A stretch of DNA of 64,000 nucleotides from the NCBI RefSeq assembly GCF_000223985.1, contig NZ_AFWV01000019.1, positions 1 to 64,000 of the forward strand, given 5' to 3'. This document shows, piece by piece, positions 1 to 64,000 of this stretch. The notes beneath the pieces are model-generated. The model had not been told where the DNA came from, ran no database searches, and saw only the letters and a program-made list of their open reading frames with translations. A program made the translations under genes and the position numbers. This DNA is from Thiocapsa marina 5811 (GTDB lineage Bacteria > Pseudomonadota > Gammaproteobacteria > Chromatiales > Chromatiaceae). The first letter of the stretch is position 1. Every line of letters starts with the position of its first letter.

Positions 1-142
1 GGAAATTCGTTCATAGAGCGACCACTCCCGTTCGGATCGTCGGGAGCGATGCTCGCAGCAGGTCGGCTCCTTTTCAAGTCGGTAACGCTCTTTTTATAGA
101 AAACGCCTGAGATAAAATGCGTTACTTGTAAGTGAATCGTTA
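1..142. other. Non-coding left edge
   Basis: No open reading frame with a plausible start, and no hairpin followed by a T run, is visible here. The stretch lies downstream of the leftward DUF2442 gene and may hold the end of a transcription unit that continues outside the window. Confidence 0.4.
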
Positions 143-463
143 CTAAAAGGGAACAGACCACGTTTTAAACTGCGTCAGTTCCTCATACATCCAAGCCGGG
201 TCGAGATCCGCCCCGTTCGGCCAGGTGACGACACCCATTTGAAGACGCGCTTGCTTAAAGTAGCTCGGATCCTTGAGCGGTTCGTAGATGCCGCGGTCAT
301 GAGCCGAGGTGACCGCCGAGAGATCTGCGACGCCGCTGGTGCCATCTTGGAAGGTCACCGCCAGGCGATAGTCCGGCAATATCGACAATCCCTTCACGCG
401 CCAAGGAGCGGCTGGAATCACTCCAATGGCGCGATCCGTCTCGGAAGCTGCTTCAATTGGCAT
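143..463 (-). CDS. DUF2442 family protein
   Basis: A 106-residue protein matching the DUF2442 pattern: an N-terminal strand (VKGLSILPDYRLAVTFQDG), a central GIYEPLKDP segment and the closing WPNGADLDPAWMYEEL. The start at 463 is chosen over an upstream in-frame start because GGAGG (474-478) precedes it and because the extra N-terminus is not family-like. It overlaps the end of the upstream DUF4160 gene by 46 bp. DUF4160/DUF2442 pairs are common in bacteria and look like toxin-antitoxin or small regulatory modules, but no biochemical role is established that I can name. The family call is firm; the function is unknown. Confidence 0.8.
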   Translation of the reverse strand: MPIEAASETDRAIGVIPAAPWRVKGLSILPDYRLAVTFQDGTSGVADLSAVTSAHDRGIYEPLKDPSYFKQARLQMGVVTWPNGADLDPAWMYEELTQFKTWSVPF

Positions 464-678
464 AGTTTCCAATCCTCCATCAATTCTTCGCGGTGCTCGA
501 CGGCCCACTCGATTGTCAGGGCGAGCGCTCGCTTCGGCAGTCGTCCACCAATGACTTCGAGCGTGCGGATATCGATCAGCGCTTCATGCTCGGCGTAAAG
601 GGCATGAAAATGCGGCGGTGCGTGCTCGCGCCAAAACATCTGGATCACGATTCCGAAGAATTGGCTGATGGTGGGCAT
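418..678 (-). CDS. DUF4160 family protein
   Basis: An 86-residue protein with the diagnostic DUF4160 layout: a start PTISQFFGIVIQMFWREH, then the conserved HAPPHFHALYAEHEA histidine-rich core and a C-terminal helix (ALTIEWAVEHREELMEDW). It sits directly upstream of and overlaps the DUF2442 gene, the usual partner, so the two are almost certainly co-translated. The conserved HxPPHFH could bind a metal, but that is inference. Module type (toxin-antitoxin versus other) is not established. Confidence 0.82.
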   Translation of the reverse strand: MPTISQFFGIVIQMFWREHAPPHFHALYAEHEALIDIRTLEVIGGRLPKRALALTIEWAVEHREELMEDWKLCQLKQLPRRIAPLE

Positions 679-850
679 CCAGTGATTTCAGCCTCCGTGT
701 GCGAATCGATTTGTCGGCGATCCTAAGCCGGACGAGGTTTAGGGGCAAGCCCGGGTGAGCAGGGAGATTGACGTCTTGGCTCGTGGTTCTTCCGGGCTAG
801 GCTCCGTGATTCCCGAGCCGCTCGAAGGGACCCGACGATGGTGACGAGTC

Positions 851-1111
851 TCACGAGCGCCGGTCCACGAGCGCTTCGACCAGCCGCAGGTCGTCCTCCA
901 CGGTCTCCTCGGCGACGACAAAACCGTGACCGAAGTGCTCCTTAAGCCGGTAATGGAACTCCTCGTAGCCAAGGCCGGCGAGGGCCGCGGCGGCGCCGAA
1001 GCTGATCTTGTGCGCTTGGTACAGACCGGCGGCGAGGAAGAAATCGCCGGCACCGTTCCCGAGGGGCTCCAGCACCGTGGCGAAGTCCGGATTGATGGTT
1101 GGTGTCGGCAT
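851..1111 (-). CDS. UPF0175-like small protein, orphan antitoxin candidate
   Basis: An 86-residue protein whose core (AAGLYQAHKISFGAAAALAGLGYEEFHYRL) resembles the helix-turn-helix-like region of the UPF0175 family: x-LY-x5-IS-x2-AA-x2-AG-x5-F. UPF0175 proteins are usually antitoxins encoded next to a PIN-like DUF3368 toxin. No such toxin is visible on either side: downstream is about 170 bp of non-coding sequence, upstream is the RND permease. It may be an orphan left after toxin loss, or a regulator in its own right. Confidence 0.6.
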   Translation of the reverse strand: MPTPTINPDFATVLEPLGNGAGDFFLAAGLYQAHKISFGAAAALAGLGYEEFHYRLKEHFGHGFVVAEETVEDDLRLVEALVDRRS

Positions 1112-1237
1112 GGTCGGGCCCCGGACTTGATTGGCTGAATCGGGTGATCGGTCTTGTCAAGTTTAGCGCAGAAGACGTGCCATCGTGGCTCGACGCCGTG
1201 GCTCTCCCGGATCTCATGCGAGGGAAACGGGGCCGGC

Positions 1238-4200
1238 TCAATTCGACAACGGCAAATCGCTTCTCGTCGCCCGCTTCTCCCCCCACGACAGCACAACCAC
1301 AGTCAAAGCCGGCAGAAATGTAACGGTAACCGTCGCCGCACCCATCAACCCGAACAACACAATCACCCCCACACCGCGATAAAGCTCGGTGCCCTCCCCG
1401 GGCAGCAAGACCAGCGGCGACAGGCCGCAGATAGTGGTCAGGGTCGTCATAGCGATGGGACGCAGGCGGGTCTGGACCGCGTCCACCACGGCGTCCACCA
1501 CCGACACGCCTTCCTGGCGGAGGTTTTGGCGGGCCTGATCCACGACCAGGATCGGATTGTTCACGACCGTCCCCATCAGGATGAGGAAGCCCAGCATGGT
1601 GATCATGTCGAAGGGCTGACTCAGGGGCATCAGGCCGATCGTCGGCAATAAGCTGCCGACCAGGTTCAGCAGCGCCAGCCCGACGATGCCGCCGGCGATG
1701 CCCAATGGAATGGCAGTCATGATCAGCAGCGGGAAGCCCCAATGCGCAAAGATCGCCACCAGCACCAGGTAGATGATGACCAGGGCAATCAGGAAGTTGC
1801 CGCTCAAGGCGTCGCGGGTGGCGTCGAGCTGGTCACTGGCCCCGGAGATCTCCACGCTGACGTCCGAGGACAGCTCCCCGCTGCTGCGCATGGCGCCCAG
1901 CAGATCCTCCTTCACGCGCTCGACTCCCGTTTCCAGAGGGACGTCGTCCGGCGGAATCACGTTCAGGGTGACGGTTCGGCGACCGTCCACCCGGCGCACC
2001 GTGCCGGCGTCCACGGCCTCCTCGATGGTGGCTAGGCCGGACAGCGGGAGGGTGGCGCCTCCGGGCGTGTGGATCATCACGTGTGGCAGCTCGTCCAGGC
2101 GAGGCTCCCGGCCCTGGCTGCCGTACAGGTAGATGTCGATCTTGTCGTCGTCGAGGAAGAAATCGTCGAGGTACGCCCCTTCGGTCAGGGCTGCGATAGT
2201 GAAGCCGATCGCCTCGGTGTCCAGACCCAGCTCGGCGACCCGATTCCAGTCCGGGCGCACCTGGATCGAGGGCTGGGCCAGAGACAGGGTGGGCGGTTGG
2301 GTCTGGATGCGCGGGTTGTCGAAGATCTCACGGGCGCGTTCGTAGGCGGCGTTGGCCGAGCGGTAGACCGACACGAGATCCGCACCGGAGATATCCAGGT
2401 TGATGCTGCGGGTCCCGCCGTCGTTGCTTGAGATGATGGAGCCCTTGGCCGCAAATGAACGCATGCCCGGAAACTGCTCGTAGAACCCGGTGATCTCGTC
2501 CATCAAGGGCTCGATGTGCAGCGGATCGATGGTTTCGGCGATGATGCGCACGTTGGTGGGCCGCACCTGCATGTTCAGGAAGGCGATCGGCGGCACCGAG
2601 ACCTCGCCGGCGTCAAAGGCATCGCTCTCGGCCCCCACGTGCGGCAGAAAATGGCCTTCGATCTGTTTGGCGATGGCCTCCATCTCCGACAGGTTGTAGC
2701 CGGGTGGCGCGTTCATGGAGGCGAAGGTCTTCGGCTCTTCGCCCTCGGGCAGATATTCGGCGGGGGGTGTCAGCGTCAGGATGATCCAGAGGCTCAGCGC
2801 AACCGTGACCAGGATGGTCAGGCTCCGTCGCACGGCACTGCCGACCAGCCAGCGCACGCCACCCACGATGCCCCCGACCCAGCCCCCAGCCCAGCCGCCG
2901 GCCCGACCTTCGAATGGCGCGTTGCCAGATCCGTCCGCGGCCGTTTCGCGGACACCGAAGCCCATCCGTGCACTGAGCGTGGGAATCAGCGTGATCGCCA
3001 CCAGCATGGAGGCCAGAATGGCGGCGGAGATCGCAATGGCCACATCGGAGTAAAGCTGTCCCGCTTCCTGCTCGATGAAGAGGATGGGCAGGAACACCAG
3101 GATGGTGGTCATGGTGGATGCGAGCACTGCCGGCCAGACCTCCTGGACGCCCTTGAGTGCGGAATCGAACCGATTCAGCCCCAGACGGCGGTGGCGCTCG
3201 ATGTTCTCCAGCACCACGATGCTGTTGTCCACGGTCATCCCGATGGCGAACGCGATGCCGGCCAACGAGATGACGTTGATGGTGCGCCCGGCGAGCAGCA
3301 GGCCCATGAATGCCGCGATGGTGCACAATGGGATGCCGATTACCGCGACCAGCGTGGCCCGCGACGAGCGCAGGAACAGAAACAGCACCAGGGACGCAAA
3401 CACCGCACCGATCGCCAGATTGTTGCGGACGTTGGCCACCGATGCCTCCACATAGCGGGCATCGTCCGAGGTCAACTCAAGCCGCAGCCCGGCGGGCTCC
3501 AACACCTCGCGATTGATGGCGTCGACTTCCTTCAACATGGCCCGCTTGATGTCGATGACGTTGGAGCCGCTCTCCCGCCTGACCTGCAACCCCAGCACCC
3601 GCTGGCCGTTGACGAACGACAGGGCGCGAATCCGGGAGTGGTCCTGACGCACGCTGGCTACATCCGAGAGTCTGACAACGCTGTCGCCGGTGCGCGAGAC
3701 CACCAACTGCTCCAGCTCCTCGAGATCTTCGAACCGTCCCAGGGTGCGCAGCAGGTAGGAGCGCTTGCCCGAATCGATCTCGCCGCCGGACACATCGCGA
3801 TTCCGTGCCGTGATGGCGTCCCGCAGGTCCAGGAGGCTCAGTCCGCGCTGGGCCAGTTTCAGCTCGTCGACAGTGATCTGGATCTGGCGCTCGGCACCGC
3901 CGCCGACGGTGACCTCGGACACCCCCGGCACGCTCTCCATGCGCGGCCGAACCCGGTCTTCGACAAAGTCCCGCATCAGGTCGATGTCCAGCTCGCGGGG
4001 GTTGCCTATCAGGGTGGAGATCCGGAAGTACATGAAGGCGTTGGCGGAGAAGGACGCCGCGACGATGCGGGGCTCGTCCACGTTGCGGGGGTAATCGGAC
4101 ACCTGACTGAGGGCGTTGTTGATCTGGATCAGGGCCTCGGTGATATCCACACCGAACGGGAATTCCAGCTCGATCTCCGATGCGCCGAAGGACGCGGACG

Positions 4201-4438
4201 AGATCATTCGGGTCAGATTGGGGACATTGCGCAGGTAGCGCTCCTGCTCGATGAGGATCTCCTTTTCGATGTCTTGCGGGGTCGCGCCGGGCCACCGGGT
4301 CTCCACCGTCACCGTGCGGGTTTCCAGATCGGGGATCATCTGGACCGGAATGCGCAGGGCCGCGGCAGTGCCCAGGATCGCCAGGATCAGGGTGATCACG
4401 GCCACCAGGGTGCCGTGCCGGATGATGCGGGAGAACAT
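1238..4438 (-). CDS. RND efflux permease (AcrB/HAE1-type)
   Basis: A 1066-residue resistance-nodulation-division inner-membrane pump of the usual length. It begins with a transmembrane helix (RIIRHGTLVAVITLILAILG), followed by a periplasmic pore domain. A helix bundle contains the RND TM4 signature (AGIAFAIGMTVDNSIVVLENIE) with the proton-relay Asp. A second porter domain follows, then a C-terminal bundle with MLGFLILMGTVVNNPILVVDQ. It is translated from an ATG overlapping the adaptor stop by one base (TGATG), so the two are coupled. It should form a tripartite pump with the adaptor and an outer-membrane TolC-type factor, which is not encoded here. The substrate cannot be read from the sequence. 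Confidence 0.93.
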   Translation of the reverse strand: MFSRIIRHGTLVAVITLILAILGTAAALRIPVQMIPDLETRTVTVETRWPGATPQDIEKEILIEQERYLRNVPNLTRMISSASFGASEIELEFPFGVDITEALIQINNALSQVSDYPRNVDEPRIVAASFSANAFMYFRISTLIGNPRELDIDLMRDFVEDRVRPRMESVPGVSEVTVGGGAERQIQITVDELKLAQRGLSLLDLRDAITARNRDVSGGEIDSGKRSYLLRTLGRFEDLEELEQLVVSRTGDSVVRLSDVASVRQDHSRIRALSFVNGQRVLGLQVRRESGSNVIDIKRAMLKEVDAINREVLEPAGLRLELTSDDARYVEASVANVRNNLAIGAVFASLVLFLFLRSSRATLVAVIGIPLCTIAAFMGLLLAGRTINVISLAGIAFAIGMTVDNSIVVLENIERHRRLGLNRFDSALKGVQEVWPAVLASTMTTILVFLPILFIEQEAGQLYSDVAIAISAAILASMLVAITLIPTLSARMGFGVRETAADGSGNAPFEGRAGGWAGGWVGGIVGGVRWLVGSAVRRSLTILVTVALSLWIILTLTPPAEYLPEGEEPKTFASMNAPPGYNLSEMEAIAKQIEGHFLPHVGAESDAFDAGEVSVPPIAFLNMQVRPTNVRIIAETIDPLHIEPLMDEITGFYEQFPGMRSFAAKGSIISSNDGGTRSINLDISGADLVSVYRSANAAYERAREIFDNPRIQTQPPTLSLAQPSIQVRPDWNRVAELGLDTEAIGFTIAALTEGAYLDDFFLDDDKIDIYLYGSQGREPRLDELPHVMIHTPGGATLPLSGLATIEEAVDAGTVRRVDGRRTVTLNVIPPDDVPLETGVERVKEDLLGAMRSSGELSSDVSVEISGASDQLDATRDALSGNFLIALVIIYLVLVAIFAHWGFPLLIMTAIPLGIAGGIVGLALLNLVGSLLPTIGLMPLSQPFDMITMLGFLILMGTVVNNPILVVDQARQNLRQEGVSVVDAVVDAVQTRLRPIAMTTLTTICGLSPLVLLPGEGTELYRGVGVIVLFGLMGAATVTVTFLPALTVVVLSWGEKRATRSDLPLSN

Positions 4439-5517
4439 CAGCGCGCCGTCCGCTCGGAGATGCGCACCTTCATGCCGTCATCCAGGGATTCATTGCCTCG
4501 AACGACGACCTGCTCATGGCCTTGCAAGCCGTCGACAATGACGACCCGATCGTGGAAGCCGATGCCGGTGGTCACGCGTTTCTCCCGGACCGCGAAAAGC
4601 CCCCCATCGGTCGGCTCGGCAATCCAGACGCTGACACGACCGTCCGGGTAGCGGTTGATCGCATCGCGGGACACCGTCAACCCTGTCCCCCCGACGGAGA
4701 CCCGCAGCACCGCATCGACGGCCATGCCCGGCAGGGCGGCAAAGCCGTCGGGCGCAATCGCGCGCAGCAGGAAGGTTCTGGATTGCGATTCGCCGACCGG
4801 GACCAAGGCATCGATCTCGGCCGTGATGGGGTTGCCTTCGGGACCGGCGCCGTCGATCAGCAACTCCGAGCCTTCATCGATCCGGCGGTAGGCCTCCTGG
4901 GGCACCTGAAAATCCAGCCGCAGATTGTCGGTGTCCACGAGCGTCAGCAAGGCGTCTCCCGGCGTGACCCACTCGCCCAGTTCGCTGGAACGATCGCTGA
5001 CGACACCGTCGAACGGCGCCTCCACGCGATGTCGGCGCAACACCACCTGCCGGTGTGCTTCGGCGGCCTGCAGACGGGCGACCGCGGCCTCTGCGGCGGC
5101 AACATCGGTCTCCCGGGTGCTGACTTCGGTCTCGGCAATGTTCCCGCGCCCCACCGACCGGGCCTCCTCCAGCCTGCGACGGGCCTCCTCCAGCCGCGCC
5201 CGGGCCTCGTCGGTTTCGGCACGGGCCCCGGCCAGCTCGAACAGCGCCTGCTCATCGTCCAGCCCGATCAGCAGGTCGCCTTGACTGACCTTCGCGCCCG
5301 TGTCGACCGCGACCTTGTTCACCAGGCCGGCAACCGCCGTGGACAAACGGGAGCTGCGCAGCGCGTTCACGGTTCCGGTGAGTCGGACCTCCTCGACGAT
5401 CTCGGTGGTTTCAACATTCGCCAGTTGCACACCGGGCGGCTCTTGACCCCACGCGGGCGTCGTCAGCGCGCAGATCAGGAAGACCTGCAGGCAATGGCGC
5501 CAAGGGTGGTGACGCAT
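4438..5517 (-). CDS. RND periplasmic adaptor (membrane fusion protein)
   Basis: A 359-residue HlyD/AcrA-like adaptor. The N-terminus is a signal peptide ending near PAWGQ. A biotinyl-lipoyl-like half (VNKVAVDTGAKVSQGDLLIGLD) is followed by a long Ala/Glu/Arg-rich coiled-coil hairpin of roughly 60 residues. The second lipoyl half (VEAPFDGVVSDRSSELGEWV) and beta-barrel and membrane-proximal domains complete the fold. GAGAGGAC precedes the ATG. It is the first gene of a two-gene operon and bridges the permease to an outer-membrane channel. VapC follows about 75 bp upstream on the same strand. Confidence 0.92.
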   Translation of the reverse strand: MRHHPWRHCLQVFLICALTTPAWGQEPPGVQLANVETTEIVEEVRLTGTVNALRSSRLSTAVAGLVNKVAVDTGAKVSQGDLLIGLDDEQALFELAGARAETDEARARLEEARRRLEEARSVGRGNIAETEVSTRETDVAAAEAAVARLQAAEAHRQVVLRRHRVEAPFDGVVSDRSSELGEWVTPGDALLTLVDTDNLRLDFQVPQEAYRRIDEGSELLIDGAGPEGNPITAEIDALVPVGESQSRTFLLRAIAPDGFAALPGMAVDAVLRVSVGGTGLTVSRDAINRYPDGRVSVWIAEPTDGGLFAVREKRVTTGIGFHDRVVIVDGLQGHEQVVVRGNESLDDGMKVRISERTAR

Positions 5518-5591
5518 TCAGTGTCCTCTCGTTTTCATCGGGATCAAGGCGATGTCTTCGGCCTCGTGACGCTGTACCGAGATACCGAATG

Positions 5592-5999
5592 TCAGGACGC
5601 GGGTCGCCAAACAGGAAGGATATCGGTCTGCGAGAAATCCTCACCTTTGAACAGCAGCGGAAGTCCGCGGACCTTGGCAAGCGCGTAACTGAATAGGTCG
5701 CCGTAGTTCAAGCCGGCCGCGTGCCCACTGCCCCGACCGTAGGCGACAAAGGCCGCGAACGCGGCTTGCAGCTCGGCCTTGCCCGGCGCCACCAGCTCGA
5801 ACATCGGCAGGCGCAGCAGATCATCCAACAGCACGACCGCGCGCTCGCCCCGTCGGCCATGCACGACCATGCGGGCTTCCAACGCGGTCGGGGTACTGAT
5901 CAGTGCGCGCGGCGCTTTCTGGATGATGTCGACAAATGCCTCGCGTTCCGGCTCCCCGAAGACGATCGCCACGAGCGCCGAGGTGTCGATGACGATCAT
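5592..5999 (-). CDS. vapC: VapC-type PIN-domain toxin
   Basis: A 135-residue PIN-domain ribonuclease. The acidic pocket is visible: Asp5 in MIVIDTSALVAIV, a Glu in the ALEARMVV helix, the Asp of LNYGDLFSYALAK, and an Asp in LFKGEDFSQTDI near the C-terminus. Its ATG overlaps the stop of the upstream antitoxin by four bases (ATGA), the classic vapBC arrangement. The expected role is Mg-dependent RNA cleavage restrained by the antitoxin. The RNA target is not deducible. Confidence 0.9.
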   Translation of the reverse strand: MIVIDTSALVAIVFGEPEREAFVDIIQKAPRALISTPTALEARMVVHGRRGERAVVLLDDLLRLPMFELVAPGKAELQAAFAAFVAYGRGSGHAAGLNYGDLFSYALAKVRGLPLLFKGEDFSQTDILPVWRPAS

Positions 6000-6235
6000 T
6001 CGGGGAGTCCTGCCTCATCCCAAGGGAGAGGATCGAAGGCGTCCGCTCGGTCCGGGATGCGATCGAGCTGCGCCAGCAGCGCACGCATGCAGGCGGCTGG
6101 CTCGGCGGCGCCATCGAGCTCTCGCAGCAATTGATCGACCGCGCGCTCCACGGCAGCCGTCTTACTCAAACCGGTCACTCGGGCGAGCCGCTCGACCTTG
6201 CCGACGACGGCGGGATTGGCGATTTGCAGAGGCAT
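5996..6235 (-). CDS. vapB: VapB-type antitoxin (Rv0623-like)
   Basis: A 79-residue antitoxin starting MPLQIANPAVVGKVERLARV and continuing GLSKTAAVERAVDQLLREL, the pattern of Rv0623-type VapB antitoxins (N-terminal DNA-binding and dimerisation region). The acidic/Pro-rich C-terminus (DAFDPLPWDEAGLPE) resembles the tail that occupies the PIN active site. An in-frame open stretch extends to 6484, but its composition is unlike an antitoxin, so I place the start at 6235. It overlaps vapC by ATGA. Confidence 0.87.
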   Translation of the reverse strand: MPLQIANPAVVGKVERLARVTGLSKTAAVERAVDQLLRELDGAAEPAACMRALLAQLDRIPDRADAFDPLPWDEAGLPE

Positions 6236-6597
6236 GGAGAGACGCTCGATATTGAAATCAACACCGTCAATATAGGCATGCCTGCCGGTCATCGCAAACG
6301 GCCCGCCGATTCGGCCTTCAATCGGCTCCGGGGACCGGTCTAGCTCGGCTTTATCCTCTCGCCGAGCCCGACAGCATGACCCGTCTACCCGGGCGGACAT
6401 GCCGACGGAGCCGCACTCGGAGAGTTGGAGGACGGGCTGGAATGTCACTGAGACGGAGCCGCCGGCGCCGGCTTTGATCGACACCGAAGGCGGACCCGTT
6501 CGGGATGGTTCCTCGCGCCGCTACATACTCCCCGAGCGCAGAAGCACTTGTCCCGTCGCCCCGACCATGGCCTCCATGCCACCGCTGAGCGAGATGC
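6236..6597. other. Gap with no supported gene
   Basis: About 360 bp between vapB and the mechanosensitive channel gene. The reading frame upstream of vapB stays open but looks non-coding. A perfect 7-bp stem (GCTGAGC-GAGAT-GCTCAGC, 6584-6602) overlaps the stop codon of the channel gene. It has no T run, so it is a weak terminator candidate. Confidence 0.4.
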
Positions 6598-8373
6598 TCA
6601 GCGCTCCTCGCACGGCGGCGTAAAGAGTCCCAAGCCGCGCGGGCGGGCGGCACTGCCGTTCGCGCCGAAGTCACGCGCGACTGCCGAGAGCACTGTCGGC
6701 TCCTGCACGGGTCGCGCTTGATGCGGCTGTCCCGGCATGGTCTCCACCTCGATCGTCTGGGTCGGAAATGCGAATTCCACGCCCAATCGATCCGCGAGCC
6801 GCATGATCTCGAGGAACACGCGTTGCCTCTCGACAAGCTCCGCGGACCAGTCCGGGACCTGCAGGAAAAAGTACAACAGGACATCGAGCCCGTGAGGGCC
6901 AAAGTCGTGCATGACGACGTGAAAGTAGTCTTTGCGTGTAGCCGGGTTGGCCTTGATGATCTCTTTGATACCCTCGAGAAAGGCCTCGATCCGCTCCGGC
7001 CCGGTGTCGTAGCGAATATTCAGCTTCGTCGTGACACGGCGATAGGTCCGCTCGCCCATGTTGTCGATCGCCGCATTCACCGTGACCGAATTGGGCACCG
7101 ACAGCAGCGAATCGTAAAAGGTACGAATCCGGGTGCTGCGAAAGCCGATGTCTTCGACCGTTCCTTCGTTGTCGTTCATCTTGATCCAGTCGCCGATCCG
7201 GAAGGGTCGATCGAGCATGATCGCCAACGAGCCGAGGAGATTCGCCAGCGTCTCGCGAGCGGCCAGGGCGACCGCCAGACCGCCGACGCCGAGGCCGGTA
7301 ATGACCGAATACGCAGGCAGGCCGATGCGCTGCGCCCCGTCCACCACTAATGCAGCGATCGCGACGAACGCCAATAGCTTGAACCCGAGCCGGAGAAGTT
7401 GGCTGTCGATGCCCCGTGGACGCAAGTGCCGCGAGCGAATCACGACCTCCGGGATCTGTGTCAGGATCAAGACCGCGAGCCAGCCAAGCAGCGTGTATTC
7501 CAGGATCACGAAGAACTGCTTGTCCAGGATCAGCATGTGGCCGGTGAAGTTGACGATCTCGTTGATGAAATACTTCACACCCTGCACCAGGACGACCCCG
7601 AACAAGAGGGCCAGGATGGCCCCCCTTCGCGAGATCTGATGTTGCTCTCGACGGCGCTTATCGGCTCGCCGTCCGGCGCGATAGCCGGCCACGCCCAAAG
7701 CAAAACCAGCCATGAGCACAACGACCGCGGCGATCCATTGCCACGCCGTCTGCCCCAAGACCTGTCGCCCAAGCCAAGCCGGCAGGCCCGCGTTCCAGGA
7801 CAGGCTCAAACCGGGTCCCGGGGTGAGGCTGTAGGCGTCGTAGAGTCCGGGCGTTGCCTCTGCACGATACGGCAGATCGGAGACCCGTTCGAAAAACGAC
7901 TCTGCGCGCTCCACCGTCAAGGGGCTGAACAGCCACTCGCCGGTCCGAGTCCCTTCCTGGACCTGTGCGATGGTGATCTCGGTGTAGGGGATGCGCCATT
8001 TCAAGATCTCGTCGATTTCCACGCGCCTGGCGTCCGGGATCTCCTCGTAGGGCGGCAAACCCACGCGGTCGATGGTCTCCTTGAGCAGCAGAGCCGCCTC
8101 GAGGCCGATGTCCGCGGCAAACTCCGCCGGCACACCGCTCAGATCAAGGGTACGCCAAGCGCGGCGCAGCGGCTCGAGGGTCTCTTCCCGCGATTTCCCT
8201 GGATCCTCTGCGATCTTGTAGGCTTCCTCAAGGTTGACGATCAAGCTCCGCGCAGTCGCCTGCGGACTGGAGGTATCCGGCGGGCGAAGCGGATTGGCCA
8301 AGGGCTCGATCGCTCGAGGCGCGGCGAAGAGCGGCGCAGCCGCTAGCCACAGCAGAATCAGGGAGACCGTCAT
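6598..8373 (-). CDS. MscS-family mechanosensitive ion channel
   Basis: A 591-residue channel. The chosen start (8373) gives a proper signal peptide (MTVSLILLWLAAAPLFA) with GAGGATC upstream. A periplasmic region of about 200 residues precedes several transmembrane helices. The MscS core is clear: the pore-lining Gly/Ala helix VITGLGVGGLAVALAARETL, then LLGSLAIMLDRPFRIGDWI and the beta-domain sequence GTVEDIGFRSTRIRTF. It is a large MscS-like protein with an extra N-terminal periplasmic domain, probably acting in osmotic down-shock release from the inner membrane. It faces away from the helicase gene at 8915. Confidence 0.9.
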   Translation of the reverse strand: MTVSLILLWLAAAPLFAAPRAIEPLANPLRPPDTSSPQATARSLIVNLEEAYKIAEDPGKSREETLEPLRRAWRTLDLSGVPAEFAADIGLEAALLLKETIDRVGLPPYEEIPDARRVEIDEILKWRIPYTEITIAQVQEGTRTGEWLFSPLTVERAESFFERVSDLPYRAEATPGLYDAYSLTPGPGLSLSWNAGLPAWLGRQVLGQTAWQWIAAVVVLMAGFALGVAGYRAGRRADKRRREQHQISRRGAILALLFGVVLVQGVKYFINEIVNFTGHMLILDKQFFVILEYTLLGWLAVLILTQIPEVVIRSRHLRPRGIDSQLLRLGFKLLAFVAIAALVVDGAQRIGLPAYSVITGLGVGGLAVALAARETLANLLGSLAIMLDRPFRIGDWIKMNDNEGTVEDIGFRSTRIRTFYDSLLSVPNSVTVNAAIDNMGERTYRRVTTKLNIRYDTGPERIEAFLEGIKEIIKANPATRKDYFHVVMHDFGPHGLDVLLYFFLQVPDWSAELVERQRVFLEIMRLADRLGVEFAFPTQTIEVETMPGQPHQARPVQEPTVLSAVARDFGANGSAARPRGLGLFTPPCEER

Positions 8374-8914
8374 CGGAACCGGGATCCTCGAGCGACGGAA
8401 AAGCCTCCGGAAGCAAACGCACATAGAAGGTGCCAGAGTGACCAATGCTTCGGGGCAGAATACAGGTAATCGCCCGACGAAGATAAAAACGGCATCCGTC
8501 GCCGCTCCACGGCCTCGTCGTTCCGCCCCGCGACATACCGCGGCATCCTCCCGGTCCTTTCAGACCCCGCCGGGGCACGCAGCATCGAACATTTCCCGCT
8601 GCGCGCACTCGCCCGCTCCGGGCGGCACCTCCGTCGCAAACCATGACGCTCATCAATTCGCGCAACCCGCGCCGCGTCTACACTCAAACACGTCCTTGCG
8701 ATTTCATGGAGAACGTCCCCGACGATGGACACCGACAGCGCTCAAATCAGCGACACCACCCATCACGGCGGTCGCAGCACGCGCAGCAAGGTCGTCCGGG
8801 CCGCCGGACCCGAAGCAGCCAAGGACGAGGCCGAGTGCCCAGCCGGTCGCTATCAGGTCGGACGCGTCGTCGGCATCGGCAAACGCTGATCCCCACCATC
8901 GAGAACGGACGCTC
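8374..8914. other. Divergent intergenic region, MscS / NERD helicase
   Basis: About 540 bp between divergently transcribed genes. It must hold both promoters, but I could not assign convincing -35/-10 pairs. It contains one 54-codon open frame, listed separately. Confidence 0.4.
8725..8889 (+). CDS. Possible small protein, 54 aa, unrecognised
   Basis: An ATG-TGA frame of 54 codons beginning MDTDSAQISDTTHHGGRSTR and ending QVGRVVGIGKR. It lies 25 bp upstream of the helicase start on the same strand. It is polar and basic with no hydrophobic segment. It could be a leader or a small basic protein, or a chance frame in GC-rich DNA. There is no strong ribosome site, so this is a low-confidence call. 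Confidence 0.25.
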   Translation: MDTDSAQISDTTHHGGRSTRSKVVRAAGPEAAKDEAECPAGRYQVGRVVGIGKR

Positions 8915-10555
8915 ATGGCCAGAATCATTCCCTCCGACATCAGCCCCTTGGCGCTCGCGGGCGCGCATTCGGGAGAATTGGAGACCCTGGCGCTGCTCGA
9001 GGCGCAACTCGGCCCCGACTATGCCGTGTTCCACAGTGTCCATTGGAGCTTCAGCCAAGGCCAGGTCACCCGATTCGGCGAGATCGACTTCATCCTGGTC
9101 AACCGCGCGGGCGCCGTGCTCTGCATCGAGCAGAAGAACGGTGTCCTGAGCGAAACGCCGGACGGCCTGGTCAAGGTCTACGGTCAGCGTCGAAAGTTGG
9201 TCGGTGCGCAGATTCACCGCGCGCTGGACCAGGTCCGCGACAAGTTTCAGTGGCAGCACGGGAGCGCGTCGCCGCTCGACCTCGACTATCTGCTCTACTG
9301 CCCCGACTACCGCGTCCGCAATCTCAACGCGGCCGGCCTGGACCAAAGTCGCATCCTCGATGCCGCCGCCACCGACGGACTGGCCCGGCGGATCGAACGG
9401 ATCCTCGGCCCCGGCGAACCCGATCCCGCCCGACGCACCTTGGTCGAAGACTTCTTCTGCCAGACCTTCGAGGTCGTCCCGCAGATCCACCTCTACCGAC
9501 GGGCCCAAGAGCAACACTTCGTGCGCCACGGCGGCGGCCTCGCCGAACTGGTCCGCACCCTGGAGATGACGCCGTTTCGGGTACGCGTCTCCGGCACCGG
9601 CGGCTGCGGCAAGAGTCTGCTGGCCGGCGTGTTCGCCCGTGATCAGGTCAAGCAGGGTCGGCGTGTCCTTATGATCTGCTTCAACCGACCGCTCGCCGAT
9701 CGCCTGCAAAGCCTGCTGCCCGAGGTCCACGCCCGAACCTTCTACGGCTTTTGCGACCAGTTCCTGCGCGCACGCGGCGAGCCGCTGGACTACAAGGGCA
9801 TGAACCAACCCGGCTTCTGGAGCACCATGCAGGACCGCGTCCTCTCCGCCCCGATCCCGGACGCTTGGCGCTTCGATGTGCTCATCCTCGACGAGGGCCA
9901 AGATTTCGAGGCCGATTGGCTGGAGATCCTCAAGCTCTTCCTCACCGAGGACGCCCGCATCCTCTGGCTCGACGATCCGAATCAAAACCTGCTCGGCAAA
10001 CCGCCGGTCGATCTCCCGGGCTTCGTGCGCCTGCACTCGCGCCACAACTACCGCTCCCCCTACGGCATCGCCCGCTTCATGCGCAGCCATCTGCCCTTCG
10101 ACTTCGAGCCTGCCAACCCCCTGCCCGGGCTGGGTGTGGGCGTGCACCCCTATCGCGATGCCGACGATCAAGCCAAGCACCTGGACGCGGTCGTCGGCAA
10201 CTTGATCGGCCTCGGCTTCGCACCCGACGAGATCGTCATCCTCTCGCTGCGCGGCGTCGACCAGTCGCCGCTCTGGAAACACGACCGCATCGGGCGCCAC
10301 ACCATCCGCCGCTTCACCGGAACCTACCAACCCGACGGCGTCCAGATCTGGACCGACGGCGACATCACACTCGACAGCCTCTACCGATTCAAAGGCCAGG
10401 ACGCCCCGGCGATCATCCTGACCGATGTCGAGGATCAGAAGGACCCGGAACGCCTCGACCGATTGCTCTATTGCGGGATGGGGCGGGCGACGGTGCGGGT
10501 GGATGTGTTGGTGAAGGGGGAGAGTGGGATTGGGAAGCGGTTGGGGGGCACGTGA
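8915..10555 (+). CDS. NERD-domain superfamily 1 helicase
   Basis: A 546-residue protein starting MARIIPSDIS. Longer in-frame extensions run antisense to the MscS gene and are rejected. Residues about 15-120 form a NERD (nuclease-related) domain with PD-(D/E)xK-like residues Asp58 and Glu72-x-Lys74 in GEIDFILVNRAGAVLCIEQK. An SF1 ATPase follows: Walker A SGTGGCGKS near 226-234, Walker B LILDEGQDF near 325, and the C-terminal helicase motif SLYRFKGQDAPAIIL. NERD-helicase fusions occur in DNA repair and in mobile or defence contexts. Its stop codon lies 10 bp from the left direct repeat of the AT-rich island, so a functional link to the next two genes is possible but unproven. Confidence 0.85.
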   Translation: MARIIPSDISPLALAGAHSGELETLALLEAQLGPDYAVFHSVHWSFSQGQVTRFGEIDFILVNRAGAVLCIEQKNGVLSETPDGLVKVYGQRRKLVGAQIHRALDQVRDKFQWQHGSASPLDLDYLLYCPDYRVRNLNAAGLDQSRILDAAATDGLARRIERILGPGEPDPARRTLVEDFFCQTFEVVPQIHLYRRAQEQHFVRHGGGLAELVRTLEMTPFRVRVSGTGGCGKSLLAGVFARDQVKQGRRVLMICFNRPLADRLQSLLPEVHARTFYGFCDQFLRARGEPLDYKGMNQPGFWSTMQDRVLSAPIPDAWRFDVLILDEGQDFEADWLEILKLFLTEDARILWLDDPNQNLLGKPPVDLPGFVRLHSRHNYRSPYGIARFMRSHLPFDFEPANPLPGLGVGVHPYRDADDQAKHLDAVVGNLIGLGFAPDEIVILSLRGVDQSPLWKHDRIGRHTIRRFTGTYQPDGVQIWTDGDITLDSLYRFKGQDAPAIILTDVEDQKDPERLDRLLYCGMGRATVRVDVLVKGESGIGKRLGGT

Positions 10556-10943
10556 TGGTATTGCGCTCGATCAAAGCCTACCGAGCGGGGAAACCAACGA
10601 CTCTAAACAGACAGGGAGCCGAGGATCGGACCGCATTGTGAGCAGAGTCAGCGGGATCGCCCCCGCAAACCGCATACGGTCGTGGCCATGGGGAATGCAA
10701 AGCGACAAGAGCGACTGCTTTAGATCCATTGAAACCGACCCCTAAACTGCGCAAACAAAAAGCCAATGAATTACCTGCGACACCCGTAAAAACACTAACC
10801 ATAGCAATCAGAAAACTGACTTTTCGACGCACCGTTCGACCGATAACAACGTCCTTAAAGGCAGGAACATACATACAATATTTCGCCTCTTTAGTTGTTA
10901 TCTTGAACCCCCTATGACAATTTAAAAACCAGCGGAGTTTAGC
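10556..10943. other. Intergenic leader of the GTPase operon
   Basis: 388 bp in which composition shifts from GC-rich to AT-rich. It starts with the 11-bp direct repeat (10566-10576) and ends with GGAG (10934-10937) six bases before the GTG start of the GTPase. A 62-codon frame at 10729-10917 is AT-biased and not convincing. No promoter could be assigned with confidence. Confidence 0.4.
10566..10576 (+). repeat. Left 11-bp direct repeat bracketing the AT-rich island
   Basis: CTCGATCAAAG, identical to 14997-15007. It lies 10 bp after the helicase stop codon. The pair encloses the two-gene GTPase operon and could be a target-site duplication or attachment-site core. No integrase or transposase is present. 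Confidence 0.5.
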
Positions 10944-12983
10944 GTGAACGAATATCAGAAACTTAGCGACACAATTAACAATATTGCCGAAGAAGCAAGC
11001 AGGGCAAGCATTAAAAACTATCTTAAACGCTTTAAGGAAACTGGTCATTTCGATAAATTTGAAGAACGGTTTGCAGATTTCAAGCAAGACGTTCAACGCG
11101 CGGCTGAAGAATGTGACCGGGCAATCAATAGCCCAGTCTACGTTGGCGTTGTCGGGCATTACTCCCACGGAAAGTCTAGCCTTTTAAACGCTCTATTATC
11201 CCCACCTAAAAGCCGAGAGTTGCTACCCACCGGCGATAGCGTAGTGACTGCAATGTGTACTTTAGTTGGCTTTAAGGATGACCGCCAGGGTCATGAATTC
11301 CATGAGGTGAAATACGACGGCATTGAGTCACCAATTCCAGCAGAAGAATACCAAAGCAAAGTCTCAGGTAAGCGACCGAGCTCTTTGCAAGGCGTTCATC
11401 ATTTTCGGATCAAGCTCAATACATCCGAACTCAATCCCGGCGTCTTCCAGTCGATGGCGGAAAAAAATATCGAGTTACTTGACACGCCCGGACTAGGAGG
11501 GCCTTACTGGAAAGATGAGCAAGCACTACAGAGTTGGATCAAGGAGTTTATGCTGCTTATCGTGGCTGTAAAAGCTGACGCCATCAATAAACGCGTTGCC
11601 GATTCCGTTAATCCATTTTTGAAATACTCTACACGACCTATCATTCCAGTCGTTACATTCTGGGACCTATGGCAACAATCTGACGCATACAAGGGAATCA
11701 GCACAGAGGAAGATGCACGCCAGAAAGCCCGTGAAGACTTGATAAAGTATTTCCCCGCGATGTCGGATGCAGTTGAGGAAGGAAGGGTTACTTTCGTTTC
11801 GGCGAAAAACTATCGAGACCAGACCAATCCGTATGAAACGAATGCACGTGAATTTTATACGGAAGACTGGAATATCGACAATGTCAGGACTACGCTCACT
11901 AACTATATTAGCAGCAAAGTCATCGTTCTACAGTCGATGCGTTCGGAGCAGTCCGACCTAGAGCTCAATCGGAAAAGACGCGTTATCGAAGGGTGCAGCA
12001 ACCTCTGCTCCACCTACAACAGCCTTAACTATACGTTGAAGTCGGAGCTAGAGGCGACAAGACCAAAAGCAGCATACGAAGAAGAACTAGAAGAGGCATT
12101 TCAGAGAATTCAGGATGAACTAACTCGCGAGTATGATCGCATCATAGATAAAGCCGCTGAGACTGTCGAGGATCGCGTTGCTGCAATATCAACGACCGGA
12201 AACTTGAGTCAACAATTGAACGAGATCACAAAGGACGTCAATATAGAGACACATCGCCTAATTAAGGAAACTCTCCCCGATCGCCTTGACCGCACCCTTG
12301 AGCGCAGCGTGAAAAGAAGTATTACACGCTTCCTAGACAATGATTACCCCATTGAAAAATCCAAAATCAAACGCATGAAGCAGCTGGTCAATGACGCTTG
12401 CCGAGATCTCACCGAGGACCTTTGTAAGCCTACATCACAGAGTCCATTTAACCCTCCGCAGGGTGTAACTGATCTTGCAAAAAACGTAAGCAGCGCTTTG
12501 TTCGATGGCCTGAAAACCCTATTTACGACAAACCTGCCTTTGGCATTGTTAATACTTGCAGCGATCTTTATACTACCCGCAATAACTGGCTGGCTCAGCG
12601 GCATTTGGTTAGTCGGAGATAAACTTGCGACTGGCGTCCAGTATCTGCAATACTTTATCTTTGCAGCCGGCGTATTCACACTTTTCGCTATTAGTTGGAG
12701 CAATGTAAAACGTGCCCGAGAGATCACCGCAATGCAAGTAAAAGAAAAGGCGCGTAAACAAAATCGGCGGGCCGATATTAGTGACCGCATCAAGCCCGAT
12801 GTCGATGCCAAGCTCAAGACCTTTGAGAATGACATTCGGGAAATACTTGAAAATGAGATTAAACCACTAATTCAGTCCGGTGATGACATTTCTGAGGATC
12901 TCGATCGTTTGTTTTCGGACATAGGATCTCAGATTCGAATTATCGAAAAGGAGTGCAGCTCGATGGCTAGAGGTATCCGCTGA
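10944..12983 (+). CDS. Dynamin-like large GTPase, membrane-anchored
   Basis: A 679-residue protein with a GTG start and GGAG six bases upstream. GTPase motifs: G1 GHYSHGKS (71-78), a G2 Thr near 102, G3 DTPGLGG (180-186) and a G4-like TFWD (238-241) in place of the usual (T/N)KxD. A long helical region of about 300 residues follows. Two hydrophobic segments then appear (about 533-553 and 568-588), like the membrane paddle of bacterial dynamin-like proteins. A charged coiled-coil tail ends the protein (SDRIKPDVDAKLKTFENDI). This order matches bacterial dynamin-like proteins. Codon use is AT-biased against its neighbours, indicating transfer. It is coupled by TGATG to the next gene. The role is unknown; membrane remodelling or phage defence are possibilities. 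Confidence 0.82.
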   Translation: MNEYQKLSDTINNIAEEASRASIKNYLKRFKETGHFDKFEERFADFKQDVQRAAEECDRAINSPVYVGVVGHYSHGKSSLLNALLSPPKSRELLPTGDSVVTAMCTLVGFKDDRQGHEFHEVKYDGIESPIPAEEYQSKVSGKRPSSLQGVHHFRIKLNTSELNPGVFQSMAEKNIELLDTPGLGGPYWKDEQALQSWIKEFMLLIVAVKADAINKRVADSVNPFLKYSTRPIIPVVTFWDLWQQSDAYKGISTEEDARQKAREDLIKYFPAMSDAVEEGRVTFVSAKNYRDQTNPYETNAREFYTEDWNIDNVRTTLTNYISSKVIVLQSMRSEQSDLELNRKRRVIEGCSNLCSTYNSLNYTLKSELEATRPKAAYEEELEEAFQRIQDELTREYDRIIDKAAETVEDRVAAISTTGNLSQQLNEITKDVNIETHRLIKETLPDRLDRTLERSVKRSITRFLDNDYPIEKSKIKRMKQLVNDACRDLTEDLCKPTSQSPFNPPQGVTDLAKNVSSALFDGLKTLFTTNLPLALLILAAIFILPAITGWLSGIWLVGDKLATGVQYLQYFIFAAGVFTLFAISWSNVKRAREITAMQVKEKARKQNRRADISDRIKPDVDAKLKTFENDIREILENEIKPLIQSGDDISEDLDRLFSDIGSQIRIIEKECSSMARGIR

Positions 12984-14956
12984 TGAGACCATTAAGAGGA
13001 CTCTCTGATCATTACAATCGAGCTGCGGTCATATTGGCTAAAACCTTGCCTCAGCCAAGTCTTAGCGACGACCCCCTGATGCAATTGCTTCAGGCATTGG
13101 AGTCAGTCGAAACGGGCTCGCTTGCGCAGGATCTCGATCCACTACGAAGCTTTATCCGCTCGACCGAAAAGATTCTCGATAGTGAGTATCGATCCATTGC
13201 GAGTCGGTCAAATACGAGCTTCAGGGATCTTTGGCTTCCAATCGTTCTTCTTGGGAAAAGTTGGGCTTTGGCCGCACGATCTTTATTAGGCATTCCAGCA
13301 GATTCTTGGCAACATGTAGACAGGGTCGAATCTATCATTTTCACACCGGTCACCCAGCGCGAAGATCCACGTTTGCGCGTCAGGCTATACAATGAGGTTA
13401 ATTGTATACAAAGGAATGACTATCGAGAGTTCGAAAATTGCATAAAAATCCCTTTCGGCCTTCGTACAACATACAAAACGAAAGAAGCGAGGATAGGATT
13501 TTTAGACCAGAAGAGTCGAATCATCGAAACAGAAAAGGATGATGCTGAACGCATGCTTCGCGGCGACTTCCCGACTTGGCTTACTCTGCTTTTGAAGTGG
13601 GACGCGGTCGAGCAGATTGAGCTAAACTACCGACATGAAATCGGCGAAGATATTTGCAAACAAATCACTTCGATCGTAGCAATTCCGGATTGCCCAAGTT
13701 CCGTACGAGCTACTGCGGAGAGCGCTGAAACCTTCCTTGATAATTGCTTCGGCTGGCTCGGTTTATCGGACTCGCGAGCCAGAATCCCTGCGTCAGCCCT
13801 AATCATACTTACTAATGGCGGGGAGGAATGGTATCAACTCCTTGAAGCATACAGCCGACGGATAAGAGCGCTCCTGTATGAAGAGTGCAGCTTTCGCTCC
13901 AATTACGGTGAAGCGATTGACGCGGAAACAAACACCCCTCTGTTCTTTTCACTCATACAAAGGCATCTGATCTTTCCCCCTGGGGCTGACATTCGATTAG
14001 AGAATGAATTCAACGCACTTGGAACGCTTTTCGATTTCGGAAGCGACGGTGAAAAAGGTGTTATACAAGAGAGATTTACATGGCCCAGCACCAGTGATTT
14101 AGCTGACCTGATAAGGCACAGGATCGGCAACGTATCATTTTTGGTTGATGCGGGGGAGTCGCTTAAGCAGCATTGCGATTACCTATTAAAAAAGGCAGAC
14201 TCGCTGGATCTATCTTCGACCGACCAAACAGAACAAGATTACTCTACGGAGTGGGAGCGTGAGGTTGCGGGATCGGCGCAATCGCCTACAATTACTCCAA
14301 ATCCTACGACTGGAGACATTTTTGATCGTCTTACGGACCGACTTGCGGATTTGATCGCCAAGTCCACTCCGGAGGCTTTTGATCAGTCTTTCTCACAGGC
14401 TCAGAAAGTCGCAAACCGAGGGGTTATGCCTAGCCGCGAGAGCATGGAGCGTTCATTAAGCATGATGACCATGCTGACATCTTGCGTGTTTAGGGCAATT
14501 TTAGGCGTGTTTTCGCGCAATCTTGATATCGGCTTAGAAGTAATTCGACTTCTCAACGAACAAGGCACATATTCACCGAAGGGCACTGGCTTTCATAGCT
14601 TTAATGATGGATTTGAGGGAGACGATTTGTTTAAAGCGATGTCCATCCTATTACGCTCTGCGGTCCATGAAGAGTCTCTTAATGACCGAATTACCGCGTT
14701 CGCAGCTGCATTGTATGTTTTAGATGTTAATGGGGTCGTTCCTGAACGCGGACCGGATGGGACGTTCGACGATGAGTATTGTGCTGCAACTGCGCTTGTA
14801 GCACTTGAGGAACGGGGTTTAGTCATTCCCGAGGAAGTGTCAGCGTGGGCATTTGATTGCAAAGCGAACATCGATGCACTACTTAGCGCCGAAAAGCAAA
14901 ATCAGATTAACGCAATCATGTCAAAGCATTCACTGTTTTTGCAAAATCTGAAATAG
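12983..14956 (+). CDS. Unrecognised 657-aa partner of the dynamin-like GTPase
   Basis: I do not recognise this protein over most of its length. It begins MRPLRGLSDHYNRAAVILAK and is predicted mostly helical and soluble, with no signal peptide. Residues about 90-115 (FRDLWLPIVLLGKSWALAARSLLG) are the most hydrophobic. A polar linker (about 430-460) rich in Ser, Thr, Asn and Pro separates an N-terminal from a C-terminal half. The C-terminal half carries ALYVLDVNGVVPERGPDG followed by TFDDEYCAATALVAL, reminiscent of the YkvA/DUF1232 helical hairpin (D-x2-P-x3-G-x2-DD). Its ATG overlaps the GTPase stop by one base and it shares the same AT-rich codon use. Coupling implies joint action, perhaps as regulator or effector of the GTPase. 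Confidence 0.75.
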   Translation: MRPLRGLSDHYNRAAVILAKTLPQPSLSDDPLMQLLQALESVETGSLAQDLDPLRSFIRSTEKILDSEYRSIASRSNTSFRDLWLPIVLLGKSWALAARSLLGIPADSWQHVDRVESIIFTPVTQREDPRLRVRLYNEVNCIQRNDYREFENCIKIPFGLRTTYKTKEARIGFLDQKSRIIETEKDDAERMLRGDFPTWLTLLLKWDAVEQIELNYRHEIGEDICKQITSIVAIPDCPSSVRATAESAETFLDNCFGWLGLSDSRARIPASALIILTNGGEEWYQLLEAYSRRIRALLYEECSFRSNYGEAIDAETNTPLFFSLIQRHLIFPPGADIRLENEFNALGTLFDFGSDGEKGVIQERFTWPSTSDLADLIRHRIGNVSFLVDAGESLKQHCDYLLKKADSLDLSSTDQTEQDYSTEWEREVAGSAQSPTITPNPTTGDIFDRLTDRLADLIAKSTPEAFDQSFSQAQKVANRGVMPSRESMERSLSMMTMLTSCVFRAILGVFSRNLDIGLEVIRLLNEQGTYSPKGTGFHSFNDGFEGDDLFKAMSILLRSAVHEESLNDRITAFAAALYVLDVNGVVPERGPDGTFDDEYCAATALVALEERGLVIPEEVSAWAFDCKANIDALLSAEKQNQINAIMSKHSLFLQNLK

Positions 14957-15592
14957 GCTGAAAAAAGTAAAAAAAAGGGGTCACCATTTAGCTGACCTCG
15001 ATCAAAGGCACAACGTATTTCCTCGCACCCAAGCACGCTCGTGTCGGTCGGGAAGTGCAACATCGGTACCGCCAACGCGCCCGCGGTTCTCGTTGACAGG
15101 TCGCGGATTGACTCCGATCCGCGCCAGTCACCCTAAAAAGGGGTCAGGTTCAGTCGATCCAGATCGGCAACTCCTGCTGCTCGGCCTCTCCCAAGGCTCG
15201 GCCGCTTCCGTTTTGCGCGGGCGTTCCCGCTGGCGCAGTCCTCGACGTTGTCCGGCCACAGCTTCGATCTCGGCGCTAAACCGTACGTTTCCGATCGGTT
15301 GGTCTTGGTTCAGAACCATGCATCGATCGGCCCCTATCGAGTTGAGGTTCCGCGCGAGCCTCGGGCCTGGGACAGGGCACGCCTGCCGGCAAGATGGATG
15401 GGTGGCGCCGGCAACCGCGGGTGCGGGCGTCATGCCGCACGACCGCCCGAGCCGACCGAGCGCAATCAGGGGGACGGTTGTCGGGATGACGATCGAGGCC
15501 GAAACGGGTCTTTGTCGTTGCGTGGTCTGGCTGTCCGGGATTATAAACCGCCGGCTTTCGTTTCTTTTTTCTTCACCACAGAGAATCACGGC
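14957..15592. other. Intergenic region between the GTPase island and ppiC
   Basis: 636 bp with no supported gene. AAAAAAGGGGTCA at about 14973-14984 and AAAAAGGGGTCAGGTTC at about 15135 are two copies of a short motif that flanks repeats in many gammaproteobacteria. An open plus-strand frame (15093-15758) runs into ppiC in another phase and looks like a shadow. A T-rich patch (15558-15575) lies just upstream of the ppiC start. Confidence 0.4.
14997..15007 (+). repeat. Right 11-bp direct repeat bracketing the AT-rich island
   Basis: CTCGATCAAAG, a perfect copy of 10566-10576, 40 bp downstream of the second gene of the GTPase operon, just where the AT-rich composition ends. Confidence 0.5.
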
Positions 15593-16633
15593 ATGCACCT
15601 GTTCTACAAACTGGCAACCGCGGCCACCGTCACGCTGGCACTCGCCGGAGCGCGCGGCGTCATGGCTGCGGAGACCGTGCCCCAAGCGGCGGCAACGGCA
15701 GCTCCGCCGGCGGCTGAATCTTCGGCCACATCCGGCGACCCCGCGGATGTCGTCGTGACGATCAACGGCGTGGGCATGACGCGCGCCGAGCTGGACCGCA
15801 ACGTCGGCGCCCTCTTGGCCCAAAGTCGGTCGGCTGCGCCGCTCGACCCCGCCATGCGCGAACGCATCGAGGAGACCGCGCGGGAGAACATGATCCGCTC
15901 GGAGCTTCTGTATCAGCTCGCGAAGGATGAGACGGTCGCCGATCTCGACGAGCAGACCGATGCGCAGCTCGCTGAAATCAGGTCGCGTTTTGCCAGCGAG
16001 GAGGAATGGGAGACGACGCTCGCCCAGAAAGGCGTGACCCCGGATGCGTTGCGCGAAATCCTTAAACAGGGAATCTTGATCGATGCCTTCATCGAGAACG
16101 AGGTGGCGTCGAAGATCGAGATCACAGACGCACAGCTGAAGGCCTTCTACGACGAGAATGCCGACGCATTCAAGAAGCCGGAATCCATCCGTGCCAGCCA
16201 TATCCTGATCGGCGTGGATTCCAACGCTACGCCCGAGGAGAAGGAGAAGGCGAAGCAGAAGGCCGAGGGGTTACTGAAACAGGTGCAGTCCGGTGAAGAC
16301 TTTGCCGAGCTGGCCAAGACGGAATCGACCTGCCCGAGCGCGCCTCAAGGGGGCGATCTGGGCGAGTTCGGACGCGGTCAAATGGTCGCGCCCTTTGAAG
16401 AGGCGGCCTTCAGCCTGGAACCGGGTGATGTCAGCGAGGTGGTGGAGACCCAGTTTGGGTATCACATCATCAAGTCGACGGGCAAGAACGCGGCCGGAGC
16501 CGTGCCCTTCGAGGACATGAAGGCACAAATCGAGAAGCAGCTGAGGGCGCAAGAGCTGCAAATGCAGGTCCTCGCCAAGGTCGATGCATTCAGGCAGACG
16601 TCCGTAATCACGTTCCCGGAGCAGGTTCAGTAA
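15593..16633 (+). CDS. Periplasmic PpiC/SurA-type peptidyl-prolyl isomerase
   Basis: A 346-residue protein with a Sec signal peptide (MHLFYKLATAATVTLALAGA, cleavage near VMAAE) and an Ala-rich linker. A SurA-N-like chaperone helix region spans about 50-200 (VVVTINGVGMTRAELDRNV and following). One parvulin domain covers about 200-295: IRASHILIGVDSNATPEEK, then DFAELAKTESTCPSAPQGGD and VVETQFGYHIIKST. It should assist folding of envelope proteins. The start at 15593 is chosen because only this Met gives a signal peptide. It is monocistronic here; a CCCCCGGC-AGA-GCCGGGGG hairpin lies about 50 bp downstream. Confidence 0.9.
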   Translation: MHLFYKLATAATVTLALAGARGVMAAETVPQAAATAAPPAAESSATSGDPADVVVTINGVGMTRAELDRNVGALLAQSRSAAPLDPAMRERIEETARENMIRSELLYQLAKDETVADLDEQTDAQLAEIRSRFASEEEWETTLAQKGVTPDALREILKQGILIDAFIENEVASKIEITDAQLKAFYDENADAFKKPESIRASHILIGVDSNATPEEKEKAKQKAEGLLKQVQSGEDFAELAKTESTCPSAPQGGDLGEFGRGQMVAPFEEAAFSLEPGDVSEVVETQFGYHIIKSTGKNAAGAVPFEDMKAQIEKQLRAQELQMQVLAKVDAFRQTSVITFPEQVQ

Positions 16634-16680
16634 ACCTCCCCGGCAACGCCAGCACTCATCCAGGATGAGACGCGCGGATT

Positions 16681-16699
16681 CCCCCGGCAGAGCCGGGGG
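16681..16699 (+). terminator. Hairpin downstream of the PpiC-type isomerase gene
   Basis: Perfect 8-bp GC stem (CCCCCGGC / GCCGGGGG) with an AGA loop, 48 bp after the stop codon. It lacks a T tract, so it may protect the 3' end rather than terminate. Confidence 0.4.
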
Positions 16700-16877
16700 T
16701 GATCCGGTGTTTGGAGCCTTAGGTCACCGCAACGGGCTCTCGACGTTGCGCGGTCATCGCATGCAGGACGCATTGCTCGCGCGGCAGAGCTTCCCCCAGC
16801 CGTGCCCGATAGACGCGATCGTCCTGTGCATCGAAGGGCCGTGCTCGTAACGCGGGCCACTGCGATGACTTTGCGCT

Positions 16878-16954
16878 GGGTGGAGAAGCGGGAGCGCAGT
16901 CCACCAGCGTCGGCGCGGGGTTCGGTGGACTTCGCTCTCGCTCGTCCACCCTAC
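16878..16954. repeat. GGTGGAC...GTCCACC intergenic repeat, copy 1
   Basis: Two adjacent imperfect palindromes: GGGTGG...CCACC (16878-16905) and GGTGGACTTCGCTCTCGCTC followed by GTCCACCCTAC (16924-16954). The same words recur at 21100-21268 and 50466-50520. Confidence 0.7.
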
Positions 16955-17227
16955 CGGCTCGTCTTAATGAACGGCGTGAATCGAGGGAAGAGGCGCTGGG
17001 GTTGCGTGACCGCGGTGCGCGACGTGCAACGGCTCGCCTTCAAGATGGAGTCGGAGGCGTCTGGGCATGGGGGCAGGCTTGGCGGAAAATGCAGCTGACC
17101 GCTGCCGCTGTACTTTTTCTGTCATCTTAAAACGAGGCAGCTCCGAGGATCGTTGATTCTGCCGGGGCCGTCTCATTCCAAAACATCGTATAACGCGCCG
17201 AGCAAGGTTGAGGATATCTCGGCATTT

Positions 17228-18517
17228 TCAGCTGAACCACCCTTGGGTTGATTCGTCCCGTGCGCGAATCTTCTCGGACAGTCGGGCGCAGCGCCGATCC
17301 TTCAGCGGACCGGACGGCAGCGCGGCGGCGAGCGCTAAGGCACGGTCAAGATCGTGGGTGCGGTGCTCGTGGTACTTCGCCAGTGCCGTGCACGCATCGG
17401 CATCGCCTTCAGCAGCCAGTTGCTCCCAAATTGCAAGAGCCTGCTCCCAGTCGCCACGTCGACGATGCAGACGCGCCAAATCCAGCAAGCCGGCCGAATC
17501 CAGGTGGCGGCACCCGGACCGGAGTAGATCGAAAGCGCGATCGGATCGACCCTGCGCATGATGGTAGGCGGCCACGGCACGGATGTCGGCATCGAACGCA
17601 CCCGGATCGTCGAACACCTCGCCCAGACGCGGGATCAAGGTCGCCAGCGAGAGCAGATCCCAGCGGTTGTGACGCAGCACGCCGGCCAAAGGGGTCGTCT
17701 CGCCCGTGCGCAACCAGGCGAGCCAGGCCGCCGGGGCCTCGGAGCCCGGCAAATCATCCTTGCGCTTGAACCCCAAGAGGCGCTGCTCCACGCTCGCGAG
17801 TCGGCAATCGGGCCAGACGCGGCCGTAGGCTCGGCGCACCGGCTTCAACAGATCCAGATGCGGCAGCGTCGGAAGCGGATCGGCTTGACCGCAGAGGCGA
17901 AACCGCGTGGTGAGCAGCGGGATGTCGAAGGACAGGCCGTTGTAGCTAACGAGAAGCCCGGCGCCACTGAGTTCGGCGGCGATGGCTTCAAGATAAGCCG
18001 GCTCGGCATCGAGGCGCGTCAGGAGGTATTGGCGCAGGGTCCATCCGTCGGCTTGTGCGCGCAGCAGACCGGTCATAAAGGCCCAGGTCCCCGTGCCGCC
18101 GGCCAGGCCGCTGGTCTCGGTATCGAGACAGACCGGGGCGGCTGCTGCCGGAACCGACCGCCCTCGTTCGAGCTCGGGCTCGAGGCGCGACGGCGGACTC
18201 ACCCAGCCCGGATCGATCGACGCCTCCCACATGGCACCATCGAAGGGTCCGATCGAGACCTGACCGTGCCGCTGTCGCGCGGGGATCCGCCGCTCAAGAC
18301 AGAGCACGCCGGGCGCGATCTCGACCGCGCCGACCGCTTCGGCCAACCGGTCGGCCCCCGGTTCACCCGCGCCACCGGCCCGGGCCTGCCCGACCGACAC
18401 CCGACGAATCCGCTCGGCCAGCGAGGGTCTGTCGGTCGGCGACGACGGGGCGCTGCCCTGTCCGTCCGGGCCAGGACCCGCTCCGCGCAAGCGTTGAAGG
18501 CGGTCTTTGAGTGTCAT
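17228..18517 (-). CDS. MrfB-like (YprB) RNase H-fold exonuclease
   Basis: A 429-residue protein. Residues about 125-290 form an RNase_H_2/DnaQ-like exonuclease: VCLDTETSGLAGGTGTWAF (DxE metal site), LLVSYNGLSFDIPLLTTRF, and the late acidic motif RHNRWDLLSLATLI. The C-terminal third has TPR-like helical repeats (RSDRAFDLLRSGCRH, LARLHRRRGDWEQALAIWEQ). It is homologous in layout to Bacillus YprB/MrfB, which works with helicase MrfA in mitomycin-lesion repair. Here it sits 68 bp downstream of an MrfA-like helicase on the same strand, which supports the same role. Confidence 0.8.
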   Translation of the reverse strand: MTLKDRLQRLRGAGPGPDGQGSAPSSPTDRPSLAERIRRVSVGQARAGGAGEPGADRLAEAVGAVEIAPGVLCLERRIPARQRHGQVSIGPFDGAMWEASIDPGWVSPPSRLEPELERGRSVPAAAAPVCLDTETSGLAGGTGTWAFMTGLLRAQADGWTLRQYLLTRLDAEPAYLEAIAAELSGAGLLVSYNGLSFDIPLLTTRFRLCGQADPLPTLPHLDLLKPVRRAYGRVWPDCRLASVEQRLLGFKRKDDLPGSEAPAAWLAWLRTGETTPLAGVLRHNRWDLLSLATLIPRLGEVFDDPGAFDADIRAVAAYHHAQGRSDRAFDLLRSGCRHLDSAGLLDLARLHRRRGDWEQALAIWEQLAAEGDADACTALAKYHEHRTHDLDRALALAAALPSGPLKDRRCARLSEKIRARDESTQGWFS

Positions 18518-18585
18518 TCCGGGCGATCATTCCGCGACGGCGGAGAGGTCGGGTGCTCGCGGCGTCACCCGAGCGACCGATGCGC

Positions 18586-21048
18586 TCACCCCCCTGCCCC
18601 GCTCAGGAGATCGAGCACCTTCAAGGCGGCTTGCCGTGGCGTCACGGCAAGCTCTTCGTCGCCGCGCAAGACCGGCCCGACACAAGCGGGACAGCCGGCG
18701 GTGCAGCCGCAAGCGGCGACCAGATCACGGGCGTCGGCAACCAACAGGGACGCGTCGTCGTAGAGCGGTGCCGAGAGTCCGACGCCGCCCGGATAGTTGT
18801 CGTAGAGGAAGAGCGTCGGCTCGAAGCGCTGGCCGGACATCGGGTCCAGGGGCGCGTTGTCCGGTCCGCGCATCTGACCGCGACCCTCGGCGCCCACGAT
18901 GGCGAACCAGGTGCCCTGCCCGTCTCCGACCGAGCGGCCGAGATCGTGGATCTCGGCCATCGAGCGCAGCGCGGCGACGTGGTGCAGCGCATAGGCGGCG
19001 CCGAGAAAGCCGTCGATCGCCTGCTGACGGTCCGGCAGCGCGGCCTCCAACGCGCTCGGCTCGACCTGCCACCAGACCGCGGTGGTGTGCATCTCCTGAT
19101 CCGGCAGGTCGATGTTGCCGTATCCGATGTTGTCGTGGCTGTAGTAGCGGATCTTCTTGTAGCCAGGATAGCGCCTGACGAGATGGACCTCGCCTTGCGC
19201 CGTCGCGCCTTGGCCTTGGGCGCGGCCGTCGAAGCGGGCGAGAATCTTGAGCCGGGTGTAGTCGATGGCGTCGGTGTAATAGTCGGCGCGGGTGCGGGTG
19301 ACGAACGCCTTGCGGCCGGTCCAGTCCAGACGCTCCACCTGATAGGGCTGGGACTGGATCATGTAGATGGCCCCCTCGTAGAGCGTGCCCGGCGCGCTGC
19401 TGTAGTCGACCTCGGCAATGACCGTCTGGGAACCGCCGGTGGTGTCGATCACCACGAAGTTGCCCTCCGCGACCGAGCGGAGCGACACCGCGTTGGCGGG
19501 ATAGCTGTCGGCGACCCAGAACCAGCGGTCACCCTGGTGCTGCAGGACACCCTCGTCGCGCAGATAGCTCAGCATCTCGCCGAGATCCTCCGCGCCGAAG
19601 GACTCGCCGTCGCGAAACGGCAGCTCGAAGGCGGCGCAGCGCACGTGGTCCATGAGGATCAAGAGCTGATCCGGATGGATGCGCGCGTGCTCCGGCGAGG
19701 CGCCGAAAAAGAACTCGGGGTGGCGCATCATGTATTGATCGAGCGCGTCGCTGGTCGCCACCATCACGCCCAGGCTGGGTTTGAGCCGCCGCCCTGCCCG
19801 CCCGAGCCGCTGCCAGGTCGCGGCCACTGTCCCCGGATAGCCGTTCAGGATGGCGACATCCAGGGCGCCGATGTCGACCCCGAGCTCCAACGCCGAGGTG
19901 CTGACCACCAGATCCACGGCGCCGGCGCGCATGGTCTGCTCGGCACGGCGGCGCTCGCTCGGCAGATAACCGCCGCGATAGGCCAGGACGCGCGGCGGCT
20001 TGCGCGGGTCGCGGTCGAAGACGTCCTTCAGGTATTTGGTGATGACCTCGACCATGAGGCGCGAGCGGGCGAAGACGATGCTTTTCAGCCCCAGCTTGGC
20101 CGCCGTGCGCGCGATCCGCGTGGTCTGGGAGCGGGCCGAGGCGCGGATCCCGAGATCCGGGTTGATGACCGGCGGGTTCCAGAGCAGGAGATAACGCTCG
20201 CCCTGCGGTGCGCCCGACTCGGCGATGGCCGCGACCGGTGCACCGCAGAGACGCTCGGCCAGCTCGGCGGGATTGGCGATGGTCGCCGAGGCGAAGATGA
20301 AGGTCGGCTCCACGCCGTAGAAACGACAGACCCGGAGCAACCGTCGAAAGACGTTGGCGACATGCGAGCCGAACACACCGCGATAGGTGTGCAGCTCGTC
20401 CACGACGATGAAGGCCAGCCCCTCGAAGAACTGCGCCCATTTGGTGTGATGCGGTAGGATCGCCTGGTGGAGCATGTCCGGATTGCTCAGCACGATGTCG
20501 CCGCGCGTGCGCACCGCCTTGCGGGCATCGCCGGGGGTATCGCCGTCGAAGGTGAATGCCTTCACGCCCGGCCCGCCGGCGGCTTGGATGGCACGGCTCA
20601 GGTCCATCAGCTCGGCGGCCTGATCCTGCGCGAGCGCCTTGGTCGGAAAGAGATAGAGCGCCTTGCGGCCTTGCGCGAGCACGGCATCGAGCACCGGCAG
20701 GTTGTAGCAGAGTGTCTTGCCGGAGGCGGTCGGCGTAGCGACCACGAAATGCCGCTTGGCGCGGGCGAGATCCCAGGCCTCGCGTTGATGGCTGTAGAGC
20801 TGCGCGCGACCGCCGGCCCGCAGCGCCTCGGCAAGCGGCGGCGCAAGATCGTCCGGAAGATCGAGCCAGCGCGCGGGACGCGCGGCCTGAGTCGACTCGC
20901 CGGCGATCCGCCCCCGATAGCCCTTGAGCAGATGGGCCTTCAGGCGCGTGACGGGTTGCGCCTCGCTCGGTGCCGTCTCGATGATCGTCTCTTCGCGGGC
21001 AGCGCGGGTCAGTGGATACGAAAGAGGCACGCTGTCGATTCCGCTCAC
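18586..21048 (-). CDS. MrfA-like (YprA) DEAD/DEAH helicase with DUF1998
   Basis: An 820-residue SF2 helicase with a GTG start. Walker A ATPTASGKT lies at 104-112 and the DExH box reads VVDELH. SAT-like FIFASATIANPAEL and motif [11 protein letters not shown] follow. The C-terminal DUF1998 domain ends in a Cys cluster (CGCTAGCPAC), the zinc-type site of MrfA/YprA proteins. The Bacillus homologue is a 3'-5' helicase in mitomycin C repair, partnered by exonuclease MrfB. Here the two genes are adjacent in the order helicase then nuclease. No strong ribosome site precedes the GTG, so the exact start is uncertain. Confidence 0.85.
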   Translation of the reverse strand: MSGIDSVPLSYPLTRAAREETIIETAPSEAQPVTRLKAHLLKGYRGRIAGESTQAARPARWLDLPDDLAPPLAEALRAGGRAQLYSHQREAWDLARAKRHFVVATPTASGKTLCYNLPVLDAVLAQGRKALYLFPTKALAQDQAAELMDLSRAIQAAGGPGVKAFTFDGDTPGDARKAVRTRGDIVLSNPDMLHQAILPHHTKWAQFFEGLAFIVVDELHTYRGVFGSHVANVFRRLLRVCRFYGVEPTFIFASATIANPAELAERLCGAPVAAIAESGAPQGERYLLLWNPPVINPDLGIRASARSQTTRIARTAAKLGLKSIVFARSRLMVEVITKYLKDVFDRDPRKPPRVLAYRGGYLPSERRRAEQTMRAGAVDLVVSTSALELGVDIGALDVAILNGYPGTVAATWQRLGRAGRRLKPSLGVMVATSDALDQYMMRHPEFFFGASPEHARIHPDQLLILMDHVRCAAFELPFRDGESFGAEDLGEMLSYLRDEGVLQHQGDRWFWVADSYPANAVSLRSVAEGNFVVIDTTGGSQTVIAEVDYSSAPGTLYEGAIYMIQSQPYQVERLDWTGRKAFVTRTRADYYTDAIDYTRLKILARFDGRAQGQGATAQGEVHLVRRYPGYKKIRYYSHDNIGYGNIDLPDQEMHTTAVWWQVEPSALEAALPDRQQAIDGFLGAAYALHHVAALRSMAEIHDLGRSVGDGQGTWFAIVGAEGRGQMRGPDNAPLDPMSGQRFEPTLFLYDNYPGGVGLSAPLYDDASLLVADARDLVAACGCTAGCPACVGPVLRGDEELAVTPRQAALKVLDLLSGAGG

Positions 21049-21098
21049 TGGGGATTGGCTGATCTGATGAGTCGGCCCTCTTCGTAAGGCCGACCCGT

Positions 21099-21268
21099 AA
21101 GGTGGCGAGCGAGAGCGTAGGGTGGACGAGCGGGAGCGAAGTCCACCGGTTCACGCGCCGGCGCTGGTGGACTGCGCTGCGCTTGTCCACCCTACAGCGC
21201 TTGTCCACCCTACGGCGCTTGTCCACCCTACGGCGTTTGTCCACCCTACAGCGCTTGTCCGCCCTGCG
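21099..21268. repeat. GGTGGAC repeat, copy 2, with five 18-bp tandem units
   Basis: GGGTGGACGAGCGGGAGCGA followed by AGTCCACC (about 21120-21147) is followed by five direct 18-bp units of GCGCTTGTCCACCCTACG at 21179-21196, 21197-21214, 21215-21232, 21233-21250 and 21251-21268, with one to four changes each. The units are the right arm of the palindrome, amplified. Confidence 0.8.
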
Positions 21269-21449
21269 GCGCTGATGGGATAGGCCGGGGTCTGCAACGA
21301 ACCCCGATCATCCCCCGGACATCCGGATCCTGCAACCTCGCCGGTCCGGTTGATATGGCTGCACGCGCGCCGGGTTTATGGCCAGCCCGGAAAACCCTAT
21401 ACTGCCGATAGATTAAGCGCTCGACGAGCCCCTAACCAAGAGGACACCC
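21269..21449. other. Upstream region of fbp
   Basis: About 180 bp before fbp. AAGAGGACACCC supplies the ribosome site for the ATG. I see no confident -35/-10 pair and no recognised operator. Confidence 0.35.
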
Positions 21450-22463
21450 ATGCACAACGGCACGACCATCACCCAGTTCATCATCGAGGAGCAGCGCCAC
21501 GTGGCCGGCGCCACGGGCGATTTCACCTCCCTGCTCAACGATATCGTCACGGCCTGCAAGGTCATCAGCAACATGGTGAACCATGGTGCGTTGGTCGGCG
21601 TGCTCGGGAGCGCCGAGAGCGAGAACATCCAGGGCGAGACCCAGAAGAAGCTCGACATCCTCACCAACGAGGTCTTCATCAAGTCCAACGAGTGGGCCGG
21701 GCATCTGGCGGCCATGGCGTCCGAAGAGATGGACACCATCTACGACATCCCGGCCAAATACCCGCGCGGCAAATACCTGCTGACCTTCGACCCGCTCGAC
21801 GGCTCCTCGAACATCGACGTGAACGTCTCCGTGGGCACCATCTTCTCGATCCTGCGTATTCAGGGCGGCGACGGCGCGCCGAGCGAGCGTGATTTCCTTC
21901 AGGCCGGTACCCAGCAGGTCGCCGCGGGATATGCGCTCTATGGGCCCTCGACCATGATGGTCCTGACCACGGGCAACGGCGTGAACGGCTTCACCCTGGA
22001 TCAGAACATCGGCGAGTTCATACTCACCCACCCCAACATGACGATCCCGGCCGACACGCGCGAGTTCGCGATCAACGCCTCGAACATGCGTTTCTGGGAG
22101 CCACCGGTCAAGCGCTATGTCCAGGAGTGCCTGGACGGCAAGGAAGGCCCGCGCGGTGAAGACTTCAACATGCGCTGGATCGCCTCCATGGTTGCCGAGG
22201 TGCATCGCATCCTCACGCGCGGCGGCGTCTTCATGTACCCCATCGACAGCAAGATGAAGGAGAAGGGTCAAGGCGGGAAGCTGCGTCTGCTCTACGAGGC
22301 CAACCCCATGTCATTCATCGTCGAGCAGGCCGGCGGCGGATCCATCACGGGTACCGAGCGCATCATGGATCTGCAGCCCGAGTCGCTGCACCAACGCGTC
22401 CCGGTCATCCTGGGCTCGAAGAACGAGGTCGAGCGCATCCTCGGCTATCACGACCAAGCGTAA
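21450..22463 (+). CDS. fbp: Class I fructose-1,6-bisphosphatase
   Basis: A 337-residue enzyme that hydrolyses fructose 1,6-bisphosphate to fructose 6-phosphate in gluconeogenesis and the Calvin cycle. The class I metal site is visible as [20 protein letters not shown], preceded by the SEEMD acidic motif. The C-terminal substrate region contains [11 protein letters not shown] and [18 protein letters not shown]. The length is typical. It is alone in its transcript and converges with purT. In an autotroph this would serve CO2 fixation, but no other Calvin-cycle gene is in the window. Confidence 0.96.
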
Positions 22464-22540
22464 GAGCCCGTCTGCCGGATCCCGTTTGCAGTCATCCACG
22501 CGACTGCGAGCGGAGATCCGGCACCGAACCTCCGACCCTT

Positions 22541-23725
22541 TCAAGCCAGCTCGATCTCCACCGCTTCGGCAACACGCCTGGCCTTCTCCCGCGCCTCCTC
22601 CAGCGTCTCCCCGCGCGCCAGCGCAACACCCACGCGACGCTTGCCGTCGACCTCCGGCTTGCCGAACAGGCGCAGGGCCGTGTCCGGCTCCACGAGTGCG
22701 CAATCCAGACCGCCGAAGCGCAGATCCCGTGACCGACCCTCAGCCAAGAGCGCCACCGATGCCGAAGGGCCGAGCTGTGTGATGTGCGGCACGGGCAGAC
22801 CCAGGATGGCGCGCACGTGCAGCGCAAACTCCGAGAGATCCTGCGAGATCAGCGTCACCAACCCGGTGTCGTGCGGACGCGGCGAGACCTCGCTGAACCA
22901 GACCTCGTCGCCACGCACGAACAGCTCCACGCCGAAGATGCCGGTGCCGCCGAGCGCATCGGTCACCGCACAGGCGATCTCCTGCGCGCGGGCCAGCGCG
23001 GCGGCCGCCATCGGGTGCGGCTGCCAGGATTCGCGGTAATCGCCGTCGATCTGAAGATGGCCGATCGGCGCGCAGAAGCTGGTCCGGTCCCCGTGACGCA
23101 GTGTGAGCAAGGTGATCTCGTAGTCGAAGGCGACGAAACCCTCCACGATCACGCGGCCCGAGCCGGTACGCCCGCCCTGCTGCGAGTAATCCCAGGCGGC
23201 ATGCACCTGCTCCGCATTGCGCACGGTGCTCTGACCCTTGCCCGATGAGCTCATCACCGGCTTGACCACGCAGGGCAGACCGATCGCCTCGATCGCGGCA
23301 CGGTAGGCTGCCTCGTCATCGGCAAACCGGTACGGCGAGGTCGGCAGGCCCAGCTCCTCCGCGGCCAGCCGACGGATGCCCTCGCGGTTCATCGTCAGAT
23401 GCGCGGCACGCGCGGTGGGCACGACATGACGCCCGCCGGCTTCGAGCTCCAGCAAGGTCGCCGTGGCGATCGCCTCGATCTCGGGGACGATCAGTGCCGG
23501 ATCCTCCTCCGCCACCAGTGCAGCCAGTGCCGCGCCATCCAGCATATTCAAGACATGGCTGCGATGCGCGACCTGCATCGCCGGCGCCCCCGGGTAGCGA
23601 TCCACGGCGATCACCTCCACCCCGAAGCGCTGCGCCTCGATCGCGACCTCCTTACCGAGCTCGCCCGAGCCGAGCAACATCATGCGGGTCGCGCCTGCGG
23701 CGCCGGGTGTTCCGATTCTGGTCAT
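22541..23725 (-). CDS. purT: Formate-dependent phosphoribosylglycinamide formyltransferase
   Basis: A 394-residue ATP-grasp enzyme making formyl-GAR from GAR, formate and ATP in purine synthesis. Visible landmarks: the N-terminal [20 protein letters not shown], then [15 protein letters not shown], the ATP-binding [19 protein letters not shown] and the metal/phosphate region [18 protein letters not shown]. The start at 23725 (MTRIGTPG) fits the family; the upstream in-frame Met adds residues with no family match. It is convergent with fbp across 77 bp. Confidence 0.95.
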
Positions 23726-23839
23726 GCGTGTGCTCCGGGGTTGGCTTCGGCGGGATGATACATCGGCTACAGGGACGGTCTCCAAGGGCTATGCAAAGGC
23801 GTTCCGCCGAGGTGAATTGACCGGCAACACCGGAACCCC

Positions 23840-24520
23840 TCATTCGGCATCGGTCACTCGGGCAATCAGCTCCCGCCCCTCGTTGCGGACATTGCCGACC
23901 GCTCGCGAGACCGGGTGCATCGCAAGCCGCTCCTCCGGAGAGGGCATCAAAAGCGCCGAGAGCCGAGCCGGATCGCTCGTGCGATCGAGCCAGACGTCCA
24001 CGACATCGGGCGCCAGGATTACCGGCATGCGGTCATGCAACGGCTGGATAGCGGGATTGGCCTCGGTGGTCACGATGGTGAAGCTGTCGATCACCTCTCC
24101 GTCCGCGGGGCTGGTCCAGCGCTCCCAGAGTCCGGCGAAGGCGAGGATGGTCTCGTCCGTTGAATGGATGAAGTAGGGCTGCTTGCCGTCCGGGCGCTTG
24201 GCCCACTCGTAGAAGCCGTCGGCCGGGACCACGCACCGACGCGCCCGGTAGGCCGCCCGAAACGCAGGCTTCTCCGCCACGGTCTCGGCGCGAGCGTTGA
24301 TCAGTCGGGCTGCGATCGTCTCATCCCTCGCCCAACTCGGGAGCAAGCCCCAGCGCAAGGCGTGGAGAACCCGCTCCCCGTTCGGCCGCTGACGGATTAC
24401 CGGCAGCCATTGCATCGGGGCCGCGTTGTAGCGCGGGCCAAGACCTTCGATCTCGATGGCCGCGCCGAAAAGGTCGGCGATGGCATCGGCCGAACTGTAT
24501 TGGGCGTAGCGTCCGCACAT
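23840..24520 (-). CDS. SRAP/HMCES family abasic-site protein (YedK-like)
   Basis: A 226-residue SRAP-domain protein. The catalytic Cys2 (MCGRYAQY), conserved NAR in RLINARAETVAEKPAF, the RCVVPADGFYEW motif with its Glu, and the late His in PLHDRMPVIL are all present. The family forms a thiazolidine DNA-protein crosslink at abasic sites in single-stranded DNA, protecting them during replication. The length is usual for bacterial members. It is leftward and divergent from the AsmA-like gene. Confidence 0.94.
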   Translation of the reverse strand: MCGRYAQYSSADAIADLFGAAIEIEGLGPRYNAAPMQWLPVIRQRPNGERVLHALRWGLLPSWARDETIAARLINARAETVAEKPAFRAAYRARRCVVPADGFYEWAKRPDGKQPYFIHSTDETILAFAGLWERWTSPADGEVIDSFTIVTTEANPAIQPLHDRMPVILAPDVVDVWLDRTSDPARLSALLMPSPEERLAMHPVSRAVGNVRNEGRELIARVTDAE

Positions 24521-24653
24521 GGATGGGGTCTCCTCCGGATCGGTATCGGGTGTAGGGTATCGACATCAAGGTTTGCGACGGTCTGCTTCGAGTCGACCCG
24601 CTCCCTGGTTACGGTATTGCGATCGGCGTCAACTGGACGATCCTGAGGTGGTG

Positions 24654-27647
24654 ATGAAGAAGCTCCTATCCCGATCGATCGGCTCGCTGCTGATCTTGGC
24701 GGCACTCTACCTGGTTTGCATCAACATCACGCTGACCCTGCCGGCGACGCGCGCCTTTCTCGACGCGCTTCAGCCGGAGCACTTCAGGATCACCTGGCAG
24801 CGCGCGTGGAGCCTCTATCCGCTGCGCATCGAGCTGGACGGCGTCGTCGCCGATGGTCAAACGCCCACCGAGCAATGGCAGGTCGATGCGCGGCGCGCGG
24901 CGGCGTCGGTGTCGCTGCTGCCGCTGCTGAAGGGAGAGATCCGGATACACGACCTGGATCTGGAAGACATCGACCTGCGCCTGCGGCCGCGTCCTCCCGC
25001 CGACGGCTCCCGAGACGCCCTCGCCGAATTCTTTCCCGTAATTCGAGACCGCGATCCCGATGCAGCCGCGGAGGCGGCGCCGGAAGACCCGAGCGGCACG
25101 CTGGTGCTGGAGATCGACGACATCCAGGTCCGGGGCGAGCACAGCTTCTGGGTGTCCCATGTCCGCGGGAGCACACCCGGTGCGGTCCGCGGCAGCTTTC
25201 GCATGGAGACCGCCACGGGTCGGCTGGCCTTGGCGGGCGGTGCGCTTGACCTGGCACTGACATCATTGACGGTCGGACCGAGTCAGGCGGTGACCGACGC
25301 CGCGGCTATCGCGGGAACGATCGACATCCCGCCGTTCATCGTATCCGAGACGAAGGGGCTCGAGATGATGCGCGTGCCGGAGCTGGATGCCCGCATCGAT
25401 CTACCGGTGCAAAACCTGGATTTCCTGGCCCTGCTGATGCCGGTTTTCGACGAGATCAGGTTGAGCGGCCGCGGACGCCTGCGCGGCCGGCTCGCACTGT
25501 CGGCCGGCGAGATGTTGGGCGGGACCGATCTGGTGGTCGAGGCGCATGAGCTGGCGATGGATCTCGGACGCTACGACTTCAGCGGCGACGGCACGATCGA
25601 GCTGAAGGTGGATCCGCAAGACGAGGCGCAGGCCGACCTGCTGGTGCGCTTCGAGCAGGTCCGGGCCGAGCTGGAGCCGGACGATTCCGCCGGATCGAAG
25701 CGTCCGCAGGTGCTGTTCACGGGTCGCGGACTTACCGCACAGCTCCATGCCGCCGAGGTCGATCCGACCACCACATCCACCGCGGAGCAGGTCGAGGAGC
25801 TGGCCTCCGAGGTCGAGTTAGGATTCAAGTTGGATATTCCGTCCATGCAGGTGCCGGATCTCGCCGTCTACAGCCGCCTGTTCCCGGAGAAGTGGGATCT
25901 GGACTTGTTGGGCGGCACCGGCACCGTGGCCGGCGCTTTGGAGGTCTCGGCGGACCGCCTGGCGCTTAAGCTGGACCTTGCCTCCGACGACGCGGATCTG
26001 CGCTATCGCGGCTATCACGCCACCGCGGACCTGCTGCTCCGCCTGCGGGCGCGGATCGATGACAGCTCGACAGCCAACCTCCGCCTGGACGGCACCGAGC
26101 TGCGCATCGAGGATGCACGGCTTGCCGTCACACACGGCGACGCCAAAAAGCGACAAGCGGCGGAGCGGCACCCCTCCTCCGAGCCTTGGCGGGCGCATCT
26201 CGAGATCTCGGAGAGCGCCTTGGGGCTGCCCGTGTCCGCCGGTCATACCGATGCCGACCCCATCCCGGCAATCGCTGAAACGCTGCAGGACGAGGGCTTC
26301 GGGGCCCTGTTGGCCGGGGCCGACGGTCGCGTCTCTGCGGTCTTGAGCGTCTCTCGGCTGGATTGGATCGCCGAGCTGCTGGAGCGCCCGCTGGGCCTGA
26401 GCCTGGCCGGCGCCGGCGAGCTCGACACCGAGATCGTCCTGACCAACGGCCGGGCCGACACGGGTACGACCCTGACGATGCCCCGCGAGCCGCTCTCACT
26501 CGGCATCCTGGAGCATCGGGTGGATGGCATGGGGACGGCCCACCTGCGCATGGAGCAGGGTGGCGAGCGACCTCGGTTTCGCCTGAATGTTGCTCTGGAC
26601 GATGCGCGCTTACGCCGGCGCGACGAGCCCGAGCCGAGCATCGGCGACGTGCGCCTGGACGCCGAGATCCTGATGACCGACTCCCGCGCCGATGGCGGTG
26701 ACTCCGCGGACATCCGCTTGAATCTGCATTCCGCGCGCGTGCGCGACATGAGCAGCTACAACGCCTATCTGCCTGCGAACACACCCCTGTCGCTGGTCTC
26801 GGGCGAAGCGACCCTGGTGGGCGATCTGCGCCTGAAGCCGGATCGCGCCGAGGGACAACTGCTTCTGGCGGGAGAGGATATTCGCGTGAAATTGGACCGG
26901 CAGGACCTGTCCGGAGACCTGAAGCTCGAGCTCCTGGTCCGCGATGGCTCCGCGAAGGATCTACGCTTCGACATCACCGGCTCGTCGGTTCTGCTCGAGA
27001 ATTTTCGGGTGGCCGGAGCGGGCGGCTCGGCCTCGGCGCCGGAGGATTGGCATGCCCGGCTCCAGCTCGACGAGACGCAGATCCGCTGGCACAAACCGAT
27101 GCATCTGGACATGCAAGCCTATGTCACCGTCAAGGACACCCGGCCCTTCGTCGAGCTGCTCGACGGCGTGCGCGGTAAACACGACTGGATCGATAACCTC
27201 CTCACGCTGGAGAATCTGGCCGGTCATCTGCGGCTGGCCGTAGACGCCGACACCGCGGTCATCGAAGACGCCATGCTCGGCGCGCCCGAGCTCGGCATCC
27301 ACGCCAAGGGGCGTTCCGCCCCGACCGCTCGCGAGGGCATGTTGCTCCTGCGATGGCACAATCTCACCGGCACCATGGAGCTGCAAAACGGGCGAAGGCA
27401 TTTCGATATCCTCGATGCACCTGCCCGCTTTACCGCCTACAGACCCGGCAAGACGCCGCTTCGGGACCTCGACGCGGCGCAGACCGATGCCGAGGATCGC
27501 CCCGGTACCGAACCCTCTTCGACCGCCGCGACACACGACAGGGCGCCGTTCAGTCATGACACGGCAGGGCCTCCGAACAAGACGCCCCCGAGCGGACGCC
27601 AACGACCCACGCCGACGCAAAACCCTTTCCTGGACGACAGTCTGTGA
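24654..27647 (+). CDS. AsmA/DUF748-like inner-membrane-anchored protein
   Basis: A 997-residue protein with one N-terminal anchor (MKKLLSRSIGSLLILAALYL) and a long, beta-rich periplasmic body. The region after the anchor (ALQPEHFRITWQRAWSLYPL) and the repeated LxLxLDDxxLRY-like strands resemble AsmA, DUF748 and TamB-like bridge proteins. It ends in a Pro/Thr-rich tail (SGRQRPTPTQNPFLDDSL). Such proteins are thought to carry lipids or aid outer-membrane assembly. The start at 24654 is selected because it begins the signal anchor; longer frames overlap the SRAP promoter. Family assignment is approximate. Confidence 0.65.
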   Translation: MKKLLSRSIGSLLILAALYLVCINITLTLPATRAFLDALQPEHFRITWQRAWSLYPLRIELDGVVADGQTPTEQWQVDARRAAASVSLLPLLKGEIRIHDLDLEDIDLRLRPRPPADGSRDALAEFFPVIRDRDPDAAAEAAPEDPSGTLVLEIDDIQVRGEHSFWVSHVRGSTPGAVRGSFRMETATGRLALAGGALDLALTSLTVGPSQAVTDAAAIAGTIDIPPFIVSETKGLEMMRVPELDARIDLPVQNLDFLALLMPVFDEIRLSGRGRLRGRLALSAGEMLGGTDLVVEAHELAMDLGRYDFSGDGTIELKVDPQDEAQADLLVRFEQVRAELEPDDSAGSKRPQVLFTGRGLTAQLHAAEVDPTTTSTAEQVEELASEVELGFKLDIPSMQVPDLAVYSRLFPEKWDLDLLGGTGTVAGALEVSADRLALKLDLASDDADLRYRGYHATADLLLRLRARIDDSSTANLRLDGTELRIEDARLAVTHGDAKKRQAAERHPSSEPWRAHLEISESALGLPVSAGHTDADPIPAIAETLQDEGFGALLAGADGRVSAVLSVSRLDWIAELLERPLGLSLAGAGELDTEIVLTNGRADTGTTLTMPREPLSLGILEHRVDGMGTAHLRMEQGGERPRFRLNVALDDARLRRRDEPEPSIGDVRLDAEILMTDSRADGGDSADIRLNLHSARVRDMSSYNAYLPANTPLSLVSGEATLVGDLRLKPDRAEGQLLLAGEDIRVKLDRQDLSGDLKLELLVRDGSAKDLRFDITGSSVLLENFRVAGAGGSASAPEDWHARLQLDETQIRWHKPMHLDMQAYVTVKDTRPFVELLDGVRGKHDWIDNLLTLENLAGHLRLAVDADTAVIEDAMLGAPELGIHAKGRSAPTAREGMLLLRWHNLTGTMELQNGRRHFDILDAPARFTAYRPGKTPLRDLDAAQTDAEDRPGTEPSSTAATHDRAPFSHDTAGPPNKTPPSGRQRPTPTQNPFLDDSL

Positions 27648-27983
27648 AGCGATCGCCGTCGCGGTCGAGATCAGCTCCCTGCGCCTCCGGCAACAGGGGA
27701 TCGTGCCGGCTCCTAAACCGCGCCAGCTCCGACAGTCATCGGAGCCGGCGCGGCCGATCCACTCCAACGAATGACGCATACCGCACCGGACGCGGTTTAG
27801 GACGATCGATCCCCGAGGCTATCAAGATCGCTCACAGGGTCTATCATCAGACGGAGATGGTCCCGGACCTGGATAACGAAAACTGCCGAGGGGCTTGGCA
27901 ATGCGGACCGTCGGGGCCGCCTTGGCCAAAGGCGGCAGCCGGACAAGGAACGCGGTCCCGACCCGCAGCTTTTCGGAGACATC
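27648..27983. other. Intergenic region before the proton ATPase
   Basis: 336 bp holding one 88-bp CTAAACCGCG element (27713-27800) and a stem GCCGCCTT-GGCCA-AAGGCGGC (27916-27936) about 45 bp upstream of the ATPase start. No T run follows the stem, so it may be a leader structure rather than a terminator. Confidence 0.5.
27713..27800. repeat. 88-bp inverted-end element, module 1
   Basis: Begins CTAAACCGCG and ends CGCGGTTTAG, exactly 88 bp. An internal hairpin is CTCCGA-CAGTCA-TCGGAG. It aligns end to end, without length change, with the reverse complement of 37113-37200. Confidence 0.85.
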
Positions 27984-30611
27984 ATGACCACACTCCCTGC
28001 CGTTGAGCCACCTGCTGCGCTCGATACACCCGACAACCCCGCATCAACCCTCGCAGCGACAAGCGGCGCGCCGGCCGGCACGGCGGCCCCGACCACCCTG
28101 GGCCCGGCCGCCATCGCTGCCGAGCTAGGCAAATTGGCGACCTCGCCGAAGGGTTTGAGTCCCGACGAGGCCAAAGGCCGGCTGGAGAAGGTCGGGCCGA
28201 ACGCCATCATCGCCCGGGAGGAGAACCGCTGGAGCAAGCTGCTCGGATACTTCTGGGGACCGATCCCCTGGATGATCGAGGCAGCCGCGTTGATCTCGCT
28301 CGTGCGCCGGGACTGGCCGGACTTCGCCGTCGTGACCGGGCTCTTGCTGTACAACGCCGCGGTCGGCTTCTGGCAGGACAACAAGGCGGCCAACGCCTTG
28401 GCCGCCCTGAAAAAGGGGTTGGCACTCAAGGCACGGGCGCTGCGCGGCGGTCAATGGCTCTCGGTGGATGCGGCCGATCTGGTGCCCGGTGATGTCGTCA
28501 TGGTTGCCGCCGGCGAGATCGTGCCGGCCGACTGTCTGCTGATCGAGGGCGAGTATCTGAGCGTGGATCAGTCCGCACTCACGGGCGAGTCCTTGCCGGT
28601 CTCCAAGCGTGTGGGCGACAGCGCCTATTCTGGAAGCATCGCCAAACAGGGCACGATGACGGCCGCCGTGACGGCCACCGGCAACCAGACCTTCTTCGGG
28701 CGCACGGCCAAGCTGGTCGCGTCCGCCGGCTCCAAATCGCACTCGGAGCAGGCGGTGCTCCAGATCGGCGACTTCCTGATCCTGCTGGCCGCCGCCTTGG
28801 CCGTCGTGCTGGTCGGCTTCCAGGTGTATCGGGACGTCGTGGTCGCAGACGTCTGGGGTTGGGACACGATCGGCGCAATCGCCCAGTTCGTCTTGGTGCT
28901 CCTGATCGCCTCGGTGCCGGTGGCCATGCCTGCGGTGATGTCCGTGACCATGGCCCTGGGTGCCTTGGCGCTATCGAAGGAGAAGGCGATCGTCTCGCGG
29001 CTCTCGGCGATCGAGGAGTTGGCTGGCGTCGACGTCCTGTGCAGCGACAAGACAGGCACCCTGACGCTGAACCAGCTCAAGCTGGATACCCCGATCCCCT
29101 ACGGGAGCGCCCGGGCGCAGGATGTGGTCTTCGCCGCCGCGCTTGCAAGCCAGACCGGCAGCGAGGATGCGATCGACCAGGCGGTTTTGCAGGCGCTGGC
29201 CGACCCCAAGGCGCTGGATACCGTCACCCGGACCAAATTCGTCCCCTTCGACCCGGTCAACAAGAAGACGGTCGCCACCGTCACCGACGCGCAAGGCCGC
29301 ACCTTCCAGTATGCCAAGGGCGCCCCGCAGGCCATCGCCGAGCTCTGCAAGCTCGATCCGGTGACCCGCGGGAAGTACGACGGGGAGGTCAACGCGCTGG
29401 CGGGCCGCGGCTACCGGGCGCTCGGGGTCGCACAGTCCGGAGACGACGGCACGACCTGGGTCTTGGTGGGCCTGCTGTCGCTGATGGACCCGCCGCGGCC
29501 GGATGCGAAGTCGACGATCGCCGAGACCGAGAAGCTCGGACTCGCCGTGAAGATGGTGACGGGAGACGATGTCGCCATCGGCAGCGAGATCGCCAAGCAG
29601 CTCGGCATGGGCGGGCACCTGCTGGTGGCGGGCGACGTGTTCAAGGAGGGCACGGACCCCGACCGGATCCCCATGTCCGCTGCCCGAGCAGTGGAGCGCG
29701 CCGACGGCTTCGGGCGGGTCTTCCCGCAGCACAAGTACGAGATCGTGAAGAGTCTCCAGGAGCTGGGGCATCTGGTCGCGATGACCGGCGACGGGGTCAA
29801 CGATGCTCCGGCCCTCAAGGAGGCCGACTGCGGCGTGGCCGTGAGCGGCGCCACCGACGCGGCCCGCAGCGCGGCCGCGCTCGTCCTGACGGCACCGGGT
29901 CTGTCGACCATCGTCAATGCCATCATCGAGGCGCGCAAGATCTTCGAGCGCATCCGCAGCTACGTCTACTACCGGATCGCCATGACGCTCGACATCATGT
30001 TCGTCGTCGTCATGGCCTATGTCTTCTTCGGCTTTCAGCCGCTGACCGCCATCATGATCGTCGTTCTGGCCCTGCTGGACGACATCCCGATCATGACCAT
30101 CGCCTACGACAAGGTCGAGACCTCGCCGCAGCCGGTGCGTTGGCACATGCAGCGCATCCTGGTGTTCTCCTCGCTGATGGGCCTGCTCGCCATCGCGCAG
30201 AGCTTCGGCCTGGTCCTGGCGGGCATGGAGTGGATGAGCGATCCGGCCTTGATGGCCCGCTTCGCACTCGATCATCAACACCTGCAGACCATGTTGTTCC
30301 TGCAGCTCGCGGCCGGCGGTCACTTGCTGCTCTTCGTCGTGCGGACCCGGCGCTCGATCTTCGTGCCGCCCTACCCGAGTGCACCGCTCTTCGTGGCGAT
30401 CGTCGCAACCCAGGCGGTCGCGGCCTTGATGTGCGCCTACGGGATCCTGGTACCGCAACTGCCTTGGAGTCTGATCGGCATCGTCTGGGTCTACGTCCTG
30501 ATCTGGATGGTCGTGACCGACGTCGTGAAGCTGATCTACTACCGCATCCAGGACCAGCGCGAGGCCGCAGGCATGAGGCTGAGCCAGCCAATCACAGGGG
30601 TACAAGCGTGA
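27984..30611 (+). CDS. P-type plasma-membrane H+-ATPase (type IIIA)
   Basis: An 875-residue P3A ATPase. The phosphorylation motif CSDKTGTLT has Asp355; the actuator TGES lies in SALTGESLPVSK; the hinge is TGDGVNDAPALKEADCG. Ten-helix topology is indicated by the hydrophobic blocks at both ends. The family exports protons from the cytoplasm using ATP. Its TGA stop overlaps the GTG start of a PPK2 kinase (GTGA), so the two are translated together. That suggests an energy or pH-stress module in which polyphosphate-derived nucleotide feeds proton export, which is inference. Confidence 0.93.
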   Translation: MTTLPAVEPPAALDTPDNPASTLAATSGAPAGTAAPTTLGPAAIAAELGKLATSPKGLSPDEAKGRLEKVGPNAIIAREENRWSKLLGYFWGPIPWMIEAAALISLVRRDWPDFAVVTGLLLYNAAVGFWQDNKAANALAALKKGLALKARALRGGQWLSVDAADLVPGDVVMVAAGEIVPADCLLIEGEYLSVDQSALTGESLPVSKRVGDSAYSGSIAKQGTMTAAVTATGNQTFFGRTAKLVASAGSKSHSEQAVLQIGDFLILLAAALAVVLVGFQVYRDVVVADVWGWDTIGAIAQFVLVLLIASVPVAMPAVMSVTMALGALALSKEKAIVSRLSAIEELAGVDVLCSDKTGTLTLNQLKLDTPIPYGSARAQDVVFAAALASQTGSEDAIDQAVLQALADPKALDTVTRTKFVPFDPVNKKTVATVTDAQGRTFQYAKGAPQAIAELCKLDPVTRGKYDGEVNALAGRGYRALGVAQSGDDGTTWVLVGLLSLMDPPRPDAKSTIAETEKLGLAVKMVTGDDVAIGSEIAKQLGMGGHLLVAGDVFKEGTDPDRIPMSAARAVERADGFGRVFPQHKYEIVKSLQELGHLVAMTGDGVNDAPALKEADCGVAVSGATDAARSAAALVLTAPGLSTIVNAIIEARKIFERIRSYVYYRIAMTLDIMFVVVMAYVFFGFQPLTAIMIVVLALLDDIPIMTIAYDKVETSPQPVRWHMQRILVFSSLMGLLAIAQSFGLVLAGMEWMSDPALMARFALDHQHLQTMLFLQLAAGGHLLLFVVRTRRSIFVPPYPSAPLFVAIVATQAVAALMCAYGILVPQLPWSLIGIVWVYVLIWMVVTDVVKLIYYRIQDQREAAGMRLSQPITGVQA

Positions 30612-31471
30612 ACGACATCAAAACGCTGATCGTCGAACCGGGTGCAAAGGTGCATCTCGAGCAATTCGATCCGGCCTACACAGGCGAACCCGGGCAGGAG
30701 ATCGCGCACGCCGATCGCGCACCTGCGTTGGAATCGGTCAAGGCCAGGATCGGTGCATTGCAGCGCAAGATGTACGGGGACAACGCGCATTCACTTCTCA
30801 TCGTGCTCCAGGGCCTGGATGCCGCCGGCAAGGACGGCGTGTGCTGGCACGTGATCTCCGGCATGGATCCTCAGGGCTGCAGGGTCCAGGGATTCAAGGC
30901 GCCCACGGCCGTGGAGGCAGCGCACGACTTCCTGTGGCGCATTCACCCGCATGCACCGGCCAAGGGCGAGGTGGCGGTCTTCAACCGCTCGCACTACGAG
31001 GACGTGCTGGTCACTCGGGTTCACAAGCTGGTACCGCGCAAGGTCTGGGAGCGGCGTTACGACCTGATCAACGAATGGGAGCGTCTGCTTCACATCGAGA
31101 ACGGCACGACCATCCTGAAGTTTTGCCTGGTCGTTTCCAAAGAGGAGCAGCTCAAGCGCTTCGCGGAGCGGCTGGAGGATCCCGACCGGCAGTGGAAGAT
31201 CAGCGATTCCGATTACAGGGAGCGCGAATTCTTCGACGACTATCTGGCCGCCTTCAACGAGGCCCTGGAGCGCACCTCGACACCGCACGCGCCCTGGTTC
31301 ACCATCCCCTGCGACCACAAGTGGTTCCGCAACCTGGCCGTCGCCGGCATCATCGCCGACACCCTGGACGCGTTGCACCTCGAATACCCCGAGCCCACGG
31401 TCGATCTCGACCGGATCCGGCGCGAATACCACGCGGCGCAGAGCAAGGAGAATGCGGGCGGCAAGGGATAG
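30608..31471 (+). CDS. PPK2-family polyphosphate kinase
   Basis: A 287-residue PPK2 enzyme with a GTG start overlapping the ATPase stop by four bases. The P-loop is GLDAAGKDG (69-77), followed by FKAPTAVEAAHDFLWRIH, the lid/Walker B-like FNRSHYEDVLVTRVH and the C-terminal PWFTIPCDHKWFRNLAV. Members move phosphate between polyphosphate and nucleoside mono- or diphosphates; the subclass cannot be fixed by eye. An 8-bp GC hairpin lies downstream at 31581-31600. Confidence 0.92.
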   Translation: MNDIKTLIVEPGAKVHLEQFDPAYTGEPGQEIAHADRAPALESVKARIGALQRKMYGDNAHSLLIVLQGLDAAGKDGVCWHVISGMDPQGCRVQGFKAPTAVEAAHDFLWRIHPHAPAKGEVAVFNRSHYEDVLVTRVHKLVPRKVWERRYDLINEWERLLHIENGTTILKFCLVVSKEEQLKRFAERLEDPDRQWKISDSDYREREFFDDYLAAFNEALERTSTPHAPWFTIPCDHKWFRNLAVAGIIADTLDALHLEYPEPTVDLDRIRREYHAAQSKENAGGKG

Positions 31472-31580
31472 CGGGGCTCGACGGCGGCGTCTTGGCCCCG
31501 TCGAGGAGCCGCCGGGATGCAACGATGAGCCGGTGTCAAGCCGGCCCGCAAGCGAGGCGCGCGCCGAAGGGCCCGGCCCG

Positions 31581-31600
31581 GCCGGGCGCTCGCGCCCGGC
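31581..31600. terminator. Hairpin between convergent genes
   Basis: GCCGGGCG-CTCG-CGCCCGGC, an 8-bp stem with a four-base loop, between the convergent PPK2 and permease genes. There is no T run on either strand, so termination strength is uncertain. Confidence 0.45.
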
Positions 31601-31615
31601 TCTCGAGACGCCGAT

Positions 31616-32866
31616 CTACGTCGTCACCATACCCATCAGATAGCGCACCCAGACCCAGGCGATGAGCAACGTGGTCAGCGCGATCGGGATGCCCGCCTTG
31701 GCAAACTCCCAGAACGAGATGTTGAACCCTTTCGCGTTTGCCGCATCGACCACGATGATGTTGGCCAGGCTGCCGATGATGATGAGGTTGCTGGAGAGCC
31801 CGCTGGCCAAGGCGATCAAGGGTCCGGCCTGCGGATCGCCGGCATAGGGCAGGAGCAGCATGACCGTCGGCACGTTCGAGACGATGTCGCTCAGCACGGC
31901 GGTCAAAGCATAAAGCACGCCGCTGTGCTGCAGATCGAACCCTGCCGCCTTCAGATCGCCGACCAATTGTTGCGGCAACCCGCTGTCCTGGATGGCGCCG
32001 TTGACGACGAACAGGCCGATGAACAGGATCAGCAGATCCCAATCGACACGGTGCAGCATCGTGCGCGAGACGAAGCGGGCGTTGAACAGCATGAAGGCCC
32101 CCGCGCTGGCTGCCACCAATCCGCGATTCCAATCCGTAAAGATGAAGGCGTAGAGGATAAAGCCCAGGACCAACAGCCCCTTCAGGGTCTCCCAGCCGTC
32201 GAATCGAGGCGTTTCGGCGGTTGACTCGGCAGTGTCGACGCGCTGCGCTGTATCCGGTCGATCGAGCCGCCAGCGTCCGCGGTAGGCCACGACCAGAACA
32301 AGCCAGACAACGACCAGAGAGAGGACGGCAGGGATCGCCGCGTACCCCATAAAGCCGGCAAAGGACAGGTGGAGCCGTTCGCCGATGAGCATGTTCTGGG
32401 GGCTGCCGATGAGCGTGGCCACCGACCCGGCATTGGCGGCAAAGGCGATGGCCAACAGGAAGGGGACCGGGTTCATACGCCGCTGCAGACTGATCGACAA
32501 CACGACCGGGGTCATGGCGACGGCCACCACGTCGTTGGTGAGGAATGCCGACATCACCCCGACCACTGCCGTCAGCGACGCAAGCAAGACGGGCGGACTG
32601 GCCTGGATTCGGGTCACCGCTGCGGACAGCGACCCATAGAACCCGGACAGCTCGAGCTGGATGGAGATCAGCATGAGGCCGAAGAGCATGCCGAGTGTGC
32701 TGAAATCGATGCTCGCGAGGGCTTGGCTCTGGGTCAGCTCGGCAGTGGCGAGCAGGGCGATGGCGCCGCCCAAGGCGATGGACGCACGGTCGACCTTCAG
32801 CCACGGCAAGTGACCGAGCATCATCCCCAGATAGACCACGAAGAAGACGATCAGGACCATCGACAT
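31616..32866 (-). CDS. ArsB/SLC13-type anion permease
   Basis: A 416-residue polytopic membrane protein with the ion-transporter superfamily hairpin signatures AFLTNDVVAVAMTPVVL and FAANAGSVATLIGSPQNMLI. The second half repeats the pattern (VLSDIVSNVPTVMLLLP and ASGLSSNLIIIGSLANIIVV). It is related to ArsB/CitM/SLC13 permeases. No arsenate-resistance gene is adjacent, so arsenite specificity is not supported and the substrate is open. It is convergent with the PPK2 gene and divergent from the aldehyde dehydrogenase. Confidence 0.83.
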   Translation of the reverse strand: MSMVLIVFFVVYLGMMLGHLPWLKVDRASIALGGAIALLATAELTQSQALASIDFSTLGMLFGLMLISIQLELSGFYGSLSAAVTRIQASPPVLLASLTAVVGVMSAFLTNDVVAVAMTPVVLSISLQRRMNPVPFLLAIAFAANAGSVATLIGSPQNMLIGERLHLSFAGFMGYAAIPAVLSLVVVWLVLVVAYRGRWRLDRPDTAQRVDTAESTAETPRFDGWETLKGLLVLGFILYAFIFTDWNRGLVAASAGAFMLFNARFVSRTMLHRVDWDLLILFIGLFVVNGAIQDSGLPQQLVGDLKAAGFDLQHSGVLYALTAVLSDIVSNVPTVMLLLPYAGDPQAGPLIALASGLSSNLIIIGSLANIIVVDAANAKGFNISFWEFAKAGIPIALTTLLIAWVWVRYLMGMVTT

Positions 32867-33228
32867 GAGTCATTCACTCGGTTCGATCCGGGTTTGCCGC
32901 ACTCACATGCATACCCGAAGGCGTACGCAGCGGTCGTGCCGGACGGTCGGTTTGCTATCGGAAGGAGATTATCGTACAGGAGAATCGACGCGCTCGCGGA
33001 TGTCGCCGAACGCCGCTGCATCGCGGTCACCCGAGCCGCTCGATCGGCGCATAGAGCCCCACAGCCGTGCCGACCGCCATCGCCGAGGCACCTTGCCGAG
33101 GACGATCCGGCGGCCGACGGACACGTCGGTCGGCTCCAACGCGTCCGGGCACACTCTGCGTCTTTGCGGTTCAAACCGGAAAGGGTCCATTCTCGGACCC
33201 GGCCGACCGAAACGGAGGAGACACCCCG
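32867..33228. other. Divergent intergenic region, permease / aldehyde dehydrogenase
   Basis: 362 bp that must hold both promoters. AACGGAGGAG (33211-33220) is the ribosome site of the dehydrogenase. No operator or repeat was recognised. Confidence 0.4.
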
Positions 33229-34593
33229 ATGCCGCTGCAATCGATCAACCCGTACAACGGCGAGACCCTGGAGCAGATCGAGACGATCGACGAGACCGCG
33301 CTGGAGGCCGCGCTCGACGCGGCGGCGCGGGCCGCATCCGCCTGGGGCGCCCGGCCCGTCGCCGAGCGCGCGGGCCTGCTGCATGGGGTCGCCAAGCTCC
33401 TGCGCGGCCGCACCCCGAATTTGGCCCGCCTGATGTCCTTGGAGATGGGCAAGCTGATCGGCGAGGCCGAGGCCGAAATCGGCAAATGCGCGCTGGTCTG
33501 CGACTACTACGCCGAGAACGCCGAACGACTGCTCGCCGACGAGCCGATCGCCTCCGATGCCTCGCGCAGCATGGTCGTGCATCAACCGCTGGGTCCGCTG
33601 CTCGCCGTGATGCCGTGGAACTTCCCCTTCTGGCAGGCGTTCCGCTGCGCCGCACCCGCAATCGCGGCGGGTAATCCGGTCCTGCTCAAGCATGCCTCGA
33701 ATGTCCCGCGCTGCGCCTTGGAGATCGAGCGACTGTTCGAGGACGCGGGCGCCCCGGACGGGGTCTTCAGCACGCTGTTGATCGACGCCCGCCGCGCGGA
33801 GGGTGTCGTCGCCGACCCGCGCGTGCGCGGCGTCAGCCTCACGGGCAGCGACGCGGCGGGACGACGGGTCGCGTCCATCGCCGGCGAGCACCTGAAGCGA
33901 ACGGTGCTCGAGCTCGGCGGCTCCGACGCCTTCGTGGTACTTGAAGATGCCGACCTCGAGGAGGCCGTCGCGACCGCCGTGCGCTCGCGGTTCATGAACG
34001 CCGGCCAGAGCTGTATCGCGGCCAAGCGATTCATCGTCGTCGATGCAATCGCCGAGACGTTCGTCGCGCGCCTGCGCACGGCAATCAAGGCGCTGGTGCC
34101 GGGCGATCCCCTGGACCCGCGGACGACCTTGGCACCGCTCGCGCGTGCGGATCTTCGCGACACGCTCCATGAGCAGGTGCTCGCGAGCCTCGACGCCGGG
34201 GCACGCCTGATCATCGGCGGACACCCCTTGGATCGCCCCGGCTGGTTCTATGCCGCGACCCTGCTCGACGCCGTCGGCCCCGGCATGCCGGCCTACGACG
34301 ACGAGCTGTTCGGCCCCGTAGCGGCCGTTCTCCGTGCCGCCGACGAAAGCGAAGCGCTCAAGATCGCCAACGACACCCGGTTCGGGCTCGGCGGCAGCGT
34401 CTGGACACGCGACAGCGCGCGCGGCGAGCGCTTTGCGCGCCGGATGGCCTGCGGATGCGCCTTCGTCAACGGTCTGGTCAAGAGCGACCCGCGCCTGCCC
34501 TTCGGCGGGATCAAGGAGTCGGGCTACGGACGCGAGCTCGGCGCGCTTGGCATCCATGAGTTCGTCAACGCCAAGACCTTGTGGATCCGCTAG
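33229..34593 (+). CDS. NAD(P)-dependent succinate-semialdehyde dehydrogenase (Sad-like)
   Basis: A 454-residue aldehyde dehydrogenase close to Escherichia coli Sad/YneI in length and sequence (MPWNFPFWQAFRCAAPAIAAGNPVLLKHA is a typical stretch, here at about 125-153). The catalytic Glu is E228 in VLELGGSDAFVV and the nucleophile is C262 in NAGQSCIAAKRF. The start is set by GGAGGAG eight bases upstream. It oxidises a semialdehyde to the acid; the exact substrate is inferred from similarity. It is alone in its transcript. Confidence 0.9.
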   Translation: MPLQSINPYNGETLEQIETIDETALEAALDAAARAASAWGARPVAERAGLLHGVAKLLRGRTPNLARLMSLEMGKLIGEAEAEIGKCALVCDYYAENAERLLADEPIASDASRSMVVHQPLGPLLAVMPWNFPFWQAFRCAAPAIAAGNPVLLKHASNVPRCALEIERLFEDAGAPDGVFSTLLIDARRAEGVVADPRVRGVSLTGSDAAGRRVASIAGEHLKRTVLELGGSDAFVVLEDADLEEAVATAVRSRFMNAGQSCIAAKRFIVVDAIAETFVARLRTAIKALVPGDPLDPRTTLAPLARADLRDTLHEQVLASLDAGARLIIGGHPLDRPGWFYAATLLDAVGPGMPAYDDELFGPVAAVLRAADESEALKIANDTRFGLGGSVWTRDSARGERFARRMACGCAFVNGLVKSDPRLPFGGIKESGYGRELGALGIHEFVNAKTLWIR

Positions 34594-34726
34594 GACTGTC
34601 GAGCCTTGGAGTGCCGGCCGACTCAACACCCGTGTGCTCCCCGGGACCAACCCATGGCACGCGTCGTTGTCTCGGTATCCGCCATGGCCTATGTTTTCCA
34701 CCGCCTAGGGTTTCCCGGAGCCTCTC

Positions 34727-34822
34727 GTGACCACCAAGCACCCCTTTCATCCCGCCTTGATGCGGCAATTGGATCGGGACGATTTGCTTGATATCGGTGC
34801 ACATGGCGAGGTCTACCGATAA
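34727..34822 (+). CDS. Possible 31-aa ORF or gene remnant
   Basis: A GTG-start frame encoding HPFHPALMRQLDRDDLLDIG and a short tail ending GEVYR. A good GGAG ribosome site (34717-34720) sits six bases upstream. The composition is protein-like and the frame stops just before the repeat-laden DNA, so it may be the front of a gene truncated by repeat insertion. No family recognised. Confidence 0.25.
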   Translation: MTTKHPFHPALMRQLDRDDLLDIGAHGEVYR

Positions 34823-34945
34823 GGCGCACCACGCATTGAGCGGTCGGCTTCGAGGATATTCATCAGGCGTCGGAGATAGCGATCAAACCACCGGCACGAA
34901 CATCCGGTTCGGCGTACGCCCGAAGTGGTCGCCGAGGCATTGTTT

Positions 34946-35015
34946 GTCACTCCGGCCACCGCGGCACTTGGCGCAGAGCGCCACGGGCATGCGTGACACC
35001 GCTGAGCGGTGTCAC
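34946..35015. repeat. GTGACACCGC hairpin repeat, copy 1
   Basis: Contains the perfect 10-bp stem GTGACACCGC-TGA-GCGGTGTCAC (34993-35015), preceded by GGCGCAGAGCGCCA. Same architecture, opposite orientation, as 40875-40950 and 50530-50600. Confidence 0.75.
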
Positions 35016-35103
35016 GCGTTCTTTGCGGTTTGGGTGGTCGGTCTATGGGACGAGGCCTACGGCGACACCGAGAGTGCAAGGCCAACGGGTGCAACGCCTG
35101 ACC

Positions 35104-35129
35104 AAAAAAAGGCCCGGTAAGACCGGGCC
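35104..35129 (-). terminator. Intrinsic terminator of the fru operon
   Basis: On the minus strand, GGCCCGGT-CTT-ACCGGGCC followed by seven T residues. It lies about 120 bp downstream of fruA and is the cleanest Rho-independent terminator of the fru region. Confidence 0.88.
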
Positions 35130-35249
35130 GAAATGTCTCCCTAAGGAGGAGACGAGGAGGACTCTGGGAGCCGAGTCAGCCGTGCAGCGTTCGCTCGGGG
35201 CTTTTGCCGGGCTGGGACCGACTCGGCATCGTTCGGGTCTCGATGCCGC

Positions 35250-37061
35250 TCACTTGGCCGTCACGCCTGCGACGAGTGAGGGCTTGGGTTCCTGAAGCGA
35301 TGGCTTGAGGATGAGCAAGGCGACCGTGGTCAGAATGGTGCCGACGGCGATGGCGAGCGCGTACAAGGCAAGGTGGCTGACGGCGTTCGGGATGGCGAGG
35401 ACGAAGACGCCGCCGTGGGGTGCGCGCAGTCCGACGCTGAAGTACATGGAGAGTGCCCCGGCGGCCGCCGAGCCGAGGACGGCGGCGGGTATGACGCGCA
35501 ACGGGTCCTTGGCGGCGAAGGGGATGGCGCCTTCGGTGATGAAGGAGAGCCCGAGCACGCCGGCGGCCTTGCCGGCCTCGCGCTCGGCTTGGGTGAAGCG
35601 GTTGCCGCCGACGAGGGTGGCGATGGCGATCCCGAGCGGCGGCGTCATGCCGGCGGCCATCACGGCGGCCATGGGCATGAAGCTGTCGCTGGTGAGCAGT
35701 CCGACGGCGAAGGTGTAGGCGGCCTTGTTGACCGGGCCGCCCATGTCCACGGCCATCATGCCGCCGAGGATGAGGCCGAGGATGACGGCGTTGGTGGTGC
35801 CCATGCCCTGCAGGAAGGCGGTGAGACCGTCCATGATCAGCTTCACCGGTCCGCCGACGACGTAGATCATCAGCAGGCCGACCGCGAGCGTGGAGAGCAG
35901 CGGGATGACCAGCACGGGTTTCAGCCCTTCGAAGTGCTGGGGCAGATGCACCCGGTCGCGAATCAGGAGGGCGATGTAGCCGGCAAGAAAGCCGGAGACG
36001 ATGCCGCCGAGGAAGCCGGCTTCGAGGTTCATGGCGAGCATGCCGCCGACCAGTCCCGGGGTCAGACCGGGTCGGTCGGCGATCGAATAGGCGATGAAGC
36101 CGGAGAGGATCGGGATCATCAGCTTGAACGCGGCACCGCCGCCGATCTCCATCAGGGCTGCGGCCAGCGAGCCCTCGACCTTGAACGCCTCGATGCCGAA
36201 GACGAAAGAGAGCGCGATGCAGAGACCGCCCGCGACCACGATCGGCAGCATGTAGGAGACGCCGGTCAGCAGGTGTTTGTAGACGCCTTCGAGATGGCGC
36301 TTTCCGGCGCCCGATCCCGCCCCCGCGGTCGGCGCGGCAGCGACCGGCGCGGTTCCGCCGGCGACGGTCGCCTCGGCCTTGGCGCGATCGATCAGGGCCG
36401 CAGCGCCCTTCACCGCTGCACCGACCGATGTCGTGTAAACCGGCTTGCCGGCGAACCGACCGGTGTCGACATGGGTGTCGGCGGCGATGATGACCAGGTC
36501 CGCCGCGGCGATCTGCTCGGCGCTGAGCTGGTTCTTCGCGCCTACCGAACCCTGGGTCTCGACATCGATGCTGTCCCCGGCGGCGACCGCCGCCTTCTTC
36601 AGCGCGTCCGCGGCCATGAAGGTGTGGGCGATGCCCGTGGGGCAAGCGGTGATGGCGACGATGCGCCGGCCCGCCCGGGGCGCCGGCGCGGCTTCGGCGG
36701 TCGGTGCCTTCGGCGGTGCCGTCGCCACGTCCGAGGCGGGACTCGGAGCCAACCCCGGCACCAACGCCAACAGCTCCTCGATGACCGCCCGGCTGTCGCG
36801 AATCGCGCGGCCGGTGGAAACCGTCAGCATCGGCTTGTCGCCGAAGGGTTCGAGCTCGACATGGATGTCCGCGGCGATGAGCACCGCATCGGCGGCGGCG
36901 ATGGTCTCCTCCGAGAGCCGATTGGTGGTGCCTTCGGCGCCGTGGATCTCGACCTGGATCTCGTGACCCATCAGGGCTGCGGTCTTCTTGATGGCCTCCG
37001 CCGCCATCAGGCTGTGGGCGATACCCGTCGGACAGGATGTCACTGCAATAAGTCTGGCCAT
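35250..37061 (-). CDS. fruA: Fructose PTS permease EIIB'BC
   Basis: A 603-residue PTS transporter that imports fructose as fructose 1-phosphate. It has two tandem IIB domains: TSCPTGIAHSLMAAEAI with Cys10 and TACPTGIAHTFMAADAL with Cys140. A Pro/Ala linker follows, then a IIC membrane domain from about residue 205 (GVSYMLPIVVAGGLCIALSF onward). In E. coli FruA the first IIB-like domain lacks the phosphorylated Cys; here both keep CPTGIAH. It is last in the fruB-fruK-fruA operon, separated from fruK by a 243-bp gap full of repeats. Confidence 0.95.
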   Translation of the reverse strand: MARLIAVTSCPTGIAHSLMAAEAIKKTAALMGHEIQVEIHGAEGTTNRLSEETIAAADAVLIAADIHVELEPFGDKPMLTVSTGRAIRDSRAVIEELLALVPGLAPSPASDVATAPPKAPTAEAAPAPRAGRRIVAITACPTGIAHTFMAADALKKAAVAAGDSIDVETQGSVGAKNQLSAEQIAAADLVIIAADTHVDTGRFAGKPVYTTSVGAAVKGAAALIDRAKAEATVAGGTAPVAAAPTAGAGSGAGKRHLEGVYKHLLTGVSYMLPIVVAGGLCIALSFVFGIEAFKVEGSLAAALMEIGGGAAFKLMIPILSGFIAYSIADRPGLTPGLVGGMLAMNLEAGFLGGIVSGFLAGYIALLIRDRVHLPQHFEGLKPVLVIPLLSTLAVGLLMIYVVGGPVKLIMDGLTAFLQGMGTTNAVILGLILGGMMAVDMGGPVNKAAYTFAVGLLTSDSFMPMAAVMAAGMTPPLGIAIATLVGGNRFTQAEREAGKAAGVLGLSFITEGAIPFAAKDPLRVIPAAVLGSAAAGALSMYFSVGLRAPHGGVFVLAIPNAVSHLALYALAIAVGTILTTVALLILKPSLQEPKPSLVAGVTAK

Positions 37062-37112
37062 GGTGTGCTCCGGAATCTGGTGGTCGGCTTGCGTGGCTCG
37101 GCCTGGAAGGAC

Positions 37113-37200
37113 TTAAACCGCGCCCGGCGCGATGTGCGTCGTTTGCTGGATTGGTTTGGGCGCGCCGCCTCCGACAATTGCCGGAGCCGGAGCGGCTTAA
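37113..37200. repeat. 88-bp inverted-end element, module 2
   Basis: TTAAACCGCG ... GCGGCTTAA, exactly 88 bp, in the fruK-fruA gap. Its reverse complement aligns with 27713-27800 without gaps. Together with 37222-37307 it makes a 195-bp composite repeated at 63720-63914. Confidence 0.85.
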
Positions 37201-37221
37201 GGTATTAAAAAATATATAATT

Positions 37222-37307
37222 CTAAAGCGCGTCCCCGCTAAGGGCCGTGGATACACCAAACGTCGAGCTCACTCGAAAGTGAGCATCTCGCTCTGGACGC
37301 GGTTTAG
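37222..37307. repeat. 86-bp inverted-end element, module 3, supplying the fruK stop
   Basis: CTAAAGCGCG ... CGCGGTTTAG, 86 bp, very similar to 63829-63914 (shared GTGGATAC, CCAAACGTCGA and GCTCTGGACGCGGTTTAG). Read leftward, its end is CTAAACCGCG, and this TAA is the fruK stop codon. Confidence 0.85.
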
Positions 37308-38260
37308 GCGACGGCGTCGAGTGCGCTCACCTGCACGCGGGCGGCGAAGGATTCGACGACCTCGGCGCCGGGCAGATTAGGACCCAGCTCGCAGAGTGCG
37401 CCGAGCGAAAAGGCGGTCGCCAGGCGCGCGCGTCCGGCCAGGTCCAGGCCGTGCAGCGTGCCGACGACGAGCCCGGCCACCATGGCATCGCCCGCACCGA
37501 CGGTGCTTTTGACCTTGACGGCCGGCGGTGTCGCGAAGACCGCCCCGTCGCGCTCGACAAAGAGTGCACCGGCGGCGCCCATCGAGACGGCAACCAGACC
37601 CACACCCTGCTCGACCAGCGATCGGGCGGCCGCCAGCACCTCGGCACGGCCCTTCAGCGGCCGGCCGACCAGCTCGCTCAGCTCCTCGATGTTCGGCTTG
37701 ATGATGTCCGGGCCGCGGCCGACGGCCTCGGCAAAGGGGGCACCGCTCGCGTCGAGCACGACCTGCTTGCCGCGTGCCTTGAGACGCGTGACCAGCTCCG
37801 CGTAGATCGTCGCATGCACCCCGGCCGGGACGCTGCCCGAGAGCACGAACCAGTCGGTGTCCGCACAGAGGCTGTCGATCGTCTCGGTCAGACGCAGCAG
37901 ATCATCCGGGTGCGGCTCCAGGCCGGGAAAGTTGATGTCGGTGACCTGGTCCAGGATGGGGTCGACGATCTTGACGTTGACGCGGGTGCGTCCGGGCAAC
38001 CGTACGAAGCGGTCCTCGATCCCCTTGCGGGCAAAGAGCGCGACAAAGGGCTCGGCGTTGGCGGCGCCGAGCAGCCCCGTCGCAGCAACCCGCGGGCCGA
38101 AATCGGCCAGGAAGGAGGCGACGTTGACCCCTTTGCCGCCGGCATCCGACTGCTCCTGCTCGACGCGGTTGACGCGTCCGGCGGTGAACTCCGGCACCCG
38201 CGCGGTCTGGTCGATGGCCGGGTTCAGGCTGAGCGTGGCGATCTTGGTGCTGTTGGTCAT
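37304..38260 (-). CDS. fruK: 1-phosphofructokinase
   Basis: A 318-residue PfkB-family kinase converting fructose 1-phosphate to fructose 1,6-bisphosphate. Landmarks: TLSLNPAIDQTARVPEF, the substrate loop SDAGGKGVNVASFL, and the anion-hole/catalytic motif STVGAGDAMVAGLVVG. The Met at 38260 has GGAG nine bases upstream. An alternative Met at 38275 overlaps the fruB stop as TGATG but has no ribosome site. Either way it is coupled to fruB. The TAA stop is the end of a repeat element. Confidence 0.94.
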   Translation of the reverse strand: MTNSTKIATLSLNPAIDQTARVPEFTAGRVNRVEQEQSDAGGKGVNVASFLADFGPRVAATGLLGAANAEPFVALFARKGIEDRFVRLPGRTRVNVKIVDPILDQVTDINFPGLEPHPDDLLRLTETIDSLCADTDWFVLSGSVPAGVHATIYAELVTRLKARGKQVVLDASGAPFAEAVGRGPDIIKPNIEELSELVGRPLKGRAEVLAAARSLVEQGVGLVAVSMGAAGALFVERDGAVFATPPAVKVKSTVGAGDAMVAGLVVGTLHGLDLAGRARLATAFSLGALCELGPNLPGAEVVESFAARVQVSALDAVA

Positions 38261-38274
38261 GGTCCGGGTCTCCA

Positions 38275-40740
38275 TCAGCGCAGTCCGCGCACGGCGGCGG
38301 AGGTGGGGCAGGCCAGGGCGCGTCGGGCAAGGGCACGCGCCTGCTCCATCGAGAGGCCGCGGATCTGCGCCTTGACCGCCGCGATGCTCGGGATGCTCAC
38401 CGAGAGCTCGCGCACGCCAAGACCGGTCAGGATGACCACGCCGCGCGGGTCGCCGGCGATGCCGCCGCAGACCCCGACCCAGATCCCGGCCTTGTCGGCG
38501 GCGCGCACGGTCGCATCGATCATGCGAAGTACGGCCGGATGCAGACCGTCGGCTTGACGCGACAGCAGCGGGTGCATCCGGTCCACCGCCAAGCAATACT
38601 GGGTGAGATCGTTGGAGCCGATCGAGAAGAAGTCCGCCTCGGCGGCCAGCTCCTCGGCCATCATTACCGCGGAGGGGACCTCGATCATGATGCCGATCTC
38701 GACCGGATCAGCGCCGAGCTCCAGACGGACCTCCTCGGTCAGGGACTTGGCGCGCTTGAGCTCCTCCAGGGTCGAGATCATGGGGTACATGATGCGTACC
38801 GGGCCATGCGCAGCGGCGCGGAAGATGGCCCGCAGCTGGGTGCGGAACAGCTCGGGGCGGTTCAGACAGAGCCGGATGCCGCGCTCGCCGAGGAAGGGGT
38901 TCTCCTCCGCCGGCATGGACATGTAGGGCACGGCCTTGTCGCCGCCGATGTCCAGGGTGCGGATGATGATGGGCAGGCCGTTCAAGGCGCGGACCATCTC
39001 GGTGTAGGCCGCGGCCTGCTCGTCCTCGCTCGGGGCCTGATCGCGACCCAGGAAGAGGAACTCGGTGCGCAGCAGGCCGACGCCCTCCCCGCCCGCCTCA
39101 ACCGCTCGACCGGCCTCCGCGGGTGCGGCGATGTTGGCAACCACCTCGATGCGTGCCCCGTCGGTCGTGATGGCGGGCTGGTAGCAGGCGCGACGTTCGG
39201 CCTCGCGCTGGGTCGCCAAGTCGGCGCGCGCACGCTCGGCGTTGGCCCGATCCGCGTCGGTCGGGATCAGCACCAGGGTGCCGCTGTTGCCGTCCAACAC
39301 GATCGGGCTGCCGTCGGCGATGTCGAGCACCGAGTCACCGGCACCGACCACGGCCGGGATGCCGAGTGAGCGGGCGATGATGGCGGTGTGGGAGGTCGGC
39401 CCGCCGGCGGCGGTGCAGATACCAAGCACCAGGGCCGGATCCAGACGGGCGGTATCGGACGGGCTCAGGTCGTCGGCGATGAGGATCACCGGCGTATCCG
39501 GCAGGTTCGGCTCGTCCTCGATGCGCTCCGCCAGCATGCGCAGCACGCGCCGACCCACGTCGCGCAGGTCCAGTGCGCGGGCGGCGAGGAGCGCGTCCTG
39601 CTGCGCGGCCAGAGTCTTGGCCTGCTCGCCGATACTCTGCTCCCAGGCATAGCCGGCGGAGCGCGCGTCCTCGCGAATCAGCGCCTTGGCACGGTCGATC
39701 AGACCCTGATCCGCCAGGAACTCGGCATGGGCGCGGAAGATGGCGGCCTTGCCGGCGCCTGCGCGGGCCTTGACCTCCTCGTAGAGCTCGGCTAGCTCGC
39801 GTTTCGCGGCCTCGATAGCGCGCTCCAGACGTGTCAGCTCGGCGGCGGGATCTCGGGCGGTCGCAGCCACCACGATCTTGCCGCGTTGATATTGCCGGAC
39901 CGGGCCAAGCGCCAACCCGGGCGAAGCGGCCACGGCGGCGACACTCGGGCCTTCCCAGTCGATCCGGGGCAGATCGGCGGTGCCGGCCGCGCCTGCGGTC
40001 TCCTCTTCTTCCTCCAGCCCCGTGTCGATGGCCTCGCGCAGCGCGGCGAGCGCGGCATCCGCGTCGGCGCCCTCGGCCATGACGCGGATGGTCGCGCCGG
40101 ACTCGATCCCGAGGTTCAGGAGCGCGATCAGGCTCTTGGCGTCCCCCGCACGGTCGCCGTGACGCACCCGAATGGTCGCGCCGAAGCCCTTGGCGATATC
40201 GACCAGTGCCGTCGCCGGACGCGCATGCAGGCCATGCGGGGAGGTGATGACGGCATCGAAGTGATTCGGAAGATCATCCGGCAGCGGTTCCGTCGTCGGT
40301 GCGCCCGGGGCGGTTCCGCTCGATAGCCGTTGCGCGATATCCGCCGGGCTGGTGGTTCGGGCGAGCCGTGCGGCCTCGGCCGCGTCGCCGAGGACATCGG
40401 TCAGGTTGGTCAGGATCTGGAGATGCTCGTCGGACTTGGCCGCGATGCCGACCACCAGATGCACGCGGTCGCCCGGATTCCACTCAACGCCCTCCGGCAC
40501 CTGCAGCACGGCGACGCCGGTCTTCTTGATCATCCCGCGGTCCTTGGGCACGCCATGAGGGATGGCGATGCCGTTGCCGAGAAAGGTGTTGGCCACGCGC
40601 TCACGCGCCAGCAGGCTGTCGATATAGCCCGGCTCGATGTAACCCGCATCGACCAGGATCCGGCCGACCTGACGGATGGCGTCGGTCTTGTCGATTGCGG
40701 TGGCGCCGAGACGCACCGCGGAGAGGTCTAAAGAGATCAT
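38275..40740 (-). CDS. fruB: Fructose PTS multiphosphoryl transfer protein (IIA-HPr-EI)
   Basis: An 821-residue three-domain phosphocarrier. The N-terminal EIIA-Fru has phosphorylated His62 in GIAIPHGVPKD. HPr has His172 in SPHGLHARPATAL, and enzyme I has His451 in GGPTSHTAIIARS, with the PEP-binding C-terminal barrel after it. It passes phosphate from PEP to FruA. E. coli FruB lacks the EI domain; the fused EI here makes the system self-contained. GGAGG precedes the ATG. It is the first gene of the operon. Confidence 0.95.
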   Translation of the reverse strand: MISLDLSAVRLGATAIDKTDAIRQVGRILVDAGYIEPGYIDSLLARERVANTFLGNGIAIPHGVPKDRGMIKKTGVAVLQVPEGVEWNPGDRVHLVVGIAAKSDEHLQILTNLTDVLGDAAEAARLARTTSPADIAQRLSSGTAPGAPTTEPLPDDLPNHFDAVITSPHGLHARPATALVDIAKGFGATIRVRHGDRAGDAKSLIALLNLGIESGATIRVMAEGADADAALAALREAIDTGLEEEEETAGAAGTADLPRIDWEGPSVAAVAASPGLALGPVRQYQRGKIVVAATARDPAAELTRLERAIEAAKRELAELYEEVKARAGAGKAAIFRAHAEFLADQGLIDRAKALIREDARSAGYAWEQSIGEQAKTLAAQQDALLAARALDLRDVGRRVLRMLAERIEDEPNLPDTPVILIADDLSPSDTARLDPALVLGICTAAGGPTSHTAIIARSLGIPAVVGAGDSVLDIADGSPIVLDGNSGTLVLIPTDADRANAERARADLATQREAERRACYQPAITTDGARIEVVANIAAPAEAGRAVEAGGEGVGLLRTEFLFLGRDQAPSEDEQAAAYTEMVRALNGLPIIIRTLDIGGDKAVPYMSMPAEENPFLGERGIRLCLNRPELFRTQLRAIFRAAAHGPVRIMYPMISTLEELKRAKSLTEEVRLELGADPVEIGIMIEVPSAVMMAEELAAEADFFSIGSNDLTQYCLAVDRMHPLLSRQADGLHPAVLRMIDATVRAADKAGIWVGVCGGIAGDPRGVVILTGLGVRELSVSIPSIAAVKAQIRGLSMEQARALARRALACPTSAAVRGLR

Positions 40741-40874
40741 GTCGGTCCTCCTCAGTGTTGTTTTAGGAGCCGGCTGCCACCTGCCTCCTGCGTTCTGGCT
40801 CCAGCCTCATGGTCGAGTCCTTTCGGGAGATCGGAAACCGATCAGAGCCGGAGGCCGGCGGCTTTCAAGAACTC

Positions 40875-40950
40875 GTGACATCCGCTCCGCGGTGTCACGC
40901 ATGCCCCTGGCGCTCTGCGCCAAGTGCCGCCGTGCCCCGAGTGACGAACG
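40875..40950. repeat. GTGACACCGC hairpin repeat, copy 2
   Basis: GTGACATCCGC...GCGGTGTCAC (40875-40898) followed by GCATGCCCCTGGCGCTCTGC and GCCAAGTGCCGCCGTG. It matches copies 1 and 4. Confidence 0.75.
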
Positions 40951-41023
40951 AGGCCGTCGGATCTTTTGCCGGCGGTCGGGCCTCGCTCGTCGGTCCGGCC
41001 AAAGCACATTTAGTGCGGTTCCC

Positions 41024-41100
41024 GGGATAGTCGAGTTGGACTCGACCCCGCTGGCCGTCAGGACCGAGTAAGAAGACGACTGCAAGTCGTCGATCCCGGG
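41024..41100. repeat. 77-bp dispersed repeat, copy A
   Basis: Shares TCGAGTTG, CTCGA-CCGCTGG, AAGAAG-CGACTGCA and CGATCCCGGG in the same spacing with 44998-45074. In this copy the ends form an inverted repeat, CCCGGGAT (41021-41028) and ATCCCGGG. Confidence 0.75.
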
Positions 41101-41195
41101 CTTTCGCCGCTTCGCGACGATCGCCTGTTTCGCTTCCGGGCGGGGACCAACGCGGCTGAAGGCTGATAGCTGACGGCTGATCGCTGACAGCCGAC

Positions 41196-42497
41196 CTATA
41201 GCGAAACCCCGAACTGCATCCCGATCACCGTCGCATCCGGTATATCGCCCGTCCCGCCCGGCTGAACGATGTACTGAATATCGGGCTGGATATAGGCGAA
41301 TTTGGTCAGCTGGATGCGATAGCCCAGCTCCAAGACCCATTCGTAGTCCGGGTCACCGTTGCCGAGTGATTCCTGCTCGGCGGCATAGTCATCGCTCAGC
41401 TTGCCGAAGGTGGTACCGAAGATGAGGCGGTCTTGATGACGGCCGGCGAAGGGGCCGACATACTGGGCGCCGAAGCTGGTCTGGAATGGGACAAGCGCCG
41501 GCTGCTGCTGGTTGGTATAGGCAAGTGTGCCGAAGAGATAAAGCCCTTGATCGGAGCCTGCGCGCTCCTGTGTGACCTGCTGATCCAGTTGGGCGTAATA
41601 GCGGATGAAGGTATCCGTGGTGGAGTCCGAATTAAAATCGGGCATGTCGAAATAGACGTTGTTCAGACCCAGACCGAAGTGACCGGGCTTGGAGCCCCAG
41701 CGCCAATCCCATTCCAGCTGTGCCATGATCGACACACCGTCGCTGGAGCGAAAAGTGAAATCCGTACCGTGCAGATCTGGATCCCACATCTTCTCCGTCA
41801 GCTGGTAGACGCCGATCTTGGCTCGGAAGTCGTCGGTCGGTGCGTATTGGAAGCGCGTGCCCCAAACGGCGAACGGATAGGATGTCATGACGCCGTCGAG
41901 CAGCACGGCCCGGATCTGGCCGTTGAAGCTGTTGGAGAGGTAATATCCGTAAAATGGCGATCCGGCGAAATCGTCTGTCGCCGTAATGCGGCCGAACTTG
42001 AGGGCGTACTGTCCGTCGGCCCAAGTCTTTTCCAGGCTGAGGTTGTAGAGAAAATAGGTTTGGCCGCCGACGAGCTGCATGACGCTGTAGATGCCGCCTA
42101 CGTCCTCGTCGATACTCGCGCCGGCCCGGTCGATGCCGCTGAGATTGAAGGTCCAGCCGTTCAAACCGGCCGCTTTGCCCAGATCGACCGTCATCCCCAT
42201 GTAGAGATCGCCGGCCAAGGCCGTGCCCTGCTGGATGCCACCGCCGACGTTGCTCGCGACGATGGCGTTGTAGTAGGCAAAAAAGTCGAAGCCGTTGGCC
42301 GCGAGCTCGGTGCGCTTGCCGCCCCAATCGCCGGTGAGATAGTCGCCGTTCAACCAACCGCCCGAGGCGTCCGAAGGGCTACTCGGCGGCAGAGGTACTT
42401 CGTCTCCCACGTTGCCGTCTTCGGCCAGCGCCGCATTGGCTGCGATGATGGCGATCGTCAGGGCTGCGAGACCTACACGGGTGTTGGTGGTATTCAT
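41196..42497 (-). CDS. OprB-type carbohydrate-selective porin
   Basis: A 433-residue outer-membrane protein. It has a Sec signal peptide (GLAALTIAIIAANAALAED), then the OprB opening YLTGDWGGKRTELAANGFDF and alternating beta-strands to the end (VIGMQFGVSL). OprB porins admit sugars. It stands upstream of the fru operon on the same strand and may feed fructose to it, though more than 450 bp of repeats separate them. It is divergent from the solute-binding protein gene. Confidence 0.88.
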   Translation of the reverse strand: MNTTNTRVGLAALTIAIIAANAALAEDGNVGDEVPLPPSSPSDASGGWLNGDYLTGDWGGKRTELAANGFDFFAYYNAIVASNVGGGIQQGTALAGDLYMGMTVDLGKAAGLNGWTFNLSGIDRAGASIDEDVGGIYSVMQLVGGQTYFLYNLSLEKTWADGQYALKFGRITATDDFAGSPFYGYYLSNSFNGQIRAVLLDGVMTSYPFAVWGTRFQYAPTDDFRAKIGVYQLTEKMWDPDLHGTDFTFRSSDGVSIMAQLEWDWRWGSKPGHFGLGLNNVYFDMPDFNSDSTTDTFIRYYAQLDQQVTQERAGSDQGLYLFGTLAYTNQQQPALVPFQTSFGAQYVGPFAGRHQDRLIFGTTFGKLSDDYAAEQESLGNGDPDYEWVLELGYRIQLTKFAYIQPDIQYIVQPGGTGDIPDATVIGMQFGVSL

Positions 42498-42604
42498 CTT
42501 TGTCCTCTCGTAGGGTCGGGGTTCGTCATCGACGGGGCCGTCCGATACGCTTCGATCGAGCGCTTGGCCTGCGACGTATCACAACCCTGCGGGATGAACG
42601 AACG

Positions 42605-44122
42605 ATGACACGACTCCATGGCCTTTTTGTCATCTTTGTCATATTCGCCGTGCCGTCGTTCGCGCTGCGGGCGACGGGTGCCGACGGCGATCAGCGCGCC
42701 GGACAGACCGGGGGCAGGCCGAGCCTGCACATCCTCACCCGCGACACCACTGCCATCGGCGGTCCGGCCGAGCGGCACGGGCGGGACTTCGAGGCCGCGA
42801 CCGGAACCGTGGTGGAGGTGACTCGGGTCCCCTTCGCGGACCTCTACGAGCGGATCATGCTCGGTTTCGTCACCGGTCACTTGCCCTTCGATGCACTCCT
42901 GATCCCCTCGGCGTGGCTGCCGGATTTCGCACCCTATCTGTCGCCGGTCCCGGAGCGGATCATCGCCGGACCGATCGTCGGCGACATCCTTCCGCTCTAT
43001 CGCGACGCTTTGATGCGATGGAACAACCGCTGGATGGCTCTCACTATAGATGGTGATCTGCACATGGGCGCCTATCGCCGGGATCTCTTCGATGACCCGT
43101 CGGCCGGTGCCGCCTTCGTCGAGGAGCACGGTCGGCCCTTGCAGCCGCCGCAGACCTGGACCGAGTACCGCGACATCGCAGCCTTCTTCAGCGGTCGACA
43201 AGGCGCCGACGGCAGCGTGCTCGCCGGCACGCTCGAGGCCTATGCCCGCGACGGACAGCGGATCTGGACACTCTTCAGCCACGCCGCGGCCTACACCAAT
43301 CACCCGGACCATCCGGGCGCTATGTTCTTCGACCCGGACACCATGGTTCCGGCCATCGACAATCCCGGCTGGGTGCATGCATTGAATGAGATGCTGGAGC
43401 TGCGCCGATTCGGTCCAGCCGATGCGGACAGTCTGGACAGCGAGGCCGTACGCACCCGTTTCGCCGCAGGACGGGCCGCGATGAATATCGACTGGGCCGA
43501 TACCGGCGTGTTGGCCGGTGCGCTGGACGGGGGGCAAGGCGGCACGGCCAGGCCATCCGCCATTGCCGGCGATGTCGGCTTCTTCGTTCTGCCCGGCAGT
43601 CGCGAGATCTGGAACCCCGCGAGCGGCGCCTGGGAGACACTGCCGGCCGTCCGCTCGGTCAGCTTCCTGGCCTTCGGCGGCTGGATCGCCTTGGTGCCCG
43701 CGGCCAGCGCCGAGCACGAGCGGGTATGGGCCTATTTGGCCTGGTACGCAAGTCCGGAGCACAGCGCCCGCGACATGCTCGACGGCAGCTCCGGCATCAA
43801 CCCCTACCGTCTCTCGCACCTCGACGACCCGGCACCCTGGCGGCGCCTCCTCGGAGACCGTCAGGCGAACGACTATCTGGGCGTGCTGCGCGCCAGCCTC
43901 TCCGCACCTCAGATCGCGCGCGACCTGCGCCTGCCCGGCTATCGCGCCTACATCGCCGCCCTCGAAGACCAGCTCGACCGCGTCATGACCGGCAGCGCAA
44001 CACCCGAGGAGGGACTTCGCGCCGCCGCCGCGGACTGGGAGGCCCTCACCGACCGCCTGGGTCGCAACAGCCAGCGCCGACATTATCGGGAGGCGATGGG
44101 GTTGTCTGAGAAGCACGATTGA
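42605..44122 (+). CDS. Orphan periplasmic solute-binding protein (family 1-like)
   Basis: A 505-residue extracellular solute-binding protein with a signal peptide (GLFVIFVIFAVPSFALRATG) and the family 1 opening HILTRDTTAIGGPAERHGRD. Later motifs include FAAGRAAMNIDWADTG and FLAFGGWIALVPAASAEHER, typical of sugar-type ABC binding proteins. No ABC permease or ATPase gene is nearby, which is unusual. A porin is divergent and a hybrid kinase follows, so a sensory role is worth considering. The start fits the signal peptide. Confidence 0.78.
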   Translation: MTRLHGLFVIFVIFAVPSFALRATGADGDQRAGQTGGRPSLHILTRDTTAIGGPAERHGRDFEAATGTVVEVTRVPFADLYERIMLGFVTGHLPFDALLIPSAWLPDFAPYLSPVPERIIAGPIVGDILPLYRDALMRWNNRWMALTIDGDLHMGAYRRDLFDDPSAGAAFVEEHGRPLQPPQTWTEYRDIAAFFSGRQGADGSVLAGTLEAYARDGQRIWTLFSHAAAYTNHPDHPGAMFFDPDTMVPAIDNPGWVHALNEMLELRRFGPADADSLDSEAVRTRFAAGRAAMNIDWADTGVLAGALDGGQGGTARPSAIAGDVGFFVLPGSREIWNPASGAWETLPAVRSVSFLAFGGWIALVPAASAEHERVWAYLAWYASPEHSARDMLDGSSGINPYRLSHLDDPAPWRRLLGDRQANDYLGVLRASLSAPQIARDLRLPGYRAYIAALEDQLDRVMTGSATPEEGLRAAAADWEALTDRLGRNSQRRHYREAMGLSEKHD

Positions 44123-44344
44123 TACAGCCGGGGGGGCTTCGCCGGGGCGGCCCCGGTCGGAAGGGATCTGCCCTACCCCGATCCCTTGTTGACCGGGAGC
44201 GTTGCAGTAGACTACAGATGGTTGGCGGTGGCTTCGGCGAGGGATTCACCATGAATGATCGAGCTGCAGCCATTCGATCGACTGAAATCGAAAACGACCG
44301 TAGACTGAACATTTAGCGCACGACGGCGGAGGAGGAAGCCAACG

Positions 44345-44593
44345 ATGCCGACATTACCGGAAGCCATTTACGAGCACAGCCTGAGGCTGCCGGAATCCGC
44401 TGCTCGGGAAGCCCTGGCCTTTATTCAGCAATTGGAGAATCGCTGCGGGAAGGAACAGGTTCTGCAGACGCGCTCATCCAAGGAAACCGAATCCTTCTTG
44501 GCCGCCGTCGCCGGCACCCTCGGCAATGACTTCCCGGACGACATCGACGATGCCGACCTTGGCATCGATGCGCCGCGGGATTCACTGGACTAA
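44345..44593 (+). CDS. Antitoxin of a PIN-domain toxin-antitoxin pair
   Basis: An 82-residue acidic protein (MPTLPEAIYEHSLRLPESAA) with a helical middle and an Asp-rich C-terminus (DDIDDADLGIDAPRDSLD) that looks like a toxin-neutralising tail. Its TAA overlaps the toxin ATG by one base (TAATG), so its role is inferred from that coupling. The N-terminal helix pattern REALAFIQQLE resembles DUF2281-like antitoxins, but only loosely. Confidence 0.72.
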   Translation: MPTLPEAIYEHSLRLPESAAREALAFIQQLENRCGKEQVLQTRSSKETESFLAAVAGTLGNDFPDDIDDADLGIDAPRDSLD

Positions 44594-44991
44594 TGGCTTA
44601 CCTGCTCGATACCAACACAGTCATCGCTTTGATGAAGAACAATGCGAACGTCGTAACCCGGGTACGCGAGGCCGGCCTCGCCGAGCTGCGGATATGCGTC
44701 CCTGTCGAGGCGGAGCTTTGGTTTGGTGTCGCCAAAAGCGCCCGGCCCGATGAAAACCGCCAACGCCTGCTGATTCTGCTTTCCTGGTTGCCCAGTCTGC
44801 CGTTCACCAGCAACGCTGCGCAGTATTTCGGGGATATTCGCGCCTACCTCGCCAAGAAAGGGACGCCGATCGGGCCATATGACCTGCAGATCGCCGCGAT
44901 CGCACGTGCGCGGGGATTGGTTCTCGTCACCCACAACACGGATGAGTTTTCCCGCGTCCCACTGCTGGCCCTGGAGGATTGGATCGGGTGA
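44593..44991 (+). CDS. vapC: VapC-type PIN-domain toxin
   Basis: A 132-residue PIN ribonuclease: MAYLLDTNTVIALM with Asp6, VEAELWFGVAKSAR with the second acid, IGPYDLQIAAIARARGL and VTHNTDEFSRV with the C-terminal acids. The set is complete, so the toxin should be active. It is translated from an ATG overlapping the antitoxin stop. It ends just before a 77-bp repeat. Confidence 0.92.
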   Translation: MAYLLDTNTVIALMKNNANVVTRVREAGLAELRICVPVEAELWFGVAKSARPDENRQRLLILLSWLPSLPFTSNAAQYFGDIRAYLAKKGTPIGPYDLQIAAIARARGLVLVTHNTDEFSRVPLLALEDWIG

Positions 44992-44997
44992 GGGACA

Positions 44998-45074
44998 CGG
45001 AATCATCGAGTTGAGCTCGATCCGCTGGTCGCCCGGCGAGCGCAAGAAGCCGACTGCACGTCGGCGATCCCGGG
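44998..45074. repeat. 77-bp dispersed repeat, copy B
   Basis: Second copy of the element at 41024-41100, same orientation and length, about three-quarters identical by eye. It lies between vapC and the hybrid kinase gene. Confidence 0.75.
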
Positions 45075-45135
45075 ATATCAGCGCTCCCCTATCCAGCCCT
45101 TTTTCTCTGTTTTTTCACGCCCTGCACCCACCGCG

Positions 45136-47430
45136 ATGTTCTCCGGCATCCAAGCACGTCTGCTGCTGATCCTGGGCCTCGCGGCCCTGGCGATCACGCT
45201 CGCGAGCGCCATCGCCCTGATGGCGCTGCTGGAAGCCCGTGCCGGGGTGGCGACGGTCATGGAGCGCGAGCTGCCGGCGTCCAACGCGGCCTTGGTGCTG
45301 GCGCGTGTCGGCGAGCGGCTGGAGGATCGCGCGCCTGCGCTGCTGGCCGCGAAGGACGCCGAGGCGCGTCAACGCCAGACCGCTCTGATCAACCGTGACC
45401 TGCGCTCCCTGGCCAGCGAGACCGAGCGGCTGCGCGACCTGCATCCGGCCGGCAGCGACGGGGTCGCGGACATCGCCCGGCTGGCACCCGAGCTGGCGGC
45501 GAACCTGCGTGATCTGGCCCTGACGCTGGAGCAACAGGCAACCCTGGGTGTCGCCCTGCAAAACCAACGCGATCGACTGCTGGCCCTGCGCGAGCGCGTG
45601 CAGCAGATCCTGGGGCCGTCGATCCTGCTGGTGAGCGATGTCGTGGGACGGGATACGGACGTCGACCCGGGACTCTTTCGCCGCGCGGCCGGTGCCCAGG
45701 GACCCCTGTTGGATGCTGAGCGGTTGGCGGGCTCGGCCTTCAGCGACCTGCTGCTCGCGGCCGAATCGCCGAGCCTCGACCAGGTACGGGTGTTCCGTGG
45801 CTCCTTCGAGCGCACCCGCGGTCAGCTCACGGACCTGCTCCCGAGGATTCCGTCGGGACTGCGCCCGGAGCTGGCACAGGCGATCGCCGACCTGGAGGTC
45901 CAACTTCGCACCGACGGCATCTTCCGACTGCGCGAGCAGGAGATCGCGACCATCGAGGGCGCGGAGTCCCTGGTGACCGCGAGCCGCGGTATCGCCGCAG
46001 CGCTCAAGACGCGAGTGGATGCACTGGTGCACTCGGCCAGCGAGACCATCGCCCGGGCCGCGGACGCCATGGGCGACACCCTGCTGACCAATACACTGAT
46101 CTTCGTCGCCGTCAGCATCGCGGTGGTGCTGCTCGCGACGCTCATCTCCTACCGGTTCCTGGTACGCGACATCAGCCTGAACCTGCGTGCGGTCACCCGT
46201 GCGATGCAACGCCTCGCCGGCGGCGAGCGCGATGCCCGGGTACCGGCGATGGATCGGCGCGACGAGATCGGCGACCTGGCCCGGGTCTTCAACGTCTTCA
46301 AGGACAACGCCTTTCGCATGGAGACGGTGGAGGGGCAGCTGCGCCAGGCCCAGAAGATGGAGCTGGTCGGGCAGCTCACCGGCGGTATCGCCCATGACTT
46401 CAACAACATCCTCGCCGCCATCCTCGGCAATCTGATCTACCTCGAGCCGAAGCCGGGAGAGGACACCATACTTCGCGAGCGTTGGCAGCGAGCGATGGGT
46501 GCGACGGATCGCGCGGTGCGCCAGGTGGAGCGATTGCTCGCCTTCTCCCGGCGCCAACGACTCGCGCCCGAGGTCGTGGACATCAACGCTTTGGTCGGCG
46601 GGATGCTGGATCTGCTCGAGGTGAGCGTCGCGGAGGGTCACGAGCTGCGTGCCGTGCTCGCGCCGGACCTGCCCCCGGTGCGGGTCGACCCCGGACAGCT
46701 CGAGAACGCGCTCATGAATCTGGTCATCAACGCCCGCGATGCCTTGGACGGCGACGGTCGGATCAGCGTCACGACCGCAGCTGCCGGTGACGATGCCGTC
46801 GAGGTCGCGGTCGCGGATACGGGTCGCGGCATCCCCGCGGACGTCCTCGAGCGCGTCTGCGAGCCCTTCTTCACCACCAAGGCACCCGGCAAGGGCAGCG
46901 GACTCGGGCTCAGCATGGTGTATGGCTTCGCCCGCCAGTCCGGGGGCGAGATGCGGATCGAAAGCCGCGTCGGGGAAGGCACGACCGTGCGCATACGGCT
47001 TCCGGTCGCCGAGCCGTCAGCGACCGTATCCGAGCACATCGCAGAACCCGCCCGGGACGCGAATCCACCGCAGGGCCACGGCGAGTGCGTGCTGGCGGTC
47101 GAGGACGACGTGGATGTGCTGGCGACCACGGCCGATTACCTCCGCGGTCTCGGTTATCGCGTCCTGACCGCCGGCGACGGCTCGACGGCCTTGGATCTGC
47201 TGGAGCACGAGCCCGCGATCCGCCTGCTCTACACGGATATCGCGATGCCGGCACCTTGGGACGGGGTCACCCTGGCCCGCGAGGCGCGCTCGCGCCGGCC
47301 CGACCTGGCGATCGTGTTTACGTCCGGCGAGGCCCGCGAAATCAAGGACCCATCCGCCGAGCTGCTGCGCAAGCCGGTCGGTCGGGCGCATCTGGCGCAC
47401 GCGATCCGGCAGGCGCTCGATAGCGAGTAA
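45136..47430 (+). CDS. Hybrid sensor histidine kinase
   Basis: A 764-residue membrane kinase. TM1 spans about 5-27, a long helical periplasmic sensor about 28-314 and TM2 about 315-337, followed by HAMP. HisKA has His420 in GGIAHDFNNILAAILG. HATPase shows VINARDAL, DTGRGIP and GKGSGLGLSMVYG. A C-terminal receiver has Asp701 in LLYTDIAMPAP. The all-helical sensor resembles TorS-like four-helix sensors, which use a periplasmic binding protein. The gene converges with an OmpR-type regulator that is its probable partner; with its own receiver and no Hpt domain here, the relay is incomplete. Confidence 0.88.
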   Translation: MFSGIQARLLLILGLAALAITLASAIALMALLEARAGVATVMERELPASNAALVLARVGERLEDRAPALLAAKDAEARQRQTALINRDLRSLASETERLRDLHPAGSDGVADIARLAPELAANLRDLALTLEQQATLGVALQNQRDRLLALRERVQQILGPSILLVSDVVGRDTDVDPGLFRRAAGAQGPLLDAERLAGSAFSDLLLAAESPSLDQVRVFRGSFERTRGQLTDLLPRIPSGLRPELAQAIADLEVQLRTDGIFRLREQEIATIEGAESLVTASRGIAAALKTRVDALVHSASETIARAADAMGDTLLTNTLIFVAVSIAVVLLATLISYRFLVRDISLNLRAVTRAMQRLAGGERDARVPAMDRRDEIGDLARVFNVFKDNAFRMETVEGQLRQAQKMELVGQLTGGIAHDFNNILAAILGNLIYLEPKPGEDTILRERWQRAMGATDRAVRQVERLLAFSRRQRLAPEVVDINALVGGMLDLLEVSVAEGHELRAVLAPDLPPVRVDPGQLENALMNLVINARDALDGDGRISVTTAAAGDDAVEVAVADTGRGIPADVLERVCEPFFTTKAPGKGSGLGLSMVYGFARQSGGEMRIESRVGEGTTVRIRLPVAEPSATVSEHIAEPARDANPPQGHGECVLAVEDDVDVLATTADYLRGLGYRVLTAGDGSTALDLLEHEPAIRLLYTDIAMPAPWDGVTLAREARSRRPDLAIVFTSGEAREIKDPSAELLRKPVGRAHLAHAIRQALDSE

Positions 47431-47443
47431 ACTCAGTCGTGCT

Positions 47444-47462
47444 CCCGGGGCGTTGCCCCGGG
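47444..47462. terminator. GC hairpin between convergent kinase and regulator genes
   Basis: CCCGGGGC-GTT-GCCCCGGG, an 8-bp stem with a three-base loop, 14 bp past the kinase stop. No T run; terminator function is uncertain. Confidence 0.45.
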
Positions 47463-47602
47463 CTCGCGTGGTGAGCCCCGTTGGGGCAGCCGGAGACCAG
47501 CGGGTTCGATTCATGGCCACGTAAGGCTCCGTCCGATGGTGGATCAGGGAGCAGTCTGCGCCGATCGGTGGCTTATTCCGTGAGCCTGCCGGACGATTCT
47601 TT

Positions 47603-48346
47603 CTAATCAGGAACAGGAATGCGCTGCCCCGTCTGCTCCACATCGGCATCGAAGACATAGCCTGCTCCGCGCTCGGTTCGGATCAGCCGCGGGGCGTGGC
47701 TGTTGGACTCGATCTTACGGCGCAGGCGCATGATGAGGACGTCGATGGTACGGTCGAACACATCGGCCTCGAACGCATGGGTGCGCTCGAGGAGATGCTC
47801 GCGGCTTAAGACCCGGCGCGGTGCATCGAGGAAGGCCTCGAGCAGTAGAAACTCGGCATTGGTCAGGGACACCGGGTTGCCGTCCGGGTCGGTCAAGAGA
47901 CGCGCGGAGAGGTCCAGCATCCAGCCGGCGAAATGCCTGCAATCGTGCCGGGTGGATGGAGTCTGCGCGGGCATCGTCGCACCTGCGGATGTGCGTCGCA
48001 GCACGGCCTTGATACGTGCGATCAACTCGCGCGGATTGAATGGCTTGACCACATAGTCGTCGGCGCCGATCTCCAGCCCGACGATCCGGTCTACGTCCGA
48101 GCCCATGCCGGTGAGCATGATGATCGGGATCGTCGAGGCCGCGCGCAGGCGACGCGCGATCGTCAAGCCATCCTGATCGGGCAGGCGGATGTCGAGCAGG
48201 ATGATGTCGGGCGTGTGCTGCCGCAACAGCTCAGTCAGCTCCGAGTCGCTGCCGGCCTGCAGAACGTCCCAACCCTGTTGACGGACCTCGTGCGCGACAA
48301 GATCCCGGATGTCCCGGTCATCGTCGACGATGAGGACCTGAATCAA
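47603..48346 (-). CDS. OmpR/PhoB-family response regulator
   Basis: A 247-residue regulator: receiver with Asp52 in PDIILLDIRLPDQDG and Lys in DDYVVKPFNPRELI, then a winged-helix DNA-binding domain (NAEFLLLEAFLDAPRRVLSR and RTIDVLIMRLRRKIE). The start codon is TTG (48344-48346), overlapping the TGA of the upstream cyclic-nucleotide-binding gene as TTGA, so its translation depends on that gene. Its likely kinase is the convergent hybrid kinase. Target genes are unknown. Confidence 0.92.
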   Translation of the reverse strand: MIQVLIVDDDRDIRDLVAHEVRQQGWDVLQAGSDSELTELLRQHTPDIILLDIRLPDQDGLTIARRLRAASTIPIIMLTGMGSDVDRIVGLEIGADDYVVKPFNPRELIARIKAVLRRTSAGATMPAQTPSTRHDCRHFAGWMLDLSARLLTDPDGNPVSLTNAEFLLLEAFLDAPRRVLSREHLLERTHAFEADVFDRTIDVLIMRLRRKIESNSHAPRLIRTERGAGYVFDADVEQTGQRIPVPD

Positions 48347-48825
48347 TAGCGCCCGCCGGTCTTGTGCATGTAGTTCGCGAGCTCGTTGCGCTCGAGGTTG
48401 ACCCGCATCAGGTTCGTGTGGGTGATGCGGAAGATCGCGCGCATGACCTTGTAGACCAACCGCGGATGGGTCTCGACCAATGCCTCGAAATCATCGGGCT
48501 CCAGGGTCAGCACGCTGCTCTCGTCCTCCGATCGCAAGGCCGCCTTGCGGGCGGAGCCGTCGACGAAGGCGCGGGTGCCGGCACATTCGCCCGGCCGCAT
48601 CCGATACAGAGACTCCTCGACCCCGCCGACCGTCTTGCACACGCACAGACGCCCCTCCGCCAACAGAAACAAGGTGCGCCGCTGCTCGTCCTCCGACACC
48701 AGTAATTCACCGTTGGTCAGCCTGACGAGCCCCATGCGCTCCGCCAGAATCGACGCTTCCGTCTCGTCCAGCTCGGTGCCGAGCACCGAGCTGCGCAGTA
48801 TTGCCACCCGATCCATCTGATTCAT
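48343..48825 (-). CDS. Stand-alone cyclic-nucleotide-binding-domain protein
   Basis: A 160-residue protein holding only a CRP-type cNMP-binding beta-roll (TLFLLAEGRLCVCKT, LYRMRPGECAGTRAFVDGS, SSVLTLEPDDFEALVE) and a C-terminal dimer helix. No helix-turn-helix follows, so it is unlikely to bind DNA by itself. The start at 48825 has GGGAG upstream; an in-frame extension to 48960 lacks family similarity. It lies 148 bp downstream of napB on the same strand and is coupled to the response regulator. It may pass a small-molecule signal to it. Confidence 0.82.
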   Translation of the reverse strand: MNQMDRVAILRSSVLGTELDETEASILAERMGLVRLTNGELLVSEDEQRRTLFLLAEGRLCVCKTVGGVEESLYRMRPGECAGTRAFVDGSARKAALRSEDESSVLTLEPDDFEALVETHPRLVYKVMRAIFRITHTNLMRVNLERNELANYMHKTGGRY

Positions 48826-48972
48826 CGACCGATCTCCCGTTTCTCTCCGACACAAAGGACAACGTGCAGTCATCGTCCGCGAGCGCAGCAGGTGCGCACG
48901 CTGATGAAGGTCCCGTGAGTTTAGCGCGTCGGATCGGGATGTGCCCCGTCGGCGAGGCACGCCGGGGTGCGG

Positions 48973-49446
48973 TCAAGGCGCGTCGAAATCATTTCCGACC
49001 AGCAGATTCGCCTCGGTCTGCGGGACATGGCACTGGGTACAGAAATAGCGAGTCCCGATGATCTTTTTCTCGACCGTACCCGGATCGCTGCGCAGGCTCA
49101 CGTAATGACTCTCCGGCATCGGGGAGGGTTCGTCCGCGTCCTTGTCCTGATCCCAGAGATCCTGGTCGTGGTGACATTTCAGGCACTTGTTGTTCTTCAG
49201 CGTAATCAGGCCGGATTCCTCGATGCTGTGCGGGATCAAGGGCGGCGCATCCTCGAACGCGGTCGGCAGGGTCGAGTCGGCATCCTCGGGATCGATCGAA
49301 AGATACTCGAAGCTCACCGGGTCGGGGGAATCGAAGACGGTCCCGCCAAGATCGTCGTCGATCCAAGACAGGTCTTGTGCAAGGGCAAAGCTGCCGGCCA
49401 GAACGACCCCGACGACGAGCGTGATGGAACGGGGAAGCATGGTCAT
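48973..49446 (-). CDS. napB: Periplasmic nitrate reductase diheme cytochrome c subunit
   Basis: A 157-residue NapB with a signal peptide (ITLVVGVVLAGSFALAQ) and two heme c sites, CLKCH and CTQCH, each with the partner His nearby (HYVSLR region). It hands electrons to NapA. AAGGAGG gives a strong ribosome site and the ATG overlaps the napH stop (ATGA). It is the last gene of napDAGHB. Confidence 0.93.
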   Translation of the reverse strand: MTMLPRSITLVVGVVLAGSFALAQDLSWIDDDLGGTVFDSPDPVSFEYLSIDPEDADSTLPTAFEDAPPLIPHSIEESGLITLKNNKCLKCHHDQDLWDQDKDADEPSPMPESHYVSLRSDPGTVEKKIIGTRYFCTQCHVPQTEANLLVGNDFDAP

Positions 49447-50330
49447 GGGTGATCCTCCTTCGTGATGAGCGGATGCCGCACCGGAGCGGAGCCGGAAACC
49501 GGCGTGCTTAAGCGCCAACCGAATGCCAGGCTCTCCTCCGGGCAGATCGGGATACAACGCGCGCAATTCGTACATTCCCCCGAAAGGACCTGACCATCCT
49601 GCGCGAGCCTTTTGAGGTTCAAGACCTGCGGCTCCGGGCAGATCGCTTGGCATTTCCCGCAACCGTTGCAGCTGGCTTGATCGAATTTGACCCTGACCTG
49701 GGCCGTATAGCGCCCGACCGCCGAATAGAAGGCGCCGAGTGGACAGAGGTGGCCGCACCAACCGTGCTTCACGACAAGCCAGTCGAATAAAAAGAGACCG
49801 ACCAATGCGGTCCAGCCCAACCCCAAGCCGAAGATCATCTCCCGATGCATGGCACCGATCGGGCTGACCCATTCAAATGCCGGTAGCCCGATCAAGACCG
49901 ACAGCAGGAGTGCGAGTGCCAGCACCGTGTAACGCAGGTGACGTGGAAGCGCGAAGAGGTTCTTGCGCCAGGTCTTGCGATGCAGAAAGCCCGCGAAGTC
50001 GGTGACCGGATTTACCGGACAGACCCAAGAGCACCAGACCCTTCCCCCTAAGATGAGGAAAACGCCCAAGACCAGCGCTGCACCCAAGAGCACCTCGGAT
50101 TGAAGGACGTGTCCGGTCAGCAGGATCTGGAGCGTTGCGAATGGATCGGCGAGCGTCACTTGACCGAGGACCTCGGATGCACTGAGGTTTCCGCTCAACA
50201 CGGGGAGACCGAACAAGGACCAGCCCCAGTGCAGCGTCCCGAAGAACAGCAGCAAGACGCCGATCTGAACGATCCGACGCAGAATCAAATAGCGCCAACT
50301 CCAGAGGCGAGTTGTCGTGGCCTTAATCAT
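49443..50330 (-). CDS. napH: Quinol dehydrogenase membrane subunit NapH
   Basis: A 295-residue polytopic ferredoxin-type protein. Membrane helices are followed by the CxxxCP motifs WCSWVCPVNPV and WCGHLCPLGAF. Two [4Fe-4S] sets close the protein: CNGCGKCQAICPEP and CTNCARCIPICPEE. NapH pairs with NapG to move electrons from quinol to NapB/NapA. The start at 50330 (MIKATTTRLW) gives the usual N-terminus. It is coupled to napB. Confidence 0.94.
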   Translation of the reverse strand: MIKATTTRLWSWRYLILRRIVQIGVLLLFFGTLHWGWSLFGLPVLSGNLSASEVLGQVTLADPFATLQILLTGHVLQSEVLLGAALVLGVFLILGGRVWCSWVCPVNPVTDFAGFLHRKTWRKNLFALPRHLRYTVLALALLLSVLIGLPAFEWVSPIGAMHREMIFGLGLGWTALVGLFLFDWLVVKHGWCGHLCPLGAFYSAVGRYTAQVRVKFDQASCNGCGKCQAICPEPQVLNLKRLAQDGQVLSGECTNCARCIPICPEESLAFGWRLSTPVSGSAPVRHPLITKEDHP

Positions 50331-50349
50331 CGGATTGCAGGACCGAGGC

Positions 50350-50397
50350 GTGGCGCGGAGCGCCAAGGGATGCATGACACCGCCGGAGCGGTGTCAC
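50350..50397. repeat. GTGACACCGC hairpin repeat, copy 3
   Basis: TGGCGCGGAGCGCCA then TGACACCGC-CGGA-GCGGTGTCA (50375-50397), in the napH-napG gap. Confidence 0.75.
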
Positions 50398-50465
50398 GAG
50401 AAACGTAGGCGCGTCGCGGCGAATCTGGTAGCGCGTTTTGCGGCAGTGCTCGAAAGACCGGCGGT

Positions 50466-50520
50466 TAGGGTGGACGAGCGCGAGCGAAGTCCATCTAGCC
50501 CTGCGCCGGCGCTTCAGTGG
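50466..50520. repeat. GGTGGAC...GTCCA repeat, copy 3
   Basis: GGGTGGACGAGCGCGAGCGA followed by AGTCCAT and GCGCCGGCGCTTCAGTGG, matching the palindromic part of 21120-21178. Confidence 0.7.
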
Positions 50521-50529
50521 CTCTAGCTC

Positions 50530-50600
50530 ATGACACCTGCTCTGCGGTGTCACGCATGCCCCGTGGCGCTCTGCGCCACGCGCCGCGATCGCCGCAGTGA
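50530..50600. repeat. GTGACACCGC hairpin repeat, copy 4
   Basis: TGACACCTGCTCTGCGGTGT followed by CACGCATGCCCCGTGGCGCT and CTGCGCCACG; same order as 40875-40950. Confidence 0.75.
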
Positions 50601-50637
50601 CGGGCAAGGCCGGCGTTGCCTGCCGATTCCTCGCCAT

Positions 50638-51405
50638 CTAAAACTCCGCCTGATTCAGATAATCCAGCCCGGGCACCTGACCCTGCTCCGGTGCGGAATC
50701 CAGTCGTCCCTTCCGGGTTTCGCCTGCATCGGGACCGGACATCGCGCCTTCTGCCTGCTTCCATCCCATCCTGAAGTGGTCGCCGATCTTGCCTTGAATC
50801 AACTCGGCGGGAAGCACCTTGATGGCCGCGATCTCAGTCGGACAGGCGTTTTCGCAGATGCCGCAGCCCGTGCAGCCTTCGCTGAGGACCATGGGCAGAA
50901 GCATCGCGTGCTTGCTCAACTCACGCCGTCGGGTTTCGACATGAATGGCCTTGTCCCGGAGCGGGCAGACCCGATAGCAGATCTCGCAACGCAAGCCTTG
51001 CCAGGAGAGACAGTGTTCGGTGTCGATAAAGGCAAGACCCATCCGCGAATCCATCACCTCGTCGAGGGTCGGTGAGAGCGCACCGGTCGGGCAAGCCACC
51101 TTGCAGGGAATGTCGTGACACAGGTAGCAAGGGATCTCCCGCGGCTCGAAATAGGGTGTGCCCAGCGGAGCGCGGTCGGCCAAGGCAGCGAGCTTCAAGG
51201 TGTCGTATGGACAGGCGACGGCGCAACGTCCGCATTTGATGCAGAGCGCATTGAAGTCCGCATCCGGAAGCGCACCGGGCGGACGCAGGGCCAATGGCTC
51301 GGCGCGGGCGTTCTGAATGACGAGATACGACCAGAGCATACCGCCGCTCGTGGCGACGGCTGCGCCCTGGATGCTCTTCTGTATAAAACCGCGCCGCGTT
51401 GTCAT
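50638..51405 (-). CDS. napG: Ferredoxin-type protein NapG
   Basis: A 255-residue periplasmic iron-sulfur protein with a Tat-like signal (MTTRRGFIQKSIQGAAVATS). Four [4Fe-4S] cysteine sets are visible: CIKCGRCAVACP, CYLCHDIPCKVACP, CEICYRVCP and CTGCGICENACP. With NapH it forms the quinol dehydrogenase that replaces NapC. The start at 51405 is the Met of the Tat motif. It lies 93 bp downstream of napA. Confidence 0.94.
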   Translation of the reverse strand: MTTRRGFIQKSIQGAAVATSGGMLWSYLVIQNARAEPLALRPPGALPDADFNALCIKCGRCAVACPYDTLKLAALADRAPLGTPYFEPREIPCYLCHDIPCKVACPTGALSPTLDEVMDSRMGLAFIDTEHCLSWQGLRCEICYRVCPLRDKAIHVETRRRELSKHAMLLPMVLSEGCTGCGICENACPTEIAAIKVLPAELIQGKIGDHFRMGWKQAEGAMSGPDAGETRKGRLDSAPEQGQVPGLDYLNQAEF

Positions 51406-51498
51406 GGTCGGTGAGTCGCCGGACGTGATGAAAGCGCTCGGCTCGCTCGGATGCGTACATCGCACCCGAGCACCGTCGAAGAAGCCGAGGAGGCCGAC

Positions 51499-54243
51499 CT
51501 ACACCTTATAGATCTTGATCGCGGTCTTCTTGAAATCCTCCTCCTTGGAGATCGGACAGGTGGCGTCGATACAGAGCTTATTGACGAACACCGATTCGTC
51601 GAAGAAGGCCATGAAGCTATAGCCTCGCGGCGGACGATTTCGGCCTGTCGTCTCGATCACCGCCTTGATCTTGCCACGCCGGGACTCGATCCAGACCGCA
51701 TCCTGACTTTTCAGACCGCGCTCCTCGGCATCCTTCTCGTTCATGTCCAGGACCGCCGCCGGCATGGCCCGATGCAGCTCGGGGACGCGTCGCGTCATGG
51801 TGCCGGTATGCCAGTGTTCGAGCAGTCGCCCGGTGCAGAGCCAGAGGTCGTAGTTTCCGTCGGGTGATTCGACCGGCGCGGCATAGGGTCTGAAGAAGAT
51901 CTTCGCCTTGCCGGGGAATTTGGTCTTCTCCTGCGTCGTTGGACCCGTCAAATTACCGGTCACCAGCTCCTTCATCGCGCCGCCGTAGAACTCGATCTCC
52001 CCGTTCTTCACATAGGGGTCGTATTTGGCGTTGAAGCGCCACGGCGTCTCTTTACCGTCGACGACGGGCCACCGCAGCCCCCGCACATCGTCTTGATAAT
52101 AGACATCGAAGGGCGCGAGGTCGTGGTGATGACCGCGCCCGAAGGCGGCGTACTCTTCGAACAGCGCCTTTTCCACAAACCAATCCACACCGAGATGCTT
52201 GACCGTGTGATTGTCGTGTCCTTTGGCGACCGGATCGGGCCAGGCAAACGCCTTGTTCTCCGGTGTCTCGAAGAGCGCTTCATATAAGGTCATCTCGGGT
52301 CGATAACCCATCTCCTGCGCCGCCGACATCACGTCGGGGAGTTTTCCCTCTTCGAATCCCTCGTCCTCGAGACCGGGAATGGCCTGCTCCTTCCAGACCT
52401 CCGCCAGGGTAAGACGTTTGGAAAACTCGAGGATCTGCCACAGATCACTGCGCGCGTCCCCGGGCGGCGGCACCTGCTCGCGCCAGACCTGCGTGCGTCG
52501 CTCGGCGTTACCGTAGCCGCCCCATTTCTCGAAGATCATGGCGACGGGCAGGATCAGATCGGCGACCTTGGCCGAGATGCTCGGATAGGCATCGGAGACG
52601 ACGATGAAGTTGTCCTGCTCGCGTGCCGCCTTCAGCCAATGGTTGGCATTGGCGACATGCTGGAACGGATTATTGACCTGCACCCAGATCCACGAGATGG
52701 AGCCGTCTTCCAGATCACGCATGATCTTGGTGATGTGGCTCCCGGGTTTCGGGTTGAGCGTCTTGGGCGGCAGCTTCCAAGTCTGCTCGGTGATGTCTCG
52801 ATGCTTGGGGATGTTCACGACCATGTCGGCCGGCAAACGGTGACTGAAGGTGCCGACCTCGCGCGCGGTGCCGCAGGCGGAGGGCTGGCCGGTCAGGGAG
52901 AAGGGGCTGTTGCCGGGCTCGGCGATCTTCCCCAACAAGAGATGCACACTGTAGATCTGCTCGTTGACCCAGGTTCCGCGCACATGCTGATTGAAGCCCA
53001 TGGTCCAGAAACTGACCAGCTTGCGCTTCGGGTCGGCGTAGAGATCCGCCAGACGCACGAGCTTGGCCTTGAAGGCATCCAAAGATTCTTCGGAGTCGCC
53101 CTTGGCCAGCTCGGCGACAAAATCCAGGGTATAGGGCTCGACCCCGGTCTTGAAGTCATCGAAGCCGACCAGCCAGTGTTTTCCCGCGGTCGCGGTATTG
53201 CTCTGTGCGATCGTGTGCACCTGCTCGGGATCCAGTCCGAGCCCGATCGCCTCGTCCCGCGTCAGTGTCACCTCGACCTCGCGCGCCTGGATATCCTTCT
53301 CGGCTTCGAACGCGAACTTATCGGTCGCACGCATCCCGTAACCGATGTCTGTGGGCCCGGCGCAAAAGACACAGTGCGCATCGACGAAGGCTTGATTCAC
53401 GGCATCGCGTTGGATGATCTCGCGCGCAAGGTAGTTCAGCAGTGCCGTGTCGGTGTTCGGTTTGATGATGATCTCGAGATCCGATCCTTCCGATGTCATG
53501 TTTCGAAAGGTCGTGATATTGACGACCTTCATCTCGGGATGACTTAGGCGGCGGTCGATCACACGTTGCCAGAGGACCGGATGGGCCTCGGCCATATTCG
53601 CGCCCCAGGCAACGGCCGTATCCGTGTATTCGATGTCGTCGTAGTTGCCGGGCGGCTCGTCGATGCCGAAGACCTGCATGAATGCCGCCACCGCCGAGGC
53701 CATGCAATTGCGCGCATTCGGATCGATGTTGTTGCTGCGAAAACCGGCCTTCATCAGCTTGGTCATCGCATAGCCTTCCTGGATCAACCATTGGCCGGAG
53801 CCGATGACGCCGATCCCGGTCGGACCTTTTTCCTCGTAGGCCTTCTTGAACTGGATCGCCATCTCGTCGAAGGCCTGATCCCAGGTCACCGGCGTGAACT
53901 TGCCCTTCTTGTCGAACCGGCCGTCGGTCATCCGCATCAAGGGCTGCGTCAGGCGATCCTTGCCGTAGAGGATCTTGCCGTTGAAATAACCCTTCACACA
54001 GTTCAGACCGCGATTGACCGGGGCGTCTGGATCGCCCTTGGTCGCGACGATCTTGCCGTCTTGGGTCGCGATCATGATCCCGCAACCCACGCCGCAGAAG
54101 CGGCAGACGCCTTTATCCCAGCGCCAGTCCTGCTCGGTCTCGGCCGCCGCCACGGCGGCGATGCGGCTGATCGGGATTCCGACGGAAATGGCCGTCGCGG
54201 CTGCAACGCCAGATTTCAAAAAGGTACGGCGGCTAAGCTCCAT
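51499..54243 (-). CDS. napA: Periplasmic nitrate reductase catalytic subunit
   Basis: A 914-residue molybdopterin enzyme reducing nitrate to nitrite in the periplasm. It has a Tat signal ([12 protein letters not shown]), a [4Fe-4S] site at Cys47, 50, 54 and 82 (CRFCGVGC ... NCVKG) and the Mo-ligand Cys180 in [10 protein letters not shown]. At 914 residues it is longer than enteric NapA (about 830) and resembles the longer forms known from Epsilonproteobacteria. Two ATGs are in tandem (54243 and 54246) behind AGGAGG; the second gives better spacing. It is second in napDAGHB. Confidence 0.94.
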
Positions 54244-54308
54244 CATTCCTCCTCGATCTCGTTCTATTTCTTGATCGCTCACCCGCTCAAGTCGGGTAAG
54301 GATGCGGT

Positions 54309-54587
54309 TTAGGATTCGGCCATCTCCGCAGGGATCGCATCCCGTTCCGGCGGTGTTTCGTCGAAGACGTGGTAGACCATCTCGGCCAGCATCACGCCGG
54401 GTAATGCCTTGATGCGGCAGAGTGCGGCGACCTCCCCTTCGACCGTCTCGGCCTCCTGTACGACCACGATCCGCCCGGTCGCAGGCTCCACGTGATGGAC
54501 CTCGACGCCGGGCAACACATTGAGCGCTCGCGTTGCGTCCTCGACTCGGGCGGGCGGGACGACGACCAGGATGCCTGAGAGATTCAT
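54309..54587 (-). CDS. napD: NapA chaperone NapD
   Basis: A 92-residue ferredoxin-fold protein that binds the Tat signal of NapA before export. Typical features: the N-terminal [39 protein letters not shown] and the C-terminal [16 protein letters not shown]. It is the first gene of the nap operon, behind a perfect FNR box. Its TAA stop is part of a TAAACCGC repeat terminus. Confidence 0.92.
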
Positions 54588-54626
54588 CGGTGGGTTTCCG
54601 GGCTCGGTTTGGTTTTGACTGTCCGG

Positions 54627-54668
54627 ACGCTAGCGCCGCAGCTGACGAGAAACCTTGATTCTCATCAA
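54627..54668 (-). promoter_or_regulatory. FNR/ANR-dependent nap promoter
   Basis: A perfect TTGAT-TCTC-ATCAA palindrome (54655-54668) centred about 74 bp upstream of napD. A TAGCGT at 54632-54627 (minus strand) sits where the -10 would fall for a class II site at -41.5, putting the start near 54620. The FNR box match is exact; the -10 is weak and inferred. Low oxygen would induce nap. Confidence 0.75.
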
Positions 54669-54799
54669 GAATCGCCAGCGAATGATCCGAGCCTGCCAAG
54701 GCTTCGCCGAGCCGAGTTGAGTCTGGCTCGTTGTTTGCATCTGCTGATCTCTAGGCCAACGGTCGCTCGAGTGTTGGTTTTTTCTCGGAGTAGTCCCCG

Positions 54800-55381
54800 A
54801 TGTCGATCCGAATCATGCTTGTGGACGCGCGTCCTGACCGGCGCGAGGTGCTCGGACCGGCCTTGAGTGCGGAGGGGTTCGACGTGGTGGCCTGTGTGGA
54901 TCCGGACGAGGGGCTCCTGAGTGCGGTGGTGCGTTTCGCGCCTGACGTGGTGCTGATCGATATCGACTCGCCGAGCCGGGATACCCTGGAGAACCTCCGC
55001 ACCGTTCAGGCGCATCAACCTCGCCCCATGGTGATGTTCACGCAGGACGACGCCAACGAGAGCATCCGACGCGCGATCGAGGCCGGTGTCAGCGCCTATG
55101 TCGTCGACGGAATCGAGCGGCGGCGCGTCCGCCCCATCGTCGAGGCGGCGATGGCGCGTTTCAGCCAGTTTCAGGCACTTGAGAAGGAGCTTCTCGAGAC
55201 TCGAGGCAAGCTGGCGGAGCGCAAGCTCATCGAGCGTGCCAAGGGAATCATCATGAAGCAGCAGGGGTTGTCAGAGGACGCGGCCTTCCAGGCGATGCGG
55301 CGGCTGGCGATGCGTAAGAACAAGAGGTTGGCCGAGATTGCCGAAAGCGTGATTTCGGCGTCCGAGTTGTTCGAGCCTTAA
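54800..55381 (+). CDS. nasT: NasT-type ANTAR-domain antitermination regulator
   Basis: A 193-residue regulator: an N-terminal receiver-like domain (MSIRIMLVDARPDRREVLGP and DVVLIDIDSPSRD) and a C-terminal ANTAR RNA-binding domain (LIERAKGIIMKQQGLSEDAA then FQAMRRLAMRKNKRLAEIAE). NasT binds hairpin leaders and prevents termination of nitrate-assimilation transcripts when freed from NasS. The leader of nrtA downstream has a matching terminator, and a NasS-like gene is at 59436. It is divergent from nap. Its TAA stop is the terminus of an 88-bp repeat. Confidence 0.92.
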   Translation: MSIRIMLVDARPDRREVLGPALSAEGFDVVACVDPDEGLLSAVVRFAPDVVLIDIDSPSRDTLENLRTVQAHQPRPMVMFTQDDANESIRRAIEAGVSAYVVDGIERRRVRPIVEAAMARFSQFQALEKELLETRGKLAERKLIERAKGIIMKQQGLSEDAAFQAMRRLAMRKNKRLAEIAESVISASELFEP

Positions 55382-55465
55382 ACCGCGTTTAGGGGGGTGC
55401 CGGGGTACTTCGGGATTTGGTTTCGGCCTTGCGGGCGCCTGACGCGTCGGCGTTACGCGGTTTAA
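55378..55465. repeat. 88-bp inverted-end element, module 4, supplying the nasT stop
   Basis: TTAAACCGCG ... CGCGGTTTAA, exactly 88 bp, with the nasT TAA at 55379-55381 inside the left end. The interior has diverged from modules 1 and 2 but the length and ends are kept. Confidence 0.8.
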
Positions 55466-55710
55466 ATCATTGATAAAATATGGAATTCTTGCGCTGCGTG
55501 AGACAGAAGTCATCGGAGCAGCGCTTTGGGCCGTTCGTTTTGGTGCGCGGGAGGGCGCTCTGCACCGAGGATGGCCGGTCCTGAACGGCAACACGCGTCT
55601 ATTGAATCGCCGGTGCTGACGACAACCTTACTCGACCAGCCAGCAAAACTCTTTTTTAAATCAATTAGCTCGAACTTTCGAATTGATCGATGCAACGGCC
55701 TCCTGGCGTT

Positions 55711-55727
55711 TTGGCATCGATTCTGCG
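55711..55727 (+). promoter_or_regulatory. Sigma-54 type promoter of the nrt-nas-nir operon
   Basis: TTGGCATCGATTCTGCG: GG (55713-55714) and GC (55725-55726) are exactly 10 bp apart, as in the -24/-12 consensus (TTGGCAC-N5-TTGC). The start would be near 55738, giving a leader of about 275 nt. NtrC control is likely by analogy with other nitrate-assimilation operons; I found no clean NtrC site. Confidence 0.65.
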
Positions 55728-55886
55728 TAACATCACTGACGATCACCCAACGGCGGGCGGATCGGAAGATCGTGATCCAGACAGACGACGTCCCTCGGAG
55801 CCTGTAGGCAACAGCGACGTCTCGTTTCGACCGAGTGGGCCCACGTGCGGTCGCGACACCCGGTCGTCGGATCCAAAAACAGTTTC

Positions 55887-55909
55887 GGCATGGTCATGGC
55901 GGCCGTGCC
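55887..55909 (+). promoter_or_regulatory. Candidate NasT/ANTAR-binding hairpin
   Basis: GGCATGG(T)C-ATGGCG-G-CCGTGCC: a 7-bp stem plus a C-G pair (one bulge) closes a hexaloop with A at position 1 and G at position 4, as in ANTAR RNA targets. Known targets have two such hairpins; the upstream one is not clear here (a CGACCG/CGGTCG stem at 55828-55853 has a larger loop). Confidence 0.5.
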
Positions 55910-55919
55910 ACCGGACAAA

Positions 55920-55966
55920 GGCGTCCATCGTGCAGCGCTCAGCGTTGCTTGGTGGACGCCTTTTTT
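55920..55966 (+). terminator. Leader attenuator upstream of nrtA
   Basis: GGCGTCCA (55920-55927) pairs with TGGACGCC (55953-55960) and is followed by six T. An inner stem GCAGCGC-TCA-GCGTTGC extends it. This strong intrinsic terminator sits before nrtA, so transcription must read through it; NasT antitermination is the likely switch. Confidence 0.85.
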
Positions 55967-56012
55967 CGTTTTCCGGTTTCCGTTTCATGCCTTGCTACCG
56001 ACAGAGGTCAAC

Positions 56013-57419
56013 ATGCGCAATCAAGACAGACCCGAACATCAGACCCGCGGCGTCCTGCCGACGCGCCTTGCCGCGGCCGGCATCGCCGCGCTCATGCTGA
56101 GCCTGGCGGCCCGCGCATCGGCGGAGGCGCTCGGCCCGCCCGAGAAAGAGGATCTCAAGCTCGGCTTCATCAAGCTCACCGATATGGCGCCGCTCGCTAT
56201 CGCCTACGAGAAGGGCTTTTTCGAGGACGAAGACCTCTTCGTCACTCTGGAGGCCCAGGCCAATTGGAAGGTGCTGCTCGATCGCGTCATCGACGGCCAG
56301 CTCGACGGCGCCCACATGCTGGCCGGCCAGCCCTTGGCCGCGACCATCGGCTTCGGGACCGAAGCGCCGATCGTCACACCGCTCAGCATGGATCTGAACG
56401 GGAACGCCATCACCGTCTCGAACGCCGTGTGGGAGCAGATGAAGCCGCACGTGCCGAAGATGGCCGACGGCCGTCCGGAGCATCCGATCAAGGCCGATGC
56501 GCTCAAGCCCGTCGTGGAGAGCTTCAAGGCCGCGGGCAAACCCTTCAAGATGGGCATGGTCTTCCCGGTCTCGACACACAACTACGAGCTGCGCTACTGG
56601 CTCGCCGCCGGCGGGCTGAACCCCGGCTACTACGCACCCCATAAGAACGACACCGACGGGCAGATCGACGCCGACGTGTTGCTCTCGGTGACCCCGCCCC
56701 CGCAGATGCCCGCCACCATGGAGTCCGGCACCATCGACGGCTACTGCGTCGGCGAGCCCTGGAACCAGCAGGCGGTCTTCATGGGGATCGGCGTCCCCGT
56801 GATCACCGACCATGAGATCTGGCCGTACAACCCCGAGAAGGTTTTCGGCATGACCGCCGCGTTCGTCGAGGCCAACCCCAACACGGCCGTGCGGATCGTC
56901 AAGGCGATGCTTCGGGCCGCCAAGTGGCTCGACGAGAACGACAATGCCAACCGCGCCGAGGCGGTCAAGATCCTCTCGCGGCCGAACTATGTCGGCGCGG
57001 ACGAGGCGGTGATCGCCGCCTCCATGACCGGCACCTTCGAGTACGAGAAGGGCGACAGCCGCGATGTCCCGGACTTCAACGTCTTCTTCCGCCACAACGC
57101 GAGCTACCCCTACTACTCGGATGCCGTCTGGTATCTCACCCAGATGCGCCGCTGGGGTCAGATCGCCGAGCCCAAGTCCGACGACTGGTACATGGAGACG
57201 GCCAAGCAGGTCTATCGGCCCGATCTCTACCGCCTGGCTGCCGAATCATTGATCGCCGACGGTCTGATGGAGGCGTCCGACTTCCCGGACTTCGACACCG
57301 AGACCGGATTCAAACCGACACAGACCGGATTCATCGACGGCATCGACTACGACGGCACCCGTCCGAACGCCTATCTGGAGCAGTTCTCGATCGGGCTGAA
57401 GGGCGACAAGCAGTTGTAA
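56013..57419 (+). CDS. nrtA: Nitrate ABC transporter substrate-binding protein
   Basis: A 468-residue CmpA/NrtA-family protein with a signal peptide ([20 protein letters not shown]). Family landmarks are [68 protein letters not shown] and [20 protein letters not shown]. It delivers nitrate or nitrite to NrtBC in the periplasm. The start at 56013 gives the signal peptide; the upstream extension lies in the leader. It is the first structural gene after the attenuator. Confidence 0.93.
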
Positions 57420-57491
57420 CGCACGGCCTGAAGCGTCCGGCGACGGGAGAGCCCCAAGCCGGACGCGAGCCCATCGAATCCGGAGAACACC

Positions 57492-58523
57492 ATGTCGAAC
57501 ATCGACGTCACCGCGAAGACCTACGACTTGCCCTGGCTCGCGCGGGCTATGGACTGGCTCGCCGGAGACGGTGCCGAGCGCGCCGCCGGCGGCTTGACCC
57601 GCCATCTGTTGCTGCCTGCGGTCGGGATCGGCCTCTTTCTGATGCTTTGGGCTGCCGCGGCCTCGCAGATCCAGACCTCGCTCGGCCAGTTGCCCGGGCC
57701 GACTCAGGTCTGGGCCCAATCCGTAGCGCTCTGGGATGAGCACCGCGAGGAGCGCGCCCGCGAGGCCGCCTTCGACGAACGCGTCGAGCAGCGCGCTGAA
57801 CGTGCCATCGCAAGGGGTGCCTCGGATGAGGAGATCGCCAAGATCCGAGCCCGCGGCTACACGGGTGCGCCGACCTTCTTCAGCCAGATCTGGACCAGTC
57901 TGGTGACGGTCATGGTCGGCTTCCTGCTCGCATCCTTGATCGCGATCCCGCTCGGCATCCTCTGCGGGATGAGCGCGGCGGTCTATGCGGCGGTCAACCC
58001 CTTGATCCAGATCTTCAAACCGGTCTCGCCGCTCGCCTGGCTGCCGCTTGTCACCATCATCGTCAGCGCCGTCTATGTGACCGACGACCCGCTCCTTGCC
58101 AAGTCGTTCATCATCTCGGCGATGACGGTGACCCTGTGCTGTCTCTGGCCCACGGTGATCAACACGACCGTCGGGGTCGCGACGGTCGATCGTGACCTGA
58201 TGAACGTCAGCCGCGTTCTGCGGCTGTCTTGGTTCAAGCAAACGGTCAAGATCATCCTGCCCTCGGCCTTGCCGATGATCTTCACGGGTCTGCGGCTGAG
58301 CCTCGGGATCGGCTGGATGGTGCTGATCGCCGCGGAGATGTTGGCCCAGAACCCCGGCCTCGGGAAGTTCGTCTGGGACGAGTTCCAAAACGGCAGCTCC
58401 AACTCGCTGGCGCGGATCATGGTCGCCGTGCTCGTGATCGGCTTCATCGGCTTCGCGCTCGACCGCGGCATGCTGATGCTCCAGCGCCGCGTCTCCTGGG
58501 ACAAGACGGCGGTGCTGCGATGA
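57492..58523 (+). CDS. nrtB: Nitrate ABC transporter permease
   Basis: A 343-residue inner-membrane permease. N-terminal helix HLLLPAVGIGLFLMLWAAAA, a charged Arg/Glu-rich cytoplasmic insert (about 85-120), then the binding-protein-dependent transport domain (LASLIAIPLGILCGMSAAVY) with the EAA-type loop SRVLRLSWFKQTVKIILPSA and GLRLSLGIGWMVLIAAEMLA. It is part of nrtABC. Confidence 0.93.
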   Translation: MSNIDVTAKTYDLPWLARAMDWLAGDGAERAAGGLTRHLLLPAVGIGLFLMLWAAAASQIQTSLGQLPGPTQVWAQSVALWDEHREERAREAAFDERVEQRAERAIARGASDEEIAKIRARGYTGAPTFFSQIWTSLVTVMVGFLLASLIAIPLGILCGMSAAVYAAVNPLIQIFKPVSPLAWLPLVTIIVSAVYVTDDPLLAKSFIISAMTVTLCCLWPTVINTTVGVATVDRDLMNVSRVLRLSWFKQTVKIILPSALPMIFTGLRLSLGIGWMVLIAAEMLAQNPGLGKFVWDEFQNGSSNSLARIMVAVLVIGFIGFALDRGMLMLQRRVSWDKTAVLR

Positions 58524-58575
58524 CAAGACCTGCCGATTGCTCCGCCCCCACGACCGTCGCACGAGGATCCAAGAC

Positions 58576-59421
58576 ATGTCTGCCTATCTGAGCATCGATC
58601 GGGTCGGGATCACCTTCCCGACGCCGAAGGGACCGCTCGAGGTCCTGAAGGACATCAAGCTCGACATCGCCCAGGGCGAGGTCGTCTCGCTTATCGGCCA
58701 TTCGGGCTGCGGCAAATCGACCGTGCTGAACATCGTCGCCGGGCTGCTCGAAGCGAGCGTCGGCGGCGTGCTCCTTGAAGAGCGCGAGGTGAAGTCGCCG
58801 GGGCCGGACCGCGCCGTCGTCTTTCAGCAGCACTCCCTGCTGCCCTGGCTGAGCGTCTACGACAACGTCCGCCTGGCCGTCGACCAGGTGTTCGGCCGCA
58901 GCAAGAGCCGCAAGGAACGGCATGAGTGGACCCTGCACAACCTGGATCTGGTGCATATGGGCCATGCGTTGGAGCGCCGCCCCGCAGAGATCTCGGGCGG
59001 GATGAAACAGCGCGTCGGCATCGCCCGCGCACTGGCCATGGAGCCTAAGGTCCTGTTGATGGACGAGCCTTTCGGCGCGCTGGACTCGCTCACGCGCACT
59101 CACATGCAGGACTCGCTGCTGGAGATTCAGGCACGGCTCAACAACACCGTCATCCTGATCACCCACGACGTCGACGAGGCCGTGCTGCTCTCCGACCGCA
59201 TCGTGATGATGACCAACGGTCCTTCAGCGACCGTCGGGCGGATCCTGGAGGTCGATCTGCTGCGCCCCCGCGACCGACTGGCGCTCGCCGAGGATCCGAC
59301 CTATCACCACTACCGCGCCGAGGTCGTGAAGTTCCTCCACGAGCGCCACGCGCCCGCGGTCGGGCAGTCCGCCCGGGCGGCGCGCGAGCGTCCGACACTG
59401 CGCCTCGCGGCGAACGGTTAA
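58576..59421 (+). CDS. nrtC: Nitrate ABC transporter ATP-binding protein
   Basis: A 281-residue ATPase: Walker A GHSGCGKS, Q-loop VVFQQHSLLPWLSVYDN, signature ISGGMKQRVGIARAL, Walker B VLLMDEPFGALD and switch His in ILITHDVDEA. Unlike cyanobacterial NrtC it has no C-terminal NrtA-like domain; that homologous domain is instead encoded by the next gene as a free protein. It could equally be named nrtD. Confidence 0.92.
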   Translation: MSAYLSIDRVGITFPTPKGPLEVLKDIKLDIAQGEVVSLIGHSGCGKSTVLNIVAGLLEASVGGVLLEEREVKSPGPDRAVVFQQHSLLPWLSVYDNVRLAVDQVFGRSKSRKERHEWTLHNLDLVHMGHALERRPAEISGGMKQRVGIARALAMEPKVLLMDEPFGALDSLTRTHMQDSLLEIQARLNNTVILITHDVDEAVLLSDRIVMMTNGPSATVGRILEVDLLRPRDRLALAEDPTYHHYRAEVVKFLHERHAPAVGQSARAARERPTLRLAANG

Positions 59422-59435
59422 GGGAGCACACATCC

Positions 59436-60785
59436 ATGAGCATCATCCCCGATTGGCTCAGACGCAGCGCCCACGCCGGCGGGCGCGACGGACTGGAAAA
59501 GACACGCCTGACGCTCGGCTTTATCCCGCTGACGGACTGCGCGCCGCTGGTCATCGCCAAAGAGCGCGGCTTCTTCGAGAAGTACGGCCTGGACGTGGAG
59601 CTCTCCAAGGAGACCTCGTGGGCCAACGTCCGCGACAAGGTCAGCATCGGCATCCTGGATGGCGCCCACATGCTCGCACCCATGCCGATCGCGAGCACGC
59701 TCGGCATCGGTCCGGTCGAAAAACCGACCGTCACGGCGCTGAGCCTGGATCTGAACGGCAACGCCATCACGGTCTCGCAGGCGCTCTACGAGCGGATGCG
59801 CGAGCTGGATCCGGGCGCCATGAACCATCGGCCTTACTCGGCGGTGGCCTTGAGGCAGGTGATCGAGGAGCGGCGTGCCCAAGGCGGCAAGCCGTTGACC
59901 TTTGCGGTGGTCTTCCCGGTTTCGACCCATGCTTACGAGCTGCGCTATTGGATGGGCGCCGCCGGGATCGATCCGGACACCGACGTGCGGCTGCTGGTGG
60001 TCCCGCCGCCGCAGATGGTGACCCAGCTGCGCGCCGGCAACATCGACGGCTTCTGTGTCGGCGAGCCTTGGAATTCGGTCGCCGTCGCCGAGGGTCTGGG
60101 GCGTGTCCTCATCACCAACTACGAGCTCTGGAACAACAACCCCGAGAAGGTCTTCGGGGTCAATCTCGAGTGGGCCGAGCAGTATCCGAATACACACCGC
60201 GCCCTGCTCATGGCCCTGTTGGACGCGGCGCGCTGGACCGATGCGCCCGAGAATCGCCCGAGCGTCGCCGAGCTGATCGCGCCGAGTCGCTATATCAACG
60301 CGCCGGTCGAGATCGTGCGTCAGTCCATGACCGGCACCTTCCGCTATGCGCTCGACGAGGCACCGGTCGCGATGCCCGATTTCAACGTCTTCTTCCGCTT
60401 CGCGGCGACCTATCCCTGGCGCTCCCACGCGCTCTGGTTCCTGACCCAGATGGTGCGTTGGGGCCAGATCGAGAAGCCGCTCGACCTGGCCGCCGTCGCT
60501 GCGGAGGTCTATCGGCCGGACCTCTATCGCGAGGCGGCCGATGCCCTGGGTCTCGCCTCCCCCGCCCTCGACCACAAGCGCGAGGGTCTGCACGCGCGCG
60601 GCTGGATGCTCGAAGAGGCCACCATCCCGTTGGCGATGGGGCCGGATCGCTTCTTCGACGGATCGACCTTCGATCCCGCCGATCCGGTCGGGTACATCGC
60701 CGGTTTCGATGTTCAGCAGCGCGCCTGCTCGCTCGAGGCGCTGGCGGCGGCGAACGGCGGCCCGGCCGAGACGGCGACGCTCTGA
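59436..60785 (+). CDS. nasS: NasS-type cytoplasmic nitrate/nitrite sensor
   Basis: A 449-residue NrtA homologue without a signal peptide (MSIIPDWLRRSAHAGGRDGL). It keeps the binding-protein motifs [50 protein letters not shown] and FCVGEPWNSVAVAEGLG. NasS holds NasT inactive and releases it when nitrate or nitrite binds. The alternative, a detached NrtC regulatory domain, is less likely given nasT in the same cluster. It lies 14 bp after nrtC. Confidence 0.85.
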   Translation: MSIIPDWLRRSAHAGGRDGLEKTRLTLGFIPLTDCAPLVIAKERGFFEKYGLDVELSKETSWANVRDKVSIGILDGAHMLAPMPIASTLGIGPVEKPTVTALSLDLNGNAITVSQALYERMRELDPGAMNHRPYSAVALRQVIEERRAQGGKPLTFAVVFPVSTHAYELRYWMGAAGIDPDTDVRLLVVPPPQMVTQLRAGNIDGFCVGEPWNSVAVAEGLGRVLITNYELWNNNPEKVFGVNLEWAEQYPNTHRALLMALLDAARWTDAPENRPSVAELIAPSRYINAPVEIVRQSMTGTFRYALDEAPVAMPDFNVFFRFAATYPWRSHALWFLTQMVRWGQIEKPLDLAAVAAEVYRPDLYREAADALGLASPALDHKREGLHARGWMLEEATIPLAMGPDRFFDGSTFDPADPVGYIAGFDVQQRACSLEALAAANGGPAETATL

Positions 60786-60840
60786 GGCCGGCGGCAATGC
60801 GCCCCGACACACGGATTCCCGACGCGGAGAACCAAACACG

Positions 60841-63279
60841 ATGAACAAAGAACGCTTGGTCCTGGTGGGCAACGGCATGGCCGGGATGCGCACCATCGAG
60901 GAGCTGCTGAAGCTGGAGCCGGACCTCTACGAGATCACGGTCTTCGGCGCCGAGCCGCATCCGAACTACAACCGCATCCTCCTCTCGCCGGTGCTCTCCG
61001 GGGAGAAGACGATCGACGAGATCATCTTAAACAGCCGCGACTGGTACGCGGAGCATGGGATCACACTCCACACCGGCGATCCGGTCGAGCACATCGACCG
61101 CCGCAAGCGGCTGGTGCGCAGCCGCTCCGGTCTGGAGGTGCCGTACGACCGGCTGGTCCTGGCGACCGGGTCCAACCCCTTCATCATCCCGGTACCCGGG
61201 GCCGATCTGCCGGGCGTCCTGGGCTACCGCGACATCGCGGATGTCGAGGCGATGATCGAGACCGCGCGCGGCTTCAAGCGCGCCATCGTCATCGGCGGCG
61301 GACTGCTCGGACTCGAGGCCGCTTACGGGTTGCAGCAGCAGGGCATGGAGGTGACCGTCGTGCACCTGCTCGACACCCTGATGGAGCGGCAGCTCGATAA
61401 GCCTGCCGCGGCGCTCCTGAAGGCGTCGTTGGAGCAACGCGGGCTGACCTTTCTCATGGAGGCCCAAACCGCGGCGATCCAAGGTCGCGACCGGGTCGAA
61501 TCGGTCCGCTTCGCCGACGGCAGCGAGATCGCGACCGATCTGGTGGTGATGGCGGTCGGCATCCGCCCGAACATGGCGCTCGCCCAGAACGCCGGGATCC
61601 ATTGCGAGCGCGGAATCGTGGTCGACGACACCATGTTGACCTACGACGCCCGCATCTACGCGATCGGCGAGTGCGTGCAGCACCGCGGCCACTGCTACGG
61701 CTTGGTCGCGCCGCTCTTCGAGCAGGCCAAGGTCTGCGCCAATCATCTCGCCAAGCTCGGCTACGGGCGCTACCATGGCTCCGTGACCTCGACCAAGCTC
61801 AAGGTCACCGGCATCGATCTCTTCTCGGCCGGTCAGTATCAGGGCGGGGACGGCTGCGAGGAGATCCTCTTCCAGGATCCGGGCGCGGGCATCTACAAGA
61901 AGCTGGTGATCCGAGAGAACCGGCTCGCCGGCGCAGTGCTCTACGGGGACACGATCGACGGGGCCTGGTTCTTCCAGTTGATGCGCGAAGGGACCGACAT
62001 CTCGGAGATACGCGAGGATCTCCTCTTCGGGCAGGCCCATCTCGGGGACTCCGGCCACGGCGGTCAGACCCAAGCCGCGCTCATGACCGACGAGATGCAG
62101 GTCTGCGACTGCAACGGCGTGTGCAAGGGCGAGATCGTCAAAGCGATCACGAGCAAGGGTCTCTTCACGCTCGAAGACGTGAAGCTGCACACCAAGGCGG
62201 CGGCCTCGTGCGGGTCCTGCACCGGTCTGGTGGAGCAGATCCTGGCGAGCACGCTCGGGAGCGACTACTCCACCCCCGAGGCCAAACCCATCTGCACATG
62301 CACCGACTACAGCCATGATCAGGTCCGCGCGGCAATCCGCGAGCAACACCTCACGAGCCTGAGCGACTGCTTCGAGAAGCTCGACTGGCGCCGTCCCGAC
62401 GGCTGCCACGTCTGCCGGCCCGCGCTCAACTATTACCTCATCTCCACCTGGCCGGCGGAGGCGATCGACGACAGCCAGTCGCGCTTCGTCAACGAGCGTG
62501 TCCACGCCAACATCCAGAAGGACGGGACCTATTCGGTCATCCCGCGCATCTTCGGCGGCGAGACCTCGCCGGCTCAGCTGCGCGCCATCGCCGAGGCGGC
62601 CGAAAAGTATGCCGTGCGCTCGGTCAAGATCACGGGTGGCCAACGCATCGATCTTCTGGGCCTGACCAAAGAGCAGCTGCCGCACATCTGGAAAGACCTG
62701 ACCGACGCCGGTTTCGTCTCGGGCCACGCCTACGGCAAATCGATGCGCACGGTCAAAACCTGTGTGGGATCCCAGTGGTGCCGATTCGGCGTGCAGGACT
62801 CGACCAAGATGGGCATCGAGCTGGAGGAGCTCACCTGGGGCTCCTGGACACCGCACAAGTTCAAGCTCGCCGTCTCGGGCTGCCCGCGCAACTGTGCGGA
62901 GGCCACCATCAAGGACTTCGGCGTCGTCGCCATCGAATCCGGCTGGGAGCTGCACATCGGCGGCAACGGCGGCGTGAAGGTCCGCGCGACCGATGTCCTC
63001 TGCCGGGTCACCACACCCGAGCAGGTCAAGGAATACTGCGGCGCCTTCATGCAGCTCTATCGCGAAGAGGCACGCTATCTGGAGCGCACCGCGCCGTGGG
63101 TCGAGCGGGTCGGCCTCGCCTACATCAAGAAACGCATCGTCGAGGACGAGATCGGACGCCGCGCCTTCTACAAACGCTTCCTGGAGTCGCAAGCGCAGGC
63201 CCAGGTCGATCCCTGGAAGGAACGCGCGGCCGGCGCCGAGGCGCATGAGTTCACGGCTTTGAAGCAGGTGAATGGGTGA
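60841..63279 (+). CDS. nirB: NADH-dependent nitrite reductase large subunit
   Basis: An 812-residue cytoplasmic enzyme reducing nitrite to ammonia. FAD site LVLVGNGMAGMRTIEELL and NAD site AIVIGGGLLGLEAAYGLQQQ come first. A BFD-type [2Fe-2S] region contains CDCNGVCKGEIVKAI and ASCGSCTGLVEQIL. The siroheme-[4Fe-4S] cysteines are Cys641, 647, 681 and 685 (CVGSQWC, CPRNC). The length is typical. It is followed by nirD. Confidence 0.95.
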   Translation: MNKERLVLVGNGMAGMRTIEELLKLEPDLYEITVFGAEPHPNYNRILLSPVLSGEKTIDEIILNSRDWYAEHGITLHTGDPVEHIDRRKRLVRSRSGLEVPYDRLVLATGSNPFIIPVPGADLPGVLGYRDIADVEAMIETARGFKRAIVIGGGLLGLEAAYGLQQQGMEVTVVHLLDTLMERQLDKPAAALLKASLEQRGLTFLMEAQTAAIQGRDRVESVRFADGSEIATDLVVMAVGIRPNMALAQNAGIHCERGIVVDDTMLTYDARIYAIGECVQHRGHCYGLVAPLFEQAKVCANHLAKLGYGRYHGSVTSTKLKVTGIDLFSAGQYQGGDGCEEILFQDPGAGIYKKLVIRENRLAGAVLYGDTIDGAWFFQLMREGTDISEIREDLLFGQAHLGDSGHGGQTQAALMTDEMQVCDCNGVCKGEIVKAITSKGLFTLEDVKLHTKAAASCGSCTGLVEQILASTLGSDYSTPEAKPICTCTDYSHDQVRAAIREQHLTSLSDCFEKLDWRRPDGCHVCRPALNYYLISTWPAEAIDDSQSRFVNERVHANIQKDGTYSVIPRIFGGETSPAQLRAIAEAAEKYAVRSVKITGGQRIDLLGLTKEQLPHIWKDLTDAGFVSGHAYGKSMRTVKTCVGSQWCRFGVQDSTKMGIELEELTWGSWTPHKFKLAVSGCPRNCAEATIKDFGVVAIESGWELHIGGNGGVKVRATDVLCRVTTPEQVKEYCGAFMQLYREEARYLERTAPWVERVGLAYIKKRIVEDEIGRRAFYKRFLESQAQAQVDPWKERAAGAEAHEFTALKQVNG

Positions 63280-63291
63280 AGGTTACAGGTC

Positions 63292-63333
63292 AAGGGTTAA
63301 AGGCTAAGGGTTAAAGGCTAAGGGTTAAAGGCA
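63292..63333 (+). repeat. Three tandem 14-bp repeats between nirB and nirD
   Basis: AAGGGTTAAAGGCT three times in direct tandem (63292-63305, 63306-63319, 63320-63333), with one change in the last base of the third. It lies 12 bp after the nirB stop. Confidence 0.9.
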
Positions 63334-63387
63334 AGCTGCGGAGGTTGGAGGCTGCTTCCAAACACCGCAACAACGTGAGGCTACACA

Positions 63388-63723
63388 ATGACTGCTGTCG
63401 TTGACGACATGACTTGGCTTGAAGTGGGTACGCTCGATGAGATCCCTCGCCAAGGTGCGCGGGTGCTCAAACGCGAACAGGGTGATATCGCCGTCTTCAG
63501 GACCGCGGCGGACGAGGTGTTCGCCTTACTCAATCGTTGCCCGCATCGCGGGGGGCCCTTATCGGAGGGGATCCTTTACGGGCGAAACATCGTCTGTCCC
63601 CTGCACAATTGGTGTCTCGATCTGGCGAGCGGCGAAGCAAAGGGGCCGGACGAGGGCTGTGCGCCCGCCTACGCGACACGGGTCGAGGCGGGACGGGTCT
63701 TCGTCTGCACAGAACCCAATTAA
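63388..63723 (+). CDS. nirD: Nitrite reductase small subunit (Rieske-type)
   Basis: A 111-residue Rieske-fold protein with all four cluster ligands: Cys51-x-His53 in CPHRGGPL and Cys70-x2-His73 in CPLHNW. E. coli NirD lacks these ligands, so this NirD should carry a [2Fe-2S] cluster. It accompanies NirB. The stop codon TAA (63721-63723) is the start of a 195-bp composite repeat. Confidence 0.94.
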   Translation: MTAVVDDMTWLEVGTLDEIPRQGARVLKREQGDIAVFRTAADEVFALLNRCPHRGGPLSEGILYGRNIVCPLHNWCLDLASGEAKGPDEGCAPAYATRVEAGRVFVCTEPN

Positions 63724-63807
63724 ACCGCGCGCTGCGCAGTATGCGATGTTTTTGGATGGGATTCGGTCTTGGCGGACTTGACTAGCGCTGGAGCCGGCGC
63801 GGTTTAA
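63720..63807. repeat. 88-bp inverted-end element, module 5, supplying the nirD stop
   Basis: TTAAACCGCG ... CGCGGTTTAA, exactly 88 bp. The nirD TAA lies inside its left end. It forms the first half of the composite 63720-63914. Confidence 0.85.
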
Positions 63808-63828
63808 GAGATGAAAAATAGATGCGTT

Positions 63829-63914
63829 TTAAACCGCGTTCCCGCTAAAGATTGTGGATACGCCAAACGTCGAACACACTCGAAAATGAACACCCCGCTC
63901 TGGACGCGGTTTAG
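63829..63914. repeat. 86-bp inverted-end element, module 6
   Basis: TTAAACCGCG ... CGCGGTTTAG, 86 bp, strongly similar to 37222-37307. The spacing from module 5 (21 bp) equals that between modules 2 and 3. Confidence 0.85.
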
Positions 63915-64000
63915 CGGCGGCCAGTCGCCGCTCATCCGTTCTTCGGCGATTGCCGGAAATTCGATACCCGCTACTGACGCCCTCGCGGAGCCGCGATGAT
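63915..64000. other. Right edge, possible start of the next gene
   Basis: The last bases include an ATG at 63996-63998 that could open a further gene, but too little is visible to call one. An assimilatory nitrate reductase would be a natural next gene. Confidence 0.2.

Follow-up and report, generated by a model that had tools for sequence, protein, structure and literature searches.

An apparently laterally acquired gene pair encoding a dynamin-like GTPase and a partner of no known family in Thiocapsa marina 5811, with phage defence as its likeliest role

A dynamin-like GTPase and a second large protein are encoded side by side in Thiocapsa marina 5811, within a stretch of 64,000 nucleotides (contig NZ_AFWV01000019.1, positions 1 to 64,000; hereafter, the window). 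The features of the locus are collected in Table 1. The first protein matches the Pfam Dynamin_N profile with 46.7 bits (cut-off, 27) and carries the motifs GHYSHGKS at residue 71, DTPG at residue 180, and SAK at residue 286, and therefore combines a Dynamin_N domain with a P-loop and DTPG, as expected of bacterial dynamin-like proteins. The canonical G4 motif of dynamins is (T/N)KxD, and the presumed G4 position of the window protein (238, assigned by eye) reads TFWD instead. Its hydropathy profile peaks at residues 533-551 (2.48) and 565-583 (1.63), in keeping with the hydrophobic membrane-binding segment expected in the helical part of such proteins, and helices are present at both segments in the AlphaFold model, which is of low confidence (pLDDT 45.7), also for the neck and trunk, which form a four-helix bundle in this protein family. 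A sequence search of the PDB with this protein yielded a weak match to IniA (E 0.021); for both proteins of the pair, further PDB matches were none or at chance level. The GTPase is thus a bacterial dynamin-like protein with a predicted two-segment membrane hairpin.

Table 1. Features at the locus, in positions of the window.
Feature	Position	Strand	Remarks
Variable block: MscS-type channel, NERD helicase, dynamin pair, PPIC isomerase	6303..17252		Absent from the slot in G002 and G007
NERD + UvrD-type helicase gene	8915..10555	+	Start approximate; adjoins the pair
Helicase-stop to dynamin-start stretch, 388 bp	10556..10943		G+C 0.61 (10556-10693), then 0.42 (10694-10943)
Left copy of CTCGATCAAAG	10566..10576	+	Match judged coincidental; also in T. 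roseopersicina
GGAG upstream of dynamin GTG	10934-10937	+	Six bases before the start
Dynamin-like GTPase gene	10944..12983	+	ORF, 679 aa; GTG start; Dynamin_N and LeoA profile matches
Stop/start overlap TGATG	12981..12985	+	Partner ATG overlaps dynamin stop
Partner gene, no known family	12983..14956	+	ORF, 657 aa; no P-loop motif
158-bp interspersed repeat	14977..15134		Ends the AT-rich segment; includes the right 11-mer
Right copy of CTCGATCAAAG	14997..15007	+	Departs from CCCGATCAATG, the common form in the interspersed repeat

Searches of Pfam (best E 0.15), NCBIfam, PHROGs, and the PDB gave no significant match to the partner protein, whose AlphaFold model (pLDDT 37) is too poor for use. 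Weak matches of both proteins to the PADLOC model PbeC (E 0.002 for the GTPase and 0.02 for the partner) were taken as helical noise. The possibility that the partner is a decayed dynamin was rejected, as alignment of its profile to that of the dynamin gave a probability of 0.4%, both profiles being shallow. The start codon of the partner overlaps the dynamin stop codon, and the overlap persists as TAATG in the copy of T. imhoffii, whose two proteins are only 67% and approximately 52-53% identical to those of the window. From this overlap, we infer translational coupling of the two genes.

Both genes differ in base composition from their surroundings. The G+C content is 0.46 for the dynamin gene and 0.48 for the partner gene against approximately 65% around them, and GC3 is 0.48 and 0.47, respectively, against 0.76-0.89 in six neighbouring genes of the window (the MscS, NERD helicase, PPIC isomerase, RNase H-like, helicase, and FBP genes). 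The best-fitting change points of composition lie at 10694 and 15021. No Rfam match was obtained in positions 6000-18000 of the window, and no excess of promoter- or terminator-like sites was found. The initial annotation, made from the sequence alone, had described a membrane-anchored dynamin-like GTPase coupled to a large unrecognised protein, both AT-biased in GC-rich surroundings; the domain, motifs, hydrophobic segments, and composition bear out this description, the ORFs and their overlap are found as described, and the second protein still belongs to no known family.

The pair is patchily distributed. Both genes are present in 3 of 11 Thiocapsa genomes, namely those of T. marina (one copy of each gene), T. 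roseopersicina DSM 217 (G002), and T. imhoffii DSM 21303 (G005), and neither is matched in the other eight at E 0.001. Whether the two proteins occur together, which the initial annotation had proposed to check, is thereby answered in the affirmative for all three carriers. In the order, a search with the partner protein alone found it in 3 of 210 genomes, all Thiocapsa; a profile search for the partner recovered only the own genome among 369 genomes of the class and again among 398 of the phylum, these genome sets overlapping one another, and a dynamin search of the 369 class genomes at 1e-8 likewise returned the own genome only. A scan of genome contigs with two 8-residue patterns found two loci, both in carriers already known. 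In plasmids and phages, no match to the partner was obtained by tblastn, nor did the T. imhoffii partner match any plasmid; the dynamin had no plasmid match at 1e-5, and that of T. imhoffii had two weak dynamin-family matches in plasmids at 0.01. Scans of viral contigs with the partner, the dynamin, and a dynamin alignment revealed no relative. No relative of the partner beyond Thiocapsa thus emerged from the genome, plasmid, phage, and viral-contig searches; remote relatives may exist, since short patterns and a loose first look mainly find close ones. In the open-access literature on dynamin defence, Eleos, LeoBC, and PDC-S20/HEC-08, no title among the matches listed reports this pair, and no paper on a dynamin in Thiocapsa was found in the open-access literature.

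The site of the pair differs in each of the three carriers. In T. roseopersicina, positions 8261-14995 of the window, comprising the start of the MscS region, the NERD helicase, and the pair, are contiguous and 96.5% identical, and the sequence flanking this stretch shows no similarity to positions 1-30000 of the window. The corresponding stretch of T. imhoffii is similar to the window and to T. roseopersicina only inside the pair. At the orthologous slot of T. roseopersicina and of G007, another related genome, position 6302 of the window is joined to 17253 via about 448 bp, so that the MscS, helicase, pair, and PPIC genes are all absent there. A search for a site lacking just the pair was unsuccessful: among 19 relatives, a helicase match of nearly full length occurs only in T. 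roseopersicina, itself a carrier, and the stretch between the helicase and the pair matches only G000 and T. roseopersicina among the 11 genomes.

Silent sites also point to lateral exchange. Between the window genome and T. roseopersicina, fourfold sites differ at 13 of 285 positions in the dynamin gene and 14 of 287 in the partner gene, at 29 of 285 in the NERD helicase gene, at 32 of 205 and 9 of 78 in two flanking genes, at 98 of 471 and 40 of 166 in two core genes (helicase and FBP), and at 96 of 215 in the RNase H-like gene. Silent-site divergence is thus approximately 5% in the pair, 10% in the adjacent NERD helicase gene, and 12-24% in four other genes (Fisher tests: p 5e-19 for the pair versus the two core genes and p 3e-6 versus the two flanking genes, which together differ at 41/283 sites). 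The lower divergence of the pair suggests lateral exchange; base composition may shift silent rates, and the comparison therefore supports rather than proves a recent exchange. The region evidently recombines, as silent divergence varies among neighbours. Between T. imhoffii and the window, 137 of 185 and 102 of 135 fourfold sites differ, yet the two proteins can be aligned over their whole length, a sign of purifying selection on the pair. Foreign composition, patchy presence, three sites, and low silent divergence together make horizontal acquisition of the pair, as first proposed, well supported by the genomic comparison.

The neighbourhoods of the pair contain genes of defence type. In T. 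imhoffii, the pair follows genes for HsdM, a piece of HsdS, and an N-terminal piece of HsdR (215 aa), a type I restriction operon that is apparently decayed. At a distance of about 2.7 kb from the pair (L024:4960-5733), a NERD-domain protein is encoded in which a zinc ribbon but no helicase domain was found. In the sister genome G004, the same slot is bordered by a remnant of a NERD helicase gene on one side and by the PPIC gene on the other, and it holds an ORF matching HEC-08 (1.3e-65; G+C 0.47) and a KAP NTPase gene matching PDC-S20 (8e-157; G+C 0.42), and an ORF of an IS1595-type transposase lies nearby. PDC-S20 and HEC-08, which are candidate defence genes of PADLOC, resemble the pair in their AT-richness and in occupying this slot but belong to unrelated families (KAP NTPase and DUF3644-like, respectively). 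In the window and in T. roseopersicina, the pair follows a NERD-UvrD helicase that resembles the NERD-helicase models of PADLOC; in the latter genome, the helicase and the pair were scanned for defence families, and two transposase ORFs were scanned for Pfam domains.

On this evidence, the pair is best read as a laterally acquired module of a GTPase and its partner whose likeliest role is phage defence, to which we would give about an even chance. The two genes overlap, accompany each other in every carrier, are foreign in composition, and sit at different places in different species, and defence-type genes stand beside the pair or occupy the matching slot of a sister genome. The Dynamin_N match, the LeoA and LeoBC profile matches of the GTPases, and the phage protection reported for DynA also speak for this role. 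The initial guess of a defence system gains from the HEC-08 and PDC-S20 matches and from the restriction genes of T. imhoffii. These restriction genes, like the NERD helicase of two sister genomes, appear decayed, and the genes around the pair may therefore be chance companions in regions where foreign DNA accumulates. Several observations weigh against defence: the context comprises few cases, two neighbourhoods and one sister slot, the similarity to LeoA is poorly specific, the G4 position reads TFWD, and the partner lacks a recognisable domain.

If the pair acts in defence, the GTPase would be anchored in the inner membrane by its two-segment hairpin and would bind its coupled partner, a mostly helical protein, at a constant ratio; this partner would stand in for the second dynamin of known bacterial pairs. 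The partner might hold the GTPase inactive or sense infection, and upon phage attack, GTP-driven assembly might remodel or tether the membrane. The outcome could be a delay of lysis, as reported for DynA of Bacillus, or a disabled infected cell. Bacterial dynamin genes are mostly described as paired with another dynamin (PMC6104087), and DynA is described as delaying phage lysis and forming membrane clusters (PMC8844932). The DynA of Bacillus subtilis resembles the window protein as a bacterial dynamin with reported phage protection (PMC8844932) but consists of two fused dynamins (PMC6104087), and the window protein reaches 25.8 bits against the NCBIfam DynA model, whose cut-off is 1600. Similarly, DLP1 and DLP2 of Campylobacter are two genes of one operon with joint membrane action (PMC6104087); both are dynamins, whereas one member of the window pair is not recognisably so. 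Tentatively, and with less confidence than the defence role itself, the pair may represent a new two-gene class of phage defence, in which control of a single membrane-anchored dynamin falls to a coupled protein of a new, non-dynamin family in place of a second dynamin, and which circulates via defence slots of purple sulfur bacteria. If the partner family is indeed unrelated to dynamins, it would provide another way to control a membrane-remodelling GTPase, and the pair would be a testable addition to the few membrane-acting dynamin defences.

Thiocapsa is phototrophic and possesses internal membranes. The leading alternative, which we regard as doubtful, is a non-defence module for membrane maintenance or vesicles, acting in envelope stress or on the internal photosynthetic membranes and transferred incidentally. 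It accords with the link of LeoABC to vesicle release (PMC4159319) and the part of DynA in membrane surveillance (PMC8844932). Against it, a gene without a match in 8 of 11 Thiocapsa genomes is unlike a housekeeping gene, and the foreign composition, the signs of lateral exchange, and the defence-type neighbours fit such a module poorly.

A variant of the defence reading, in which the upstream NERD helicase senses or cleaves nucleic acid and the dynamin pair acts at the membrane as one three-gene unit, is rather unlikely. The helicase matches the PADLOC models NERD+UvrD (3.3e-16) and RTasNERD-Hel (8.7e-15) and is contiguous with the pair at two sites, in the window and in T. roseopersicina, as the conserved stretch described above shows. 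It is a remnant in G001 and G004, sister genomes without the pair, and in T. imhoffii a NERD-domain protein, though a different one, is likewise encoded close to the pair. The helicase is, however, of native-type composition (GC3 0.85 against 0.47-0.48 in the pair), is separated from the pair by 388 bp, and is more diverged than the pair at fourfold sites between the window genome and T. roseopersicina (29/285 against 27/572, p 0.003). In T. imhoffii, the helicase does not adjoin the pair, and only a weak partial match to it is present, on another contig.

LeoABC of ETEC, which we take to be the Eleos defence system, is the closest known system in design; Eleos was reportedly described by Millman in 2022. 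Membership of the pair in this LeoA/LeoBC (Eleos, Dynamins) family, in which case its second gene would have diverged beyond recognition, would also fit the defence reading and is improbable, somewhat more so than the three-gene unit. The PADLOC LeoA profile matches the window GTPase with E 2.8e-19 over model positions 103-535 of 559, the T. imhoffii orthologue matches both LeoA (7.5e-17) and LeoBC (1.2e-11), a membrane hairpin is indicated by hydropathy, and the adjacent gene is presumably co-made. The LeoA similarity is not very specific, as matches of this strength are common and an ORF elsewhere in the own genome scores slightly better (1.6e-12 against 1.5e-11 for the window protein in a whole-genome search, in which a strong LeoA-like gene of another genome reached 5.5e-105). 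At 1e-10, the model had matches in 129 of the 398 genomes of the phylum as well as in 5 of 14 control genomes. Most of the phylum matches listed cover the GTP-binding part alone; of 30 such loci, the ORFs of three were inspected and then left aside. Furthermore, an adjacent second dynamin, LeoBC, is characteristic of this family, and the partner shows no LeoBC match at E up to 1 in PADLOC, no P-loop, and no similarity to the dynamin profile. The pair is therefore set outside the family, although it is LeoA/Eleos-like in design. LeoA is believed to depend on LeoB and LeoC, and its gene is preceded by leoC and leoB (PMC4159319), whereas the GTPase gene comes first in the window pair; Eleos is called a Dynamins-like defence system in another article (PMC11811056).

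Finally, the initial annotation had taken an 11-bp direct repeat as the boundary of an inserted unit at 10566-15007. The two copies of CTCGATCAAAG lie where it placed them and are the only ones in the window; from shuffles of the window, 0.04 copies are expected, and none of 100 shuffles contains two. Both lie near the composition steps, as it had noted, but the left copy is about 120 bases outside, the best change point being 10694. The right copy lies in an interspersed repeat for which other Thiocapsa genomes yield numerous matches. In 13 distinct other copies, which are part of those among the matches listed, the place of the 11-mer reads CCCGATCAATG in 12, ATTGATCAATG in one, and CTCGATCAAAG in none. 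The window copy is two bases off the common form, one of the two states being seen in one other copy, so that its agreement with the left 11-mer arose through two changes to CCCGATCAATG. Instead of a single copy of CTCGATCAAAG at an empty site, as a target-site duplication would leave, no copy was found around the slot in seven stretches from six related genomes, and the larger block is what varies there, so that 10566-15007 is not supported as the inserted unit. No recombinase family was matched, and no transposase or integrase was found, among the ORFs between the two copies. Some shared 11-mer is common at such freedom of placement: of 4000 random pairs of window positions 4431 bases apart, 248 (6%) share one with 150 bases on either side, 674 (17%) with 250 bases, and 1896 (47%) with 500 bases. 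A discrete mobile element bounded by the repeat as a target-site duplication is therefore extremely improbable; the match is a coincidence and not an insertion footprint, and it illustrates that an interspersed repeat can by accident give rise to a plausible direct repeat at a boundary of composition. In T. roseopersicina, the left 11-mer is kept, and similarity to the window ends at 14995, 19 bases into the 158-bp repeat, adjoining two ORFs of an IS3-like transposase, labelled from their Pfam domains.

The RNase H-like gene was likely subject to allele replacement, as judged from sequence divergence, because its fourfold-site difference is uneven among the related genomes (42-45% against G001, G002 and G007, and 12% against G004), whereas that of the adjoining helicase gene is even, at 21-25% against each of the four. 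In the sister genome G004, the slot equivalent to that of the window is occupied by AT-rich genes matching two PADLOC candidate defence families. Where the variable block has its left boundary, two genes form, by family, a VapBC-like toxin-antitoxin pair.

The NERD helicase remnants of G004 and G001 both lack window 9022-9299, apparently through a single inherited deletion. In T. imhoffii, the gene of a NERD/zinc-ribbon protein is located approximately 2.7 kb from the dynamin-like GTPase pair.

Among the matches listed, the 158-bp repeat recurs numerously throughout Thiocapsa genomes; its comparison comprised 13 distinct copies besides that of the window, and four pairs are found on the same strand, spaced 0.8-5 kb apart. 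Another, shorter interspersed repeat has four matches inside 4.2 kb of a stretch from G010 (L058).

Coordinates of features in the window and in stretches fetched from related genomes (L-numbers)
Feature	Location	Coordinates
PIN-domain protein and Rv0623-like factor	Window	5592-6484
Interspersed repeat, 158 bp	Window	14977-15134
RNase H-like gene	Window	17228-18517
Short interspersed repeat	Window	27714-27809
NERD helicase remnants	L020/L049 (G004); L021 (G001)	
AT-rich genes matching HEC-08 and PDC-S20	L049 (G004)	3646-4557 and 5128-6537
NERD-domain protein with topoisomerase-type zinc ribbon	L024 (T. imhoffii)	4960-5733
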